Assembly: GCA_037974965.1 (NCBI GenBank)
Contig: JBBPFI010000002.1
Location: forward strand, 992,001-1,056,000
DNA from: Dacryopinax spathularia
Lineage: Eukaryota > Basidiomycota > Dacrymycetes > Dacrymycetales > Dacrymycetaceae
Direction of reading: 5' to 3'
DNA: 64,000 nucleotides
Shown here piece after piece: positions 1-64,000 of the stretch. The notes beneath the pieces are model-generated. The model had not been told where the DNA came from. It made no database searches and saw only the letters and a list, made by a program, of their open reading frames with translations. Positions within the stretch are counted from its first letter, which is position 1. Each line of letters starts with the position of its first letter. The translations under genes and the position numbers were made by a program.

Positions 1-173
1 AGTGCATCGTCTCTCATTCCCACACGTGTTGCTGTCGATCATGGTGTTGCTGTTGCCCTCCGGGAATGAATGGCTATCTCCTATCTGCCTCTGTCGCTGC
101 TGGGATTGAGTGCTGACGCATTGCCTCGCAATTTTAGACAACAACTCGGCGACGCCTTTCTTACTCCTCTTAC

Positions 174-290
174 GTGAGTACAACGTCTCGCATGATCTCA
201 TCGGTGGCAATCTGCAGCTGCAGCAGCCTTGGCACCTTGCAAACGCGCATCGCCTTCCCGAGTCATGCTAACGACGATCTCACATTTTAG
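174..290 (+). other. Probable 5' UTR intron of the first gene
   Basis: A GTGAGT donor at 174 pairs with an ATTTTAG acceptor ending at 290. A textbook CTAAC branch site lies about 20 nt before the acceptor. No convincing coding exon is seen before the ATG at 565, so this would be a leader intron. The rest of positions 1-564 shows only C/A-rich leader-like sequence. This is inference from splice signals alone; transcript data would settle it. Confidence 0.5.
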
Positions 291-564
291 GTCTCAAAAA
301 TACAGCATACATTCAGCAGTAACGCCAACAACGACAACAACAGACGTGGATTGACGATTCATTCACAAACAAACACAAAGCAACACATACTAACGCAACG
401 CCTTTTGAAGTTTCTACGATTCGACGACCGCTTTTTTCATCACATTTCGACGATTTCATCTCTCTTCATAAGCGACTCCACCTGACTTGTATCACTCGCA
501 CCCACCAACACACCATACCAGCAAAACCCCATCAGGCTTCGCTTTTCGCGTCACACCTTCGACA

Positions 565-3500
565 ATGGCATATCCACCATCACGCATCCCAAGATCTACG
601 GCATCTCCCGCCCCCATCCTCATTCCGTCCCTACGCGTCACCGCGCCAACTCCGGGCCAAACCCCTAGCTCCTCCGTCACGAACGACGGCTCACTGACAA
701 AGAAACCGAAGAGCGTCAAGAGTGTGCGCATTCAAGAGCCTGTTCGTCCTGTCCCTCCGCACGTTATGATGGAGCGTTTGGCGAGAGAGCAGGTTGAGCG
801 TCAGATGGAAGAGAGAATGGACCGTGCGAGGGTCGCGCCGTGGGAGGAGTCCGACGACCGCAGCGTCAACGGAACGGTCTTATCCAAGAAGAAGGGGAAG
901 GAGAACAAGAAAACCGTCTTGACAACGCTTTCCGGTTTCCGCGTTCTTGCCGACCCTTCCCCTCCACTACCGCAACCGGTGTCTCAACCACACCCTTTGT
1001 CGAGGAATGCGTCTGTACGGGCACCCTTGACCGCCGTCCAGCCCGTTCAGGGACGAGCGCGCGCCGACTCCAGGGCAACCCTCCTCAGCTTCAAGTCCAA
1101 CCGTTCCGCCACCAGTCACAAGACGACCTCTAGTATCGCCACCACCTCGACCACTGCCAGCGTTGCGACGACCCTCAGCTCTCGCAGCATCGCAACTCAG
1201 GCTAGTGGCTCCGGAGATTACGACACCATTCGAGAGGCCTCGTCCGTTCGTAGCAAGAACGCAGACGGGCTCAATCGGAAGAGTTCCCGTTCTCGTATGG
1301 GCCTCGATTCCCTGTTCCATGCCTGGGGCTCCAGTAAGGACAACAGTACGTCTGATATGGAGTCGGACTCGAAGGAGAAGGAGAAATCGCTTTGGCGGCG
1401 GACAATAGGGCGAAAGAGTGATCGGGAACGAGAACGCGCCCGTTGTAGGTGTTTTAGTGATGCTTTTGCGATGTCGTACTGACGTTGTCTAGCACCTTCC
1501 CCTTCCTCTATCGGAAGGAGTGGTGAGGTCCGAACCAGCCTCGACCAAGAAAGAGCTCGCTGTACGTGGCATATTTTAGCATGTACCTCGGTCATCATCT
1601 CACAGACGTCTTGGCAGCTCCAACACCTTCATTCTTCTCTGGGCGATCACAGACCCGTGCTCCTTCTCCACCTCCCAGCCAACACCTCCGTTCCAATTCC
1701 ATTGCCATGGTACTGGAGGATGCCGAGAGGCCGACCTCGCCTGCTCCTGGCATGTTGGCTCCGCCGAGCAGCTTCCACGGTATAGCTCCCGATGTCGGTT
1801 ATCCGGGCCTGGTCGAGAGCGACAAAGAGGATAAGAAGGATGCACATGGGCCGCGGTTCATGCGCAGCATCCGGAGCATCGCTACCTTCCGCCAGAAGCA
1901 GAAGGACGAACGATCGCGGGACAGAGGTGAATCCACTTCTTCGGGTTCCTCGTTCGAGGCCGGAGCACCTAGTGCCCAGAACAGCCCCCTGAAGCCCGCG
2001 TGCTCCGGAACCGTATCCAAGCCGGATATTTTGGATGCCACCATCTGCGCGCCGTCTAGCGGAACAGTCCGTTCCGTGAAGGAAGTAAGCGATGGAACAG
2101 TTCGGTCAGCGTCAATTTTCGCTTTCCGCTCGACCAGCCGGGCTTCCAACCACTCCGACGGCCAGAAGGCACGGAAGCCTCGCAGTTCCACTGATACGTT
2201 CGGCTCTGTCTCTTCTCGGGACGTCACTTCGCTTCCTCCTCACCTGCTTCGGTCTGATTACCCGACTCCTCCTTCCCAGCTACAACAGCACACGGCTGAG
2301 GGGAGTGTTGCCCGCACAGGTTCCAAGATGAAGCGGCCCGGCTTGCAAGGTCTCTTCGATAACATCAAGAAGCACAAAGCTGAGAAGTCTCGGTCTGAAA
2401 AGCAGGCTCGCGAGAGCTGGGTGGAGGTCGAGCGTCCCAGCTTCGAATGCACGGATGATGGCAAAGAGCTTATAGCCCTCGCCATGCCATACGTTCTACC
2501 GCCATCGACCGAGTTCGACGGTATTCAACCGGCTTTGCAACCCCCGAGTCCTCCAGTCCGGGATCCCAATACGTATCTACCGGATCTGATGGATCCCACG
2601 CCGAAGAAGGAGCTTCCTGCTGCTTCAAAGACGGCAGAACAGCAAGCTAAGGAGACGACATCTACTGCCAGCACAGTTCGTTTAGTCACTAGGCGGGAAG
2701 TACAGAGGACCCCGAGGAAGAGCCAGAGACCCATGAGCGACGGAGCTACGATGGACTTCATGAGAGATCCAGTTCAAGGTGAAAATGCCGTTTTTGCCTG
2801 GAAGCACGTGACTCAAAGGATGACAGAATTCTCCGCCCTCACCGCAGCCAATTCAGAGCTGTCTGATCTGATTTCAAGGCTGGATCTCACAGTAGCCAAT
2901 ACACCTGACAGCTCTCCGTTGAGGCCCGCGGGTACTCACGCGCTTCCTCTGCCTGCTCCTGCGTTCATGCGGTCGGCAATCACCCGCATGGTAACGAATC
3001 CGGATGTGTCCGCCCCCGCGACGCCACAGGCTGCAGCTGCCACATTGGTCGATGATGAAGTTCAACCGTGGTCTATTGCGTTCGAAAAGACTGCAGTTTC
3101 TAGCGCAGATCACCTCGCGCTTCCAGGCCTCTCCGCTATGCAAGCAAGACAGGCGAAGACCATCTCTGCTGCTGCACGGGAAGAGTGGCTAGATCTCATT
3201 CCTACCGCCATGGGTGCTAGTTCCGGTATAGAAATGAGTACGAAGGCAATTGTAGACAACGGGTATCCGACCGCCAACACAGAGCTCGACTTCGCACAAG
3301 CCGTCGCGTCGTCGCAGCCCGGATCACCTTATGACGGTATACGTGACTCTGCTACGCTCAGCCTCCCTGCGGAGGTCACCAACATGCATCTAGCCATCAC
3401 ACCTGCAAGAGGGGCCACCACGCCAGGTGAAGCACCCTTCCAAGGAAGAGGCGTAGGCTTACAACCAAGCGACAACCCTTCTGTTTCGCTCACCCCTTCG

Positions 3501-6500
3501 ACTCTGGCGTTTGTGGCGGGGAATTACCTCGCGTACACGGCTGGCAACCTGAGCCTCTCTGCGTCAGGATCATCTATTTACGAGTCAGCGCAAGAGACGT
3601 TGCCGAAAGTGGATGATACGGGACTGTCACACGTTGCCCCTATCAGTGCTCCCGCGCAGTTGGCTCCGGAGGAGCTGTCCCGTCGGGCCCAGTCTCCTCC
3701 TCCTAATGTGCCATTGCCACCGACGCCGGAAGCCGAGCTGAGCTTCTCATTCCTTATGCCTGGCCGAATGCCTTCCAAGGAAACCGATTTCTTATCTGAA
3801 CCCGATACGACGCTGTCAACTCCGTCACGGGCAACTGCCACATCGGAGGGCGAGCAGTCCCCGGCTTCTCGAATGTCTTTGGCCAGCGACGACACGTTGG
3901 ACTTCACTCAGACATATCAGGAATTGGCGAACGAAGGAAAACGCAAGAGTTTCGTCAAATACGTTGCGCATGTGTCGGAAGAAATGTTCGGCGATCACCA
4001 ATACTTACCCGAGGTTCTAAAGATCAATGACTCCGCTTCCCACTCAGAGCGGCCGACATTGTCGGACACCGATGCCCAAGGGACCGGAGTCCCGGAGCCA
4101 ACCCACATCGGTCATACGCGTGGTGACTCTTTCTCCTCCTTGCCGTCAATGTACAAGGATCGCGTACCTGGTAACTCTCTCATATTGGACCTCAGTCAGC
4201 CTTCTGCGCTGCATAGCATCTCTTTGGCAAGCGAAGATGCCCATCGTCACGTCGCCATGGATGGGCATGGTCTAGTCTTCCCGAAGAACCCAGCCAACCG
4301 CGATTCGTACATCTCGTACAGCTCATATACTTCTGGTGAGAGCCAGGAAAACAATGCGGATGTTCGCACAGGTAGGGAGAACGACACGTCATATAGCATT
4401 CCATCGATCTCATCGTATGGAGCGATCATCAAGCCTGGGGTATCTAATCCCATGGGATATACCGCGTCTGAGCGCGCTCGTCTTATTTCCACGGACAGTA
4501 GTATCCGTCCTCTAACCGCCGCCACCATGGCTGCGATGGACGAAGAGCAATTGCGCCGTCGATTCAATCGAGAGTCATACGACAGCGTTGCATCGACCTG
4601 GTCTTACCATGCGCCAACACGCCCGACCCCTTTGCAGTATCGCACACAAGGTATCAACGACAGTCAACAGGGACCCCCACCTGCGTATCTGAACAACAAC
4701 AAGCGCAACTCATTGATGCGAAACCGCGATTCCGTGGATAGTCAATCTGCAGCCTACGCATACCTGACTGAGGGCAGCATTGCCGGGATCGTCGCCGCCG
4801 CAAACCGCAGCGCGGAGCACTCCCGGGACAGTATCATGAGTGAAGTGTCTGAGATGAGCCCGATGTCGTACCAGAGACGGGGACGGCCAGCCATTGCGGA
4901 CGACAAGATGTTCCAGTCAGCCAATCAAGACGGGCCGCTAGAATCCATCGTTTCATCGCCAGATGGAAGCGAGGCAGGCCTGGCAAGTCGTCCCTCATTC
5001 GATTCCGGTGCACCATCAACAGTTTCGAGGGAAACCGATGACGAATACTTCACAGACGACGAGGATTCGCTCTTCCCATCGGAAGGGAAACGGGTCTCCG
5101 TCGCCGATTCGTTATTCAGCAGTGAGGGCGAAGGGGCAAACCCCGCAATCCCGCCTTTGTTCCAGAAGCACGGGCGAAGGCCCCGACCAGTCTCGGCCAT
5201 GAGCACTGACTCCGCATTTGCCCCGGGACCGGACGACACCGTCATGACAATGCTTGATGGTGATGTGGTACGCACAAGTCGCTCTCTTATTGAGAACTCG
5301 CCTAGCGTACATGTCGCCTTACATCGGCAGGCAAGAGCGGCGAGAACAAATATTGTTGTCAAGAGCGATGACGCCTCGGAAAGACCGCGTGAGTCTGCTC
5401 AGACCGTCAGATTCCCCGAGACAAGAAAACCTGCGGCGCTTCCAAGTCTGCAAGCGGCCGAGAACGTAGACGAACCTGCATTGGTCGCGTCGGGAATGAG
5501 TGACGATATACGTAAGTTTGATAGTTTGCAGGATAGTACTACTCCTTACTGTTCGTAGTATCTCCACCCCGCATCGCGAAGCCCGCTCCACCCTCGGCGC
5601 GAAAAAGGATGGCTGCGAAGGATGGCGTTAAGCTGCCGAAGGAACTAGGCAATTTCACCGACAATCCTTCCGAAGGAAACGCCATGGACTCCAAACGTAT
5701 GCCCGACCTTCCGAAGGCGCAGGGCTCCAAGGGCAGTGCATCTCAAGTGATGAAGGCTACACCGACCGTCACCGCCGGCCGAATGCGTCCCCATGCTCCA
5801 GGGCATCGTCCCTACAGTGGCCATGTCATCGACACCATCGCCGAGGAGACTGCAACGCCGTCCCGCTCCGGCTCCGACCAAGACTCACCGGAGCGTCGAG
5901 ACGATCGGGATCTGGAAACCATGAACGAGGCAAACAAGGGTCGTCTGGACAAACTTGAGAAGAAAAAGAGTTTAGTGCACGAAGTGCGCGAAAGTATGGT
6001 ATTGTTCCCAGGCAAGCCGGAGGAAGAGGAGTTTGATCCGGAAGAAACCGAGATGCCGACCACGCGGGAAGCGATCTTAAACTTCTTGGCGATGTCACAA
6101 AACAAGTTCAAGCCACGCACAGATCTACCTGCACGGACGCGAACACGTTCACGCACGAACTCTAGACCCTCGCCATACCCCCTGCCAGACTGGGAGAAGC
6201 CAAACGTACAACAACCGCCTCTGCCGACTGCTCGAGGGGAGCAGGCTGTAGTCAATCAGCCGCAATCTGCCACTCTAGAGATCGGTGTTCCGAAATCAGA
6301 CGCCACGGCTTTGTTTACTTTTGATTCGAGCTATCCCTATCCCGGTTCTTCCAAAGCTGCTCCACGAGTCGCTATACTGGATGAAGGGGATCAGCCATCT
6401 GCCCCGCCGCGAGCTGTGGTCCAACGACCAAGAGTCAAGAGCACCGAGCGCCGCCAGGCTCTGGCACCGTCTCGGCGATCGGGAGCCGTATCTTCCCAGA

Positions 6501-6821
6501 AACCTCCACCTTCTGCTACGAGCAAAGGGTTCGTTCTGGCTCAAGCCGCGAAGCTCAATGCCAACGTCGCAAATAGTCACAAGCCCACTCAGTTGAACGA
6601 CGACACCACCAAGAACAAACGTACGAAAGCCACCAGTGCAGCGGCAAGAGAAAACGAAGCAGCCGGCCTGCTCGTGAGGTATGTCCGCCGTCTGATTGCA
6701 ACATAGGCAAAATTTCTAACCACCTTTTATCAGTCCGGCTGACTCCCTGCGGATCGCCCGCCCGAAGCCGAAAGGTCGACCGACGGGTCGGGCACCGGCC
6801 CCCATTCTTCTCCGAAATTAG
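565..6821 (+). CDS. Very large serine/proline-rich disordered protein, function unknown
   Basis: I do not recognise this gene. Five exons (565-1444, 1493-1561, 1606-5511, 5559-6678, 6734-6821) join in frame to about 2,020 residues. The ATG at 565 is the first in frame; all four introns have GT-AG ends and lengths of 44-55 nt. The product is dominated by Ser, Pro, Thr and charged residues, with no membrane segment and no domain I can name. A basic stretch lies near residue 100 and acidic Asp/Glu clusters in the third quarter. The C-terminus has a basic KPKGRPTGRAP segment resembling an AT-hook core. Such proteins in basidiomycetes are often labelled proteophosphoglycan-like because of composition, which says little about function. 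A phosphorylated scaffold in signalling, polarity or chromatin is possible but unproven. The gene model is good; the role is open. Confidence 0.8.
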
Positions 6822-7125
6822 TATCTCCTGTGCACCGTCATATCTTGTCATACTGTCGTTACCTGCGGCTGCTTAAGTTTGTTTTCATTATGCGTCGCGT
6901 GTTGTAATTGTGAGCCACCTTTCACCCACTCAGCGTTGAGGAAGCTAGGATATGCAGTATCTGGCATGTTATTCTGGGACCGTGCCAGGAACAACTGGTG
7001 TCCGCGACATTGACGACGTAGATACATCGTCGGCTCTTGTTCGGGCAGAGAGGAGGCTGCCCTTTCAATGGCAACAATTTTAGCGCTCATGTATCCATGT
7101 ATCCAGGGTCCAGCGGCCCCGGCGC

Positions 7126-7956
7126 TTGGCTTTTGGCCTTTTCTCCTGTCGATCTCTCATGGAGTCCCTCCTCCTGCAGCCGGGGCCGTTCCCCGCTCGA
7201 GCTCTGCTCAACTGCATAATACACCGTCGACTTCCCACCGGAACCCAGTTATCAGCTCGGATTGTCGAGACGGAATACTATCACGAGGCAGACCCAGCAT
7301 CGCATAGTTACCAGGGAACCCGGACAGCCCGCAATGCCGTGATGTTCGGGCCACCTGGTCATGCGTACGTCTACCGGAGCTACGGCATTCACTGGTGTCT
7401 GAACTGCGTTGCTGCGCCGGAAGGAGAGGGGTGTGGGGTTCTGATACGAGCCGTGGAGCCGCTGGAAGGTGTGGAAGAGATGAGCAAGCTGAGGAGCCGA
7501 GGGCAGAAGACGGCGATCGCGTTGCATAAGCTGGGCAGCGGCCCGGGCAATGTTGCCCAAGCGCTAGGGCTGGATCTCAGCTTTGGCGGGATGAACATGC
7601 TGGATAAGACCTCGGAATTATGGATCGAACAAGGTGAACCGTTGCCGGAAGAGCAGATTGGTTCGAGCCCTAGAATCGGAATTACCCGTGCGGTCGACCA
7701 GCCATGGAGGTTCTTCATCAAGGGGAACCCGTCCGTTAGCGGGCCAAAAGTTGTCAAAGCGGCCAAAGTAACTGTCAAGGTCGCGAAGAAGGTCAAGACG
7801 GTGACATCGCCGAAGGTGCCGAAACGACAACGCGAATCGTCGAATTCTTCCGATACGCTAGTGCCCATTACGGACAAGGAAGAAACGGCGGACAGCAAAC
7901 AACGTCGGAGATCTGCACGGCTTGCTAGCCGATTCTTTGCGGATGGTACACCATGA
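7126..7956 (+). CDS. MPG: DNA-3-methyladenine glycosylase, AAG/MPG family
   Basis: Removes alkylated purines such as 3-methyladenine from DNA, starting base excision repair in the nucleus. The single exon encodes 276 residues. The family signature IVETEYY is at residues 46-52; by comparison with human AAG, Glu50 is the water-activating residue and Tyr52 the base-flipping intercalator. Further conserved blocks are RNAVMF, YVYRSYGIHWCLN, VLIRAVEPLEG and LGSGPGNVAQAL, ending with the RFFIKGNPSVSG strand. After residue 205 a Lys-rich tail (KVAKKVKTV, KVPKRQR) looks like a nuclear localisation signal. The start at 7126 fits, but Met12 or a short upstream exon is possible because the N-terminus is short. 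Many ascomycetes rely only on HhH-type MAG1, so an AAG-type enzyme is notable. It converges on XPF with 78 bp between stop codons. Confidence 0.9.
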   Translation: MAFGLFSCRSLMESLLLQPGPFPARALLNCIIHRRLPTGTQLSARIVETEYYHEADPASHSYQGTRTARNAVMFGPPGHAYVYRSYGIHWCLNCVAAPEGEGCGVLIRAVEPLEGVEEMSKLRSRGQKTAIALHKLGSGPGNVAQALGLDLSFGGMNMLDKTSELWIEQGEPLPEEQIGSSPRIGITRAVDQPWRFFIKGNPSVSGPKVVKAAKVTVKVAKKVKTVTSPKVPKRQRESSNSSDTLVPITDKEETADSKQRRRSARLASRFFADGTP

Positions 7957-8034
7957 AGGTTACGATGATGCGATACGCTATAACGATACAACAACAACGA
8001 TATCCCAACAAGAAGATATCCCTAATTATACAAA

Positions 8035-11000
8035 TCATGTCGCCCGTCCGGCCTGCTTCCGCCTTCCACGATTGACGAACGCGTAGCACTGCTTTCCACC
8101 TTCAGTGCCGAGCAGGCTCTGCATCTCCTCCTGGCTCAGCCGGCATAGGTCTCGCACGCTGCCAACTTTGCCCATCACGTATCGGACGTTCTTGCTCGTG
8201 ATCCCCGGGAAACAGCGGAGCAAGTCTTCCGCTTGGGTGTTCCAACCGCCCTCGGTCATGTTCGCCACGCCCTCCTCAGCGCCGATCTGTACCGCTCGGG
8301 ATGGATCCGGCTCGGGGTGGTTCAGCTTCAGGTCGGGGAAGATCTTGGCGGTCGCGAAGGGAGAAGAGGACCAGATGATGCGCAAGCGGGGGAACGCGAG
8401 TGTGAGGAGAACGAGTTTGGACTGGATGGTAGACGTGTCAGAGGGGTTGAACTCGGCTGGTTGGTTCGGTTTCGCCGTCTTGGCCTGCGAGCGAGTTTCC
8501 GAGATCGTCTACACTCCGTCAGTATGCCATGTTAGATCTTGGACAGCAGAACGTACCTGTAATGAGAACGACTTATCCTGCTCAAACTCGATAAGCAGGA
8601 TAGGCTGCTTATAATGCACCGACATGAGCTCGCACTGCGTATACAATCGTCCGCTATTGAAACTCTGCACCAAATCGGGTACGCTCTTCCGCTCAACGCA
8701 AATATCGGGCGTGAGGACGTAGTCGCCGACCGTCAGGGTGGCAGGGACGATCTGGATGTTGGCTGCGTGCAGGAGGGAGGGTAGGCTGGATCGGAATTCT
8801 CGCATGTCGACGATAATCTATCAGATCATCAGTATCAGTTTCCAGTGCAGAGAGCGGGAGGTGCATACCCTAGTCGGCTCGGAATTGACCACCTTCCCAC
8901 CACCCGCAATCCTCGAGCTGATCGTCTTGATCAGATCCCCGCTCCCGGCCCTCATCGGCGCCTCCAAAATCGGATTCAACATCGTCCCCCTCTCCTCGAT
9001 AAGCTTCGCAAACGCGTCCTTCTCCCTCCTCTGCTGTGCAAGGTACATATAGTCCTCGCTCGTCATCTCATACACCATGAAGTACACCCTTACCGCCAGG
9101 CCCGGGTGGGCAGCCCGATAGCATTCGACGCGCCGGATAAAGGCTTGGTCCGGCTCGTACATCACTATCCAGCGCGGTTGCAGCTCGGAGAGGAGCATGT
9201 CGTCCCCGTCGTCGCCGTACGGGCGGACGAGGACGATCGTGTCGTCTGGTAGGAGGCCGAACTCGGAGTCGAACGCTGCGCTGTCGATCCGGTCTACGAG
9301 GGAGACGACGTCTTCGGAGGACATGGTGTTGAGCGTGTCGGGGGGCGGAGAGGCATGCGTGTTATCAATACTATCCCCTCAGTCAGCCTAACCCGTCCAG
9401 AGGGGAAGGAAGAAGAAAGACGGACAAAGAACTGAGCTCAACGGCCTCCTCCTCCATCTTGACCTCCTCCGCTGCTGCCCCGCCCCTCAAGATACTCCTC
9501 CCCACAGGCTCGGGGACCTTCCCGCCCCTCATCCTCCTCCGCTGCTGGATCGCCCTCTCCCTCAACCTATCCTTCTTCATCAGCGCCTCGCTCACCTCCC
9601 CTTCCGCCTTCGCTCCCGGGCCACCCGGTCCATCCCTCCCATCTCTTCCCCCGTCGAGCCCAGAAGGAGCAGAGTCCCCAGCAGCACCAGGCGCAAACCT
9701 CTTCAAACTCCCCCCGCCCTTCGCCAGCTCAGACTTAGCCTGCATAGCAGCCCTCAACCCTCTCCCCTTCCAATATATATACTCCCTCAGATGCGCATCG
9801 AGCATCTTCGCGCCTGGCGGGCGCTCGTCTTCCCCGCTCGCAGCAGTTCCGGAGGACGCGTGTTGGGGAGTGAGGGAAGTGAGGTATTCGCGGATGATGG
9901 CGCACGTTTTGTTGTCGTGTACCATTACCAGGACCAGATTAGTGCCCGGGGCATCTGGACCCCCATGTCAGCTCTCACATCCTCGGCCGCCGGCGGGGCG
10001 GGGCGGGGAGAAGGGAGAGAGGGGGAGGATGGGACGTACTGGATGGGTAGGGGTTCTGGACCATAGTCTCCTCGATCTCCTGCAGCACCCTCCTCAACAA
10101 ATCCCATTTCGGCAGCTCGTCATAAACAGGCTCCATCCCCTCCGGCAACCACCTCGGTCTCCTTTTTTCCTCTGCCTTCCTCCGTCTTCCTTCCAGACCC
10201 TCCCACTCATCTAGGACGTCCCATTCGTCTTCCTCGACCCCTCCTTCCGCGGCCGCAGCGGAGGCAGCCGCGAAAGCCGCGTCTGTTGATTTTGCGCTGG
10301 AGGAGGACATGGTATAACACCTCGCCTTAGCCGTAACGAGCATCGTACTCGCCGCATCCATATACAACCACGGACTCTGATGCACCCTCGCCGCCCCACT
10401 CTCACTCACCGTATTACTGGCGATAATGCTCTCCAGATACTTCAAAAAGGTCGTAGGAGGGTAAGCGAGTAAGAAGCGAAGGAGACGACGCAGTTCCGCG
10501 AGGTCTTTGACGAGCTGGTTTGTTCGGGGGCCGACGCGGTGCCAGATACTGTCGAGTTGCTTGCGGATGAGGTAGTCGAAGGACTTGAAGTAGGCGTTTT
10601 CGACTGTTAGGTCGTCTAGGTCGAGCTGCGGTGCTGGTTAGCCTGACTGTCCTCGACAAGGCACGTCCGGGGAGATGAGGCCGGAGAGGGAGAAGAGGAG
10701 CAGGAAGAGGAGGGAAGAGGTGCAGGAGGAGAAGGGAAGAGGCAGACGCACCGTACTATGATTCCTCTTAATCTCCGACAAAGTAGCCTCCATACACTCC
10801 ACAATACACCTATGAATCTCGACCATGCTCTCGCTCATCCTCTGATAAATCTCCACCACGTCCGCCTGCCTCCTGCTCAGGCTCTCCTGCACCTGCTCGT
10901 GGAACCGCGGGTAGAGACGGACGGACTGGAGACGGAGCTCTTTCATCACGCTTCGGAGGGGGGAGAAGCCGTATGTGAAGTGTTCGGGGTCGTCGGAGAA

Positions 11001-11558
11001 GGCCTTTAGGAAACCGAGCGTGTTGGATTCGCGGTAGAGGCGGACGATGAATGATTCTGTGCTTGTTGCTGATACCCTTCCGTCTCACATCAGCTCACAG
11101 CTCACAGCTCACGTTGCACCGGAGAAAGGCAGGAGTTGAGAAGTTGAGGGGAGGAGGAGAGGGACGCACTTCTCAGCATGCAGCACCATCATCCCCGTAA
11201 TAAGCTCAACAGGAATATCCTTCTGCAACAAATCCACCACCAAAATCCGGCTCGTAACGCTCACCAGCCCTCCCAGCTTATACATCTCCCTCCTCTCCGC
11301 TCTCGGCATCTCATAATCCACCAACCTCAGCCCCGGTCTCCTGACACCCATCACTCCCAAAAGCTCGCCGATGCCGGCTTCTTCCTCTGGGGAGGCGCCG
11401 ACGAGGAGGACGAGCGAGCTGGGCGTGTCGTATATTTTGAGGAGGGTGCATATTATTGTTCGCAACCCGAGGCCTCGGGCGAGGATGAGGAGGTCGGAGG
11501 AGTGCGGGGAGTGGAGCTCGTCGATGATGTGTTTTTGGAAGGGGAGGAGGACGGTCAT
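8035..11558 (-). CDS. RAD1: XPF/ERCC4 structure-specific endonuclease (RAD1, S. pombe rad16)
   Basis: Catalytic subunit of the XPF-ERCC1 (Rad1-Rad10) nuclease, which cuts 5' of the lesion in nucleotide excision repair and acts in crosslink repair and recombination. Seven exons (11558-11170, 11076-10752, 10625-10040, 9954-9426, 9370-8869, 8817-8557, 8508-8035) give about 1,021 residues in frame. The N-terminus has the degenerate SF2 helicase-like region ([22 protein letters not shown]). The ERCC4 nuclease domain starts with [16 protein letters not shown] near residue 778 and carries [15 protein letters not shown] (GD and ERK catalytic motif, about 808-822). The C-terminal tandem HhH region includes [17 protein letters not shown]. 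An acidic, Gly-rich linker around 390-590 is less conserved. Several introns begin GTGCGTCC or GTACGTCC followed by a pyrimidine run. One acceptor (GGAAG, exon 2) and one donor (GTCCGT, exon 4) are weak and should be confirmed. Confidence 0.93.
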
Positions 11559-12247
11559 TGTTCATGCATTGTGGGATGTTGCGGGGGGTGGGGGGGGGGA
11601 AGGAGAACTAGCTGAGTACTAGCCAAGCTGCACTTGGGAGACGCGAAGAGGCGCACCCTGAAAGATGGTTACGTAACAAAACTGTGACTTGATCACCAAC
11701 AATGACTCGCACGACCACAAAACCACATCTGGAGGAGAGGAAGTACATTACTGGCTGGGTACGACTCTCATCTCAATCTGACTGAATTTGTCCGCATGAC
11801 AGCGGTGTAATGCAGTATTTACAACCCGAATGTAAAGGACAAAGCAGTAGCACGTGATCAGTCATCTGGAGTCTTCCGGTTCCCACTCGTCTGGTACTGT
11901 CTGGTACTGTATTCCACTAGCAATCAACGTAAGACCACAGTCCCAGGAACCCTCCCGCTTCTAGTGGTTTGTTAAGTATGTTGTAAGGTTTTTCATACAA
12001 TGAAGTGGTGCCTTTACTTTTTGTACTGAATACGATCGAATCCTCTTCCGGCGCGGTTCGGCGCGGCGGCTTCCGCTGATTGCGCCGCGGTTCCGTCAAC
12101 GCGTCCTCACTGTCTCAGCGCCCCTCCTCACCAAACACCTTACAAGCCGTCCACGTCGCGTGCCTCCTCATCTCGGACGACCACCACGACCACCAACAAC
12201 CTACCGACGGCGAGCTCGCTCTTTACCACGGCGCGGACTAAGGAACG
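11559..12247. promoter_or_regulatory. Divergent promoter region between RAD1 and the membrane-protein gene
   Basis: This 689-bp spacer separates two divergent start codons. It contains a CACGTG E-box core near 11852 and a short direct repeat (GTCTGGTACT twice, about 11889-11908). A G-run lies near 11590. No coding exon or TATA box is obvious. Shared regulation is only an inference from geometry. Confidence 0.35.
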
Positions 12248-13489
12248 ATGTCGACCACCGAATTCAAGCAATACCTCGTCCCGCTCTACATCGCCGCCGC
12301 CGCCGCCGGAGTCTACTTTATCCGAATCCACATCATCCTCAACGGAGGCGGGTCCACCCTCACCCAAGCATGCATCACCGACCCCGCAACCCGTCTGTCC
12401 TCCTACGCGCTCCAGCACCTCCCGTTCACCCTTCCGTCGTCCGGTGTGCCATTGGCGATCCGGCTGCCCAAGGTCGTCGCGAGCGGGATATGCACGCTGT
12501 CGGAGTTCTTCCTCGGTGCGCTGGAGCCGGGGACGAACGCGTGGCGCGCGGCGCTGGAGTGTATTGGCTCGCTCGCTGTGCCCGTCGCTGCTGGCTGGCT
12601 TGAGGCCTCCCGCCCGCGCCGGTCGGTATGGGTGGCATACCCCGTGCTCTGGGCACTGGCGTACCAAGCCATAGGAGGAGGGATCGTCCTCCCGCTCCAG
12701 ATGCTCGCTATCACCCTCACTGCCGACGCGCCCACCCGGATCCGGCAGGGCCAGATCGCGCGCGCCGACGCAGAAGGCGTCCTACTCGGCGTCATACTAG
12801 GCTACATTGCTCCGAGCGTGTACCTCGTCCTCCGTCCTTCTCCGTCCATCTCCGCCGCCTGGCAGATCTTCCCGGTCTACATCTCGCTCATCAAGTCCCT
12901 CTACTCTTCCCTCCGCCGCCTGCTCACCCCCCAAGGAGCGGAGAAAGACGGCTACTGGGCCACCCAGCTCACCTACGCCCTCTCTGGCCTCCCCGGCCTC
13001 GCGGCCCACCTGCGCGTAGTAGCAAGTATAATCTCCTCCCCCAACTTCATCGGCGAGCTCAAGTCTCTCTTCCTCCCCTCCGTCTTCAACCCACCTGTGG
13101 GCCAAACCTCCCTCAACGTGGCGGCGTGGCATTTGCTCAAATGGGACAACGCGCTCATGTTTGGTTCGGCTGTCCTCACCCCGCTTGTGGGCGCTTGGGA
13201 TCTGGGGAAAGGGTTCGAGCCCCCGACGGCTATTGCGCTCGTACAGGGGATACCGGCGTTCGGGCCGGGGCTGGTGATGAGCGTGGCGTGGATATGGCGG
13301 GAAAAGGGGTTGAGGGAGATGAGGAGCGAGCTGGATAGGCTCGAACTGCAGGAGAAGGAGAAGGAGAAGTTGTTGGAGGTGGACGGGACGGCGGGAGGGA
13401 AGAGTACGGCCCTGGAGGGGAGTGATGTCGGGAGCGGGGCGGAGACGCCGTTGAGGCGGAGTAAGAGGAATAAGAGGAGGGCGGATTGA
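12248..13489 (+). CDS. Multi-pass membrane protein, function unknown
   Basis: A single uninterrupted exon encodes 413 residues; I do not recognise the family. About seven to nine hydrophobic segments can be seen, for example around residues 7-27, 92-117, 128-155, 178-200, 205-222, 300-322 and 333-352. Conserved-looking features include GGGIVLPLQML near residue 140, RIRQGQIARADAEG near 165, and YIAPSVYLVLRPSP near 187. The tail after residue 355 is charged, probably cytosolic, and ends in a very basic RRSKRNKRRAD. Similar architecture occurs in uncharacterised membrane proteins near fungal secondary-metabolite genes, but there is no biosynthetic core enzyme here. Lack of introns is unusual beside its intron-rich neighbours. 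Confidence 0.8.
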   Translation: MSTTEFKQYLVPLYIAAAAAGVYFIRIHIILNGGGSTLTQACITDPATRLSSYALQHLPFTLPSSGVPLAIRLPKVVASGICTLSEFFLGALEPGTNAWRAALECIGSLAVPVAAGWLEASRPRRSVWVAYPVLWALAYQAIGGGIVLPLQMLAITLTADAPTRIRQGQIARADAEGVLLGVILGYIAPSVYLVLRPSPSISAAWQIFPVYISLIKSLYSSLRRLLTPQGAEKDGYWATQLTYALSGLPGLAAHLRVVASIISSPNFIGELKSLFLPSVFNPPVGQTSLNVAAWHLLKWDNALMFGSAVLTPLVGAWDLGKGFEPPTAIALVQGIPAFGPGLVMSVAWIWREKGLREMRSELDRLELQEKEKEKLLEVDGTAGGKSTALEGSDVGSGAETPLRRSKRNKRRAD

Positions 13490-14194
13490 GTGGGGGCGCT
13501 ACTCGTGCTGGGACGCGTTCAGGGGGATGCGTGCGGTGGGGAGGCTTTGGGTCGTCGAGGAAGAGGGTGCCACGATGAGCGATCGGACGCGCTCAGTGGT
13601 ACACGACAAAACTGGCTCCAATGAGCTACGCCTGCCGCCTAACATGCACCACCCTCGCCGCACGTTGGTCGAGCTGAAGTAAGGAGGTAATGACAATATC
13701 GGACGGGCGGACAAAAACAAGACATGGACGGATGCATGGAGGGCAAGGCAACCCATTTTGCTTTATCTTTCGTATTACACACTTTTCTTGGACGGGATGT
13801 ACTTCTCGCGCTTGAGGAAGCGCGCTTGATCTGTCTTTATCTTTCTTTGTTATCTCTAGTTATTCGTAATCTAGTTTACAGTAATCACATTTTTGTTTAT
13901 CTCCAATGTTCAGCATCTTGCGGGCGGCCGGGACGAGGCAATTTCGGGACGAACGCGGGGATCTGAAAGACCGGGAAGTAGGAAATGTGGAACAGTGGCC
14001 CATCCCGGCTGTAGCTATTTATACCCCACATTCTTCGGACTAGCGATGTACTTTCGCTCGCTAAGTCTAATAATATTACATCGCTCAACCCTATACCCTT
14101 TGCCTTCGCTTTTTCTCCAATACCTCCAGCTCTCTACCGTGCAAGAGCCACCCACTCCCACCTCAACACCCCCAGCGCGCCCCCTCCCCTCCCC
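13490..14194. other. Intergenic region, no gene seen
   Basis: This lies between the stop codons of two convergent genes. I see only short unrelated reading frames, AT-richer sequence around 13,740-13,900 that may hold 3' UTR and polyadenylation signals, and pyrimidine-rich sequence before 14,195. Nothing supports a gene or a repeat. Confidence 0.5.
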
Positions 14195-16301
14195 TCACCC
14201 CGACCTGCCCAACCTCTCCTCCTTCCCCCTCTCCGCCCTCTCGAGCGCCGCCCCCAAATCCCTCGCATACCACACACTCCCCAGCACGACGACGCTCATC
14301 ACGACCCAAATGAGGTTGCCGCCCATCCATCCTCCTTCGATGGACCAGGCGAAGAGGGACGAGACGAGCCAGGGGGCGACTGCGCGTGCTGAGGCTGCGA
14401 CGGTCGCTCCGAGGGCTGCGGTGGAGGCGAGGGCGCGGGGGGCGGGGGTGATGCGTTTGCAGAGGATGTAGGTCAACCTAGAAACGCCGAGTAATGAGTT
14501 AGCCATGAACACCCCGGCCCAGGGGAGGAAAGGGGAGCAGTTGATTTGTAGGATGAGACGGGACGCACGGGAAGATCATAGCCGCCACCCTCCCCAAGAA
14601 CGCCAACCCACAAGCCCCACCCAACGCCAACCCCCCCGCCTCCCCCCTCCCCCTATCCCCCCCAACACTCCTCACCGCCCAACTCAGCACCGGCGCCGCG
14701 GGGAACATCAACAACAGCACCGCCAACACGACGGGATACATCCCCATCCCGAACCGACGCTGGATGCGCGGGAAGATGACGACTTGGATGAATGCCCCGA
14801 TCGCGCCGGCGAAGGAGAGGGCTGTGCCGATTTGGATGTTGGAGAGAGAGAGGCCGCCGATGGAGAGCGGGGTGTAGGCGTAGAGGATGAAGACGATGTC
14901 CCAGGCCTGCACGCGGGGATCAATATCACATCACTCATCACGAAGTGTGCGAAACAGAGAGGTTAGAGGCTGGGACGTACCTGATTGGTAAACATCATCA
15001 ACCAAGTACACACCAGCGCCTTCACCACCCCCGGAGCCCCCAAGATCTCCCAAGTAGTCCACACCCTCTCCTCCTCCTCCTTCCTTTTCTTCGCAGCGTG
15101 CAGCGGGACAGTCCCGGCCGCTTCAGCGGGGAACTGTTCTTCCCTTATAGCGCCGTACGCAAGTTCTCTTTCTTCTGCTTGCTGCCTCTCCTCCTCGGCC
15201 GTCTCCGTCTCCGTACCCTCCGTGTCGGTACTCCGTTCCTCCTCCTCTGGGGAGGTAGGCTTCACCTTTGACGGCAAAGTCTCCTTGAGCAGGAAGACGG
15301 CGAATAGCAAGCAGACGAGTATGATAGCAGCCGAGAGGAGACACGGGAGGAGATAGGCGTTCGCTCGCCAGAAGGGGGTGTTGAAGAGTGTTGGGAAATG
15401 TTCGGCTGGGCGGGAGAATGTGCCTCCTACTGTTGGGCCGACTATGCAGCCTACGGCCCACATGAGGGACATGAATGCGAATGCTATCCGGGGGGTTAGT
15501 CTTCATTCCGGAAGATGATGCAGCGATCTGGAAAGATGGAAAAGGGGGGAAGAAGAGAGTATGAGAAAGGAGAAAGGAGGAAGGAGGAGAGAACGAGAGA
15601 GGAGAGGACGCACCCTGCGCCTCATTCGTCTCATCCGTAATCTCACTAACGATACTCTGCGTCACGATCCCATTCCCGCACAGCGCGCCATTAAGCAGCC
15701 TCGCAACAACCGACAGCCAGAGCGAGTGGGAGAATCCGAATATGACGTTGCATGTGCTTAGTCCTAGCAGTCCGATGACTAGGACGGGTTTGCGCCCTAT
15801 GCGGTCGGAGAGTCGGCCCCAGTGCATTACTGTTAGGAGGTTGGCTATGGCGAATACTGTTTCGCATCGTGTCAGCACCCTGCAACTGCAAGCGGCAAGG
15901 AGTGGGAGAGCAGGCTTAGGGGAGAGGGAGAGGGGAAAGGTGAGAAGGGGAGAGAAGGGGGAAGACGCACGCGAATCGATCAACCCCGAGATATGTCCCA
16001 CGTCCTTCTCGCTCCCTGCCCACCCCATCCGATAACACATATCGTTCACGTACGGGAAGATCTGGGTGTACGACACGGGTTCGGCGAGCATGATGACGCA
16101 CAATACGAAGAGCTGGAACTTGGGCAGCGGGGTCGGGCGGCGTTGGCGCTGGGCAAGGGGGGTGGACGAGTCTGACGCTGGGGGAGAGCCATTCGTGGGG
16201 AGCTTGGGCAGACCGGACTCGAGCGTGCCGTCGTCTGGGTCGGCGAGGAGGGGGGTGGTGCTGCCCGATGTCGAGCCAGAGGCGGACTTGGTGACTGTCA
16301 T
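14195..16301 (-). CDS. MFS transporter, YCR023C/ZIF1-like, copy 1
   Basis: Proton-coupled transporter of the drug:H+ antiporter-like branch of the major facilitator superfamily; substrate unknown. Five exons (16301-15971, 15856-15614, 15483-14981, 14906-14569, 14477-14195) give 565 residues. A cytosolic N-tail with a PLLAD motif leads into TM1 (LPKFQLFVLCVIMLAEPVSY). The loop 2-3 motif A is clear: HWGRLSDRIGRKPVL. Other blocks are IVSEITDETNEAQ and GPTVGGTFSRPAEHFP. A Glu-rich central loop separates the two six-helix halves. Related proteins include yeast YCR023C and plant ZINC INDUCED FACILITATOR 1, which moves nicotianamine/zinc; that substrate cannot be carried over here. All four introns have the same position and phase as in the paralogue at 19379-21574, which shows duplication. 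Both copies look intact. Confidence 0.9.
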
Positions 16302-17255
16302 CCTCGCGTTCGTTGCTCACTCAGAGAGGGGCTTGTTCACGGGCAGCAAGCACCAAGCAGCCAGTAGCAAGGTGACCGCTCTCAAGAGAGCACAGAACGG
16401 GTGAGTAAGCCGCAGCGATCGAAAGAGCGTTCGCAATCCCCAGCCCAAACGTTCGCAATCAGAAAGAAGCGCTCTCCCTCTTTCTCCCCTCCGTCCTTCT
16501 TGCCTTCTCCCCTTCTTCCGGCCTTCCTCATTCATCAACCAGGAACCATCACCCCGCCCACATGCTCCCCATCATCCCTCTTCTTCCGTACGCCCTGAGA
16601 TGCGGCATTGGTGCGCTGTAAAACCGTTGGAGCCGGATGGAGCAATCATCGTTCGGGGAGGTGGGTGAGTCGATAACGGTAAGATGGACCAATCAGGGTT
16701 GGGCGCCTGTTCTTGATGAGGGGTTGATGGGCCGGGGGAGGATGATAGGGTCTGAGCCTTCTGATAAGGTGTTGTGCCGAGGAATTGGTCAGCATTAAGT
16801 TGATGGTCAATTGGCCGGTGGGAGGCTTTCACCGGCTTGCTGACTGGGTGAGTTCACTAGACGAGTAGGTGCTTACTGCAACAGGGGAGTGGACGCTGTT
16901 CTCGATCCTGTAGTGATTCAACGGCAAGAAACGTACAAACACAAACACCAACTCCCAAGTAATGACAGGAGATACGTAAAGGAATGAGAACGCGTCCAAG
17001 CTAAAAACCAGACGCGTATAGGCTACAAGGAAGGGGATCACATGGAAAGGCATACCGTATCAAACGGCTTACAACATATGAAACAAGAACTGGTGAGAAA
17101 TACAACGCGCCGACGCGCTCACATTACGCGCAAGTAGCCCAGAAAGCGCTCCTGGAACCGGAGGAGGACTGCGCCGCCAGTTCGACCGACAAAAGATGAT
17201 GATACTCGTACCGAGGAGGTCGGTGGATCGTGACCTTTTCTCCTCCATCTGCACC
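16302..17255. other. Intergenic region upstream of MFS copy 1
   Basis: About 950 bp with no convincing gene. It includes the MFS copy 1 promoter (pyrimidine-rich, about 16,400-16,560) and a GCCGGTGGGAGGC...CACCGGC-like inverted stretch near 16,810-16,840. Short reading frames on both strands lack Kozak context, splice structure or family features. Confidence 0.45.
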
Positions 17256-17396
17256 TCAACTCGACTCCGGATACGCCAGGAACTCCGCCCTCACGTCGTT
17301 ATCCCTCCATCCCCTCATATACCCCACCGGTAATGCAAACGACGACACAGCAAGTACGATCGCAGTAAGAGCAGTGAAGACAGGCGTGAAGTTCAT
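17256..17396 (-). CDS. Possible small secreted peptide (46 residues)
   Basis: A short frame starts in good context (GAAG before ATG) and encodes 46 residues. A hydrophobic N-terminus (MNFTPVFTALTAIVLAVSSF) looks like a signal peptide with likely cleavage after SSFA. The mature part would be about 24 residues, LPVGYMRGWRDND onward. It has no cysteines and no CaaX box, so it is neither a typical disulfide-rich effector nor a mating pheromone. A TATA-like sequence lies about 220 bp upstream on this strand. It could be a first exon of a longer gene or chance; only transcript or peptide data would tell. Confidence 0.3.
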   Translation of the reverse strand: MNFTPVFTALTAIVLAVSSFALPVGYMRGWRDNDVRAEFLAYPESS

Positions 17397-18191
17397 CTTC
17401 GGGCTCAGGCTTTTGAGCGTAATGGACGATGGGGGTACTGGCGAGTGGGTAGGACTACAGTTTAGACGAAGTTCGACGAGGCGTATTTCACGTTCTTGTG
17501 CGTTTTGGTTTGAGCAGACGGTTGGCTGGGGTTTGGTATGCGTGGGGTTGTCCAGCTGAGCGAGTGCAACACCGCACCGGGGTAGTGGTCGGGAGTACGA
17601 GCGAGTGTCGGTATAAAGAGAGTATAGATCCTCGACAGCGAGGACGGAGGTCAAACAAGCAGAGCACAGCAGCTCCTGGCGCTGCTCTGGTATTTAGGTG
17701 ATTTGGAGGTTGGAGAGGTATGACGAGAGAGAGAAGAGGAGAGAGAAGAGAGCTTGATCAACAGCGAGTAACTATGTATTGGTACAACAGTATCAATTCA
17801 ATTGAATTGGTCTGATGGTGTCGCGTTTCTATGGAATGCTTCGATTTGTTTCCGTTTATTCTAATTCGGGCCGGGGGAATGATGATGATGAATGATGAAA
17901 TGTATTGACAAGCTTTGATGTGCCCGTTTTGGCTGAGGTTCGAAAGGTTTGGGTATGCTGGCATTATTGGCTTTGGAATGCTGCCTGAGGTAGATGGAAC
18001 AAGATTGGGCTCGTATCATGCTTTTTTGTCGTAGTGAGGCTTGGAAAGGAGGAAGAGAACTTCCGATGCGCTCGTAAGAATATGAGTCCTTGAAGACCCG
18101 CGTCCGACTCCGCACCAAGTTGTATACGACGTTGTGGTGTATCTTTCCAGCCCGGCGAGTCTTCCCCTGCCGCAAACTTCGTAGCCATTCC
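17397..18191. other. Intergenic region, no gene seen
   Basis: This stretch holds the probable promoter of the small peptide on the minus strand, an AT-richer part around 17,760-17,900 with a short ATG-repeat tract near 17,881, and the 3' flank of the next gene. I see no splice-compatible coding sequence. Confidence 0.45.
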
Positions 18192-19097
18192 TCACCGTCC
18201 CAACGCAAAATCGGACAACAGCGGACCCCGCAGTTCCTCCACTAAACGGCGAAACCGATCCATCTCCACCAACATCTCCTTCCTCCTCACCCCATCCTCC
18301 CACCCCACCCGCTCGCTCTCCTTCCCAGCCCGGACCCAATCGGGAATACACCTCCTAACAACCGTCTCCCCCTCCGGCCTCGTCAACGTCCTCAGCCCGC
18401 TCAACAAATCCCGCGTCACCCGCATAGTATAGAGAGTCGGCACCGCACCCTTCAACACCATAAACGGCACCTCCACCTCCCCGAGAGGGGGTAAACACCT
18501 CTCCATCCGTAGAGCCTCGTTCCACTGTACAGCAGCGATCGCCCCCCCCACAGCTTGCGCCTCGAGCCCCGGCAAGCTCCCGGGTTGGGCGGCTCTGTCC
18601 TCCACCACAGTAAGGAGCAGCATGGACGACCTCCGATGAAGGAGCGCTACGTCCGTTTGCGCACGGAGGACGGAGTTGCCCATCCACAGATTGTACGTAT
18701 AGCGCTGTATCACCACGAGCTCCTTGAGTGGTCGGTCAAACCCCAGTAAATGGAGGACGGACTGCATAAAGCCAGCGGCTCCCGCTTCGGGCGCATGATG
18801 AGTGGCAAGCTCGAGATTGCTAAAGAACTGCTCCACCGCTTCTGGCGCATCGGCATCGGAGGGTAGGTGATCAATATCCTCGACGTCGAAGATCAGGTCC
18901 GGGATGTGGGAGACGGAGCCGGCGGTGAAGTGTTTTGGGCCGAAGAAGGCTTGGGATGGGGTGGGGTGGATGCGGATGTTGAGTGCTGCGAGCGTTGCGG
19001 GGCCCCAGTCGTCCATGGGTGTGGGGACGAGGAATTGGGAGTAGTCGGTGGAATCGGTTCGGTTCTTGGAGGGAATTGCTTCTTCTGGTGTCTTCAT
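18192..19097 (-). CDS. Uncharacterised basidiomycete protein, possibly PD-(D/E)XK-like fold
   Basis: A single exon of 301 residues. The start at 19097 is preferred because the protein-like sequence begins there (MKTPEEAIPSKNRTDSTDYS) and the upstream 57 codons look like leader. No membrane segment or signal peptide is seen. The core LLLTVVEDRAAQ... EAQAVGGAIAAVQWN... FMVLKGAVPTLYTMRVT resembles a family common in basidiomycetes, in which a beta-strand with an acidic residue, an E-x-Q helix and an AIAA-Q-N motif suggest a PD-(D/E)XK nuclease-like fold. That assignment is inference from motif order, not a proven activity. It lies on the same strand between two paralogous transporters, so it may have been caught up in the duplication; only one copy is present. 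Confidence 0.7.
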   Translation of the reverse strand: MKTPEEAIPSKNRTDSTDYSQFLVPTPMDDWGPATLAALNIRIHPTPSQAFFGPKHFTAGSVSHIPDLIFDVEDIDHLPSDADAPEAVEQFFSNLELATHHAPEAGAAGFMQSVLHLLGFDRPLKELVVIQRYTYNLWMGNSVLRAQTDVALLHRRSSMLLLTVVEDRAAQPGSLPGLEAQAVGGAIAAVQWNEALRMERCLPPLGEVEVPFMVLKGAVPTLYTMRVTRDLLSGLRTLTRPEGETVVRRCIPDWVRAGKESERVGWEDGVRRKEMLVEMDRFRRLVEELRGPLLSDFALGR

Positions 19098-19378
19098 GGC
19101 GCCGGCTGTATGGATATGGGGTCGAAGGGTATGCAGATGAGGGCCGGCGAGGGCGAGTGGGATGACTCCTCCTATCCTACCCTTCCAAGGCGGATCCGAG
19201 ACATGCGAGGCACATATACACCGGGGAAGGAATGCGGTTTCAAGAATGTCCTTCCGAACCTGACGCACGGAATCCAGCTCGAGGCGATATACATACCGGC
19301 AACGAAGTGTGAACAGGACAATCCCCCTCTATTGAGTACAATAAATTCCCTCAATCTCCCAATTCTAGAATCATTCCC

Positions 19379-21574
19379 TCACTCGTCCCCCTCCGCCCCT
19401 TCCCCCACCCGTTCCCTCTCCTCCCTAGCCCTCTCAACCCCCCCAATCCTCTCCGCCAAATCCCACGTAAACACCACCGCCCCCACAGTAAGCAGCAACA
19501 TAACAGCCCACATCAAGTCCCCTCCCAGCAGGTTATGTTGCACCGATACGGCGAATAACGAGCTGACGAACCAGGGTGAGATTGCGCGGGCTGCGGCGGT
19601 GCATACTTGGGCTATGCCGTATGTACTGGCGACGGCGGATTTGGAGGGGGCGACTTTTTTGAGGACTATGAAGTTGAGCCTGCTCGCAGTGAGTACGTGC
19701 GTTAGCGCGTCATCCCGGCAGAAGTGAGGAGGCGGACGTGAAGAGGAGAGGGAGGGGGAGGGGGAGCGAAGGAAGACAGAGAAGGAAGGAAGGGGGTTGG
19801 GAAAGGACGCACGGGAAGATCATAGCCGCCACCCTCCCCAACCACAACAGCCCCACCGCCCCGACATAAGTACTCGGCACCAGCTCCCCCCTCGGCCTCT
19901 CCACCCCCCAAAGACTAACCCACCAATGCAACACCGGCGCGCCCACAAACTGCAGCCCCACGACCGCCAGCAGCCAGGGGTAGAGTCGCAGGCCGGTACG
20001 ACGCTGGACACGGGGGAAGACGAACATCTGTATACAGGCGCCTACGGCACCTGCTGAGGCGAGGCAGTAGCCGAGCTCGAGAGGGGACATGGAGAGGCCG
20101 CCGAGGCGGATGGAGGTGTAGGCCCAGAGGATGAAGACGACGTCCCAGGCCTGTGGAGCGGTCAGCTCCTCATATCGCACTCCTGTAGCCAGTTCCTTCC
20201 ACCGGTAGGTGGACGGGAAGAGGAGGAGAACAGGAAGAGAACAGGAAGGGGAAAGGAGGGGCGCACCTGGTTGATAAACATCATCATAAACGCACTCGCC
20301 ATCGCCTTCCCCACACCCGGACTCCTCAGGATCTCCACATAGCTCATCGGCCTGTCCTTCCCCCCAGCTGCCGTGGGAGCAGGAGCGGGCTCATGTACCT
20401 GCCTCTCAACCTCGGCCACGCTCGGCCTGAGAGGTCCCACTTCTGCGGGCTCGTACTCGCTGATCGTCCCATAACTCAGGGCCGTGCCCAGCACGCCTTT
20501 ACCCGCCTCCACCTCCTTCTTCTTCAACGCTTGCCTCGCTCGACGCTCAGCAAGTTTCCGGGGATGTGTTTCCTTGAGGAAGAGCGCGGCGCATACCCAC
20601 GCCGTGGCGGAGATACAAGCTGCCATGATGCATGGTAGGAGGTAGGCGTGTTTTTCCCAGAACGGGCATCCGAAGATGGAGGGGAACGTCTCGGCGGGGC
20701 GGGAGAATGTGCCGCCTATTGATGTGCCTACGATTACGCCTATTGCCCACATGAGGGATATGAGGGCGAAGGCTGCGCGGAGGGGTTAGCATACATCCCA
20801 CTCATCTCCGAGAAGGACTGAAAGAAGATTGCGAGAAATGCGGAAGAGTAAGGTTGGGATCAGGGAAAGGGACGAAGAAGAAAAGGGAAGACAAGGAAGG
20901 AAAGGAAAGGAAAGCGTGAACGCACCCTGCGCCTCATTCGTCTCATCCGTAATCTCACTCACAATACTCTGACACACCACCAAATTCCCGCTCAGCGCGC
21001 CATTCAACAGCCGCGCCACGATCGTCAGCCACAGACTCCTCGAGAACCCGAACAGGAGGGTGCTGAATGAGCCGCCGATCAGGCCGCAGAGGAGGACAGG
21101 CTTGCGCCCGATGTGGTCGGAGAGCCGACCCCAGTGGATGATGGTGAATAGTTGGACTATGGCGAATACTGTCAAGGAGGCGCATAAGCGACTCACTCCA
21201 CCAACAGCCCAAGATAATATGCAGCCAGAAGGACGGTGAGGCAGCTGAGGAAGGAAGAGAGACGCACGACTATCGATCAACCCCGAGATAAACCCCACTT
21301 CCTTCTCGCTCCTCGCATACCCCAGCCTCAAGCACATATCATTCACGTAAGGGAAGATTTGGGTATAGTTGACGGGCTCGGCGAGCATGACGAGACATAG
21401 GATGAAGAGCTGGAATTTGGGGAGGGGGGTGCGAGCTTTTAGGGCTGATCCTGGGGCTGGGGTGGACGTGCCGGAGGAGGGGGAGGGGGAGGCTTCGAGG
21501 TCGGCTGCGGTCGTCTCGCTGAGGAGAGGGGTGGTGGCTCCGCTCTGAGAGCGGGAAGGGCCAGCGGAGGTCAT
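19379..21574 (-). CDS. MFS transporter, YCR023C/ZIF1-like, copy 2
   Basis: Paralogue of the transporter at 14195-16301. Five exons (21574-21268, 21168-20926, 20772-20267, 20150-19813, 19679-19379) give 564 residues against 565 in copy 1. Exons 2 and 4 have exactly the same lengths as in copy 1 (243 and 338 nt). Shared blocks include LPKFQLFILCLVMLAEPVNY, HWGRLSDHIGRKPVL, VARLLNGALSGN, SEITDETNEAQ and VGRVAAMIFP-like sequence at the exon 4 end. The central loop has diverged most (Lys/Arg-rich here, Glu-rich in copy 1), as expected for old tandem duplicates whose transmembrane parts are constrained. It likely sits in the plasma or vacuolar membrane; the substrate is unknown. The stop at 19379 was found by extending the last exon in the frame set by the copy 1 alignment. 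Confidence 0.9.
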
Positions 21575-21947
21575 CGTTGCTGGCGTTCAGCAGGACGTTG
21601 TGTGGGCTGAACCCGGTAGGGAGGTAGCGAAGGAAGGGAGGGGAGCGGGGAACGTGTCCCACCGAACGAGCAAGGCCTTAATGTTATGCCTGACTCGACG
21701 CCTTCTATGCGGGGAAGTGAGCGGATTTAGAGAGCTGGCCGCCGCACGTTCCACGACGACCCTTCCTTCTTCCTCCTCTTCTCGTCTTTTGGGCTTCTGG
21801 GTAGAGTGCCTTGTATGGTCGTCCTCGCGACGGGCAGCTGGTAGTCCAGATCCAGACAGGGTGGTAAGGAGAGGGTGTGTGAAGGGGGAGAGGGAGAGGG
21901 AGATGGAGGGGGCCTTATCGCTCCCCCACCACTTCAGCTCCGAAGTA

Positions 21948-21976
21948 CGATCGGCCGGCCGGCCACCGGCCGATCG
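21948..21976. promoter_or_regulatory. GC-rich palindrome in the divergent MFS copy 2 / SEN54 promoter
   Basis: Two perfect 11-base arms, CGATCGGCCGG and CCGGCCGATCG, are separated by 7 bases. The 979-bp spacer between the two divergent start codons has no other feature this strong. CGG/CCG half-sites in inverted orientation are the kind bound by Zn(II)2Cys6 regulators, but no specific factor can be named. A transcription-factor site is an inference. Confidence 0.35.
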
Positions 21977-22553
21977 AGCATGCATCGGGAAAGGTGTGCC
22001 GAGCACCGAGACGTCCCTCTCCCCCGTCCACCTCGATCGCCTCTCCGTAAACTGCATCAACCAGCCGGCCGAGCAAGGAATATGAAGGACTTGGAAGGGC
22101 GGGACCTGGTTGGTGGATTGGATGGGCGCTTGTGTGTGCCGCCGCATTTGGAGCGGGTGGATGATAAGGGTCGTCACTCCGGCCATGCGGCACACGCGGT
22201 CTGAAAGGGAATGGAGGGATGAGGTGAGTGTGGCGACATCTTCACCCTTGTTTTATTCTCCTCGGACGGCGATGGAGGAAAGGAGAGAAGGAGAGAAAGA
22301 GGATGGGTTCCTGTAGCTGTACGAAGGGTTCTGTATTGTTCGCTTGATCATTGTTGTTATCCTTGATGAGTTGATCTGATTGATGGGCTGATGATATCGA
22401 TGCTCGGCGATACCGCTTTAGTCTTCGGGCCTATCGCCGACATGATTCGACCGCCTCCTCGTCCCTGAACCGAAATTTAGCGCGCGTGCCTTCTCTCCTT
22501 CACCCTCCTACCGCTTCTGCTTGTCTAGTACATCCTGGGTCGAACTGCGGAGG

Positions 22554-24543
22554 ATGGACGACCAACTTGAGACCCCTTCTGCTCCTGACTCTTCACTCCC
22601 CAAGCCTCCAACGACGGCGGAGGAGGAGGACGACTCGTCAGGCGAAGAAGACACACCCGACTGGACGCGTTTCGCTCCCCAACCACATGCCTCCCATTTC
22701 CCCTCCTCCTCCGCGGCAAGCTCCAGCGGCACCGGCCGAGCCACCAAAGCCGAGAAAGAGAAAGAGAAAGAGAAAGAGAAAGAGAAAGAGAAGAGACAGA
22801 TCATCCCCCAGCGAGGGGACAAAGACTTCGAGCCTGCTCCTCAGGGGGAGACCAAGCTCCAGTCCTTTGCCCTGCAACGAGCGAGGGGGGCCATGTTTTC
22901 TGCCCTGAGGGTGGAGAGGGGGAGCTCGAGCAAGCATCTGACGCATGGGATTTGGATGCCGGGGTGGGAGAGGGTTAGGGTCGAGAGGGCGAAGGGAGGG
23001 TACTTTAACACCATGGGGCATTTTGTGGACCTGCCCGTCGCACCCACGGCATCGACCTCAGCTCGTGCCACCGCAGCCGGGGAACAAGCTCTCGAGATGC
23101 AGGCAGAGCGAGGTACGAAGAGGCAGCGAGAAAGAAGGAGAAAAGAGCTCGTCCTCCTCCCCGAAGAAGCTCTGTACCTAGTCGAAAGGGGCAGTATGTT
23201 CCTCTGGCGCTCGCTCTCTCCCCACCCCACACCCTCGCTCGAACCGCCTTCGGACGAAAAGGAGGATGAGTTCCTAGCAATGGAGAAGGCCGCAACGCCC
23301 ATGAGCGTACAGCAAGCTTGGTCGGAGTTGATCGGTAGTGCGGGCTTGACGAGGGAGAGGTATCAGGTACGTCCCTCTCCTCCTCTCCCTCCTCCCTTGC
23401 CTGCCCTCGCTCCCTTTGAAAGTCGCTGGGTTGAGACGATGAGCAGGTGTATGCATATCTCCGCCGGCTGGGGTATACCGTCACTCGTGCCCAGCCCCCA
23501 AGAGCGCCAGAAGGAACAGGCGGGACAGCATTATACCCCACTCCGCCACCCCTAACACGGCCAGGTCTGGGTAGGAGGATATGGAATGGCGTGGTACGCT
23601 GGTGGAAAAGTTTGAGCGAGAGGGTGAAGAGATGGAGTGTGGATTGGTGGAACCCCTCAGCCCTCGGGCGGCGGAGTGGGTGCTTTGGTTCGTTGAGCTA
23701 CAGTGCGTACTTCCATCTGAGCCTCGTAAGCGGGAGATGCTGACCAAGGGCCACAGAACGGATATACGCCTCCCTCCGCCTAATCCCCTCCGGCCACCTC
23801 CTCCCGCTCCATTCCACTTCCACTCCCACCTCCAGCCCTTCAGCCCTCAAAGCCTCGGCAACCACCAACCCTCCAGCTGCGGTGAGCAGGGAGCGGAAGG
23901 GGGAGGAGTCGGCATATGAGGTGTTTTATCATGTTTGGCGGCCTACGACGGGTTGGAAGAAGACGGTTGTTCCTGTGCCGGATTTTGAGTTGATCGTTCT
24001 TGAGTACGTCCCATCCCCAACACCATCTTCTTCTCTCTGTCTCCCATCATACCATCCTCTCTCTGCCTTCCTCTTCATCGCCTTCTTCTCGGCTTCTGGC
24101 CGCTCCTGCCCCTGTTTTGAATTGCGATAGTACAGCGTACTGACGGATGATGCAGTGCAAATAAGACGAGAGTACCGACCCTCGCAGAGCTGACGAAGAT
24201 CTTCGGCCAGCTGCCCGTCCTTCCACCAGCCCAACCTCGTCGGCGAGGTCCTCCCACCCCCGCCGGGAAGCCAGCCCCACCCGCCCCTGCCACCTCCTCA
24301 TCCTCACCCCCACCACCTTCTGCACTCCGCAGCCTGCTTACCCGCCTGCTCCAGCTCCTTCGTCTCATCCCTCCCTCCAGCTCCCTAGCCAAAGACCCGA
24401 AGAAACCAACCCAGCAAAGAGTCCAGCCCTTCGCAGCCCTAAAATCGGGCAAGAAAGCGGTCATCGTTGCTGTTGTGGATAGTGGGAGCATCAGTTTTGT
24501 GAGGTTTGGGGAGGGGGTGTTTGAGGAGTGGCCTATGGTCTGA
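22554..24543 (+). CDS. SEN54: tRNA-splicing endonuclease subunit Sen54
   Basis: Non-catalytic subunit of the SEN complex (Sen2-Sen34-Sen15-Sen54), which excises introns from pre-tRNA. Four exons (22554-23366, 23447-23702, 23757-24003, 24156-24543) give 567 residues. The N-terminal Sen54 domain is clear: SKHLTHGIWMP, then KGGYFNTMGHF, then ELVLLPEEALYLVERG, then SVQQAWSEL and GLTRERYQVYAYLRRLGY across the first intron. The C-terminal domain has VFYHVWRPTTGWKKTVVPVP, DFELIVLDANKTRVPTL and VIVAVVDSGSISFVRFGEG. Residues around 67-81 are a Lys-Glu repeat coded by a hexanucleotide tract. Long Pro/Ser linkers make it longer than yeast Sen54 (467 residues). The start codon is the first in-frame ATG. 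Confidence 0.93.
22752..22793 (+). repeat. GAGAAA-type hexanucleotide microsatellite in SEN54 exon 1
   Basis: About seven tandem copies of a 6-bp purine unit encode alternating Lys-Glu. The unit length keeps the reading frame, so length changes alter only the charged linker. Confidence 0.85.
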
Positions 24544-24755
24544 CCTTCAGAGCTTGTCTGGGGAGATGCTGGCGGGGTGGAGTGCGGGGATTGTTGGGAA
24601 TATGCATATATGCGGGTAATCGGTGGTTACAAGAGGGTAGACAGTGGTTGTACAGGGGTTAGGGAGTACAGGGTGGTGGGACATCATAATGTGTAATATA
24701 CATCATGCACGATCAAAACAGTCCGCAAACCAACACACAGGCCAGACGAGCATGC

Positions 24756-25868
24756 TCACCGCCTCTCCCTCACCCTCCCCACATCGACCGCCCTCCTCCC
24801 ATCCTCCCTCCAATACCTCTCCCTCTCCCTATCTCTATCCTTCTCCCACCCCCTCTCCCTCTCCCGTTCCCGCTCCCACCTCTCCACTCTGTCCATCCTT
24901 TCCCGCCTCGCAGCCTCCACTTCCTTCATAGCCTCGGCATTGTAGACGTCTCTGTACCCTGCTCTTGGGGTGCTAGCGACGCTTGACGGGTATGGGGATG
25001 TGCCGGCTGCTGCGGCGGCCTCGCGCCGTTTGCGCTCGATGAGGGCTTGGGCGCGTTGTCGTTCGGCTTGTTCTCTCGCTAGGCGGGCAGCGACGGCCGG
25101 GTCGACGTCCTTCCCAGGTGCACTCATCGCAGCGCTTCTACTAGACCCAGTAGGTGGCGGTCGCATCCGATTCCTACCAGCCCACCCTTCTTCCCTCTCC
25201 TTCTCCCTCGCCCTCCTCGCCAACACCTCCCCAACCTCCCTCATCGGGTCCCCCCTCTCCTTCCTCCTCACTTCCTTCATCCGCCTCACCTCCCTCTCCC
25301 GCTCATCGGCGTCCTGCTCCCTCTCTTTGCCCGAACGGAGCTCTTCGTCCGCGTACCAGGGCTTGAGGTCATGTTTGGAGGGGAGGAGGGGTACGCCTTC
25401 CTCCTCTGCTGTGCTTCCTTTAGAGGACTTGGATTTGTCCACGGGGTGTTTCTTGGCTTGTTCACGCAGGAGAGCGAAGGTTCCGTCGGCTGAACCTGGA
25501 CGGAGAGCAGCGGCTGCTTCCAGGGGTGCGAACAAATTGATATGCCCCTCCGGAGTCTGCAGGCTCTCCAGCCCACCCAACCCCTTACTCTCTCCCACAG
25601 CAGTACTCGGCCCTTCTAGCAGCTCCCTCGCCCTCCTCAACTCGTCCTCCAGCCCCTCTTTCCTCTTCTTCCCCTTCCCCTGTCCGTGGTTAAGACCAGC
25701 CCGAGCCCGGAGAAGGTCCATCCGAGCCTCGGAATCGGCCATCCTCATCCGACCTTCTTCTTTCTCTTCTTGCAGACGGGCGGCTTCTTCATCTCGACGG
25801 ACGCGGTCGATGTTGTCCCTCCTGTAGGGGTGGTAGGATTTGTGGTGGGCTATGTTTAGTTTGCCCAT
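24756..25868 (-). CDS. CIR_N-domain (LENG1-like) nuclear protein
   Basis: A single exon of 370 residues. The N-terminus, MGKLNIAHHKSYHPYRRDN followed by a Glu/Arg-rich helix through about residue 55, matches the CIR_N module found in CBF1-interacting corepressor, LENG1 and Cwf25-like splicing proteins. The rest is very charged and probably coiled or disordered: an EEEGVPLLPSKHDLKPWY segment near 160, an Arg/Glu-rich region 185-230, a REQAERQRAQALIERKRREA helix near 275, and an RERERERGWEKDRDRERER tail. Nuclear location and a link to transcription or pre-mRNA splicing are inferred from the domain, not shown. The start codon lies 247 bp from that of SPF1 on the other strand. Confidence 0.8.
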   Translation of the reverse strand: MGKLNIAHHKSYHPYRRDNIDRVRRDEEAARLQEEKEEGRMRMADSEARMDLLRARAGLNHGQGKGKKRKEGLEDELRRARELLEGPSTAVGESKGLGGLESLQTPEGHINLFAPLEAAAALRPGSADGTFALLREQAKKHPVDKSKSSKGSTAEEEGVPLLPSKHDLKPWYADEELRSGKEREQDADEREREVRRMKEVRRKERGDPMREVGEVLARRAREKEREEGWAGRNRMRPPPTGSSRSAAMSAPGKDVDPAVAARLAREQAERQRAQALIERKRREAAAAAGTSPYPSSVASTPRAGYRDVYNAEAMKEVEAARRERMDRVERWERERERERGWEKDRDRERERYWREDGRRAVDVGRVRERR

Positions 25869-26115
25869 CGTTTTGGTTGTGGGCGTGGTTGTACTGTGCC
25901 TTGTGAAGTTAGTTATAGTAGTAACCCCTCTCGGAGATGTGCCCTGTAAGGGACTGAGGCGTCGTGTGCCGTGCGGTGCGGTGGCGTGGAGGCGGAGAAC
26001 ACGTCACGCGAAAAAGTCCTTCTCTATCCGACTATCGCTTCTGGCGCTTCCCACAACCACACCTCAACAACCGACGACGACCACCAACAACCAGGAGAGG
26101 CAGTGAGCAGCAGCG
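25869..26115. promoter_or_regulatory. Short bidirectional promoter between the LENG1-like gene and SPF1
   Basis: Only 247 bp separate the two divergent ATG codons, so both promoters must overlap. The sequence has a G/C-rich part with GTGCGGTGCGGTGGCG-like repeats near 25,970-25,990 and a C/A-rich leader before SPF1. No TATA box is evident. Confidence 0.5.
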
Positions 26116-29100
26116 ATGGTAGCTGTTCAGGTCTCCTCCGCCGAAATACGGGGAGCGACCCTCCATCGTCGGATACCGCTCTACTTGCACCTATATGCTT
26201 CGCCCTTCATCGCCATTTGGTCTGTCTTTGCCTATGCGTATTTTGTCAAGTACGACGAGTGGTTCGGCGCGCAGGAATGGGCGTTCCTTGCTGGTGCTGT
26301 GATACTCGCTTGTCATCTGCTGAGCTTCTTGGTTACGCAATGGAGTATCTCTGTGAAAGCAGCGTTGACCTGCGTAATCGTACGTCCTCCCCTCGCTGGC
26401 TTCTGCCCAAATTGGCGCTGATGATCAGACAGGCCTCGTCTCTGGAAACGGCAGACTGTATCTGCGTCATCCCCGCCGAGCACCGCGGGAAGGGCATGAT
26501 CGTCCCGCTCAAAAAGAAGCCCACAAGCCCACCAACATACACCTTCGTCTACCAATCCGACACATACATCTGCAACCCCGGCAAGCCCTTCACCCAGCTC
26601 CCATACCCGTGCGACGCCCGCCCGCCGCTCGCATCCTTCAAGCCCACCGGGCTCAGCTCGTCTGCGCTTCCGGCGCTGAGAGAGTCCTATGGACCGAATA
26701 CGTTCGATATCCCTATCCCGACGTTTCGCGAGCTTTTCGCAGAGCATGCAGTGGCGCCGTTTTTCGTTTTTCAGATGTTTTGCGTGGGGCTGTGGTGTCT
26801 GGACGAATATTGGTACTACAGCTTGTTTACGGCGTTCATGCTGATCGTCTTTGAGTGCACGGTCGTCTTCCAGGTGCGTTACCTTCTATCCTTGGTGGAG
26901 TTCTGCTGATGGTGTGATTCAGCGCGTGAAAACGCTCAAGGAGTTCAGGACGATGTCTATTGCTCCTTTCCCGATTCTGTGCTATCGGGACAAGAAATGG
27001 CAGACTGTGAAGACCGATGAGCTTGTCCCTGGTGATGTGGTCTCTATCAGTACGCACCATTTCCCTCCCTCCGAGCTCTTGACTAACGACTGCCGCAGCT
27101 CGTAGCAAGGAAGACACTGCCGTCCCCGCCGACCTGCTCCTCCTCCGCGGCTCCTGCATCGTCAACGAAGCCATGCTCTCCGGCGAGTCCACCCCCTTGC
27201 TAAAAGAGAGCATCGAGCTGCGTGACGGCACCGAAAAGCTCGACATGAACGGCGCGGACCGGAACAGCGTCCTCTGGGGCGGCACAAAAGTCCTCCAATC
27301 CCGTTCGGGCGAAGGCAGCACCACACCTGAAGACGGCGGGTGCACGGCGCTCGTCCTGCGCACCGGCTTTGGGACCACGCAGGGCCAGCTGATACGAACG
27401 ATGATCTTCTCTACCGAGCGGGTGTCGGCGAACAACCTCGAGTCGTTCTTGTTCATTGGGTTCTTGCTCATATTCGCGATTGCGGCTTCGTGGTATGTGT
27501 GGGTGCATGGACGCGAGAGGGGGCTGTCGACGTACAAGCTTATGCTGGATTGTATCCTCATCATAACGAGCGTCGTACCCCCCGAACTGCCGATGGAGCT
27601 CTCCCTGGCGGTGAATGCCAGTCTGGTAGCGCTGTCGAAGTATGGTGAGTCGTTTCCCCTGGTGCATGGCATGTAAACTTTCGTGTTGACGGCGGGCGCG
27701 TAGCTATATTCTGCACCGAACCGTTCCGCATCCCCTTTGCGGGACGGGTAGATGTATGCTGTTTCGACAAAACGGGCACAATTACAGCCGAGAACCTGGT
27801 CGTAGAAGGAGTCGTCGGGATTGAGTGCGTACACCCCTTCAACTATATCCCACCACGCTGGCTGACACGAAGTTCTAGTCCGGAGGACCCGAAGAAGCTC
27901 GTACCCGTCAAAGAAGCTGGACAGGATACGACCTGGTGTCTTGCTGCTGCGCATGCTCTTGTCTTGCTGGACGAAGACGGACTGGTCGGTGATCCTATGG
28001 AGAAGTCCGCTATCGAAGCTATGGCTTGGAAAGTCTCCAAGGGTGCGCATACACCCTCCTTCAGTAGTTGCAGTGACGCTAACGCAGAAGCAGGCGACAC
28101 AGTAGCGCCAATCCAGAAAGAAGCACCACACAAAGCAGTCATCCAGATCCGCCGGCGGTACCAGTTCTCCTCCGCCCTCAAGCGTATGTCGACCGTCTCG
28201 ACCGTCTCGCACGCCGGCAAGACCAGTATAATCGCAGCGGTGAAGGGCGCACCGGAGACGCTCAAGTCGATGTATACGGAGGTGCCGGGGTGGTATGATG
28301 AGACTTATAAGTGGTTCACGAGGCGGGGGAGTCGGGTGCTGGCGCTGGGGATTAAGGGGATGCATATCTCCAACCAGGAGGTCTGTCCGCTTCTCCTGCT
28401 TGCTCTTGCTTCTAAGATGGGCTGTTGCTGATGCCGGACACAGATCGCCCACCTTGCGAGGGATAAAGTCGAGACTGGACTGACGTTCGCGGGGTTCTTG
28501 GTGTTCCATTGTCCGCTCAAGGAGGACGCCGTGCCATCCCTGAAGATGCTAGCTGACTCTTCGCACCGTGTACGTCTCTGCTTATATTGCCGGCGTGTGC
28601 ACGAGGCTGATGAGGGGTAGTGCATTATGATTACTGGTGATAACCCATTGACCGCGCTGCATGTGGCGAGGGATGTGGAGATTGTTGATCGGGATGCGTT
28701 GATCTTGGATGTCAGGGAGGGTGCTACTGATCCGAGTGGTACGCATACACGTAGTGAACGCAGGGTATTGAGCCTGATCCGCGTTGTTAGACCTGGCCTG
28801 GCGCGACGTAGACGAGACGATCCTCATCCCCGTCGACCCCACGAAGCCGCTCGACATGTCCCTCTTTGACAAGTACGACATCTGTATGACTGGCCCTGCG
28901 CTCAAGCAATACGAAGACAAGCCCGCGTGGAAAGACCTCGTCCAGAACACCTACGTCTACGCGCGCGTCTCGCCCGTCCAGAAAGAGTTCATCCTCACCA
29001 CGCTCAAATCCCTCGGCTATATCACCCTCATGGCTGGTGACGGGACGAACGACGTCGGAGCGCTCAAGCAGGCCCATGTGGGCGTTGCCCTCCTAGATGG

Positions 29101-30460
29101 GACACCGGAAGACCTGAAGAAGATCGCGGAGCATCAGAAGACGGAGAGGATCAAGAGCGTATACGAGACGCAGCTGAAGATGTCCGCGAGGTTCAACCAG
29201 CCTCCGCCGCCCGTTCCGCCCGCGATCGCGCATCTTTATCCGGAGCTGGTGGCCGCACAGCAGAAGGCGGCTAAAGAGCTGCAGGAAGCTAGGAAGAAGA
29301 ACCCGATGGAGAAGGTGCGTCGCTTTTTTTTTCCGTTTGGTGTCATGTGAGCGCTGGCTGATGGGGGCGGGATAGTTCAACCTGCAGCAGATGACGGACA
29401 AGCTGGCTGAGATGGGCGAGGATGAAGAGCCGCCGAAGATCAAGCTTGGCGACGCGTCCTGCGCAGCACCGTTCACGTCCAAGCTCTCGAACGTCTCTGC
29501 CAGTAAGCCGTTCGCTTCTACACCATTCGAATTGATATTGATTATGCGGCGCAGTCACAAACATCATCCGGCAGGGCCGTTGCACTCTCGTTGCCACGAT
29601 CCAGATGTACAAGATCCTCGCTCTGAACTGTCTTATCACCGCATACAGTTTGAGTGTCCAGTACTTGGATGGGATCAAGTTTGGCGATTATCAGGTTACG
29701 ATCACTGGGATGATGATGTCCGTCTGCTTCTACTGCATCTCTCGAGCAAAGGTACGCGTTTCAGTACGATACATGCTCAGTCCGTTTACCCCGTTTTGCA
29801 GCCCGTCGAGAAGCTCTCCCGCGAGCGACCCTTGGGCAACATCTTCAACTTCTACGTCCTCCTCTCCGTCCTCGGCCAATTCGCGATCCACATCGTCGCC
29901 CTCGTCTACATCACCTACCTCGCCAAGTCCAGAGAGACCCGCGGGGAGATCGACCTCGACGCGAAATTCGAGCCCAACCTGCTCAACACGGCCATCTACC
30001 TGCTCGGCCTCTCCCAGCAGGTATCGACATTCGTGATCAATTTCCAGGGGAGGCCGTTCCGAGAGGGAATAAGGGAGAATTCGGCGCTGTTCTGGGGGTT
30101 GGCGGGAGCGAGCGCGGTCGCGTATAGCGGCGCGACGGATTTCATGCCCGAGATGAATCGGTGGCTGCAGATCGTCGTTATGGACAATGACGTGAGTGCC
30201 TTCTTTCGTCGAATACTCCCTGTTGCTAAGACAACCTGGAATAGTTCAAGATCCGCCTAACATCATCAATGATCCTCGACTTCGGCGGATGCTTCATAAT
30301 TGAGGTGATCACCAAATATCTATTTGCAGACCTTGAGCCCAAGCCCTTCGTCACAAAAGGGATCGAGCGCCGTCTAGCGCGAAGAGCGGAGGAGGAAGCC
30401 GCCGCAGAACGGGCTAGGATGGCCGGTCTGCTCGAGGGTGGGGAGAAGAAGAATGCATGA
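26116..30460 (+). CDS. SPF1: P5A-type ATPase Spf1 (ER transmembrane-helix dislocase)
   Basis: ER membrane P-type ATPase of the P5A class, which removes mislocalised or misoriented transmembrane helices. Fourteen exons (26116-26379, 26433-26873, 26923-27049, 27099-27644, 27704-27824, 27879-28042, 28088-28380, 28444-28569, 28621-28738, 28791-29314, 29376-29502, 29555-29751, 29802-30191, 30245-30460) give about 1,217 residues. Key motifs: MLSGES of the actuator domain near 305; the P5A signature PPELPMELS in TM4 near 440; the phosphorylation site DKTGTIT with Asp481; MITGDNPLTA; and the hinge motif GDGTNDVGALK near 816. C-terminal helices match the family (QGRCTLVATIQMYKILALNC, FGDYQVTITGMM, SREKP-like SRERPLGNIFN). 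Exon 7 could start 6 nt later without changing frame. Intact and full length. Confidence 0.95.
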
Positions 30461-30704
30461 TTTTATGGGGAGAGGAGAAAAAGATCATTGTACATCACCG
30501 CGCAGCGCAATGGAATGTTTATGCGAGCCCCTAGCTAGATGAAGATAACCATCCATCTCTAGCCTCTGTCCTATTCTATTCTTAGAATCCGAACCCGTGG
30601 CGCTCCTGTGGGGCAGTTATGTAACCCGACGAGAACTGCTTCAAATCTGCGTAGGATGGTGTACATGGTGACGGCGGTCGCTGTGGCGCGTCATCCCACT
30701 TCTT

Positions 30705-30735
30705 AGGGGACGAAGGGGATGACGTCACCCCTTCG
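30705..30735 (+). promoter_or_regulatory. CRE core flanked by stress-response elements, upstream of PMP3
   Basis: A perfect TGACGTCA (CRE/ATF site) at 30720-30727 lies inside a near-palindrome at 30711-30735 with one bulged base: CGAAGGGG on the left, CCCCTTCG on the right. This supplies STRE pentamers AGGGG at 30705 and 30714 and CCCCT at 30728. The cluster is about 170 bp upstream of the PMP3 start codon, which fits a salt or stress-induced gene. Motif identity is seen; use in vivo is inferred. Confidence 0.6.
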
Positions 30736-30776
30736 CCCGCAGTTGACTGTCTCATCCTCCTCCAGCAGGGGGGAAG

Positions 30777-30784
30777 TATATAGA
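30777..30784 (+). promoter_or_regulatory. TATA box of PMP3
   Basis: TATATAGA lies 115 bp upstream of the start codon and about 50 bp downstream of the CRE/STRE cluster. A TATA box is typical of strongly inducible stress genes; most neighbouring genes here lack one. Confidence 0.65.
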
Positions 30785-30898
30785 GGGAGGCTACCCTGAG
30801 GGTGGGCTTGGCTTTTTGTCTATCAAAACCTGAACAAACCTACCATCTTTTTCCTGCACCGAAGATCTGAACCTGAACGAGTGAACTGAATTGACATA

Positions 30899-31320
30899 AT
30901 GGCCGCACCTGCTTCGTCGACTTCGGACGTCCTGCTCTACTTTATCGCTATGTGAGTCTCCTGCTGCTTCAACCGGTTGTAGGGCTGGTGTTGACAGGAA
31001 GGGGGTAGCTTCGTACCGCCCGCAGCGGTCTTCTTCAAAGCACGCATCCTCACCCATCACCTTTGCGGAAAGTGATGCTGACCAAACGTGCAGAGGGGCC
31101 TAGCAGCCGATTTCTGGATCAACATCCTTCTCTGGATCCTCGGCTGGATCCCTGGTGTCCTCCATGCTTGGTACGCCATCCTTCCTGTCCCTCCTACTCG
31201 GAACAGCCGAGCTGATGAGGGGGAACTAGGTGGATCATTACGAAGTACGAGCGTCCTGCCGCTAGTGCGTACGGGACGACCGCTACGACCGGCGGCACTT
31301 ATGGGGCCACGACCTACTAG
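30899..31320 (+). CDS. PMP3: Plasma-membrane proteolipid 3 (Pmp3/UPF0057)
   Basis: Small hydrophobic protein that affects plasma-membrane potential and salt tolerance. Four exons (30899-30951, 31009-31039, 31094-31170, 31230-31320) give 83 residues. TM1 reads VLLYFIAIFVPPAAVFF, followed by KRGLAADFW and TM2 NILLWILGWIPGVLHAWWII, an excellent family match. The second exon is only 31 nt. The intron after it begins GC rather than GT (GCACGC...GTGCAG); this GC-AG choice is the only one that restores the invariant PP-AVFFKRG region in frame. The C-tail of about 25 residues is rich in Gly, Thr and Tyr, longer than in yeast Pmp3 (55 residues), as in several basidiomycete relatives. A stress-type promoter lies upstream. 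Confidence 0.93.
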
Positions 31321-32018
31321 CCGAGAGTGGGAGAGGAACCTGTAGATGCGCCGTGACTTGACGACACATGACGCCTATCTATGTATGGTGGAAGGTCCTG
31401 CGTTACGCTTTCTTGCTTGTAAAGACTAGTTCTTGTATCGCTAGCTACTAATACCGACTCTTGCCCGTTCCATATATCTCATGAGCGTATAGTGTAATCG
31501 CCTCATGGCCTCCACACCTTAAGACCGACGTCGCCGACCCATCCTCATTCAGTCAGCGTGCGGATGACCAGATATGCCTGAACATCCGCCCGCGAGGCTG
31601 TACATTATCTTCTATCATGTTGAGCGAATTTCTTAATCGTTGTCAGGGTGGTCAGACGCAGGCAGCATATGATGAGTGCAAATTCTGGATTGACCCGAAG
31701 GGTCGGAAGGTTGTAAGAATGTTCTTTGGCGTAAGGGGTATATCGCTGATGGCCGACGTTGTACCTGTTGCAGGCTGAGCGCAAGTAATTGCCTCGTAGC
31801 ATTTATGCCGGCTGCATTACCGCTGTTAGCCAGCCAGGACCTTATGCGTAATTATCGGACATTTACGCCGATTGAGGGAACCAATCAACATCCATCGTTC
31901 TGACCGATTGGGCGAATTTGCGGGGAAACGTCCGACCGAAGTCGCCGATGAAGACGAGTGGTTAGCCGTTAGCCGACGTTGCGGTATGCAAAAACGCCTC
32001 AAAGGGTCGAGCTGTGGC
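31321..32018. other. Intergenic region, no gene seen
   Basis: The 3' flank of PMP3 up to a transposable element. Short frames only; no family features, repeats or splice-compatible coding sequence noticed. Confidence 0.5.
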
Positions 32019-33210
32019 GCATGCCTACCGTGGGCGTGAACTGCCAGGTCTATTTCGTCGAGCGATGACCCTAGTCCGCGTCAAGCGGGCGAGTTCCATG
32101 GCCGCCGCGGCCGCCAGTTCACTTCGTGCATGGAGTATTTCGTTAGTTAAGTACACATTGTAGGTAGAAATTGAAAACTTTCATTCAAATCCGATATCTG
32201 CTTCATTAAGATGGATTTACCTCTCAGAAAGGTCAGCTCACAGACCCGAGAGTGCTCCTGGAAAGAGAAAAAGATGAATGGCCGGAGCCGAGCTCCTTCA
32301 ATATCTCCGCAGACTCGCAACAATTTTGCCTGCTAGGAATCCCTGACAGCATAAACTTCCTTGATTAAGCCTCGTAGCACCCTTACCCAACATAATGGGA
32401 ATCTTCCCCCGAGAAATTTGGTCGGATAGCACCGACAAACGCGGAAATTGGTGAGGTAGCACTTAGGGGTCCTAATTTGTGAAATGGCACTTTCTGTTGA
32501 CGCGTCGTAAATGAATACTCTTTTGTAGTTGATTATTATGCCCAATTAAAGCGCTTGCTGTCCCAATAACGTGTCCCAGTAAAACCGGTAAGATAATAAT
32601 AAAAGTTAATCTCACGATAGTTAAAAAAGATCTGCCTTGAAGGAGCATATTGTGCAACCCTCTTTCTTTTTTTTTTCGAGGTTATGTCGGAAGTGGCAAA
32701 GCAAAAAGAAGGCCCAAACTTGGGAAGAGGACTTAAGTGACTTGGGCAAGAAATTGGGTCTAACATAAGGCTTCTATTTCCCAATAAGCAGGTGATAGTC
32801 TTCCAACTTAAGCGTGACGCGTCTTCAGAGAGTGTCATTTCACCAATTAGGACCCCTAATTGCTATGTCACCAATTTGACGCGTTTGTCGGTGCTATCCG
32901 GCCAAATTTCTCTCTTCCCCCTCATTCCCCTTCCTCTCCCCTCCTCGCCTGTCCCTCTTCCCACTCTCAATAAGTTAGCGAGGTGTGAGCTAGCATACCA
33001 TTCTAATATGATTCTTATTTAATACATTAATTTTAAGAAGGACCGAAATTTCCTTTAATTTCTACCTACAATGTGTACTTAACTAACGAAATACTCCATG
33101 CACGAAGTGAACTGGCGGCCGCGGCGGCCATGGAACTCGCCCGCTTGACGCGGACTAGGGTCATCGCTCGACGAAATAGACCTGGCAGTTCACGCCCACG
33201 GTAGCATGCC
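32019..33210. mobile_element. Non-autonomous DNA transposon with perfect 147-bp terminal inverted repeats
   Basis: The element proper is 32026-33203 (1,178 bp). Its ends, 32026-32172 and 33057-33203, are inverted copies that I find identical over all 147 bases, starting TACCGTGGGCGTGAACTGCC. It is flanked by a 7-bp direct repeat GCATGCC (32019-32025 and 33204-33210). If the end is placed one base further out, the flank shortens to CATGC. The AT-rich 884-bp interior has no transposase frame but contains a second, imperfect inverted pair (about 32,395-32,515 against 32,815-32,930, sharing the CGGATAGCACCGACAAACGC-like core). Perfect ends imply recent insertion. The superfamily is uncertain. It sits about 210 bp upstream of an MFS gene and could affect its promoter. 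Confidence 0.88.
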
Positions 33211-33422
33211 TTTTTGACAGCGTTATTGGCTCGGAGTTTGAGGGCATTGACTGACTTCCCCGCATCAGAAGGTCACGCGCGGCGCTGGTGTTATTACAAA
33301 AGTCCGCCCACACCCGTCGCATTATGGATTTCCTTCACGTTACCCCGCTCAGTTGGCGAAGGGGTTTGTCCTGCACGGTCATCCTGTCCTTTCCCTGGTG
33401 AATCCCGCTCTGATACGTCGCA

Positions 33423-35140
33423 ATGTCTGGACTACCCGATGTCGACATCAAGGAGCCGGACGTGCGCCATGAGAAGCACGGCAAAGAAGGCTCGCTGAGC
33501 AGCTACGACGAGGAAGTCGCGATCGACAAGTCCGTCGAGCGAAGGGTGCTGCTCAAGCTCGATCTATGGATCGTCTCGTTCATGACGCTTTTCTATCTGT
33601 TGAGCTTCTTGGTGCGTCTTCGTTGTCCGCTCATCGGTGATGTGTGACTGATGTAGGAGGTAGGATCGGTCGAATATTGGGAATGCGCGTGTGGCGGGGT
33701 TGCAGGCGGATTTGAAGTTGACGGACTACCAGTATCAGCTGGCCATTACGTTCACATACGGTGCGCATCATCCCTTCACCACCATAATGACCCGAGCTGA
33801 ATAACTCAACAGTGCCATACGTCGTCGCCGAGCTCCCGTCCAACCTGCTCCTCAAGATCGTCGGTCCTCAAATCCTCCTCCCGACCATCGTGACTGTCTG
33901 GGGCATAATAACCCTCTGCCAAGGATTCTGCCACACCCTCGGGGCGCTCATCGCCTGCCGCGTCCTCCTGGGATTCTTCGAAGGCGGCCTCCTGCCTGGG
34001 ATCCTCCTCTACACCTCAACATTCTACAAACGCTCCGAGCTGCAATGGCGCGTCGGGCTCATCTTTAGCGCCACCAGCCTTGCCGGTGCATTTGGTGGAC
34101 TCTTAGCAGCGGCGATCCAGCAGATGAATGGCGACAAGGGCATCAGAGGCTGGAGCTGGATATTCATCATCGAAGGAACCGTCACAGCCCTAATCGGGAT
34201 AATCTCAGCGTTCATCCTCCCCCGCTCTCCGGGCTCGATCACCTTCCTGAACGCACAAGAAAAATCCGTCCTCCTCGCTCGGCTCAAAGCGGACAAGCCT
34301 GAGACCCGGGCGGTAGGGTACGAAGAAGAGAAATTCGACTGGTCGCAGGTCAGGCGGGCGCTGTTTAACGCGCCGCAGCTCTGGATTCTGGGGCTGGGGT
34401 TGTTCGGGAATGGGATGACCTTGTTTGGGCTGGCGTATTTCTTGCCGTCTATTGTGGGCGCGTTTGGGTACTCGTCGACGAGGACGCAGTTGATGACGGT
34501 ACCTCCGTATGCGGTTGCTTTTGTTGGTGCGTTTGGCCTTCTTTCTTCTCGCTACAGCTTGAGCTGACGGTGTGGTGTAGTGACGATGACGGTCTCCTTC
34601 TTCTCCGACCGCTATTCAGCGCGTGGACCTGTCATCGTGGGCATGTCCGCCGTCGCCCTCATCGGCTTCGGCCTCTTCTACGGTACGCATCCTCTACTTC
34701 GCCGTCCGGGCCTTAGCTGAGCTAGTATAATAGCCAACAAAAACGTCCACGTCTCCTACCTCGGCGTATTCTTCGCCGTCACCGGCGTCTACTGCACGGC
34801 GCCCTCATTCTGCACTTGGATCCCGAACAACTCTGCACCGCACTACAAACGCGCTTCTCTCCTCGCCCTCTCGCTGATCCTCACGAACGTAGGGGGGATT
34901 GCGTCCACCTGGCTCTTCCCAACCTCCGCAGCGCCGAGGTACAAAGGCGGAATCATCGCCGACCTCGTGTGCGCAGCTGTGCCATTGGTGTGCGGAGCGT
35001 TGAATATGGTTTTCATCTGGAGGGGGACGAGGAGGAAGGCCGAGAGGAGGGAGGAAATCCTTGCGCCTTACGGGGGGGACGAGAGGAGGGCGTGGAGGGA
35101 GTTGGGGGATAATCATCCGGATTTTAAGTGGTTGTTATAA
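33423..35140 (+). CDS. MFS transporter, DAL5/allantoate-permease type (anion:cation symporter)
   Basis: Plasma-membrane symporter of the ACS family, whose fungal members take up allantoate, nicotinate, pantothenate, biotin precursors and similar organic anions; the substrate here is unknown. Five exons (33423-33611, 33664-33760, 33813-34526, 34581-34682, 34734-35140) give 502 residues. Family marks include DRSNIGNARVAGLQADL after TM1, YQYQLAITFTYVPYVVAELP, the TM4-5 segment RVLLGFFEGGLLPGILLYTS, RGWSWIFIIEGTVT, and WIPNNSAPHYKRA in the second half. The C-tail ends LGDNHPDFKWLL, a typical ACS ending. All introns are short with GTGCGT/GTACGC donors. A recently inserted transposon lies just upstream. 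Confidence 0.92.
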
Positions 35141-35356
35141 TCTTTGGGGAATATCTGGAAAATTGGAATTGACATTATATTGGACGTCGTGTGCCGCAAG
35201 TGGTTAAAACAATAATGTGCCATCATAATTGTGGGCGTCAACTGCCTTTTCAGAAGCGCGGAGTCAAACGGACGCCAGGGACTCACCAAGTTGGCCATTC
35301 CATTCACGACCAGACCTCAACCCTTTTGTGCGGTCACCACCGTGTACACTACCAAA

Positions 35357-37517
35357 ATGCTTGGTGGACCTAACCGACTCGGGCTCGGTCTGCGAGCTGC
35401 GCCGCCGAGCTATGCAACCCCAGCTGCGTCGTCCTCTCCGATAGGTGACAAGCTGACCACACTCTTTGTCGGTTCGATCTCAGCCGGTATCGACAATGCC
35501 TTTCTCGAACAACTGTTCGCTGTACGCCCTCTCGTATATGCGCCTATTATAACCCTTGCTGATCTGGTTGCAGTCCTGCGGCACACTACGATCCTTCAAA
35601 CGACTGCTCAATGCCCAAAACAAGCCGCAGGCGTTCGGATTCGCGGAGTACGAAGAGCCCGAGGCGGTGAACCGGGCGCTGCAGACGCTGAACGGGCTGC
35701 AGCTGCCCAATCTGGAAGACCCTAATGGTGAGGCTAAGAAGCTGCTCGTAAAGGCGGACGACAAGACAAAAGCTTATCTGGCTGCGTATGAGGCTCAACG
35801 AACGGATAAGGAGGTCAGTGCCTGTTCGCTTAAGCGCTGGGAAACGTAGGCTGATGAGAGAGGGGTAGGGTGACGAAGAAGCCCTCATTTCAGCTCGAGC
35901 CGCCATTTCGCACCTTCTGTCCACTATCGGGCAGGGAGGCATGTCGTCCAACTCTGCTCAGAACAAGCGAGATATGCCCATCCCGCCCCATCTTCGCGAT
36001 CTGCAGGAAGCCGACCTACCCGAGGAGCAGCGCGGGTTGGTGATGAGCGAGATTGCCATGTTCCGCGAGCGGGCTGCGCAAAAGGAGAACGAGAAGCGGA
36101 GACAGGCGGAAGAAGCTGCGCAAAGTGCGTCTGCCGCTGCCATTGCTATGTCACCTATAGGCCCGCCGACCGGTCCTGGCCGAGGCTGGGGTCGGGGCCA
36201 GCCGACCCAGTTTGGCGGACCGCAGCAAGGATACGGGAATGGACCGCAGGGCTATAATCGGCCTGTTGGGTTTGTGAGGGGGGGAGACCAGGGATGGCAG
36301 CATCGGAGACCGAGCATGAGCGGTACGAGTGATCATGATCCCCATTCTCCTGCTGTCGAAAAGTCGGACTGGGAGTTGGAGCAGGAGCGTTTGGAAGCTC
36401 GACGGCAGCAAGAAGAGAATTCCTTCCGCGACGTACGTGACTCCCTCTATATCTCCCTCGCGCATATTTTGACCCTGCACGTAGCGGGAGCGACGGTATG
36501 AGGCTCGCGAACGTACGCGGATAGCTCAGATTGAGCGGCAGATAGCGCGAGAGAACGCCTTGGAGGCTCAGCGAGAGCGCGACCGGGCAGACATGTCTGT
36601 GCGGTTGGAGATGTGGGATGACGACGAGAGTGATGAGTTGTTCTATGTTGACCGGTGCGCAGAATCACTCTGCTCTATATCCTCAGCTGACCTCAGGATA
36701 GTGCTGCTTGGAGAGTCAAGCGAGCAGCGTTCCTTGCCCGGGAGAAGGCTGCGGATCAACGGAGCCTAGAACTCGAGGAGAGAGAGGCCGAGCATCTCCG
36801 TCTCGAATCCGAGAAGTTCCTCGAGAAGCAGATGGAAGATCTCGCATCTATCATGGAGGAGCAACGGAAGGCCGGTCTGCTCATCGAAGACAATCAGCCG
36901 CTCAAACTGTCCATACATGCTAATGCGCCCAAGGTGGAGGAGAAGAAGGAACACAAGCCAGAACCGAGGAAACTCGTTATGGAGGAAGACGAAGAGGAGG
37001 ATACTGGGAAGAGGAGAGCTGGGCTCGTTAAGCTCGACTTTGACGCTATGAGCCGAGGTGGCAAGCGGGTCGAGAAGCTGGAGACGCTGAAGGGACGGGT
37101 GTTGGCTATGTCTAACGATGATATCCTGAAGTTCAAGCTGAATTGGCTGGCGCTCAACGACGTAAGTTCCTCGGCTTGTTCATGCAATGACGCTCTGACA
37201 TGCTTGCAGGCTACCGTGGACGCCAAGGTAGAACCGTTGGCAAGACGCAAAATCACCGGCTATCTCGGTGAGCTGGACGACGACGAACTGGTTATGTTCG
37301 CGGTCGAACATGTCAAGGATCACAAGGGACCAGCCGAGCTTGTTGAAGGATTGGAGCCTGTAAGTGCTACTGATCTCGCGGCGAGGTTATACTGATCGAA
37401 ATCCAGGTATTGGAGGAAGAGGCCAAGGAGTTCGTTAACGATTTATGGCGGCAGTTGGTGTTCGAGAGTATGGCTTATGCCGACGGGGTGGACACGATGG
37501 ACATGTTCATTGTATGA
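35357..37517 (+). CDS. RBM25: RBM25-like pre-mRNA splicing factor (RRM + PWI)
   Basis: U1 snRNP-associated splicing factor, related to human RBM25 and functionally to yeast Snu71. Seven exons (35357-35521, 35574-35813, 35869-36432, 36485-36654, 36702-37161, 37210-37359, 37407-37517) give 619 residues. The N-terminal RRM starts [20 protein letters not shown] with RNP1-like [15 protein letters not shown] middle region has Arg/Glu-rich helices ([20 protein letters not shown]), with a Gly-rich stretch before it. The C-terminal PWI domain contains [33 protein letters not shown] and [16 protein letters not shown], the hallmark of the family. Nuclear function in 5' splice-site choice is established for relatives. 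Its stop lies 118 bp from that of the convergent YKT6. Confidence 0.93.
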
Positions 37518-37635
37518 GTAGCTATGGGGTCTCGGTACAGAGTGCATGTTCCATTACGCACATTATGATACATCGATGAGAGGCAGCGGCTGCAGAACAC
37601 AGCCAATCGCATCGTAACAAGCGAGAACGGTTGGA

Positions 37636-38401
37636 TTAAGCAATAACGCAGCACGAGTTTTGCTGAAATCATGTGAGAGAAGCACTTTTCCATCCTGCAG
37701 AGTGGAGAACGCACCTTCTTCGCCGTCTTGTAGAACATCTTGCTCTGCATGCTCAGGTTGTTGGATCGCTCAACAAGGTTATCAAGCTTCTCCCCTCGTT
37801 GTAACACGGATTCTATCGTCTTGTGCTGCAAGTATGTCAGCTTCTGCCTTATCATACTTCATGCGTGCCAATCTCACAAGAATGATCTTCGTCTCGTCCA
37901 GCTCGGCCTGTACCTTCATAATCGAATCGGCTTGCCGTGGATCTTGATACTTCTCGACGTAAGTCTTCACAGTCGGGAAGTTGATACTGGCCGGATTGGC
38001 GAACGACGCCCGTGGTACTTGAGTTGCGAAGTCATCCAGCACTTTCTGTAGCAGGGAGAACGCCGGTCTTGCCGGGTACTCCAGATCGGTTATGATTAGC
38101 GCTACATACGCACTCAATCAGCCCTAGGTCCCACGAGATGCGGATGCGTGGAGGTGAGCATACCAGCAAGATTGTCCGCCCCTCCTCGGTTGTAAACGTT
38201 GAACTTGTAGCTCTGCTCCTCGATGGACTGTCTCTGTCCCGGTTGGGTACGCTTCACGACCGTCTTGGAGAAGAAGTTGAGGAACTCTTGTACGGAACCG
38301 CGTTGATAGAAGGAGTAGGAGGACAGGTCGGCGTAGGCTGCCAGTTGGGTCGCGCTGCCGCCTGGTGGGACGGTAAAGACTGCCAGAGAGTAGATCTTCA
38401 T
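37636..38401 (-). CDS. YKT6: R-SNARE Ykt6 (prenylated longin SNARE)
   Basis: SNARE of ER-Golgi, endosomal and vacuolar fusion and autophagy. Four exons (38401-38164, 38101-37878, 37825-37715, 37662-37636) give 199 residues, the usual length. The longin domain begins [15 protein letters not shown] and includes [20 protein letters not shown] and [11 protein letters not shown]. The SNARE motif has the central arginine in [19 protein letters not shown]. The last exon is only 27 nt and codes QNSCCVIA: the double cysteine is the palmitoylation/prenylation pair, with CVIA as the CaaX box, ending in Ala (farnesyl-type). The final exon is easily missed because reading through the intron gives a longer frame. 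Confidence 0.95.
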
Positions 38402-38772
38402 CGTGCGAGCTCGTTATCTAGTTCAGCGAAGAAAGACAGAGGCCGTAAGGAATAAGTATCGTAAACAAGATGAAGGAGGTGGGTGTTGGCGTGAAGCAAT
38501 GTGTTGTAGGGAGTGGCGACGCGTGGTGTACGGCTGACCCCTGACGTACGCAGTCCGCCCACGATGGCCGGAAGTGCGACATCAGCCCCGCAAGTCTGAT
38601 AACAGCCTTATTGTCATATATAGCTATCGATTCCAGCGGCTTCTACAATGCTGCTCTCATTGTTCCGTAGACGCTTTGCTACCATTGATGACGGCAAACG
38701 TCCCATTCCGTCCTATTCTAGCTACCAACCAATTGAACTTGTCACGTTTGTCAGAGAAGGCGAGAATCAGAA

Positions 38773-39287
38773 GGAGAAGCTGGAGGTAATTGCCAAAATA
38801 CCCCGTTTCGGACGCGGAATTGCTACAATACCCCGTCCGGGCGCAGTTTGCCAGAGTACCCCACCCTTTTGGGGTCCTGGCTCTAAGCGCGACGCGGAAG
38901 TTGAACCCTGAGAGGCAAGTGTACAAAAAATATGCGATTTAGCATTACTTTCAAGTAGTAATATAGAGCTGTTCTTCCCGAAATTGGGGACAAGAGAGTC
39001 AGAACAAGAGAGTCAGAACGAGCACTTAAAAATGCCACAATTGTCTTGAGAGGACATTAAAGCTACCTGTATCTAGTAGGGAATTTCACCTGGTAAAAAG
39101 CGTAACAAAATTCATTTTACTCCATGTTTCCCCCTTGTAATTTGCCCAATTATAATAGTTACTTCTTCGCTGAGAGCTTTTGCAGGACCCCGAGTGTAGG
39201 GTATTCTGGCAAATTGCGCCCGTGCAGGGTATTGTAGCAACTCCGGACCCGAGACGGGGTATTCTGGCAATTACCTCGGAGAAGCTG
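38773..39287. mobile_element. MITE, 495 bp, with inverted repeats and 10-bp target duplication
   Basis: The element proper is 38783-39277. The left end GAGGTAATTGCC... and the inverted right end agree over roughly 90 bp with scattered differences, both including AATACCCCG-type repeats separated by about 30 bp. Flanks carry a perfect 10-bp direct repeat GGAGAAGCTG (38773-38782 and 39278-39287). An 8-11 bp duplication is typical of Mutator-like elements, so a MULE-derived MITE is the best guess. The interior is AT-rich and non-coding. Diverged ends make it older than the 32-kb element. It interrupts a frame starting at 38648, which may be part of a decayed gene. Confidence 0.8.
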
Positions 39288-39865
39288 AGAACATCCAGAT
39301 AACGTGAAGTTTTGTCCGACGCGTCGGACGTGTCCGGCCGGACGTGTCCTAGATAGCATCCGTATAGCCGGTCAAACCGGCAACACCCGTTTAGGGAGCA
39401 CTCCTATATATAGATAGGGTCCTTAAGCATTATTGTCATTAATTAATGATGAAATAATCTCCTCCTATGCACTATTGCTCAACTATTGCTCTGCGTGGTG
39501 GATTCCTCGTCCTCTCATTGCTACGACTGGCTCGAAGGCGTGTGTAGATGACTCGTCGCGTCAGGAAGACAACGCTTGAGTTGGTGAAGTCATGGCGTGT
39601 ACCTTAGACGCCGCCTACGAATCCCCCACAAACAAGTGTTTGCTTGTGTGGGATACCAAGGTGAGCATTAATAACATCAATACTCCAGACGGCGTTGTCT
39701 AATACCTGATACTGACTCTCCAGCCCAGAACAATCGACTTCGACAGACGCCCGAGGTCGCCGCGTGACCAGGATAGGGGTCAGCACAGGAAATCCGTCGA
39801 GCTCGTTCTTGCCACTTTCCACTTTGACGCGACGTCCTCCTCTTTCCTCTTACCACCACCACGCA
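39288..39865. other. Spacer upstream of gene A with a core of the dispersed repeat
   Basis: Contains an AT-rich tract with TATATATAGATAGG near 39,404 and one forward copy of the dispersed core CGAATCCCCCACAAAC (about 39,612-39,635). No other coding sequence is evident. The A/T tract could be a promoter feature for gene A but is about 460 bp upstream. Confidence 0.5.
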
Positions 39866-41057
39866 ATGGACCGCTTTCCTCGACTTATTCCTCGTCCCTC
39901 CCCTTCTAACAACAATACTACAAGGTCGACCGATGATCCTCTAATGACAACGCCTGTGCCAGTTCTCCCGACGGCGAACGATGGATTGACGAACGCTCGT
40001 CCCGCCTGGTGGCCGCTCAAGCTCAACATCGGCAAACGCCAGCATGCCATCCCGCCTGCGATCGAGCTCGGTACTCTCGGTGCTTCTGCCCGCTCAGTTG
40101 TCCCTCCTAACGACTCGTCTGCCGCCGAAAACGAGCCACTTCCGACTCCTCCCGTTTTCGTCAAACCTTGGCACCTCGACTTCAAGAAGTGGATGGACGA
40201 CCAGCTCGAGTATTGGGCGTCTGCGGGCATCCCTACGACAACCCTCCTCGCCAACGAGCTCGGTGCCGAAGCTGGCGGACCTCTTATCAGGGCAGAGCAG
40301 CAGGAGGATGGGGCGGACGAGAGGGTCGAGAGGGGGCAGAGGGTCGTCTCGAGGGCGAACGGCCTCTCTGGCGAGAGTACGTCTGACGGCGGACATGGAG
40401 AGGGCAGCGGGCATTCTCGTGAGCTGGAAGAGGGCCTACAGGTACGCCCAAAGACCGCCACGCCTTTGTGGGGGATTCGTAGGCGGCGTGGTGTCGTTGG
40501 TTCACCTGTACTGACGCATGGTACAGGATCCTGCGGAGGAAGCTCCTTCCGATCGGTACTACGACCAGACGAGGTCTCAACGCGAGGCCATGCTAGCTGC
40601 GGAGCGCCGTGCGGGTGGAGACGCCGGTATCTGGTTCGTCCAGAGCGGCTTCGCCTTGTTCGGGGCGATTTCTGCATCTGGCTGGGACATGTTCGCGAAG
40701 CTGCGCCTCCGGAGCGCTCGCATCACTCCCTGCTTGTACCAATCGGCAGTGGAGCCCTCCAGACACTCTCTGCGTGCGAGTGACGTCGGCTGGGGTATCC
40801 TGGGCTTCATCCTCTTCCTCTTTGAAGCCCCCTTTGTCGTCGTATGGTGCATTCTCTGCTTCATCTTCAAGTGGGTCGGTAAGCACTTCCGTTTCTGCGC
40901 GATTTGCGCCAGTAAGCTCGTTCTTTTCACTGCTGGAACGTCTCGCTAACTATCTACTACAGTCACCTACTTCGTACTCCTATTCGGCTTTGGCGTCGAC
41001 CCGGTCAAGCTGGCAATCGGAGTACTTAAGGCGGCGCCTGGGTTCTTCAAGGCTTAA
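39866..41057 (+). CDS. Gene A: unknown protein with C-terminal membrane segments
   Basis: I do not recognise this family. Three exons (39866-40441, 40527-40878, 40963-41057) give 340 residues. The first 190 are polar and Pro/Ser/Glu-rich, with a PAWWPLKLNIGKRQHA block and a WHLDFKKWMDDQLEYWASAG block that look structured. The C-terminal third has hydrophobic segments (GFALFGAISASGW, GWGILGFILFLFEAPFVVVW, TYFVLLFGFGV) and ends GVLKAAPGFFKA, so a membrane-anchored protein is likely. Intron 1 (40442-40526) carries one core of the dispersed repeat in reverse orientation. Two degraded copies of parts of this gene lie at about 48,660-48,976 and 49,270-49,320, so the gene has been duplicated and broken locally. 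Confidence 0.7.
40465..40487 (-). repeat. Single dispersed-repeat core within intron 1 of gene A
   Basis: Reverse-orientation core TTTGTGGGGGATTCGTAGGC lies fully inside the 85-nt intron. The related broken copy near 48.85 kb has core, one full unit and core at the same place, so the single core here may be what recombination left behind. Confidence 0.75.
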
Positions 41058-41248
41058 GTATAGTCAAAGTAGCTACGCTTTTTCTCCTCGTCCCTGTCTT
41101 TTTCATCACGCTCTCGATTCCCATACGATCCGCACTGCGATATCCTGACTCTAGCATCGTTGTTACTTGCTATCGTGGAATGAACATCGTGGCCCCCTTC
41201 TAATGACGCCCGCTCCCTTCGGCGCTTATTGCAAACCTCCATATTTCA

Positions 41249-42110
41249 GGATTCCCCACAAACATCAACAATCGCCTTTACGATAGACAGCATCTTATCT
41301 CCCCATCCCAGCCCGACACTGCCTCGAACACGCACGCATCCGGTCGCCTACGAATCCCACAAACATCAACAACGGCATTCGGGCTGGACAGGATGCTGTC
41401 ATCTTGTCCGAGCCTGAGACTGCTCCGACTGGCACGCATCCCATCGCCTACGAATCCCCCACCAACATCAATAACGGCCTTCCGGCTGGACAGGAAGCTG
41501 TCCTGTCCTCCTGGCCTCAGAGTGATCCGGCCGGCATGCATCTCCTCCCCTACGAATCCAGCACAAAACATCAAGAATGGCTTTCGAGCTGGACAAGATG
41601 CTGTTATCTCCTCACAGCCTGGGACCGCTAAGACCAGCACGCATCCTGTCGCCTACTAGACTTCGAGCTTGATAGGCTAGTCTCTCCTCGTGCCGCCTTG
41701 AGATCTCCCAGAGTGGCACTCTTCTCTTCGCCGTCAAATCCCCACGACAATCATCATTGACGTGCAAGGGGTACCAGACAGTCTTCTCTCCTCTCGGGCT
41801 CAAGCAGGTCAGACCTGCACTCCCCTCGTCGCCTAGGCATCCCACCCATACATCAACAGCGACTTTCGGGCTGGACAGTGTGCTGACCTCGCCTACCTGC
41901 TTGCGACTGCTCAGATCGACACGCATCCCGTCCCCTAGCAACGTTTGAGTTGGACATGCTACTCTCTCTCGTCGCAGCCTGAGACTACTGCTCAGACTGG
42001 CACGCATCCCGTCGCCCACGAATCCCACACAAACATCAACAACGCCGTTCGAGCTGGATAGGCCGCTGTCTCGCCTCCCAGTCTGAGACTATTCCTTCGC
42101 CTGGCGTTGT
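41249..42110 (+). repeat. Degenerate tandem array of the 102-bp dispersed repeat
   Basis: At least four diverged units start near 41,249, 41,346, 41,446 and 41,549, with two further degraded units near 41,828 and 42,012. Each begins with a core related to CGAATCCCCCACAAACATCA, followed by a CGGGCTGGACAGGATGCTGT-like segment. Divergence between units is much greater than in the array at 45.6-46.2 kb, so this is an older array. Confidence 0.85.
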
Positions 42111-42176
42111 GTACTAGAGCCCAATACAGATAATCATTATTACGAATACCCATCTAGGAATGCAGCACGGAACAAA

Positions 42177-44962
42177 CTAAGCAGTCTCATCAACCTCGTC
42201 ATTCTCATCATTAGCCTCATTATCAGCCTCAGCCCGCTCGATAGCAGCATTGTTTTTGAAGTACTTGCTTCTGGAAAGTCGACTACTACCGCGTGCGTCG
42301 ATCAACCCTTCGTAAACTGGATCGCTCCAGACTTCCGCTGGCCTGTCGCTGATGAAGTCGTCTTCTCCTTGAAAGAAATGTTGACGCATGTGTTCTTCGA
42401 GGTCGTCGAGGTCCCCCTCGCAGGCGGGACCTTGTTCGTCATAGTACTTAAAGGAAACTGGAATGCAACCCTTATGTTAGCGAGTGCACTACCGGTGTTC
42501 TTGACAAACTCACTGTTTCCGTAGACGCCATTGTTCCACATGCAGATACCGTTATGACGCCGGCAATGAGCACAACATTGTCTTTCCCATCGGAAGCACC
42601 AGCGATCTACGCCGGTTCGTTTCCTTTTCCAGACTCGGCATCCATGGCATGCCTCACGTTCATCAGCAATCTATCCAGAGTTAGAAAGGATCGTTGATGT
42701 AGAAGGGCGAGAAGACTCACAAAGACATTTCCCTCTGGAAGGCCCGTGATCTTGACGGTACCATGTAGTTTGATATCCTCCGGCGTCGGCCACAATGGAT
42801 ACTTCCAGGTTGGAACAGACCAGTACTGCGCCTTCAGAAGCAGATTTCGAGGGAATGGTTCGATCTTCTTTGACTTGGAAGAGCGCATGCGTTTGGGCTG
42901 GCGAGTATTGTCAAGCTCGTCGTGAACCAAAGAAAGGTTAAGTTCTCGGCGGCGAGCTACGGTATATTGTCCGTAGCGGTATTCCCATTCCTCGTCTCCC
43001 AAAGGAAATCTGCACGAGCCGAGAAGATGGGCACGAGTCAGCGGAACGGCAGGACGTTGAAGGTATCTGCCGTTCGGCAGGCGAAGATGTATGCGCTCCA
43101 TAATCGCCCGAGGTACTTTCCCGGGCTGGAAGGGATATCTCCACTTGTCGTAGAGGACTAACCACTCGAAAACGTTCGTGAAAATGTCCACTAAAATCAG
43201 AGCTTGCTCTACGGTGAAGGGACAATCAGTTTCTTGATGAACTCCCAAGGTTCCCTGTTAAGTTCAGTTCGTAGATGGAGGCAGCCTTGCAAGGATAACT
43301 CACTAGGGCTAAGGTGACTTGAGCAAACCATTTGGTGACCCTATCTTCTTTCAAGCTGTCCTTGAGCGGGGGCTTGGGCTTGTCTCTGTTGACAAACGCG
43401 AGCATACCCTCGATGAAGAAGCTCGAGTAATAGTCAAAGTTGAATGCCTGAATGGGTCTGTAGCCTTGGATGCGCTCGTACAGAGACTCCCAGTCAATGA
43501 GGCCCTGGAAACGCTCCTTGTTCGGGAATGGGTCGGGGAAGTTCTCGTACAGATGCCATGCCACCAGATAGACGACTTCTTCTTCGATGAGGCAGTCGCT
43601 TTCTTCCATGATGCTGCGGTCGTCTGGTTTTGGCATGGTATCCTGAGCTCGCAACCAGAGCGCTTCTTCCTGAAGACCGAGATCAATAGACGGACAGTGG
43701 GACATAGAAGGAATGAGGGATCCAGAAGGAAAGTGGGATGTAGATAGAAGGGGCTTACGATGCGTTCCGCTCTTTTTTCTAACATACTTTGGGCTACAGC
43801 GCGAGTAATCATAGAGTAGTCGCCGAACCAGGGAAGAGACAGAGCTCGTAGCCTGGCGATATGGTCTACTATCTCTTGTGGAGTCTGGCATGCCGCCAAG
43901 CGTTCGGCCCAATCCGGTTGCCCGACCTTTAAGACCTGCTTCACCTCGGCACGAAGAAAATTCTCTCGCGGCGAGTTAATTCGCTTGAAGCGATGTCCTG
44001 TCGGCCGTAGCGGGGGCCAATCTTGCTCTCTCATACGAAATCCTTCGGATTTCTTGAACAACGTTTCTTCGAGGTGCGTGAGATATCGATGGGTTATACG
44101 GGGTCTCGTACGATTCCATTCATCCCACCGGGACTAGTACTTGCTAAGCTTGGCAGGGACTGTACCTGGTGGGAAATCATACCTGAAATACAACCCCTGC
44201 CGCCCACCAGGCCTCGAAGTGTTCTTGTTCTTCCTGAGTCAGCCGTCGTGTGAAGGGACTAGGCGCTTCCACTAGTAATGCTTGAGCAAGAAGTATGAGA
44301 TTGTAGACCAGTTTCTCGTCATTGTGCTCAGCCAGTGTCTGGGGAAGCTCTAGATCCCCACCACTGGCCCATGCTTGCCAGGGAATACTGTCCCGCTCCT
44401 TCCTAGGTGCACCCCAGACGAGATCTGGGTGATCGGGCTCGTCAGTGCTTTCATCAGGGGATTCGTGCGCATCAGCCTCGTCGTCGAGGGAAATTGGCTT
44501 CGAAAGACGCATAGGAGGAAGAGCAGGCTGGTAGTCAGAAGTTCCTGTGGCCTTCGCAAAGCTCATGTATGCGCGGCGTCGCGTCTCTAACTCTTCCTTA
44601 CGTTGCTGCTCGCGTTTTTCCTGTTCAGTCATAGCCCGTCTTTCCTCATCTCGTCGTCGCTTTTGGCCAAGTAGCCTCACTGTTTCATCTGCCTCAGCTG
44701 CGGTGATCTGCTGTCTCAAGGCGATCGAGTCGGGCGAGGTTTCAGGCCGCAGATGAGCTTCAAGAATACGACGCCGTTCTCTCTTCGTGAACAAATTGGC
44801 CCATACATGCGGTATGCGTGGGAGTGTATCTTCCGCCGAAGCGGGTGACAAAGTTGCAGCTTCATCGGGAGAAGGCTCTAGATGCTCTTGGGTTGATTCG
44901 TCGGGCGTGCGCATTTCCTGGTTAGGGGGATACTTGATGGAATCCCACGGGACCGGTGGCAT
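42177..44962 (-). CDS. Gene B: large unknown protein with C-terminal Cys-rich module
   Basis: Not recognised. Six exons (44962-44183, 44133-43759, 43669-43304, 43254-42721, 42670-42514, 42457-42177) join in frame to 830 residues. The N-terminal 200 residues are charged, with a long Arg/Glu/Lys helix (REQQ, RRDEERRAMTEQEKREQQ). The middle has helical segments such as RITHRYLTHLEETLFKKSEG, DCLIEEEVVYLVAWHLYENF and YYSSFFIEGMLAFVNRDKP. Exon 5 encodes ACHGCRVWKRKRTGVDRWCF and ERQCCAHCRRHNGICMW, a likely zinc-binding cluster with pattern C-x2-C-x13-C-x6-CC-x2-C-x6-C. The C-terminus is acidic (ADNEANDENDEVDETA). Intron 2 is built largely from the 18-bp minisatellite unit. Whether this is a host gene or a relic of an unknown mobile element cannot be decided here. 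Confidence 0.7.
43670..43758 (-). repeat. 18-bp minisatellite units forming most of gene B intron 2
   Basis: On the coding strand the intron contains about four diverged units of the type TACATCCCACTTTCCTTC, directly after a GTAAGC donor and before the TTCAG acceptor. The same unit makes the intergenic arrays at 49.4 and 49.9 kb. Confidence 0.7.
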
Positions 44963-45388
44963 AGTGAACAGGACAAGTCTTGGATGATGGTATGAATGGA
45001 TCTAGAAGTCACTTGGCATGCAGAAGTGATGTAGGATGTAGAAGAAAACTACAATGGAGAGAGGGAGGATGGATGGATGGATGGACTAGGAAGGTGGTAG
45101 GTATGAGAAGAGAGAGAGAGGCGTATAGGTGACGCGACTGATATTGGTCACGTGAAAGAGGACCAAGATTGATTTTGAGCTAGCACAGCTTTGCGGATTC
45201 AAAGCCCCCTGTCATGCTCCACTCACCCCTTCTTCTCCTCTTTGCCATCAACGACCACCCATACCTGCACTACCCGTATCGTATAACAGCCTTCAAGAGA
45301 TTTCGCATAGTGCGTACCATTTGCACTTGCATGGTTTGCACCAGTGCTAACCAAGTGCATTGTTGATTCTGTAGTGTCTCATCTTATC
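44963..45388. other. Spacer between divergent genes B and D
   Basis: Holds the gene B promoter, purine-rich sequence with a short GGAT tetranucleotide tract near 45,070-45,084, and a run of TGCACTTGCATGGTTTGCAC-like direct repeats near 45,310-45,360. No coding sequence is visible. Confidence 0.5.
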
Positions 45389-46825
45389 ATGATGGACAGT
45401 GTCGACGCGCTTGCTGGCGCTTATGCAGCGCCGCCAGTCAGCGAGCCGATCCCAGGTATGCTGCAGTAAAACAGGTTTCGAAGCAGCCGTCTGAACACAT
45501 TAACAGAATTGAGCTTGAATCAGCACCTTGCTGATGCAGGTGCTAGGCGTCCCTGTTCCACCTACGAATCCCCCACAAACATCAACAGTGGCCTTCGGGC
45601 TGGACAGGATGCTGTTATCTTGTCCGAGCCTGAGACTGCTCCGACTGGCACGCATCCCGCCGCCTACGAATCCCCCACAAACATCAACAGTGGCCTTCGG
45701 GCTGGACAGGATGCTGTTATCTTGTCCGAGCCTGAGACTGCTCCGACTGGCACGCATCCCGCCGCCTACGAATCCCCCACAAACATCAACAGTGGCCTTC
45801 GGGCTGGACAGGATGCTGTTATCTTGTCCGAGCCTGAGACTGCTCCGACTGGCACGCATCCCGCCGCCTACGAATCCCCCACAAACATCAACAGTGGCCT
45901 TCGGGCTGGACAGGATGCTGTTATCTTGTCCGAGCCTGAGACTGCTCCGACTGGCACGCATCCCGCCGCCTACGAATCCCCCACAAACATCAACAGTGGC
46001 CTTCGGGCTGGACAGGATGCTGTTATCTTGTCCGAGCCTGAGACTGCTCACACTGGCACGCATCCCGCCGCCTACGAATCCCCCACAAACATCAACAGTG
46101 GCCTTCGGGCTGGACAGGATGCCGTCATCTTGTCCGAGCCTGAGACTGCTCACACTGGCACGCATCCCGCCGCCTACGAATCCCCCACAAAGCCGTACGC
46201 CCGCTCCCTCGCGGCCTCGGAGAGGGCAAATGCGCTTGACTTCGTCTATGACGAAGGGACCAGTGCGGCACCTCCCTACAGCCGGGATGGGATTGACGCT
46301 CGGCATGTGGTGGACTCGGGTCTCCTGGAGACCATCAGGCGTGCTGATGCGTATGCTGCACAGCTGCGCGCGATGGTTCCCACGTCTGCAGTGGAAGCAG
46401 CTGTTATCGAGGAGCGCCTCCGTGTACTGGCCATCTGGCGCCATGCGGTCATGAACAATGAAGAAACAGACATTCTTCAATTCTTCAATTCCCCCTCGGA
46501 CACTCCGCCTCCCTATCCCTACCAGGCAAATTGGGACTGGGTGCAGCTGCTCCTCTCGAGCATTCAAGTGAACCAGGTTCACGTCTTCCCAGCCGCCCCG
46601 CAGGGGACGAAGTCCGTTTCGGTTGGCTACGGCCCTCAGGTCTACACTGATGGGACCGCGGCACGCAAGTATCACGCCAGACGCGATGAAGATAACAGGC
46701 GCTATCGGGAAGAACGTGACCGGATGGGACAAGGAGGCATTTTTGCCCAGTGGTCGAATTGGTGGGGCAGCATGAAGACTGCATATACTCCTGCTCACAC
46801 TGCTATGCGGGTTTCGTGTAAGTAG
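45389..46825 (+). CDS. Gene D: unknown protein carrying six in-frame 34-residue repeats
   Basis: Two exons (45389-45455, 45507-46825) give about 461 residues. Exon 1 codes MMDSVDALAGAYAAPPVSEP; the GTATGC donor and AACAG acceptor are good. Residues about 41-250 are six near-identical 34-residue repeats (consensus block YESPTNINSGLRAGQDAVIL then SEPETAPTGTHPA), the translation of the 102-bp dispersed repeat. The unique C-terminal 210 residues include SLAASERANALDFVYDEGTS, VEAAVIEERLRVLAIWRHAV and YPYQANWDWVQLLLSS, look globular, and match no family I know. A GTAAGT at 46819 overlaps the stop region and could be a donor to a further exon. The repeat array may have invaded a working gene in frame, or the model may be wrong and part of the array spliced out. 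Confidence 0.6.
45561..46191 (+). repeat. Six-unit array of the 102-bp repeat, nearly identical units
   Basis: Period is exactly 102 bp (34 codons), with a partial seventh core at the 3' end. Units differ at only a few positions: CTCCGACTGG against CTCACACTGG in the last two, and TGTTAT against CGTCAT in one. Each unit has a core CGAATCCCCCACAAACATCA and a spacer holding an imperfect hairpin (GGACAGGAT pairing with ATCTTGTCC). The units contain no stop codon in three of the frames examined, on both strands. High identity means recent expansion or ongoing homogenisation. Confidence 0.95.
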
Positions 46826-48074
46826 CCCGGATCGCTGTCGTTGCTTGTACTGTAAGTAGAGTACTCTCTACATTCCTCACTCCTTGTGTGTACGTCTTCC
46901 CAAAGTAGGCTATCAGTTTCCTGTGCGTCATGTACTTCTACCGCCTGTAGGGCGTCCCGTCCTTCAAGCTACCTATCATGCGTCCCCATTCATGCGTATG
47001 CGCCTGGACTATGCAGCATTCCAGTCACTCCCGCTCGCCAATCCAACTGAAGGCTGAAACGTTGCGCCTGTTCGGGTGCACATAACATTCTTGAGACCTT
47101 GAACGTGAGCCTTTTCAGTAAAAGAGCGGTCCATGCTGTGATTCCCAACACGGTCGGTCGGTACACGCTGTCGCGAAGCAAACGGTAGATCGCGTCTCTC
47201 CACACTCGCAGGCCGAGGACACCTGGAGACACACAAGCAACGCCATATAGTCCAAGCACCGAACGCTCCCGGTGTCGACCGATACGGGCGCCGACCGATA
47301 CGGTCGCCGACTGATCCGTGGGCCAGCCGATCCGGGCGCCGGTATATTTGAGACCCGGCGCAATCGAGACTGACTGGTTTAGACAACCACAAAGGTTCAG
47401 GTCCGGTGTGTAGGAGCGCCACCAAGAATCACAGCCCACCAGTTGAATCACCAAGCAATTTGGCACCCCACCCGTATCCCATCCAGTCTACTCGAAGGAC
47501 AGCCAACGAATAAGCCGGCAGTCTGGATAACCTATGCGATGGTTGACCACAGCAATGAAGCTACACGGCTACGGGATATCATGTCACGTGTGGAATATGA
47601 AGGAAGGTGCGAAAGTGGCGTTCGACACGCGTCCCGTTGTTGTGATCTGCTACGCTGTCACCTTTTCACTACGATACTCAATCATCAGCTTAAAACCTTC
47701 TCAACTCCCAGCTGTATAGCTCGAATATCACAACCCGACAACCGAGGCCGGTGACCTGTGATTCAAGGAGAAAGACACGTCCACGGTGGGTTTTTGATGA
47801 CTGAGTAATTCGCCCTTTCTAACATATTATCAGCCCATTCCGCTTCGAAGGACTCCTGTGCTCATCTGCTCATGGAGGATCCGCCAGCGACGACGTGCTC
47901 GCCAGCACCCAAGCAGCCTTAAGCCTGGATGGAATTGCGTCCTGAGCAGTCGAAGGCTGGCTATGGCGTTTGTGGATGATTCGCAGGTGCCTCAGTGCGT
48001 AACTCTCTTGGCAGTCTCAAGCTGCGAAGGATAACAGAAAGGATAGCAGTACTCTGTTGAGCCCCGAGGACCAT
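46826..48074. other. Repeat-island spacer without a recognisable gene
   Basis: Only short frames are seen. A G/C-rich stretch at about 47,265-47,340 has repeated ACCGATACGG-like words. Nothing else supports a gene; decayed sequence is likely. Confidence 0.45.
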
Positions 48075-48201
48075 TGTTGAAGTTTGTGGGGGATTTGTAG
48101 GCGACGGGATGCGTGCCAGTCGGAGCAGTCTCAGGCTCGGACAAGATAACAGCATCCTGTCCAGCCCGAATGCCGTTGTTGATGTTTGTGGCGGATTCGT
48201 C
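48075..48201 (-). repeat. Dispersed repeat, reverse orientation: core, one unit, core
   Basis: A reverse core (GTTTGTGGGGGATTTGTAGG) is followed by a complete diverged spacer (GGACAAGATAACAGCATCCT) and a second core (GATGTTTGTGGCGGATTCGT). Further isolated core-like copies follow near 48,582-48,608 and 48,625-48,640. Confidence 0.85.
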
Positions 48202-48659
48202 CGTGCGGGTAAGCGTTCGCTAGCATCCATTGCGCACTGCAAGCTGACGAGCATCAAGCAGGTCATAGTCACTTTGTCGCCGCTCATCCCGAACTGTTGT
48301 GCTCTGTCCTAGGTGCACCCCAGACCACATTTGTCCTTGAAATCCAAATGTGTCCTAGCGTGGTTCTGAAAGAGCGAGTGAGATTCGGTCAGGGACAGAG
48401 ACACAGGTGCCTGGTTAAGCAACCCACAGAGTGAGTACGGCTCATGGTCGTTTCCCCAGAGATGACCGTTGACACTCGTACAGTAGACTAGCGCGAGTCG
48501 ACAGAGTTACCAACCAGTGTTCAAGCGCATGCAGGCGACACAGGCCTGCGCATTGGCTTGCATACATGCTATCTACCGCTTTTATGTTTGTGGGGCATTC
48601 GTAGGTGACGCGAAAGGACGATTAGCGCCCTACGAACCCCAGCCGTCGACTTCAAAGTC

Positions 48660-48976
48660 GACGGGGCGGTAATCTATCGAGGGGCAAGCAGCAGGAGGAA
48701 GGGGCGATGTGCGGGTGGAGAAGGAGAATTGGTTTGTGTTGAGGCCGGATGGACTCCCTGGCGAGAGTATGTCTTGGGGACAAGCACGGAGTAGTGGCTC
48801 ACCTTCTGAGCTGGAAGAGGGTGTGTATGGACGGCCAAGGATGGACTTGTGTTTGTGGGGGATTCGTAGGCGACGGGATGCGTGCCAGTGTGAGCAATCT
48901 CAGGCTTGGACAAGATAACAGCATCCTGTCCGGCCCGAAGGCTGTCCTTGATGTTTGTGGGGGATTCGTAGGCGGC
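48660..48976 (+). pseudogene. Broken duplicate of gene A (end of exon 1 plus intron 1)
   Basis: The sequence from AGCAGCAGGAGGA through CTGGCGAGAGTATGTCT and GAGCTGGAAGAGGG aligns with gene A exon 1 (about 40,300-40,440), with many substitutions and no conserved open frame. It is followed, as in gene A, by the reverse dispersed core (48849 onward), but here a whole 102-bp unit and a second core are present before sequence resembling the end of gene A intron 1 (GGCGGCGTAGTG). No other exon follows. Confidence 0.65.
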
Positions 48977-49155
48977 GTAGTGAGGCTCGGTTGGCTAGTG
49001 GATGCTGCAAGAGGCTACCGTATAGGTAACGGTCGTGGGTTGCAGCCAGGCTGGGCGCGGCGGAGCATAGTCCCTGGGGTAATCTGCCAATCGACTGAAG
49101 CTCCATCTCCAGAGAGTGCAAGACCTGCATATATCGGCAACCGGACAACAGATGC

Positions 49156-49320
49156 CTTAGTGAGTTATCCTTGTAACGCTTCCTGCAGACTCTAACTGAA
49201 CTGCAGTCCACGGCTGGCGTTCAAGGCTACTTGAGACTACACACAAGCCCGGACAGACTCCTGCGCAACGGGATGCGACAACCTTTGCCGATGTTAAGCT
49301 TCAGCGGACAACAGGCGATC
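49156..49320. pseudogene. Small fragments resembling gene B intron 3 and gene A exon 1
   Basis: 49156-49206 (TTAGTGAGTTATCCTTGTAA then ACTGAACTGCAG) resembles the gene B exon 3-intron 3 boundary on the other strand. 49270-49320 in reverse complement (CTTAACATCGGCAAAGG, then GCATCCC) resembles gene A exon 1 near 40,010-40,055, the LKLNIGK coding block. Both are short, so chance contributes to the uncertainty. Together with the fragment just upstream they suggest shuffled gene debris. Confidence 0.45.
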
Positions 49321-49360
49321 TCTCGTGATCTTGGCTCGGTTCGGCGATCCGCGTGTAACC

Positions 49361-49575
49361 GACTCCCTCTGCATCCCACTCTCCTTCTATATCCCACTCT
49401 CCCTCTGCATCTCACTCTCCTTCTATTTCCCACTCTCCCTCTGCATCCCACTCTCCCTCTATTTCCCACTCTCCCCCTGCATCCCACTCTGCCTCTATAT
49501 CCCGCTCTCCTTCTGTATCCCACTCTCCCTCTATATCTCACTCTCCTTCTGTATCCCACTCTCCTTCTGTAAGAC
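49361..49575 (+). repeat. 18-bp minisatellite array
   Basis: About twelve tandem units alternate CTCTGCATCCCACTCTCC and TTCTATATCCCACTCTCC with point differences. The unit is a multiple of three, so long but meaningless frames appear in several directions. This is the purest array of a unit that recurs elsewhere in the island. Confidence 0.92.
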
Positions 49576-49885
49576 TTCCGCTTCCTTCTACATCCGACAC
49601 TCCTTCTACATGCTAGGCTCCTTCGGTATCCGACACCTCTTGAGCCATCCATTGACAACGCGCTTCATTATTCGCTGGTATCCTCGTTGGCGCACGTCCG
49701 CTCTTAGTCTCTTGACCGTTCCAATATACTCTACGCATTCCTCACTTATCACCCCGCGTCTGTATTCCAACGTGCCTTCTCTGCTTCATCTGCCAAGGGC
49801 TTGGCTTGTTTATTTTTCACAATCTACATTCCTGGTTTCTGCGCACGTCAACCCTCTACATGCCATTCTTGCTACATCCCGTTTT

Positions 49886-49998
49886 GCTTTTATATCCCTC
49901 GTTCCTTCTACATCCCTCATTCCTTCTACATCCCTCATTCCTTCTACATTCCTCATTCCTTCTACATCACCCCATCGTTGTACATCCCTCACTTCCCT
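49886..49998 (+). repeat. Second 18-bp minisatellite array
   Basis: About six units of the type CCTTCTACATCCCTCATT, clearly related to the array at 49.4 kb. Translation gives a YIPHSF hexapeptide repeat that I regard as non-coding. Confidence 0.9.
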
Positions 49999-50178
49999 TT
50001 TCACATATTGCCGCTTGCTAGCCCTTTCTCAAGGCTCGGCTGCCTGCGGGACTTGATATTTAATGACGGACAGGCTTGTCATATCCCAGTCAGTACATCC
50101 ATTGTTACTGGAGGGTACTCCGCTAACATAAGGGTTATAGCCAAGTCTGGATGGACCCTTTCGATACTCGCGCTCCTG

Positions 50179-51099
50179 CAAATCCCCCACAAACATCAAC
50201 AGTTCCAGAAGCCTTTCACACTGCATTCCTGTGCGTATACGTCCACGTCGCCTACGAATCCCCTACAAACATCAATACTGACTTTTATCAAGCCTCGCAG
50301 GCTACATCTGCCATCTAGGACCCATTCGCCTACGGGGCCGTCTCACAGCTCAGCAACGGCAGGAGTGTCCCTCACCACACCTGTCCCGTCTACGAATCCT
50401 CCACAAACATCATACATCACTTCGCTCTTCCTGCTCTCAGGCTTGCCCATGGCCGGATCACTATCTCGACGACGTTGTAGCATTGAAATTGGGCTCTGCA
50501 AGCTCGCAACTGCTGAGCCTCTTGGTCATGTCGAAAGCACGTATGCGCCCAGTCTTTCAGCACAAGCATATCGTGATGAAGCCCGCCGTCGGCGCCCCGC
50601 CTTACATTGTTCATGGCACCGCTCGAATCAAGTGCACTTTTTACGTCCTAACACCTTCCAACCAAATGACGAACAACAGGAGGGCAGTGGTATCTCCAGC
50701 TGCGCAATCGTAAGTCCAAGTTATGTTACTCGCCATGCGTCTGGAATGTCCTGAAAGGGTACCAACAGTGAATCCGCCGCACGCGCATACTCCACAATCA
50801 CAAGGGAATGTTCAAGATGTGCAGTACGACTCACTGCAAGGCACTGTTCAACTGTCGGTCTGGATTAACGCACTGGGACAAAGTACGAAAACCCCACAAA
50901 CATCAAGATCTCCTCGTCTTCTTCGCTGTGACAGGACGATGGGTAACCCCAGTGCTCAGCCAGGAACGAGACGCCTTGCCTGCCTATCTACCACTCAAAC
51001 GCTAGACCTGCTGGCTCGTCTCTGCCGTACGTTCGGGGCTTTGAATAGTCCTATGGTCTGCAGAGTCCATCACCTACGAATCACCCACAAACATCAACG
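50179..51099 (+). repeat. Five scattered cores of the dispersed repeat
   Basis: Cores occur at about 50,179-50,202, 50,249-50,276, 50,389-50,413, 50,884-50,906 and 51,071-51,099, all forward and each a variant of CCCACAAACATCAA with or without CTACGAAT in front. Sequence between them is not a clean 102-bp unit. No gene is recognisable in the region 50.0-51.5 kb. Confidence 0.75.
50820..50960 (+). repeat. Longer dispersed repeat, one copy of an inverted pair
   Basis: About 140 bp (GACTCACTGCA, GGCACTGTTCAAC, CGGTCTG, AAAGTACGAA, a repeat core, then TGACAGGACGATG) match the reverse complement of 54466-54612 at roughly 70-75% by eye. The core is therefore embedded in a larger repeat in these two places. 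Confidence 0.7.
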
Positions 51100-51600
51100 C
51101 ATGCTCGCCTGTGGCCATCACGCCTGATCAACCTGGACATTGCTTGTGCATGCGAGAGCTCTGCAGTGTTCAAGGTCAAGACACGGGCCTCAGCTATCTC
51201 TTGCACCTACTCGGAGGACATCGATCGATATGGTTTGGGACTTGCGCCTCGGTACAGAAGAGAAAAGCAAGGCGTTAGACTTACTGTCAGGGCGCCTTGC
51301 TTATGGCTTCCTTCGAATGGACAACTTTGTACAACTTTCATCCGCAGACAATGTAAGAAGCAACTCAGGAGGCATCCGAGAGCTGCGAACCCATTCGGCG
51401 CAGAGAAGAGCAATATCGGGCGCTCAGCGAATTCGAGGTAACACGCATTCGCCAGGCCATGCATTCGTCCGCGCCTCAATTCAACAGGCCCTCTTCCCTA
51501 CCGGCCGCCATTAGGATCGAGCCCCGCTCTCGCCGGACCGAGTACGAGCAGCCATTGAGATATGTTGTACCTGGTCTCGGCGGTCGCCTCAGATGACCGG

Positions 51601-51712
51601 TCCTCAAATCTGTCGGTGCCCTAATCGGTTGGCCTCCCCTAGCCACCGCCTCCCTAATCTGTCGGCGTCCTAATCTGTCGGCTCCCTAATCTGTCGGCTG
51701 CCTAATGTGTTG
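51601..51712 (+). repeat. Short interspersed CCTAATCTGTCGG repeats
   Basis: At least five variants of a CTAATCTGTCGG word occur within about 110 bp with spacing of 14-17 bp at the 3' end. It lies about 210 bp before gene C, so it may be a promoter-proximal repeat or simple decay of a minisatellite. Confidence 0.6.
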
Positions 51713-51923
51713 ACTTCTGCTCCTATGGGCCTTTAAGCAATAGTTAGAGGGTAAATGCGTATTACAGAGCTACAAAACCCTAATCAACATGTGGCCCGTG
51801 CAATATTTGATGGAGTCCCTAGAATTTGATGAGCCACGCCTTTATTTTTGTTGTTGTCTCGCGTCTTTGTGTTGTTGTCTCGCGTCTTTGTCCTTTATTG
51901 GCATTTGTCTATGGCACTATCCG

Positions 51924-54006
51924 ATGGACACTTCCTTTGAACCTCCGCCGCCTTCAGTATGGACAGCCAAGGCCGAATGCCCAGGGGACGTTCGCAAGGT
52001 CCTGGATTTCTGGAACTGGGAGGGATTTAATTCGAACGTATGCCTGACGTGTCGTTTGGCTTGCATGCCATATGTCTCCTACAATCGCCGAGCGCAGCAG
52101 CCTAAGAACTGGGGAAGGGTGTGTGTGCGGGTGCGTCGCGAATGTTCCCCTCATACACAAGTACTTATCCAATGTGTTAGTGCCATGATCCCGGACACTT
52201 TGATGCATCGTTCGCATTCGTGACGCCACATGTCGAACCAGATTTCATGGGCGCTCTGGAGATGGAGCTTCAGGCATGGTCGATTGCCTCTGGGAATACG
52301 ATCCGCCCGAGCCCAGCCTCCAGTCCGACGAAGCCAGCGACAACCCAAAAGTCCCAGTCGAGCAAACCATCTCTTCTTCCGCGAAAGGTCAAATTGGCGT
52401 GTCCAGGCTGCCATAAGCATGGCAATGCGCAGTGTCTACACACACTGTGTAGGACATGCTGTCGAATTCGGCAATCCAAAGCTTCATACAATTGCCCTGC
52501 CCATCGACCGACAACGAGCGACTTCGACGTCCGGATCAAACCTGAACCAAAGCAACCAATCGAGATCATCGAGCTCGAGAGCGACTGTGATGTCCCGGCT
52601 CCTTCCGATTCGCAGCGTGGGCCTGGCTTGTTCAAAATCGAGTCGCAGCCACCTCGCGCTTTCCAAGGACCATCTGCAGGAAGGAACCCCCGACCACTCG
52701 GGCGACCAACTCCTGAAGTTTACAGACAAGCCCGGAAAGACGCCTGCGCTGAGAACGAGCGACTAAAGCTACAGACAGAAGAAGCTCGTGCCAGAGAGGA
52801 AGAAGTTGCTCATCAATTCACGTTGGTGGTACTGACTGAGGTATGTATGATATAGTCCGCGAGTGAGCCCCGCTCACCGTACTCCAGGATGAAGCATGTT
52901 CCATTCCCGGCATTCTCGCCAAGAAGAGCGCCAGCGGCTTAATGACAAGAATCAGCGAATGGGGAGACCATGTATCGAAGTGGCTGAAGAGCAAGATTGG
53001 CCAAGAATACTGCGCTCTTGAGTTGTTTAATGCGGAAAGCGGGCGTTGGGAGCTATACGGAAATGATGTGCTGCGGGCTATTCAAAAGGGCGAGAGATTG
53101 TTATGCCGTCTCCCTGGTGTCAAGGCGGACCTTCCGCATGTTCAGGAAGAAACATCGCAAGTGATGTATCCCTCCTCAATCCGAGATTCGCCGCGTCGCT
53201 CCACCCATCAGGCTTCGCCGCGAAAGACACCCGGGCGGAACAAGCTTTCCCTGCGTATCCACACCAGTCCGACATTGCTCCTGAGGACAGCTCCATGTCG
53301 CGGCGAAGGTGCCAAGGGTGCAAGCTTGTCGGATGAGACTCGCGTACCGAAGGAGAGTGGGATACATCAGGAGAGTGGGATAGGGAAAGTGAGAGGGATA
53401 CAGCGAGAGAGTGCGGTCCGAAGGGATCAGGGCCAAGGCGATGTGGATGATGCGCAGAAACGCAAGCGCCTGTCATCAAGCGGCTCTTCACCAAGCCTAC
53501 CCACTATCGACGAGGTCTTTGCGGATGCGGTCATCCTTTCCTCTTCATCTGAGTGTTCGATCGTCTGGCATCCAAAAGAGAAGATTGAGAAGAAGGAGAT
53601 TGAGAAGGAGAAGAAAGAGAGGAAAACAAAATGGCCTGGCGAACTGTCGTTCGGCGAAGTCGTCGCCTCGATGAACAAGGTTCTTCAGCTGATGAACGAA
53701 GAAGGGATGGATCTCGAATCAGCACTGTTGTCGGTCATGAAAATCCGCGTTCCTCGCTCCACTTGGTATGATCAAAGGAAGCATTATCTATTCGCTCCAG
53801 AGGCACTCAAAGCGACATACAAGGCCACTCCTTCTCGATCTTGGGCGGCTTTTCGCGATGACTTGAAGGAGACCGAGGCACAGGATGGAACAGGCACGTC
53901 CACATCAGCAAAGAAGGCCGTCAAATCATGCGCAAAGGTGTCTGGGCTGTTGAAGGATGATGTGAAGACGAAGGAGAGTCGGAAGCGGAAGAAGCAAAGG
54001 CTCTAA
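51924..54006 (+). CDS. Gene C: GRF-like zinc-finger protein with second Cys cluster
   Basis: Three exons (51924-52130, 52181-52840, 52888-54006) give 661 residues. Exon 1 has a GRF-type finger, CLTCRLACMPYVSYNRR then PKNWGRVCVR, completed across intron 1 by CHDPGHFDASF; that join (GTGCGT donor, GTTAG acceptor) is in frame. Residues about 125-165 hold a second cluster, CPGCHKHGNAQCLHTLCRTC followed by C and a final CPAH. Then come EVYRQARKDACAENERLKLQ and a coiled region. The C-terminal half is basic and disordered, with a short segment (ESGIHQESGIGK) coded by the 18-bp minisatellite unit, a Lys/Glu helix, and a compact SFGEVVASMNKVLQLMNEEG block with RSTWYDQRKHYLF. Nucleic-acid binding is a reasonable inference. 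Such proteins are common and variable in mushroom genomes, often in repeat-rich regions. Confidence 0.7.
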
Positions 54007-54710
54007 GTGTGCCGATGCATTGAGGATGATGTCTTGCCGTATCGTTGTTTTTCCTGCCTTGGGCAGATCCACGCTCGTTGATTTGTCTGCTTGAATTGTC
54101 CATCGCCATCTCCATTGAAGATGTGTTCCCTTCCCAATCCTTTGTTCCTTGTGCATGTACTCCTTCATCTTCATGTGCGCATCACGCTTAAGCTAACTAT
54201 CCGTACTTATCTTATGCTAATCATCTCGCTTTCACTGTATACGATCCCACCGCGCGATTGGGCTCGTGCTTCACACCAAGCAACTTCTCAGTCCCCCCTC
54301 CGCCAATGGCATCCATGTAAAATGGACGCTGATGTTTGTGGGGTATTCGTCGGCTACATCGGAGCTCTTCCAGATCCCATGATACTACTCATTGTCATAA
54401 GGATGCGGCAGGTGGTGACAGGAAGCTTAGTGGTCCAAGGATCGTTTCAGGTGAGCGGTTCCATTTATAACTCAGCACCAACCCAACGCATCGTCCTGTC
54501 AGGTGAAGCAGACGAGCAGATGTTGATGTTTGTGGGGTATTCGTACTTCGACTCATTGCCCTTAATTCAGACCGGTGGTTGAACAGTGCCATGCAGTGAG
54601 TCTTACTGGACACCTTGATCACTGCCTTGTGATTGTTATGGATTCGCAAGTGACTATTCCATACAGGGCTTCCTCAAAGACGGTACTAAGAACAAATGAT
54701 GATAACAGAG
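54007..54710. other. Spacer between gene C and the KDZ element, with two repeat cores
   Basis: Two reverse-orientation cores of the dispersed repeat lie at about 54,329-54,352 and 54,520-54,545 (GATGTTTGTGGGGTATTCGT). The second is inside the 54466-54612 copy of the longer repeat. No coding sequence is apparent. Confidence 0.7.
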
Positions 54711-56961
54711 CTATTCCAGAACAGACGAAGGAATGATATGAGGAGATTGACCGCGCCGGCGCAGGTCTTCCACAACGCAACGATTATGTACTTTGATAGC
54801 CTCGTCAAAGAAGAACTCGAACTGTACTGGCCCCATTTCCCGTACAATCGCGTAGAAATTTCTCATCCAGGCATTGATTTGCTCGCACTTGGACGAATTG
54901 AAAGTCCACACCTTCCTTTCTTCGTCGAAAAGTTCGCGATAGGCGGAGGCGTTGCAATGATACCCGCAGTACCAGTCGTTCTCGGTGTGCTTGCTCTTAA
55001 AGTGGAAGACATCCACAACCAATGCGGTATCTTTGAAGAACTCCTGCAGACGCGGCCGCTCGTGGATGTACTTGTGCAGCTGACAATTATTGTCGTAGAA
55101 TAAGACGTCGGGCAGAGAGGCAGGTGTAGGAAAGACGGTCTGTAGAAAAGCCTGATTCAGAAGTAAGCATGTAAAGGGGGGACGGCAGAGAGCAATGCAG
55201 ACCGCGACCGACTCCAGAGCTTCAGATCCATAGAATGTGCCCCGAGCCAGGATGACTCCACAAGGCCGCACAACAAGCTGCTCGTTGTGAGTGCGTCTTC
55301 TATTGAACCGGGCCTTCATTTTCTTGGACGATATCGCGGAGGGTTCATCGACTGGAAGCGCCTTAATCTGATCCCCATTCATCTCGACTTCGCCTTCTAT
55401 ATCCGACCCTCCTTCTACATCTGCTCCTTCGGCAACAGGGTCACCTCGTAGATATGCATGCGTTCGATCAAGGCGCCTCTTCAAGAGCTGAAACGATTGG
55501 GATTCAGACCGATATTTGGCCTCAAACGAGGCGTGCATGATGTCGTCGCATGTCTGGTAACCCGGTCGGATGGGCCTTGTGCACCGATCTACGCAGCACA
55601 CAGATTCGAGATGGATATGCTGCAGACAATACCGGGCCCGGTTGCTAACGAGCGGGTTGCTGCAATTGTGCTGGGCACAGCATGGCCGATTGATGGCAAC
55701 CCCATCGGTCACAGCGCAAGAAAGCATGTCTGGGCCAAATATTAGGTCGCCACAAGATGAGAAAAGTGAAATGCACCTACGTTCTTCTCCATTGCGATCG
55801 AAGAACTTGCGACACGTATCGCAAGCATGGGCCCAATGTTCTTGCCCGCGCTGTGCGATGTACTCATTCCTCTCCAGCATAGCCTGGGCAAGTCGCTCAG
55901 CCTGTGAACTACACCCAGAATGGGGAAGTCGAAGCACAGAGCCCTGCTCATGATGGTGTAGAAGGAGCGAGTACAAGTAAAAGAGGTCAGACAGGTATTC
56001 GCTCCGCAGGAGGGGTGCTTGATATGGACCCTTTGCAGGCGAAGTGGTTCTCGCCAAGGTCGTATTGTAGATGGTGGCATTCGTACTGAAAGATGAGCTA
56101 ACAGAAGGTGAGCGCGATTTGGCCGGAGAGTGGGATACAGAGGGAGACGCGCGTACTGTGAGAAGATCGTGAGGACTCTGAACAAATCGCAGAGCTTAGC
56201 TTCAAAGAAGAGGTGTTTTTCGGACTGAACAACAGTAGGAATTCCAGAATAATAGACGCGGTATTGTTTCCCATCGACGCCCGGCTGGCACGCGTAGTTT
56301 AGGAATTCCAGAATAATAGACGCGGTATTGTTTCCCATCGACGCCCGGCTGGCACGCGTAGTTTAGATGATACGTTGACAGACAGTTCAAGCATCGGAGG
56401 GAGGTAGCGATAACCGAAAACGCTCCTCGATCAAGAGTGTACAATGTGCCTCGAAACCTGCGCGGATCGTGCAAGCGGGCACAGCGACCGCGGGCGACGA
56501 GAAAGGGACACAGCAGATATGTACAGACGCGAGTAGGCGGATAGAACTCTTCTCTGCCTATAGAAGGTGTAAGGGATAGAGAAGGAGAGTGGGGATGCAG
56601 GTTGCGTACCGAGTTCGAAGCTTTGAGAGTACTCGGCAAAGAGGCGGAAATCGTCTACGAGAGGAGTTGTGACAGCGGTCACATCCTTAGCAGGATCCCA
56701 GATCGCCTCACGAAAAACCGTCCAGAGAGCGAAAACTTGTCCGTGGCTAAGACTGAGTGCGACCGATAGGAAAGACGCGACTGAGTTCGGCAGATCAGTC
56801 GGCGGGCCGGCCCGCCCAGAGAGAGTAGTATCCTGTTGCCACGAGATTCGCGATTGCAGGCGACGAGCAGCGGTGATGAAATCCAGCGCTTGCTGAACGG
56901 AAAGATGACCAATCGAGGGCTGTAGACGCTTCAACGCCTTGTAGAGATCCGTTAGCTGCAT
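54711..56961 (-). mobile_element. KDZ-type DNA transposon, transposase gene with CxC5/CxC6-like modules
   Basis: Kyakuja-Dileera-Zisupton transposase, cut-and-paste class. Exons run about 56961-56610, 56557-56157 and 56097-54711, with two likely short introns inside the last. The N-terminal part (SLRCLNCLSTYHLNYAC, YYSGIPTVVQSEKHLFFEAK) resembles the CxC5-type module. ACDTCRKFF, AVTDGVAINRPCC, HNCSNPLVSNRARYC and CCVDRC form a CxC6-type cluster. The catalytic region carries RRRTHNEQL, CGVILARGTFYGSEA, DVLFYDNNC, DVFHFKSKHTEND, FNSSKCEQINAWMR and REMGPVQFEFFFDEA. Exon 2 contains a 64-bp tandem duplication, not a multiple of three, that breaks the frame, so this copy is probably inactive. I did not find terminal inverted repeats or a target duplication. 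Introns contain pieces of the 18-bp minisatellite. Confidence 0.88.
56237..56364 (-). repeat. 64-bp perfect tandem duplication inside the KDZ transposase
   Basis: Copies at 56237-56300 and 56301-56364 appear identical. Removing one copy in thought restores the expected exon phase (337 nt against 401), showing that the duplication came after the element was functional. Identity of the copies suggests a recent event. Confidence 0.92.
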
Positions 56962-57398
56962 ATTGTCGGAATACAGCGAGCGCGGGATATAGAAGGTGAG
57001 TGAGTTGCAGGGGTCTCAGCAGCGCGGGTGCTGACGCGATGGTTAGGGCACAGTCATTAAGCTGTATGCCTAAGTTAAGGTAAACCCTTATCGTATTTTC
57101 GGGCAACCGGTGTGTGGCTGTACTGAGCCATAGCCGGTGTCCGAGAGTCCGGCGCGCCGGACAGAAAGCTCCCGTACAAACCTGCACGGAAGCTGGATGT
57201 ACTGGAGAAGCTGTGGCGCGGAGGCAACGTTGGGCAAAAAGAGTCGCGACGTATAGCATTGTTAGGTGCAAGGGTTCTCCAGTCGACCGCTTCTTGCAAA
57301 GACATTCTGTCTGGTGTTTGGGGAATTCCCTCAACTCTGCTCGCTTGTCTCTACAACTTCAATGGCTGCCACTCCTCCATAGTTCTCGCCAGAACGAA

Positions 57399-59410
57399 AT
57401 GGGTCTAGTCGTCCCCCTCTTATTGCTGGGCTTGTTCTGGGTCGCCGTGCACCTGGCTTACAAGCTCACTGTCAAGCGCTTTCTTACCCCTCTTCTACCG
57501 CGCACACGACCTCTCACGCGCTCTGCCGGCCCGGGGTCATGCTTCGACCCAGACTACACCAGCTTCCACTTATCCTATGTCAACCTTAAGCTGGAAACGA
57601 CGTCTTTCAACGAATCGCACGAACGCTTGACTGCCTATTTTGCAACGCATGGCTGGATACCTTTGGGCAGGGCTGTCTATAGCGCCGGGGCTGTCATTGG
57701 GGTCATTGGCATGTTCGCCAGCGTCTTCATCATGGCATGGACCGGACTCCTGGTCCTAACGGAAGCCGTGTCGACGCCTTCCCTCGCCGCCTCGATGCCT
57801 CGCCTGGCCCACAATGTTGCAAAACGAGCCATAAGCGCCCTTGGGCCCGCTCTGGCGCCCGAATCAAAAGTCAACTTGGCCTTAAGACCTCTCGTAGGCG
57901 CCCAGTCTTAGATCACATCACTCTGGCTCACGATTCAATCAGATACCCGGACTTACGATACCTCTATCCCATCTACCACTAATGTTATCCGCCCTGTTCA
58001 TCTGCCAATCATTTCACGAATTCGGACACGCCATCTGTGCAGCATTGTAAGCCCACCTCCGTCTTCCTCTGCCCCCGCCCTTCGACTAACCCTCTTTGTA
58101 GAGAAGACACGCCCCTGCATTCCGTCGGACTCGCACTGCACGTCATCGTCCCCACCGCATTTGTTTCATTATCGTACAAACCCAGCACCAGCACGCGCGC
58201 AATCTTGAGGTTGGCAAGTGCTGGTGCATTGCACAATATCATCCTCTGGCTCGCTTTTTACGGGGTTGCGCATAGCGGTCTTGGGAGGCTGGCGACCCCC
58301 ATCGGCTGGACCGACGTGAGCAACCTGGGGAAGGTCGTACTCGGGTTCAATGAGGTAGGCTCCGATTCACTCTGAGCCCAAGCTCGGTAGCCCCTAACAG
58401 CCGTACAAACAGGCCACAACACTGGCTGACTATATTCCTCGTGGGTCTCTCCTGACACAGCTGGACGACACGCCCCTTGGCATAAACCCGCATAATGCGG
58501 GGAAGGCAGACCCGTGGGAAACCTTCCTCCTTGCGAAAGCGCCACAAGAACAGCGTAGGGGATGGTGCATCGACTCCTCCGAGTTTGTCCGTGAGTGCCA
58601 TGCTTCGGGCACGCTCTGATGGTTTGCTTATGGACTATAGGCGCTTCGACCGCATGCTGCTCCGAGCCTTCGACGGCCGAGCTAGCATGCTTTATGCCGA
58701 TGTCGGCACCGCCGTCCGAGTATCAGGGGCATTGTCTGTCGCCCCTGTCGCTGTTTAACCGCAACAACACCACCCCGCGCCGATGCGACCCGGCCGGCTG
58801 CTCATCAGAACAATTATGCATCATCCCCTCTCCCGAGTCTCAGCTGCTGCGTATAACATTCGTGGACATGGAGCGCGGCCGAGAGCGCGTGGTCGTCTGG
58901 AAAGGACCCAGGCTCGAAGTATGGCGACAAGGTGAGGCCCAGTCCTCCATTGCCGAGAATCACGATCCTGACCGGGCACCGTGCTTACGTCCCAACCACG
59001 CACAGTACGCGTCGGCACGTACCTACCCCGCACGCCCTTAATCCCATTCTGGCTTCCCGATATCGTCAGCCTCTTCATATCGTACGACACCGTCTTATTC
59101 ATAGACGAGCGATGCAGTACTGATATACTCGCTGGGGGGCAGGTACAACCTCACGGTCACGATCGCACTCTATCTGTTCAATCTCCTGCCGTTGCCTTTG
59201 TTGGATGGTGGGCAAGTCTTGTCTTGCGTACTAGACCTGGCGCTCGGCATGCGACCGCAAGCGAGGCCTGACCTCGATGAGGTCGACTTTGGTGGACGAA
59301 GAAGACAACAGCAGAAGGAGCGTATTGAGCGGACAGTTCATTGGAGCGTGGGCGTGCTTTGTATATTGGTCGCTGTGGCCGTTTCTGCTGAGGAGCTGAT
59401 GAGGCCTTGA
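57399..59410 (+). CDS. STP1: Site-2 protease (S2P/MBTPS2, Cryptococcus Stp1)
   Basis: Intramembrane zinc metalloprotease that releases SREBP-type transcription factors (Sre1) from Golgi membranes, linking sterol or oxygen supply to gene expression. Seven exons (57399-57893, 57943-58046, 58102-58354, 58413-58590, 58641-58931, 59006-59081, 59143-59410) give 554 residues. TM1 is VVPLLLLGLFWVAVHLAY. The active site HEFGH lies at about 190-194 in FICQSFHEFGHAICA; the second motif LLDGGQVL with the metal-binding Asp is near 487. A Cys-rich luminal region (CDPAGCSS) lies between, as in the family. Intron 6 (59082-59142) was placed so that SYNLTVTIALYLFNLLPLPL is in frame. Intact. The Stp1 name follows the Cryptococcus literature; orthology is likely. 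Confidence 0.92.
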
Positions 59411-60203
59411 GGCTTCGCTCTGCGGCTGATTTGCCCTTGGGTTGTAGGAGTATTGCAATACTGATATCAGAACACCCTGCTGAGTGAACCATTGCTTTCT
59501 TGTGCCGAGATTTTTCTTCAAGATGCCGACAGTAGCATGGAACCTGTAGTTACCGCCGGTCTCAGCGGGGTGAAGACTGACCGGTCTAGGGATAAGCTTA
59601 GCCGGCAGCCCGTGGGGGATGGTGTGGGGCAAAGATGGGCCGCGCGGAGAATGAGGACGAGCACATGATCGGGCCTGCCGATCAGTCGGTGATGACGTAC
59701 ACAATCAGCGGAAGAAGTCACGTTTTCCTCAAGGGTCAAGCTTCGGTTTGCCTCCGAGATGAACCCGTGTTGTTCTGTGTCTCTCCTCCTGCCTTTCTTG
59801 GTCGTCATCGTCTGCCCCGCCCATCTGCTTTTCTCCTCGTCTCTTGGAATGGGTCAAGTTTGCTCAACGTCCATATGGCGGGCTTATATGTGCCTGCCTT
59901 CTTTACCCCGGACTAGGCTCGGAGTAGCACAATTACCATGAGAACTGCCTCGCTTTTATGGGCGCTGCCGTTCCTTGTGCGACTTCGGCAGGCACGGCCT
60001 TGTGACCGTCGCCTACCGTGTGGATTCGAACACTTCGGTTCTTCTGTAATCAAAAATTGCGATTCGGACGGATCTGTTCTTCAGGGCGCGCGTGGATTCC
60101 CAATATCTGATGCACAGGCCAGTCACGGTATATATACCGAGGGGACGAACCGCAGTTCCTTCTTGCTGGCTTTCTTCCTCCTCGCCCTCTACTGCTTGCA
60201 AGG
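59411..60203. other. Spacer between the site-2 protease and sugar-porter genes
   Basis: About 790 bp with no convincing gene. It should hold the 3' UTR of the protease gene and the promoter/leader of the transporter; CT-rich sequence precedes the transporter ATG. Hydrophobic short frames around 59,940-60,240 lack family features. Confidence 0.5.
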
Positions 60204-62483
60204 ATGGCCGAAACCGGTGAGAAGCGTCGTGCCGCAGGGCTCACTACTCGTAGCGTAAGTGCGCTCCTATGAGGCTTAGACAATCTCACCAAATGCCCTG
60301 TCTACAGTACTCCCCATGGATTGCCAGCAACCCGTACATTGTAGGCTCCTTCGCCTGTATCGGCGGTGGCCTCTTCGGTCTGGATATTTCGTCTATGTCC
60401 GGCGTCTTGAACGTAAGCAATGACGATCATGACTTGACCGACATTTCTCATTCCGCCCTAGAACCCATACTGGCTGGATGAATTCCAAAACCCACAGGGT
60501 GATATCCAGGGGTAAGTCAATCTGGTCGGGCTCTACGCGAAGGACGTGGATTGAGATTCGCTTCAGAGCAATCGTAGCATCCATGCCAGCTGGTTCCCTC
60601 GTCGGAGCTCTGTCAGTCGCCGTCCTTGCCGACATGTTCGGTCGCAAGCGCCTCGTCATCCTTGCCGGCATCATCTGGGTCATCGGTTCTATCCTTCAGT
60701 GCGCAGCCGTCAACCGAGGTATGCTCGTAGTCGGGCGTATCATCTCCGGTATTTCAGTCGGTATCAGCTCCACCGTCGTCCCCGTCTACCAGGCCGAAAT
60801 TACCGCTCCTGGCATGTAAGCTCAGCTTCTTATCCGTGAAACGCGGCCTTCCTGATTTGGTGCAGCCGTGGACGGATCGTCTCACTGCAACAATGGTCCA
60901 TCACTTGGGGAATTCTGATCCAGTACTTCATCCAGTTTGGGTGCTCGTACATCAACGGCGTCGCTTCATTCCGCATTCCATGGGGTCTGCAGATGATTCC
61001 GGCTATCGTACTCTCCGTCGGCATGCTCGCTTTCCCTGAATCTCCGCGTTACCTGCTCGACAACGGTCGGAATGATGAAGCTCTCCAAATCCTTGCCGAT
61101 TTGCACGGTGGTGGAAATAGGGATGATGAGCTTGTGCAACTCGAGTACAACGAAATCCTGCTCCAGATCGAGACGGAGAGGAAGGAGGGACCGAAGTCTT
61201 GGAGGGACATGTTCGCTCCTGGCATCTTCCGCCGTGTCTTCCTCGGTATGAGTCTGCAGATGTGGAGCCAGTTGACCGGCATGAAGTGAGTGTTCTGTCG
61301 CCTGTTTTCCTTCCAAAATACTGACTCCTATCCAGCGTTATGATGTACTACGTATGCCGCTTTTCACCTGTCCAGTGGGATTCTTGTTGATGGTCCCTAG
61401 ATCACCTACGTGTTCGCTGGAGCCGGTCTGACGGGTCGTCGTGCCAACCTGATCGCTGCTTCCGTTCAATACGTCTTGAACACTGCTTTCACTGTGCCCG
61501 CGTTCTGGGCTATCGACTGGTGGGGACGCCGTCCACTGCTTCTCACGTAAGTCACGAGAAGCTTGCTAGGAAAACCGTCGTCTGACCCACTTCTCTAGTG
61601 GCACAGGCCTCATGTCATTCTTCCTCTTCCTCGTCGGCGGTCTGCAAGGCGGATATGGACAAGTACAATACGTGGCAGATGCCGGCAGCAGTGCGTAGAT
61701 CGTGGGCTGTTTTCATACACATCGGCTCACTCCACTCTACGCAGATCAATGGGTCATTCAGGGCCATACCAACATTACCTACGGCATCATTGTTTGCTCG
61801 TACCTCTTCGTGGTTTCCTTCTCGTTCACCATGGGACCCGTTTCTTGGACGTACCCATCTGAGATCTTCCCCATGAAAGTCCGGGCGAAGGCGGTGTCTT
61901 GGTCCACTGCTGCCAACTGGGTGCGTGGTTTCCTTTAAGTTGGCGGTCACCAGATCACTGACAGACAACTTCTTGACAGGCTTTCAACTTCATGCTCGTA
62001 TGTCTCGTCTTCTCCAACGGATCAGGGAAGGTGTTCCTGATTACTTCCCGCAGGCTTTTGCTGTTCCTCCAGCGTTCAACAATATTTACTGGAAGACTTA
62101 CATGATCTTCGCGACGTGAGTTAGCAATGTTTAACCGGTATAGACGACTCTCTGACTCCGCTTGCGCCCAGCTTCAACGCAGCCGCATTTATCCATATCT
62201 TCTTCATGTTCCCCGAGGTAAAGTATTGACACACAGGCAGATTTAAGGTAATTAACGCCTTTGGCAGACCAAGGGACGCACCATCGAGGAGATGGAAGAG
62301 ATCTTCGCTTCCGGACACGTCTTCACCGCTTGGAAAGTCGACCCGGCTATTGGGAGGCATAACCTTGAGGAGATCCGTCGGGAGGTCGAGGGGCGACTTG
62401 GTCCTGGTGGTGAGAAAGAGGCTCTCGCGCATGAGGAGAACGCTCCGGTTACGGGTGCGACTACGGCCAACGAGTCCGTATAA
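60204..62483 (+). CDS. MFS sugar porter (hexose transporter family)
   Basis: Proton-linked or facilitative sugar transporter in the plasma membrane. Thirteen exons (60204-60254, 60308-60412, 60462-60511, 60567-60815, 60866-61285, 61336-61351, 61401-61546, 61599-61690, 61745-61920, 61980-61997, 62054-62115, 62172-62217, 62268-62483) give 548 residues. Exons 6 and 10 are only 16 and 18 nt, yet the protein is continuous. Signatures: GGLFGLDISSMSGVL in TM1, ADMFGRKRLV, GRIISGISVGISSTVVPVYQ, FPESPRYLLDNGR, QQ-WS and GLTGRRANL regions, PVSWTYPSEIFPMKVRAKA, and PETKGRTIEEMEEIF after TM12. The chosen start gives a short cytosolic MAETGEKRRAAGL tail. Sugar specificity cannot be read from sequence. Confidence 0.92.
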
Positions 62484-62878
62484 GGGCGTGATGAGTTGTC
62501 TGTTCTTACATTTTTATGACCTGAATGAATTGCGTTATTGTTTGAGCGCGACAGATTAACACTTCGAGGCAGGCTGTATGTCCAACGCAAGAAATGCTTT
62601 GTAGAGCCGACGACGCCGGCATGTTGAGCGGTACGGCCTCGTCTACCCTAAGACTGAGATTTCGCCAATTCATCTGTGGGCTGCTCCCGACGTACGAGAT
62701 GGAGATCGAAGACAGTGACAATGAGGGGTTTTGAACGGATGAACAGTGGGTGGCAATTGGCCGAGTCGTCGTATCATATCAGGTTCATCGTCGGGCTACG
62801 ACATACAAGAAACGTCACTTGCCACGGCTCCTAAGCCCTACCCAAGATCCCAATAGATACGCGAAGTACACCGCAGCC

Positions 62879-63467
62879 TCAAACAGTAAACTCCAGCCTG
62901 TTCATCGCATAATCCCTGCAGAAGAACCTCTTTGGGTACTCCGGTCCCTGAGCACCCGAGTCCGTCATCCCAGGCTCGTCCGCATCGAGCGGCGCACTCC
63001 GTCCTCCTGCCTGCTTTGCATCCCATATCCTTTGGCGCAGCTCGTTCAGCTTCTCCAGGGAGACGACCTTGAAGCAAGGATGACGGGAGGAGATGGGGTC
63101 GATCGGGAATTTGGGGTCCTTGGGATGCGAGATGTGCACTTGCTGGCCGTTGCCGCAGTCGAACCTGGCATCACTCGGTCAAATAACCGTTCCTCTATAT
63201 GCCAACAAGGCTCACCAAGCGAGAGTGTCGACCTGAGCCGCAGGGACTGGGATCTTCCTCATGCCCAGCACGTCTCTGTAAAACTCATCGGCGATCGGCA
63301 GTGTTCCTGTCAGCAAAGATTGAAATTGTCAGTACAAGTCAATTTCACAGATGGCAATCCTGACCCGCTGGAACGGTAATGTTTACATGGGCCAAGCCGT
63401 TGATAAACTCGGTCGCGGTGTAGTGCGTGCCGTTGGTAGTACCATTGGTCGCGCCGTTAGTAGTCAT
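62879..63467 (-). CDS. VOC-superfamily (glyoxalase/dioxygenase-fold) protein
   Basis: Three exons (63467-63365, 63306-63216, 63164-62879) give 159 residues. A Thr/Asn/Gly-rich N-terminus (NGATNGTTNGTHY) precedes the fold: HVNITVPAG, EFYRDVLGMRKIPVP, LAWFDCGNGQQVHI, SRHPCFKV and YPKRFFCRDYAMNRLEF. The first His (HVNIT), a middle His (RHPCF) and the terminal Glu (RLEF) occupy positions used for metal binding in vicinal-oxygen-chelate enzymes. Members include glyoxalases and small-molecule dioxygenases; the substrate is unknown. The first donor is GTCAGG, slightly weak, but phase and family alignment support it. It is divergent from the M20 peptidase gene, with about 270 bp between starts. Confidence 0.85.
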
Positions 63468-63738
63468 GGTGCTGATCGTGGCTTTTCCTGCTTGTGCTGG
63501 TACGGTGGTCGACGACAACAGAGGGAAGAGCTGAAGGTGGAGAAATAGCCAGCGCCGTCCAAGCGGGGTAATATTACGGCGGCCTCGCAGAATGTGGGGG
63601 AATCTCCGGGTGCTCGGCGCGAATGAGGGTTCCGGAATTTGAGCCCTGTTTAGATAACGGTCCTGCAAGTTGTACACCAGATCGGGCCGTCCTAATCGCG
63701 ACTTTGTCAACTCCACCTCCTATACCCTAAGCACCCTG

Positions 63739-64000
63739 ATGGCTACCCTCTCTGCTGAGCAGCGGGCTAGAATAACAGAGGCGACTCATAAGCTGTTACA
63801 GCCTTGTACGGCTTTCTTGCAGCAGCTGGTTAGGATCGATACCACCAACCCCCCGGGCTGGAACTATCCGGAGTGCGCTCAGCTTATCGGCGACACACTC
63901 GCTAAGCTGGGATACGACGTCGACTATTACGAAGTTCCCGAAGACCAACTGTCCGCATTAGCCCCGCATGGAAAGGGCCTTCCTAGAGTGAACGTCGTCG
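63739..64000 (+). CDS. M20-family metallopeptidase/deacylase, 5' part only
   Basis: The first 87 codons are present; the gene continues past the window edge. FLQQLVRIDTTNPPGWNYPE followed by LIGDTLAKLGYDVDYYEVPE is the typical start of M20 (ArgE/DapE/CPG2) zinc enzymes, which hydrolyse amide bonds of acylated amino acids or dipeptides. The metal-binding residues lie beyond the edge, so activity cannot be checked. The start at 63739 is the first ATG in frame. Confidence 0.8.
   Translation, partial: MATLSAEQRARITEATHKLLQPCTAFLQQLVRIDTTNPPGWNYPECAQLIGDTLAKLGYDVDYYEVPEDQLSALAPHGKGLPRVNVV

Follow-up and report, generated by a model that had tools for sequence, protein, structure and literature searches.

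Group-specific motifs repeated inside a large CxC6-type DNA transposon of Dacryopinax spathularia are candidate recognition sites for an element-encoded protein

What are the repeats that recur over 15 kb of a Dacryopinax spathularia contig, and which part of them is conserved? The window, i.e. the whole stretch of DNA analysed (64,000 nucleotides), was originally predicted to carry a dispersed family of 102-bp repeats, each with a hairpin-forming spacer and a core that might act as a recombination or binding site. Here we describe the element to which these repeats belong and the role that their core may have.

Results

The repeats are internal parts of a DNA transposon

Searching the window with the core CTACGAATCCCCCACAAACA yielded 23 matches at up to three mismatches (15 on the plus and 8 on the minus strand), all located between 39615 and 54546, and none in 100 dinucleotide shuffles. 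This agrees with the predicted minimum of 20 copies in both orientations at 39.6–54.5 kb. Absence of the core from the rest of the window holds at this threshold and fails at up to five mismatches, where two weak matches (11226 and 26549) appear outside the element. Also recovered were the fresh array (45561–46191, period 102, 6.2 copies, 99% matches), the old degenerate array (41306–41656, period 102, 3.4 copies, 74% matches) and two core-unit-core blocks in reverse orientation (48.08 and 48.85 kb), approximately 88–93% complementary to the fresh units. The cores occupy arrays, intergenic blocks and one intron, and their orientations follow a fixed order (Table 1). Between paralogous segments of gene A, one core at 40.46 kb compares with a core-unit-core at 48.85 kb, indicating gain or loss of a unit.

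The repeats are, however, not the free-standing dispersed family that had been proposed. All are confined to one DNA transposon, whose ends were set by its target site duplications and by two collinear relatives, the C1 element (17,407 bp) and the C17 element (17,203 bp). Genome-wide, 84 of 90 matches to the C1-type core at up to three mismatches fall inside copies of this transposon family. Perfect 8-bp target duplications were present in all three copies read, namely GAGAAGCT for the window element, plus GTCACCTC and CGGTCTGT for its two relatives; defined ends and target duplication identify the element as a DNA transposon of the cut-and-paste type. A segmental duplication or assembly overlap of C1 and C17 was rejected because the identity does not extend past either terminus and the target duplications differ. 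The two relatives differ in length by 204 bp, that is two 102-bp units. Terminal inverted repeats are imperfect, with 15 of 20 terminal bases matching in the window element and 12 of 20 in the C1 element, and the 21-bp right end of the window element is found at 16 places in the genome at up to two mismatches.

The repeats do not belong to a transposon terminal region, as cores at up to five mismatches are absent from the terminal 2.6 kb on the right of the window element and from the final 2.5 kb of C1. A centromeric satellite, which would form long homogeneous arrays at a single site on each chromosome, was ruled out as well: the arrays are short and lie inside mobile elements, of which C4, C14 and C17 each have more than one.

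Table 1. Features of the window element and its target site (window positions)
Feature	Position	Strand	Remarks
Left target site duplication GAGAAGCT	39279..39286		
Whole transposon	39287..57204	+	17,918 bp; limits from C1/C17 comparison and perfect 8-bp target duplications
Left terminal inverted repeat	39287..39306	+	15/20 bases match right end
Left subterminal palindrome GTCCGACGCGTCGGAC	39314..39329		candidate transposase site distinct from core
Isolated core	39611..39638	+	329 bp from left end; core of C1 element at 312 bp
Gene A, conserved part	40157..41057	+	homology to exons of C1 element
Gene A intron	about 40441-40527		splice sites assigned by eye
Isolated core in gene A intron	40459..40486	-	identical place and strand in C1 element
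Array 1	41239..42105	+	102-bp units, old and degenerate; flanked by the 3′ ends of genes A and B
Gene B	42180..45001	-	approximate limits; several exons
Gene C	45390..46825	+	start read by eye
Array 2	45558..46193	+	six near-identical 102-bp units, seven cores; within gene C
Six reverse cores	47967..48971	-	include two core-unit-core blocks
18-bp minisatellite (CTCCTTCTGTATCCCACT type)	49363..49996	+	present in C1 element, same place in order
Five forward cores	50176..51093	+	block upstream of gene D
Gene D	51924..54006	+	start read by eye
Two reverse cores	54329..54550	-	between gene D and transposase gene
Putative transposase gene	54711..56960	-	start approximate; CxC6 cysteine cluster
Right subterminal palindrome GTCCGGCGCGCCGGAC	57147..57162		
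Right terminal inverted repeat	57185..57204	-	
Right target site duplication GAGAAGCT	57205..57212		

Genes of the element

The CxC6 cysteine cluster of the putative transposase gene matched Pfam PF18721 (E 1.4e-21, 76.9 bits, cut-off 27.5), a family associated with KDZ transposases in Pfam. At least 80 matches to this gene were found genome-wide; the AlphaFold2 model of its product, made with a view to an RNase H-like catalytic fold, reached a mean pLDDT of only 34.6. We regard the element as CxC6-type and KDZ-associated and have not filed it as KDZ because none of the 52 genomic matches to the KDZ catalytic profile PF18758 falls within the window element or its relatives C1 and C17.

Gene D encodes a zinc-cluster motif, a disordered linker (partly encoded by the 18-bp repeat) and a C-terminal helical domain. 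Its product is a candidate DNA-binding protein; VIA-align gave weak matches only, to DNA-binding proteins, and a Foldseek search nothing significant. Array 2, translated in the frame of gene C, gives a 34-residue repeat (YESPTN...), and this frame is likewise uninterrupted in both relatives, C1 and C17. For gene B, the pieces searched had no Pfam match above cut-off, and DUF1985, known from the VANC protein, had none in the gene pieces scanned, which for genes A and B covered part of the exons. A TET/JBP demethylase as cargo was rejected: PF12851, a profile that would miss very distant TET/JBP types, had four weak matches in the genome, none over cut-off and none within these elements.

The core is retained while the spacer decays

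The conserved part of the repeat is a core of approximately 27 bp, here about CGYCGCCTACGAATCCCCCACAAACATCAA. The profile of isolated cores has a high information content between about −4 and +23 and, apart from scattered single positions of up to 0.7 bit, almost none beyond. Arrays 1 and 2 were left out of this set, as were one five-mismatch match in the window element (355, −) and a C1-element match at 14746 (−) that showed up only when the C1-type core later served as the query. In the window element, the 15 isolated cores scored 21–28 of 28. At 13 of them, the following 74 positions resembled the spacer no more than random segments do (41–53 of 74 matching; random mean 0.61, sd 0.09), and the remaining two, in core-unit-core blocks, still carry spacer. 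Conservation is thus higher in the core than in the spacer, as had been predicted.

The predicted spacer hairpin does fold in the fresh unit (z −2.48) and decays in old copies. Across 11 unit copies, pairing did not exceed that of shuffles, no covariation was detected and none of 17 pairs had changed on both sides, which rules out this hairpin as the functional part. A C1 spacer also folds (z −4.66), with different stems, so that spacers in general might still have some structural role.

A role of the core in recombination or spreading, one of the two originally suggested, found no support because isolated cores share no flanks, arrays change by whole units, and mobility is a property of the whole 17–18 kb element with its 8-bp target duplications. 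The same applies to a crypton-like insertion of 102-bp circles; tandem exchange explains the unit gain or loss between the gene A paralogues.

Each element group has its own motif

Among the seven element groups of this genome, six motif types and one variant were distinguished. Related elements are similar in layout, each with its own version of the short motif, and the versions, each found mainly in one group, range from two changed bases to barely alignable. For other motif types, 38 of 40, 23 of 23 and, among the matches listed, 100 of 100 matches lie inside the family. Isolated cores have the bases that are diagnostic of the element in which they lie. This pattern suggests that the group-private motif is a recognition tag read by an element protein.

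Discussion

Probably, the cores are cis-acting recognition sites scattered over the noncoding parts of a 17–18 kb CxC6-type DNA transposon and bound by an element protein, with anti-silencing as a possible function. The core is conserved rather than spacer or hairpin, and a binding site, the other role originally suggested, is its best reading. The protein would most likely be the product of gene D, which would bind its own version of the core. Unequal exchange or slippage would enlarge or shrink the arrays and so add sites; spacers would then decay and cores be retained, leaving isolated cores. If binding specificity drifted in a lineage, all its sites would shift, giving a private motif per element group. 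Most likely, the benefit would lie not in recognition of ends in transposition but in self-specific control of transcription or chromatin, such as a shield against silencing by the host.

In Ac/Ds and En/Spm, a short motif is repeated in both orientations inside a DNA transposon, near both ends. The cores might likewise be transposase binding sites on which a transposition complex assembles; both orientations and specificity to each element group are what this would predict, and the transposase gene encodes a cysteine cluster. We nevertheless consider it unlikely. Cores spread over the noncoding interior and are missing from the right-end 2.6 kb (window) or 2.5 kb (C1), so they do not mark both ends in either element. 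Moreover, the termini of the window element have a different palindrome in common, GTCCGRCGCGYCGGAC, of which the C1 termini have no perfect counterpart.

Function-free concerted evolution, in which minisatellite units of a young element are homogenised by slippage, unequal exchange and gene conversion, would account for array changes by whole units, as between C1 and C17 or between the C12 and C4 copies, which differ in array 1 and the forward block. It also fits the presence of two minisatellites (102 and 18 bp), each in both coding and noncoding parts. Homogenised tracts should, however, bring the spacer along, whereas isolated cores are alike over approximately 27 bp only and keep group-specific bases amid unrelated flanks. 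This makes the explanation quite unlikely. Very unlikely is a primary coding minisatellite in gene C, with noncoding copies as its debris: array 2 keeps the reading frame in all three elements (window, C1 and C17), and the 102-bp spacing recurs in the C12/C4 group, but the core outlasts the spacer in old noncoding copies, and reverse cores occupy an intron and intergenic blocks. A host factor acting at the core, for instance in a replication origin, an insulator or nuclear anchoring, would suit short, orientation-blocked, mainly noncoding sites and is most improbable, since one host factor of fixed specificity fails to explain six versions and a variant coexisting in one genome, each mainly in one element group.

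Recognition sites that co-evolve with an element-encoded protein are what the pattern looks like, and the closest known system is that of the VANC motifs of Arabidopsis VANDAL elements. In these (PMC5735166, PMC10398659), a short motif occurs at high density and in one orientation, mainly in noncoding and intronic DNA. It is multiplied by tandem repeats that gain or lose units, subfamilies have their own variants, and element proteins contain tandem peptide repeats (PMC5735166). Our motifs are similarly mainly noncoding, often tandem and in one orientation, with array 2 in the coding frame of gene C as the exception, and the present element likewise encodes a tandem peptide repeat. The systems differ in kingdom (plant and fungus) and in motif length (9 bp against a core of approximately 27 bp). 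Binding and hypomethylation, features of VANC (PMC5735166), are predictions for the present element.

Among KDZ-related elements, Zisupton and KDZ1 have 8-bp target duplications and Kyakuja 7-bp ones (PMC12730594, PMC12810828). The element resembles the former in its 8-bp duplications, in a transposase gene that encodes a zinc-chelating cysteine cluster and perhaps, with regard to Zisupton (PMC12730594), in its terminal inverted repeats, which are imperfect; Kyakuja is described as being without such repeats. Cryptococcus KDZ1-3 are 9–11 kb long with CxC1 (PMC12810828), compared with 17–18 kb and CxC6 here. The internal motif arrays and the lack of a TET/JBP gene by profile are further differences from KDZ. 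In the open-access literature searched on KDZ, Zisupton, CxC6, fungal anti-silencing and tandem repeats, titles and abstracts describe no group-specific internal motifs of KDZ or CxC6 elements.

The CxC5/CxC6 insert at Pleurotus ostreatus MSH4 is likewise multicopy, has a CxC6-type ORF and contains small direct repeats as well as a microsatellite cluster that varies between copies, but measures 6.8 kb; its authors report no KDZ transposon within the expected distance and a link to Copia (PMC7641404). Our data demonstrate that a CxC6 ORF can reside in an element that has ends and a target duplication of its own.

The wider question is by what means a transposon can evade silencing and yet leave its relatives silent. 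To our knowledge, VANC in Arabidopsis is the only sequence-specific case of such anti-silencing. Its authors express interest in whether the host machinery is conserved in other kingdoms (PMC5735166). As a tentative extension, fungal CxC6 transposons might have independently evolved a VANC-like self-recognition, in which an element protein would read a private motif and block host methylation; at least six protein–motif pairs would have split within one genome, so that relatives would not cross-activate. One genome contains diverged motifs in six versions, sister copies of recent origin and a candidate for the binding protein, which makes the idea directly testable. CxC6 genes, so far listed as KDZ-associated or, in Pleurotus (PMC7641404), linked to Copia, gain an element with defined ends and a target site duplication.

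Core repeats and their element

Up to three mismatches, core matches (15 forward and 8 reverse, 23 in all) were confined to 39.6–54.5 kb of the window, as originally predicted, and none occurred in 100 shuffles. The 102-bp arrays, reverse core-unit-core blocks and single cores were likewise all found. A search of the genome assembly (29.2 Mb, 24 contigs; window, C2:992001-1056000) located further cores on two other contigs, at C1:2184-2199 kb and C17:124-139 kb. These two copies share 99.3–99.7% identity across a block with a sharp stop on both sides. The elements are 17,407 bp (C1) and 17,203 bp (C17) long, the difference of 204 bp corresponding to two 102-bp units, and each is flanked by a perfect 8-bp duplication of its own (GTCACCTC and CGGTCTGT).

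The window region carries genes A–D and a putative transposase gene with a CxC6 cysteine cluster, in an order collinear with that of the C1 genes. The CxC6 cluster and the many KDZ matches in the genome would point to a basidiomycete. Protein identity to C1 was 42–68% for exon pieces from gene B and gene D, 63–75% for transposase pieces and 31% for gene C including its repeat. Aligning the window element to the C1/C17 ends defined its limits (see table), with a perfect duplication, GAGAAGCT; hence, all repeats of the original prediction lie in the interior of a single transposon. The 21-bp right end was found at 16 genome places with up to two mismatches, and at 27 with three, against 3 for the reversed control. 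Right-end copies outside the studied elements are perhaps shorter or non-autonomous elements. Several family gene matches less than 30 kb apart at C14:104-133 kb are possibly nested insertions.

Positions of core blocks and other repeats (plain numbers refer to the window or, where stated, to the C1 element)
Feature	Position	Strand	Element
Window element	39287-57204		window
Single core	about 310–330 bp from left end	forward	window, C1
Single core	gene A intron	reverse	window, C1
Array 1 (old units in window)	next after gene A intron core	forward	window, C1
Array 2 (fresh units in window)	within gene C	forward	window, C1
Core block	after array 2	reverse	window, C1
Core block	upstream of gene D	forward	window, C1
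Core block	downstream of gene D	reverse	window, C1
Array 2 with 102-bp spacing	C4:1095713-1096242; C12:176994-177523		window, C1, C17, C4, C12
18-bp minisatellite	49363-49996, 53342-53422, 56129		window
18-bp minisatellite	9493-9853, 13587-13623		C1
Gene A partial copy	48701-48990 (vs 40311-40500)		window
Gene A partial copies	8816-9058, 10397-10507		C1
64-bp tandem duplication	56236-56366		window
16-bp-unit arrays	47276-47341, 51596-51714		window
Extra right-end copies	C3:2007709, C8:914596, C8:953935, C17:792445, C4:596195, C5:29934		

Conservation and placement of the core

Allowing up to five mismatches to the core of the window element, we counted 29 matches there and 27 in the C1 element; no match appeared in three single-base shuffles of the window element. 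Block order is identical in both. For the left-end and gene A intron cores the positional match is backed by conserved neighbours; the remaining blocks correspond by order only, because the intergenic DNA does not align. In the element groups examined, the blocks nearest gene D run forward upstream and reverse downstream, the downstream cores of the C12/C4 group being weak, with 4 and 6 mismatches. Farther from gene D, both strands carry cores in the C6 and C14:480 kb elements, and no recognisable core was present within the 4-kb pieces of the C3 and C14:130 kb copies.

Isolated cores, which stand outside the arrays, were aligned alone (15 from the window element, 17 from C1). The motif they share is sharp, running from about -4 to +23, and their flanks have nothing in common. 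At 13 of the 15 window-element cores, spacer positions matched only at the level of random segments. Six old array units kept the core at 21–26 of 28 positions and the spacer at 50–69 of 74. The better conservation claimed for the core was thereby confirmed; the hairpin claimed for the spacer found no support by covariation. None of the 15 window-element cores lies in a coding exon, although approximate gene limits put the coding share of the element at ~53%; the p value is about 1e-5 assuming independent sites, which clustered sites are not.

Whole units are gained or lost between recent sisters: C1 and C17 differ in array 2, and C12 and C4 in array 1 and the forward block at the mismatch limit used. 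Array 2 keeps its 102-bp spacing in five copies from three groups; that of noncoding array 1 varies (mostly 90 in C12; 92, 102 and 83 in C1), which is what one might expect if the reading frame had to be preserved in the coding array alone.

Other repeats were also seen. An 18-bp minisatellite (CTCCTTCTGTATCCCACT) is largely element-specific (14/15 window matches inside the element); read on the reverse strand, it codes for KESGI/KERGM-like repeats in the linker of gene D. Both elements hold decayed partial second copies of gene A; that in the window has a core-unit-core at the intron core site, where the gene itself has one core. The transposase gene region contains a perfect tandem duplication, and two more short arrays lie within the element.

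Group-specific core versions

Genome-wide pattern searches revealed one core version per element group. The C1-type core (up to three mismatches) had 90 matches, 84 in family copies and 6 elsewhere (reversed control, 2); at up to one mismatch, 32/32 fell within C1 and C17. For the C12/C4 type, 38 of 40 matches lay in family copies (control, 2). The C12 and C4:1.09 Mb copies together held 31 of the 38, and 26/27 of the matches at up to two mismatches. The C6/C14/C15 type gave 104 matches, with 100/100 among the matches listed in C6, C14 and C15 copies, and all 23 C5/C17-type matches fell inside its two copies (controls, 0). Copy limits were judged from gene hits, except for the window, C1 and C17 elements, whose ends were read. 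Isolated cores were closer to their own element's consensus in 12/15 (window) and 16/17 (C1) cases and never to the other's, with 3 and 1 ties. Diagnostic bases separated window from C1 cores at two positions that were picked with the alignment in view (Fisher 3e-7 and 6e-6). Such group-specific bases are poorly explained by gene conversion, because the common stretch is merely ~27 bp and the flanks are unrelated. Common selection by a binding protein of drifting specificity would explain the cores better.

CpG changes

C1 and C17 differ at 39 of 17,201 columns, 23 of these being CpG transitions (rate 0.0100 at CpG, 0.0005 elsewhere). Of three further sister pairs, compared over 4-kb pieces, two showed a CpG excess as well; the remaining pair has 4 differences, none of them a CpG transition. 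The strong excess in C1/C17, C12/C4 and C14/C15 is consistent with host methylation of the elements, the rates being drawn from element copies alone. CpG changes near cores were not clearly fewer, and the CpG content of the elements is near normal (0.93 and 0.92).

Proposed function

It is less likely that the cores serve to recognise the element's ends during transposition, because the right 2.6 kb of the window element has no core and its two ends carry a different, common palindrome (C1 lacks a perfect one). On our best reading, a protein that the element encodes, probably the gene D product, would recognise the cores as sites specific to its own element, and this recognition may control chromatin or expression of the element. 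Of the predicted role in spread or maintenance, for instance as a binding site, binding-site-like recognition would be retained, for repeats that are internal to a transposon.

The closest described system is VANDAL/VANC, reported to use a 9-base motif that forms arrays of uniform orientation within noncoding sequence and introns, multiplies by tandem repeats and varies among subfamilies (PMC5735166). The likeness would be one of working; nothing pointed to a shared ancestry. For KDZ relatives a different route against silencing has been proposed, through the TET/JBP genes they carry (PMC12730594); a profile search found none in the element copies here. Large DNA transposons are known as a kind; new would be a CxC6 type with group-specific dispersed motifs that, judged from sequence, probably serve recognition.
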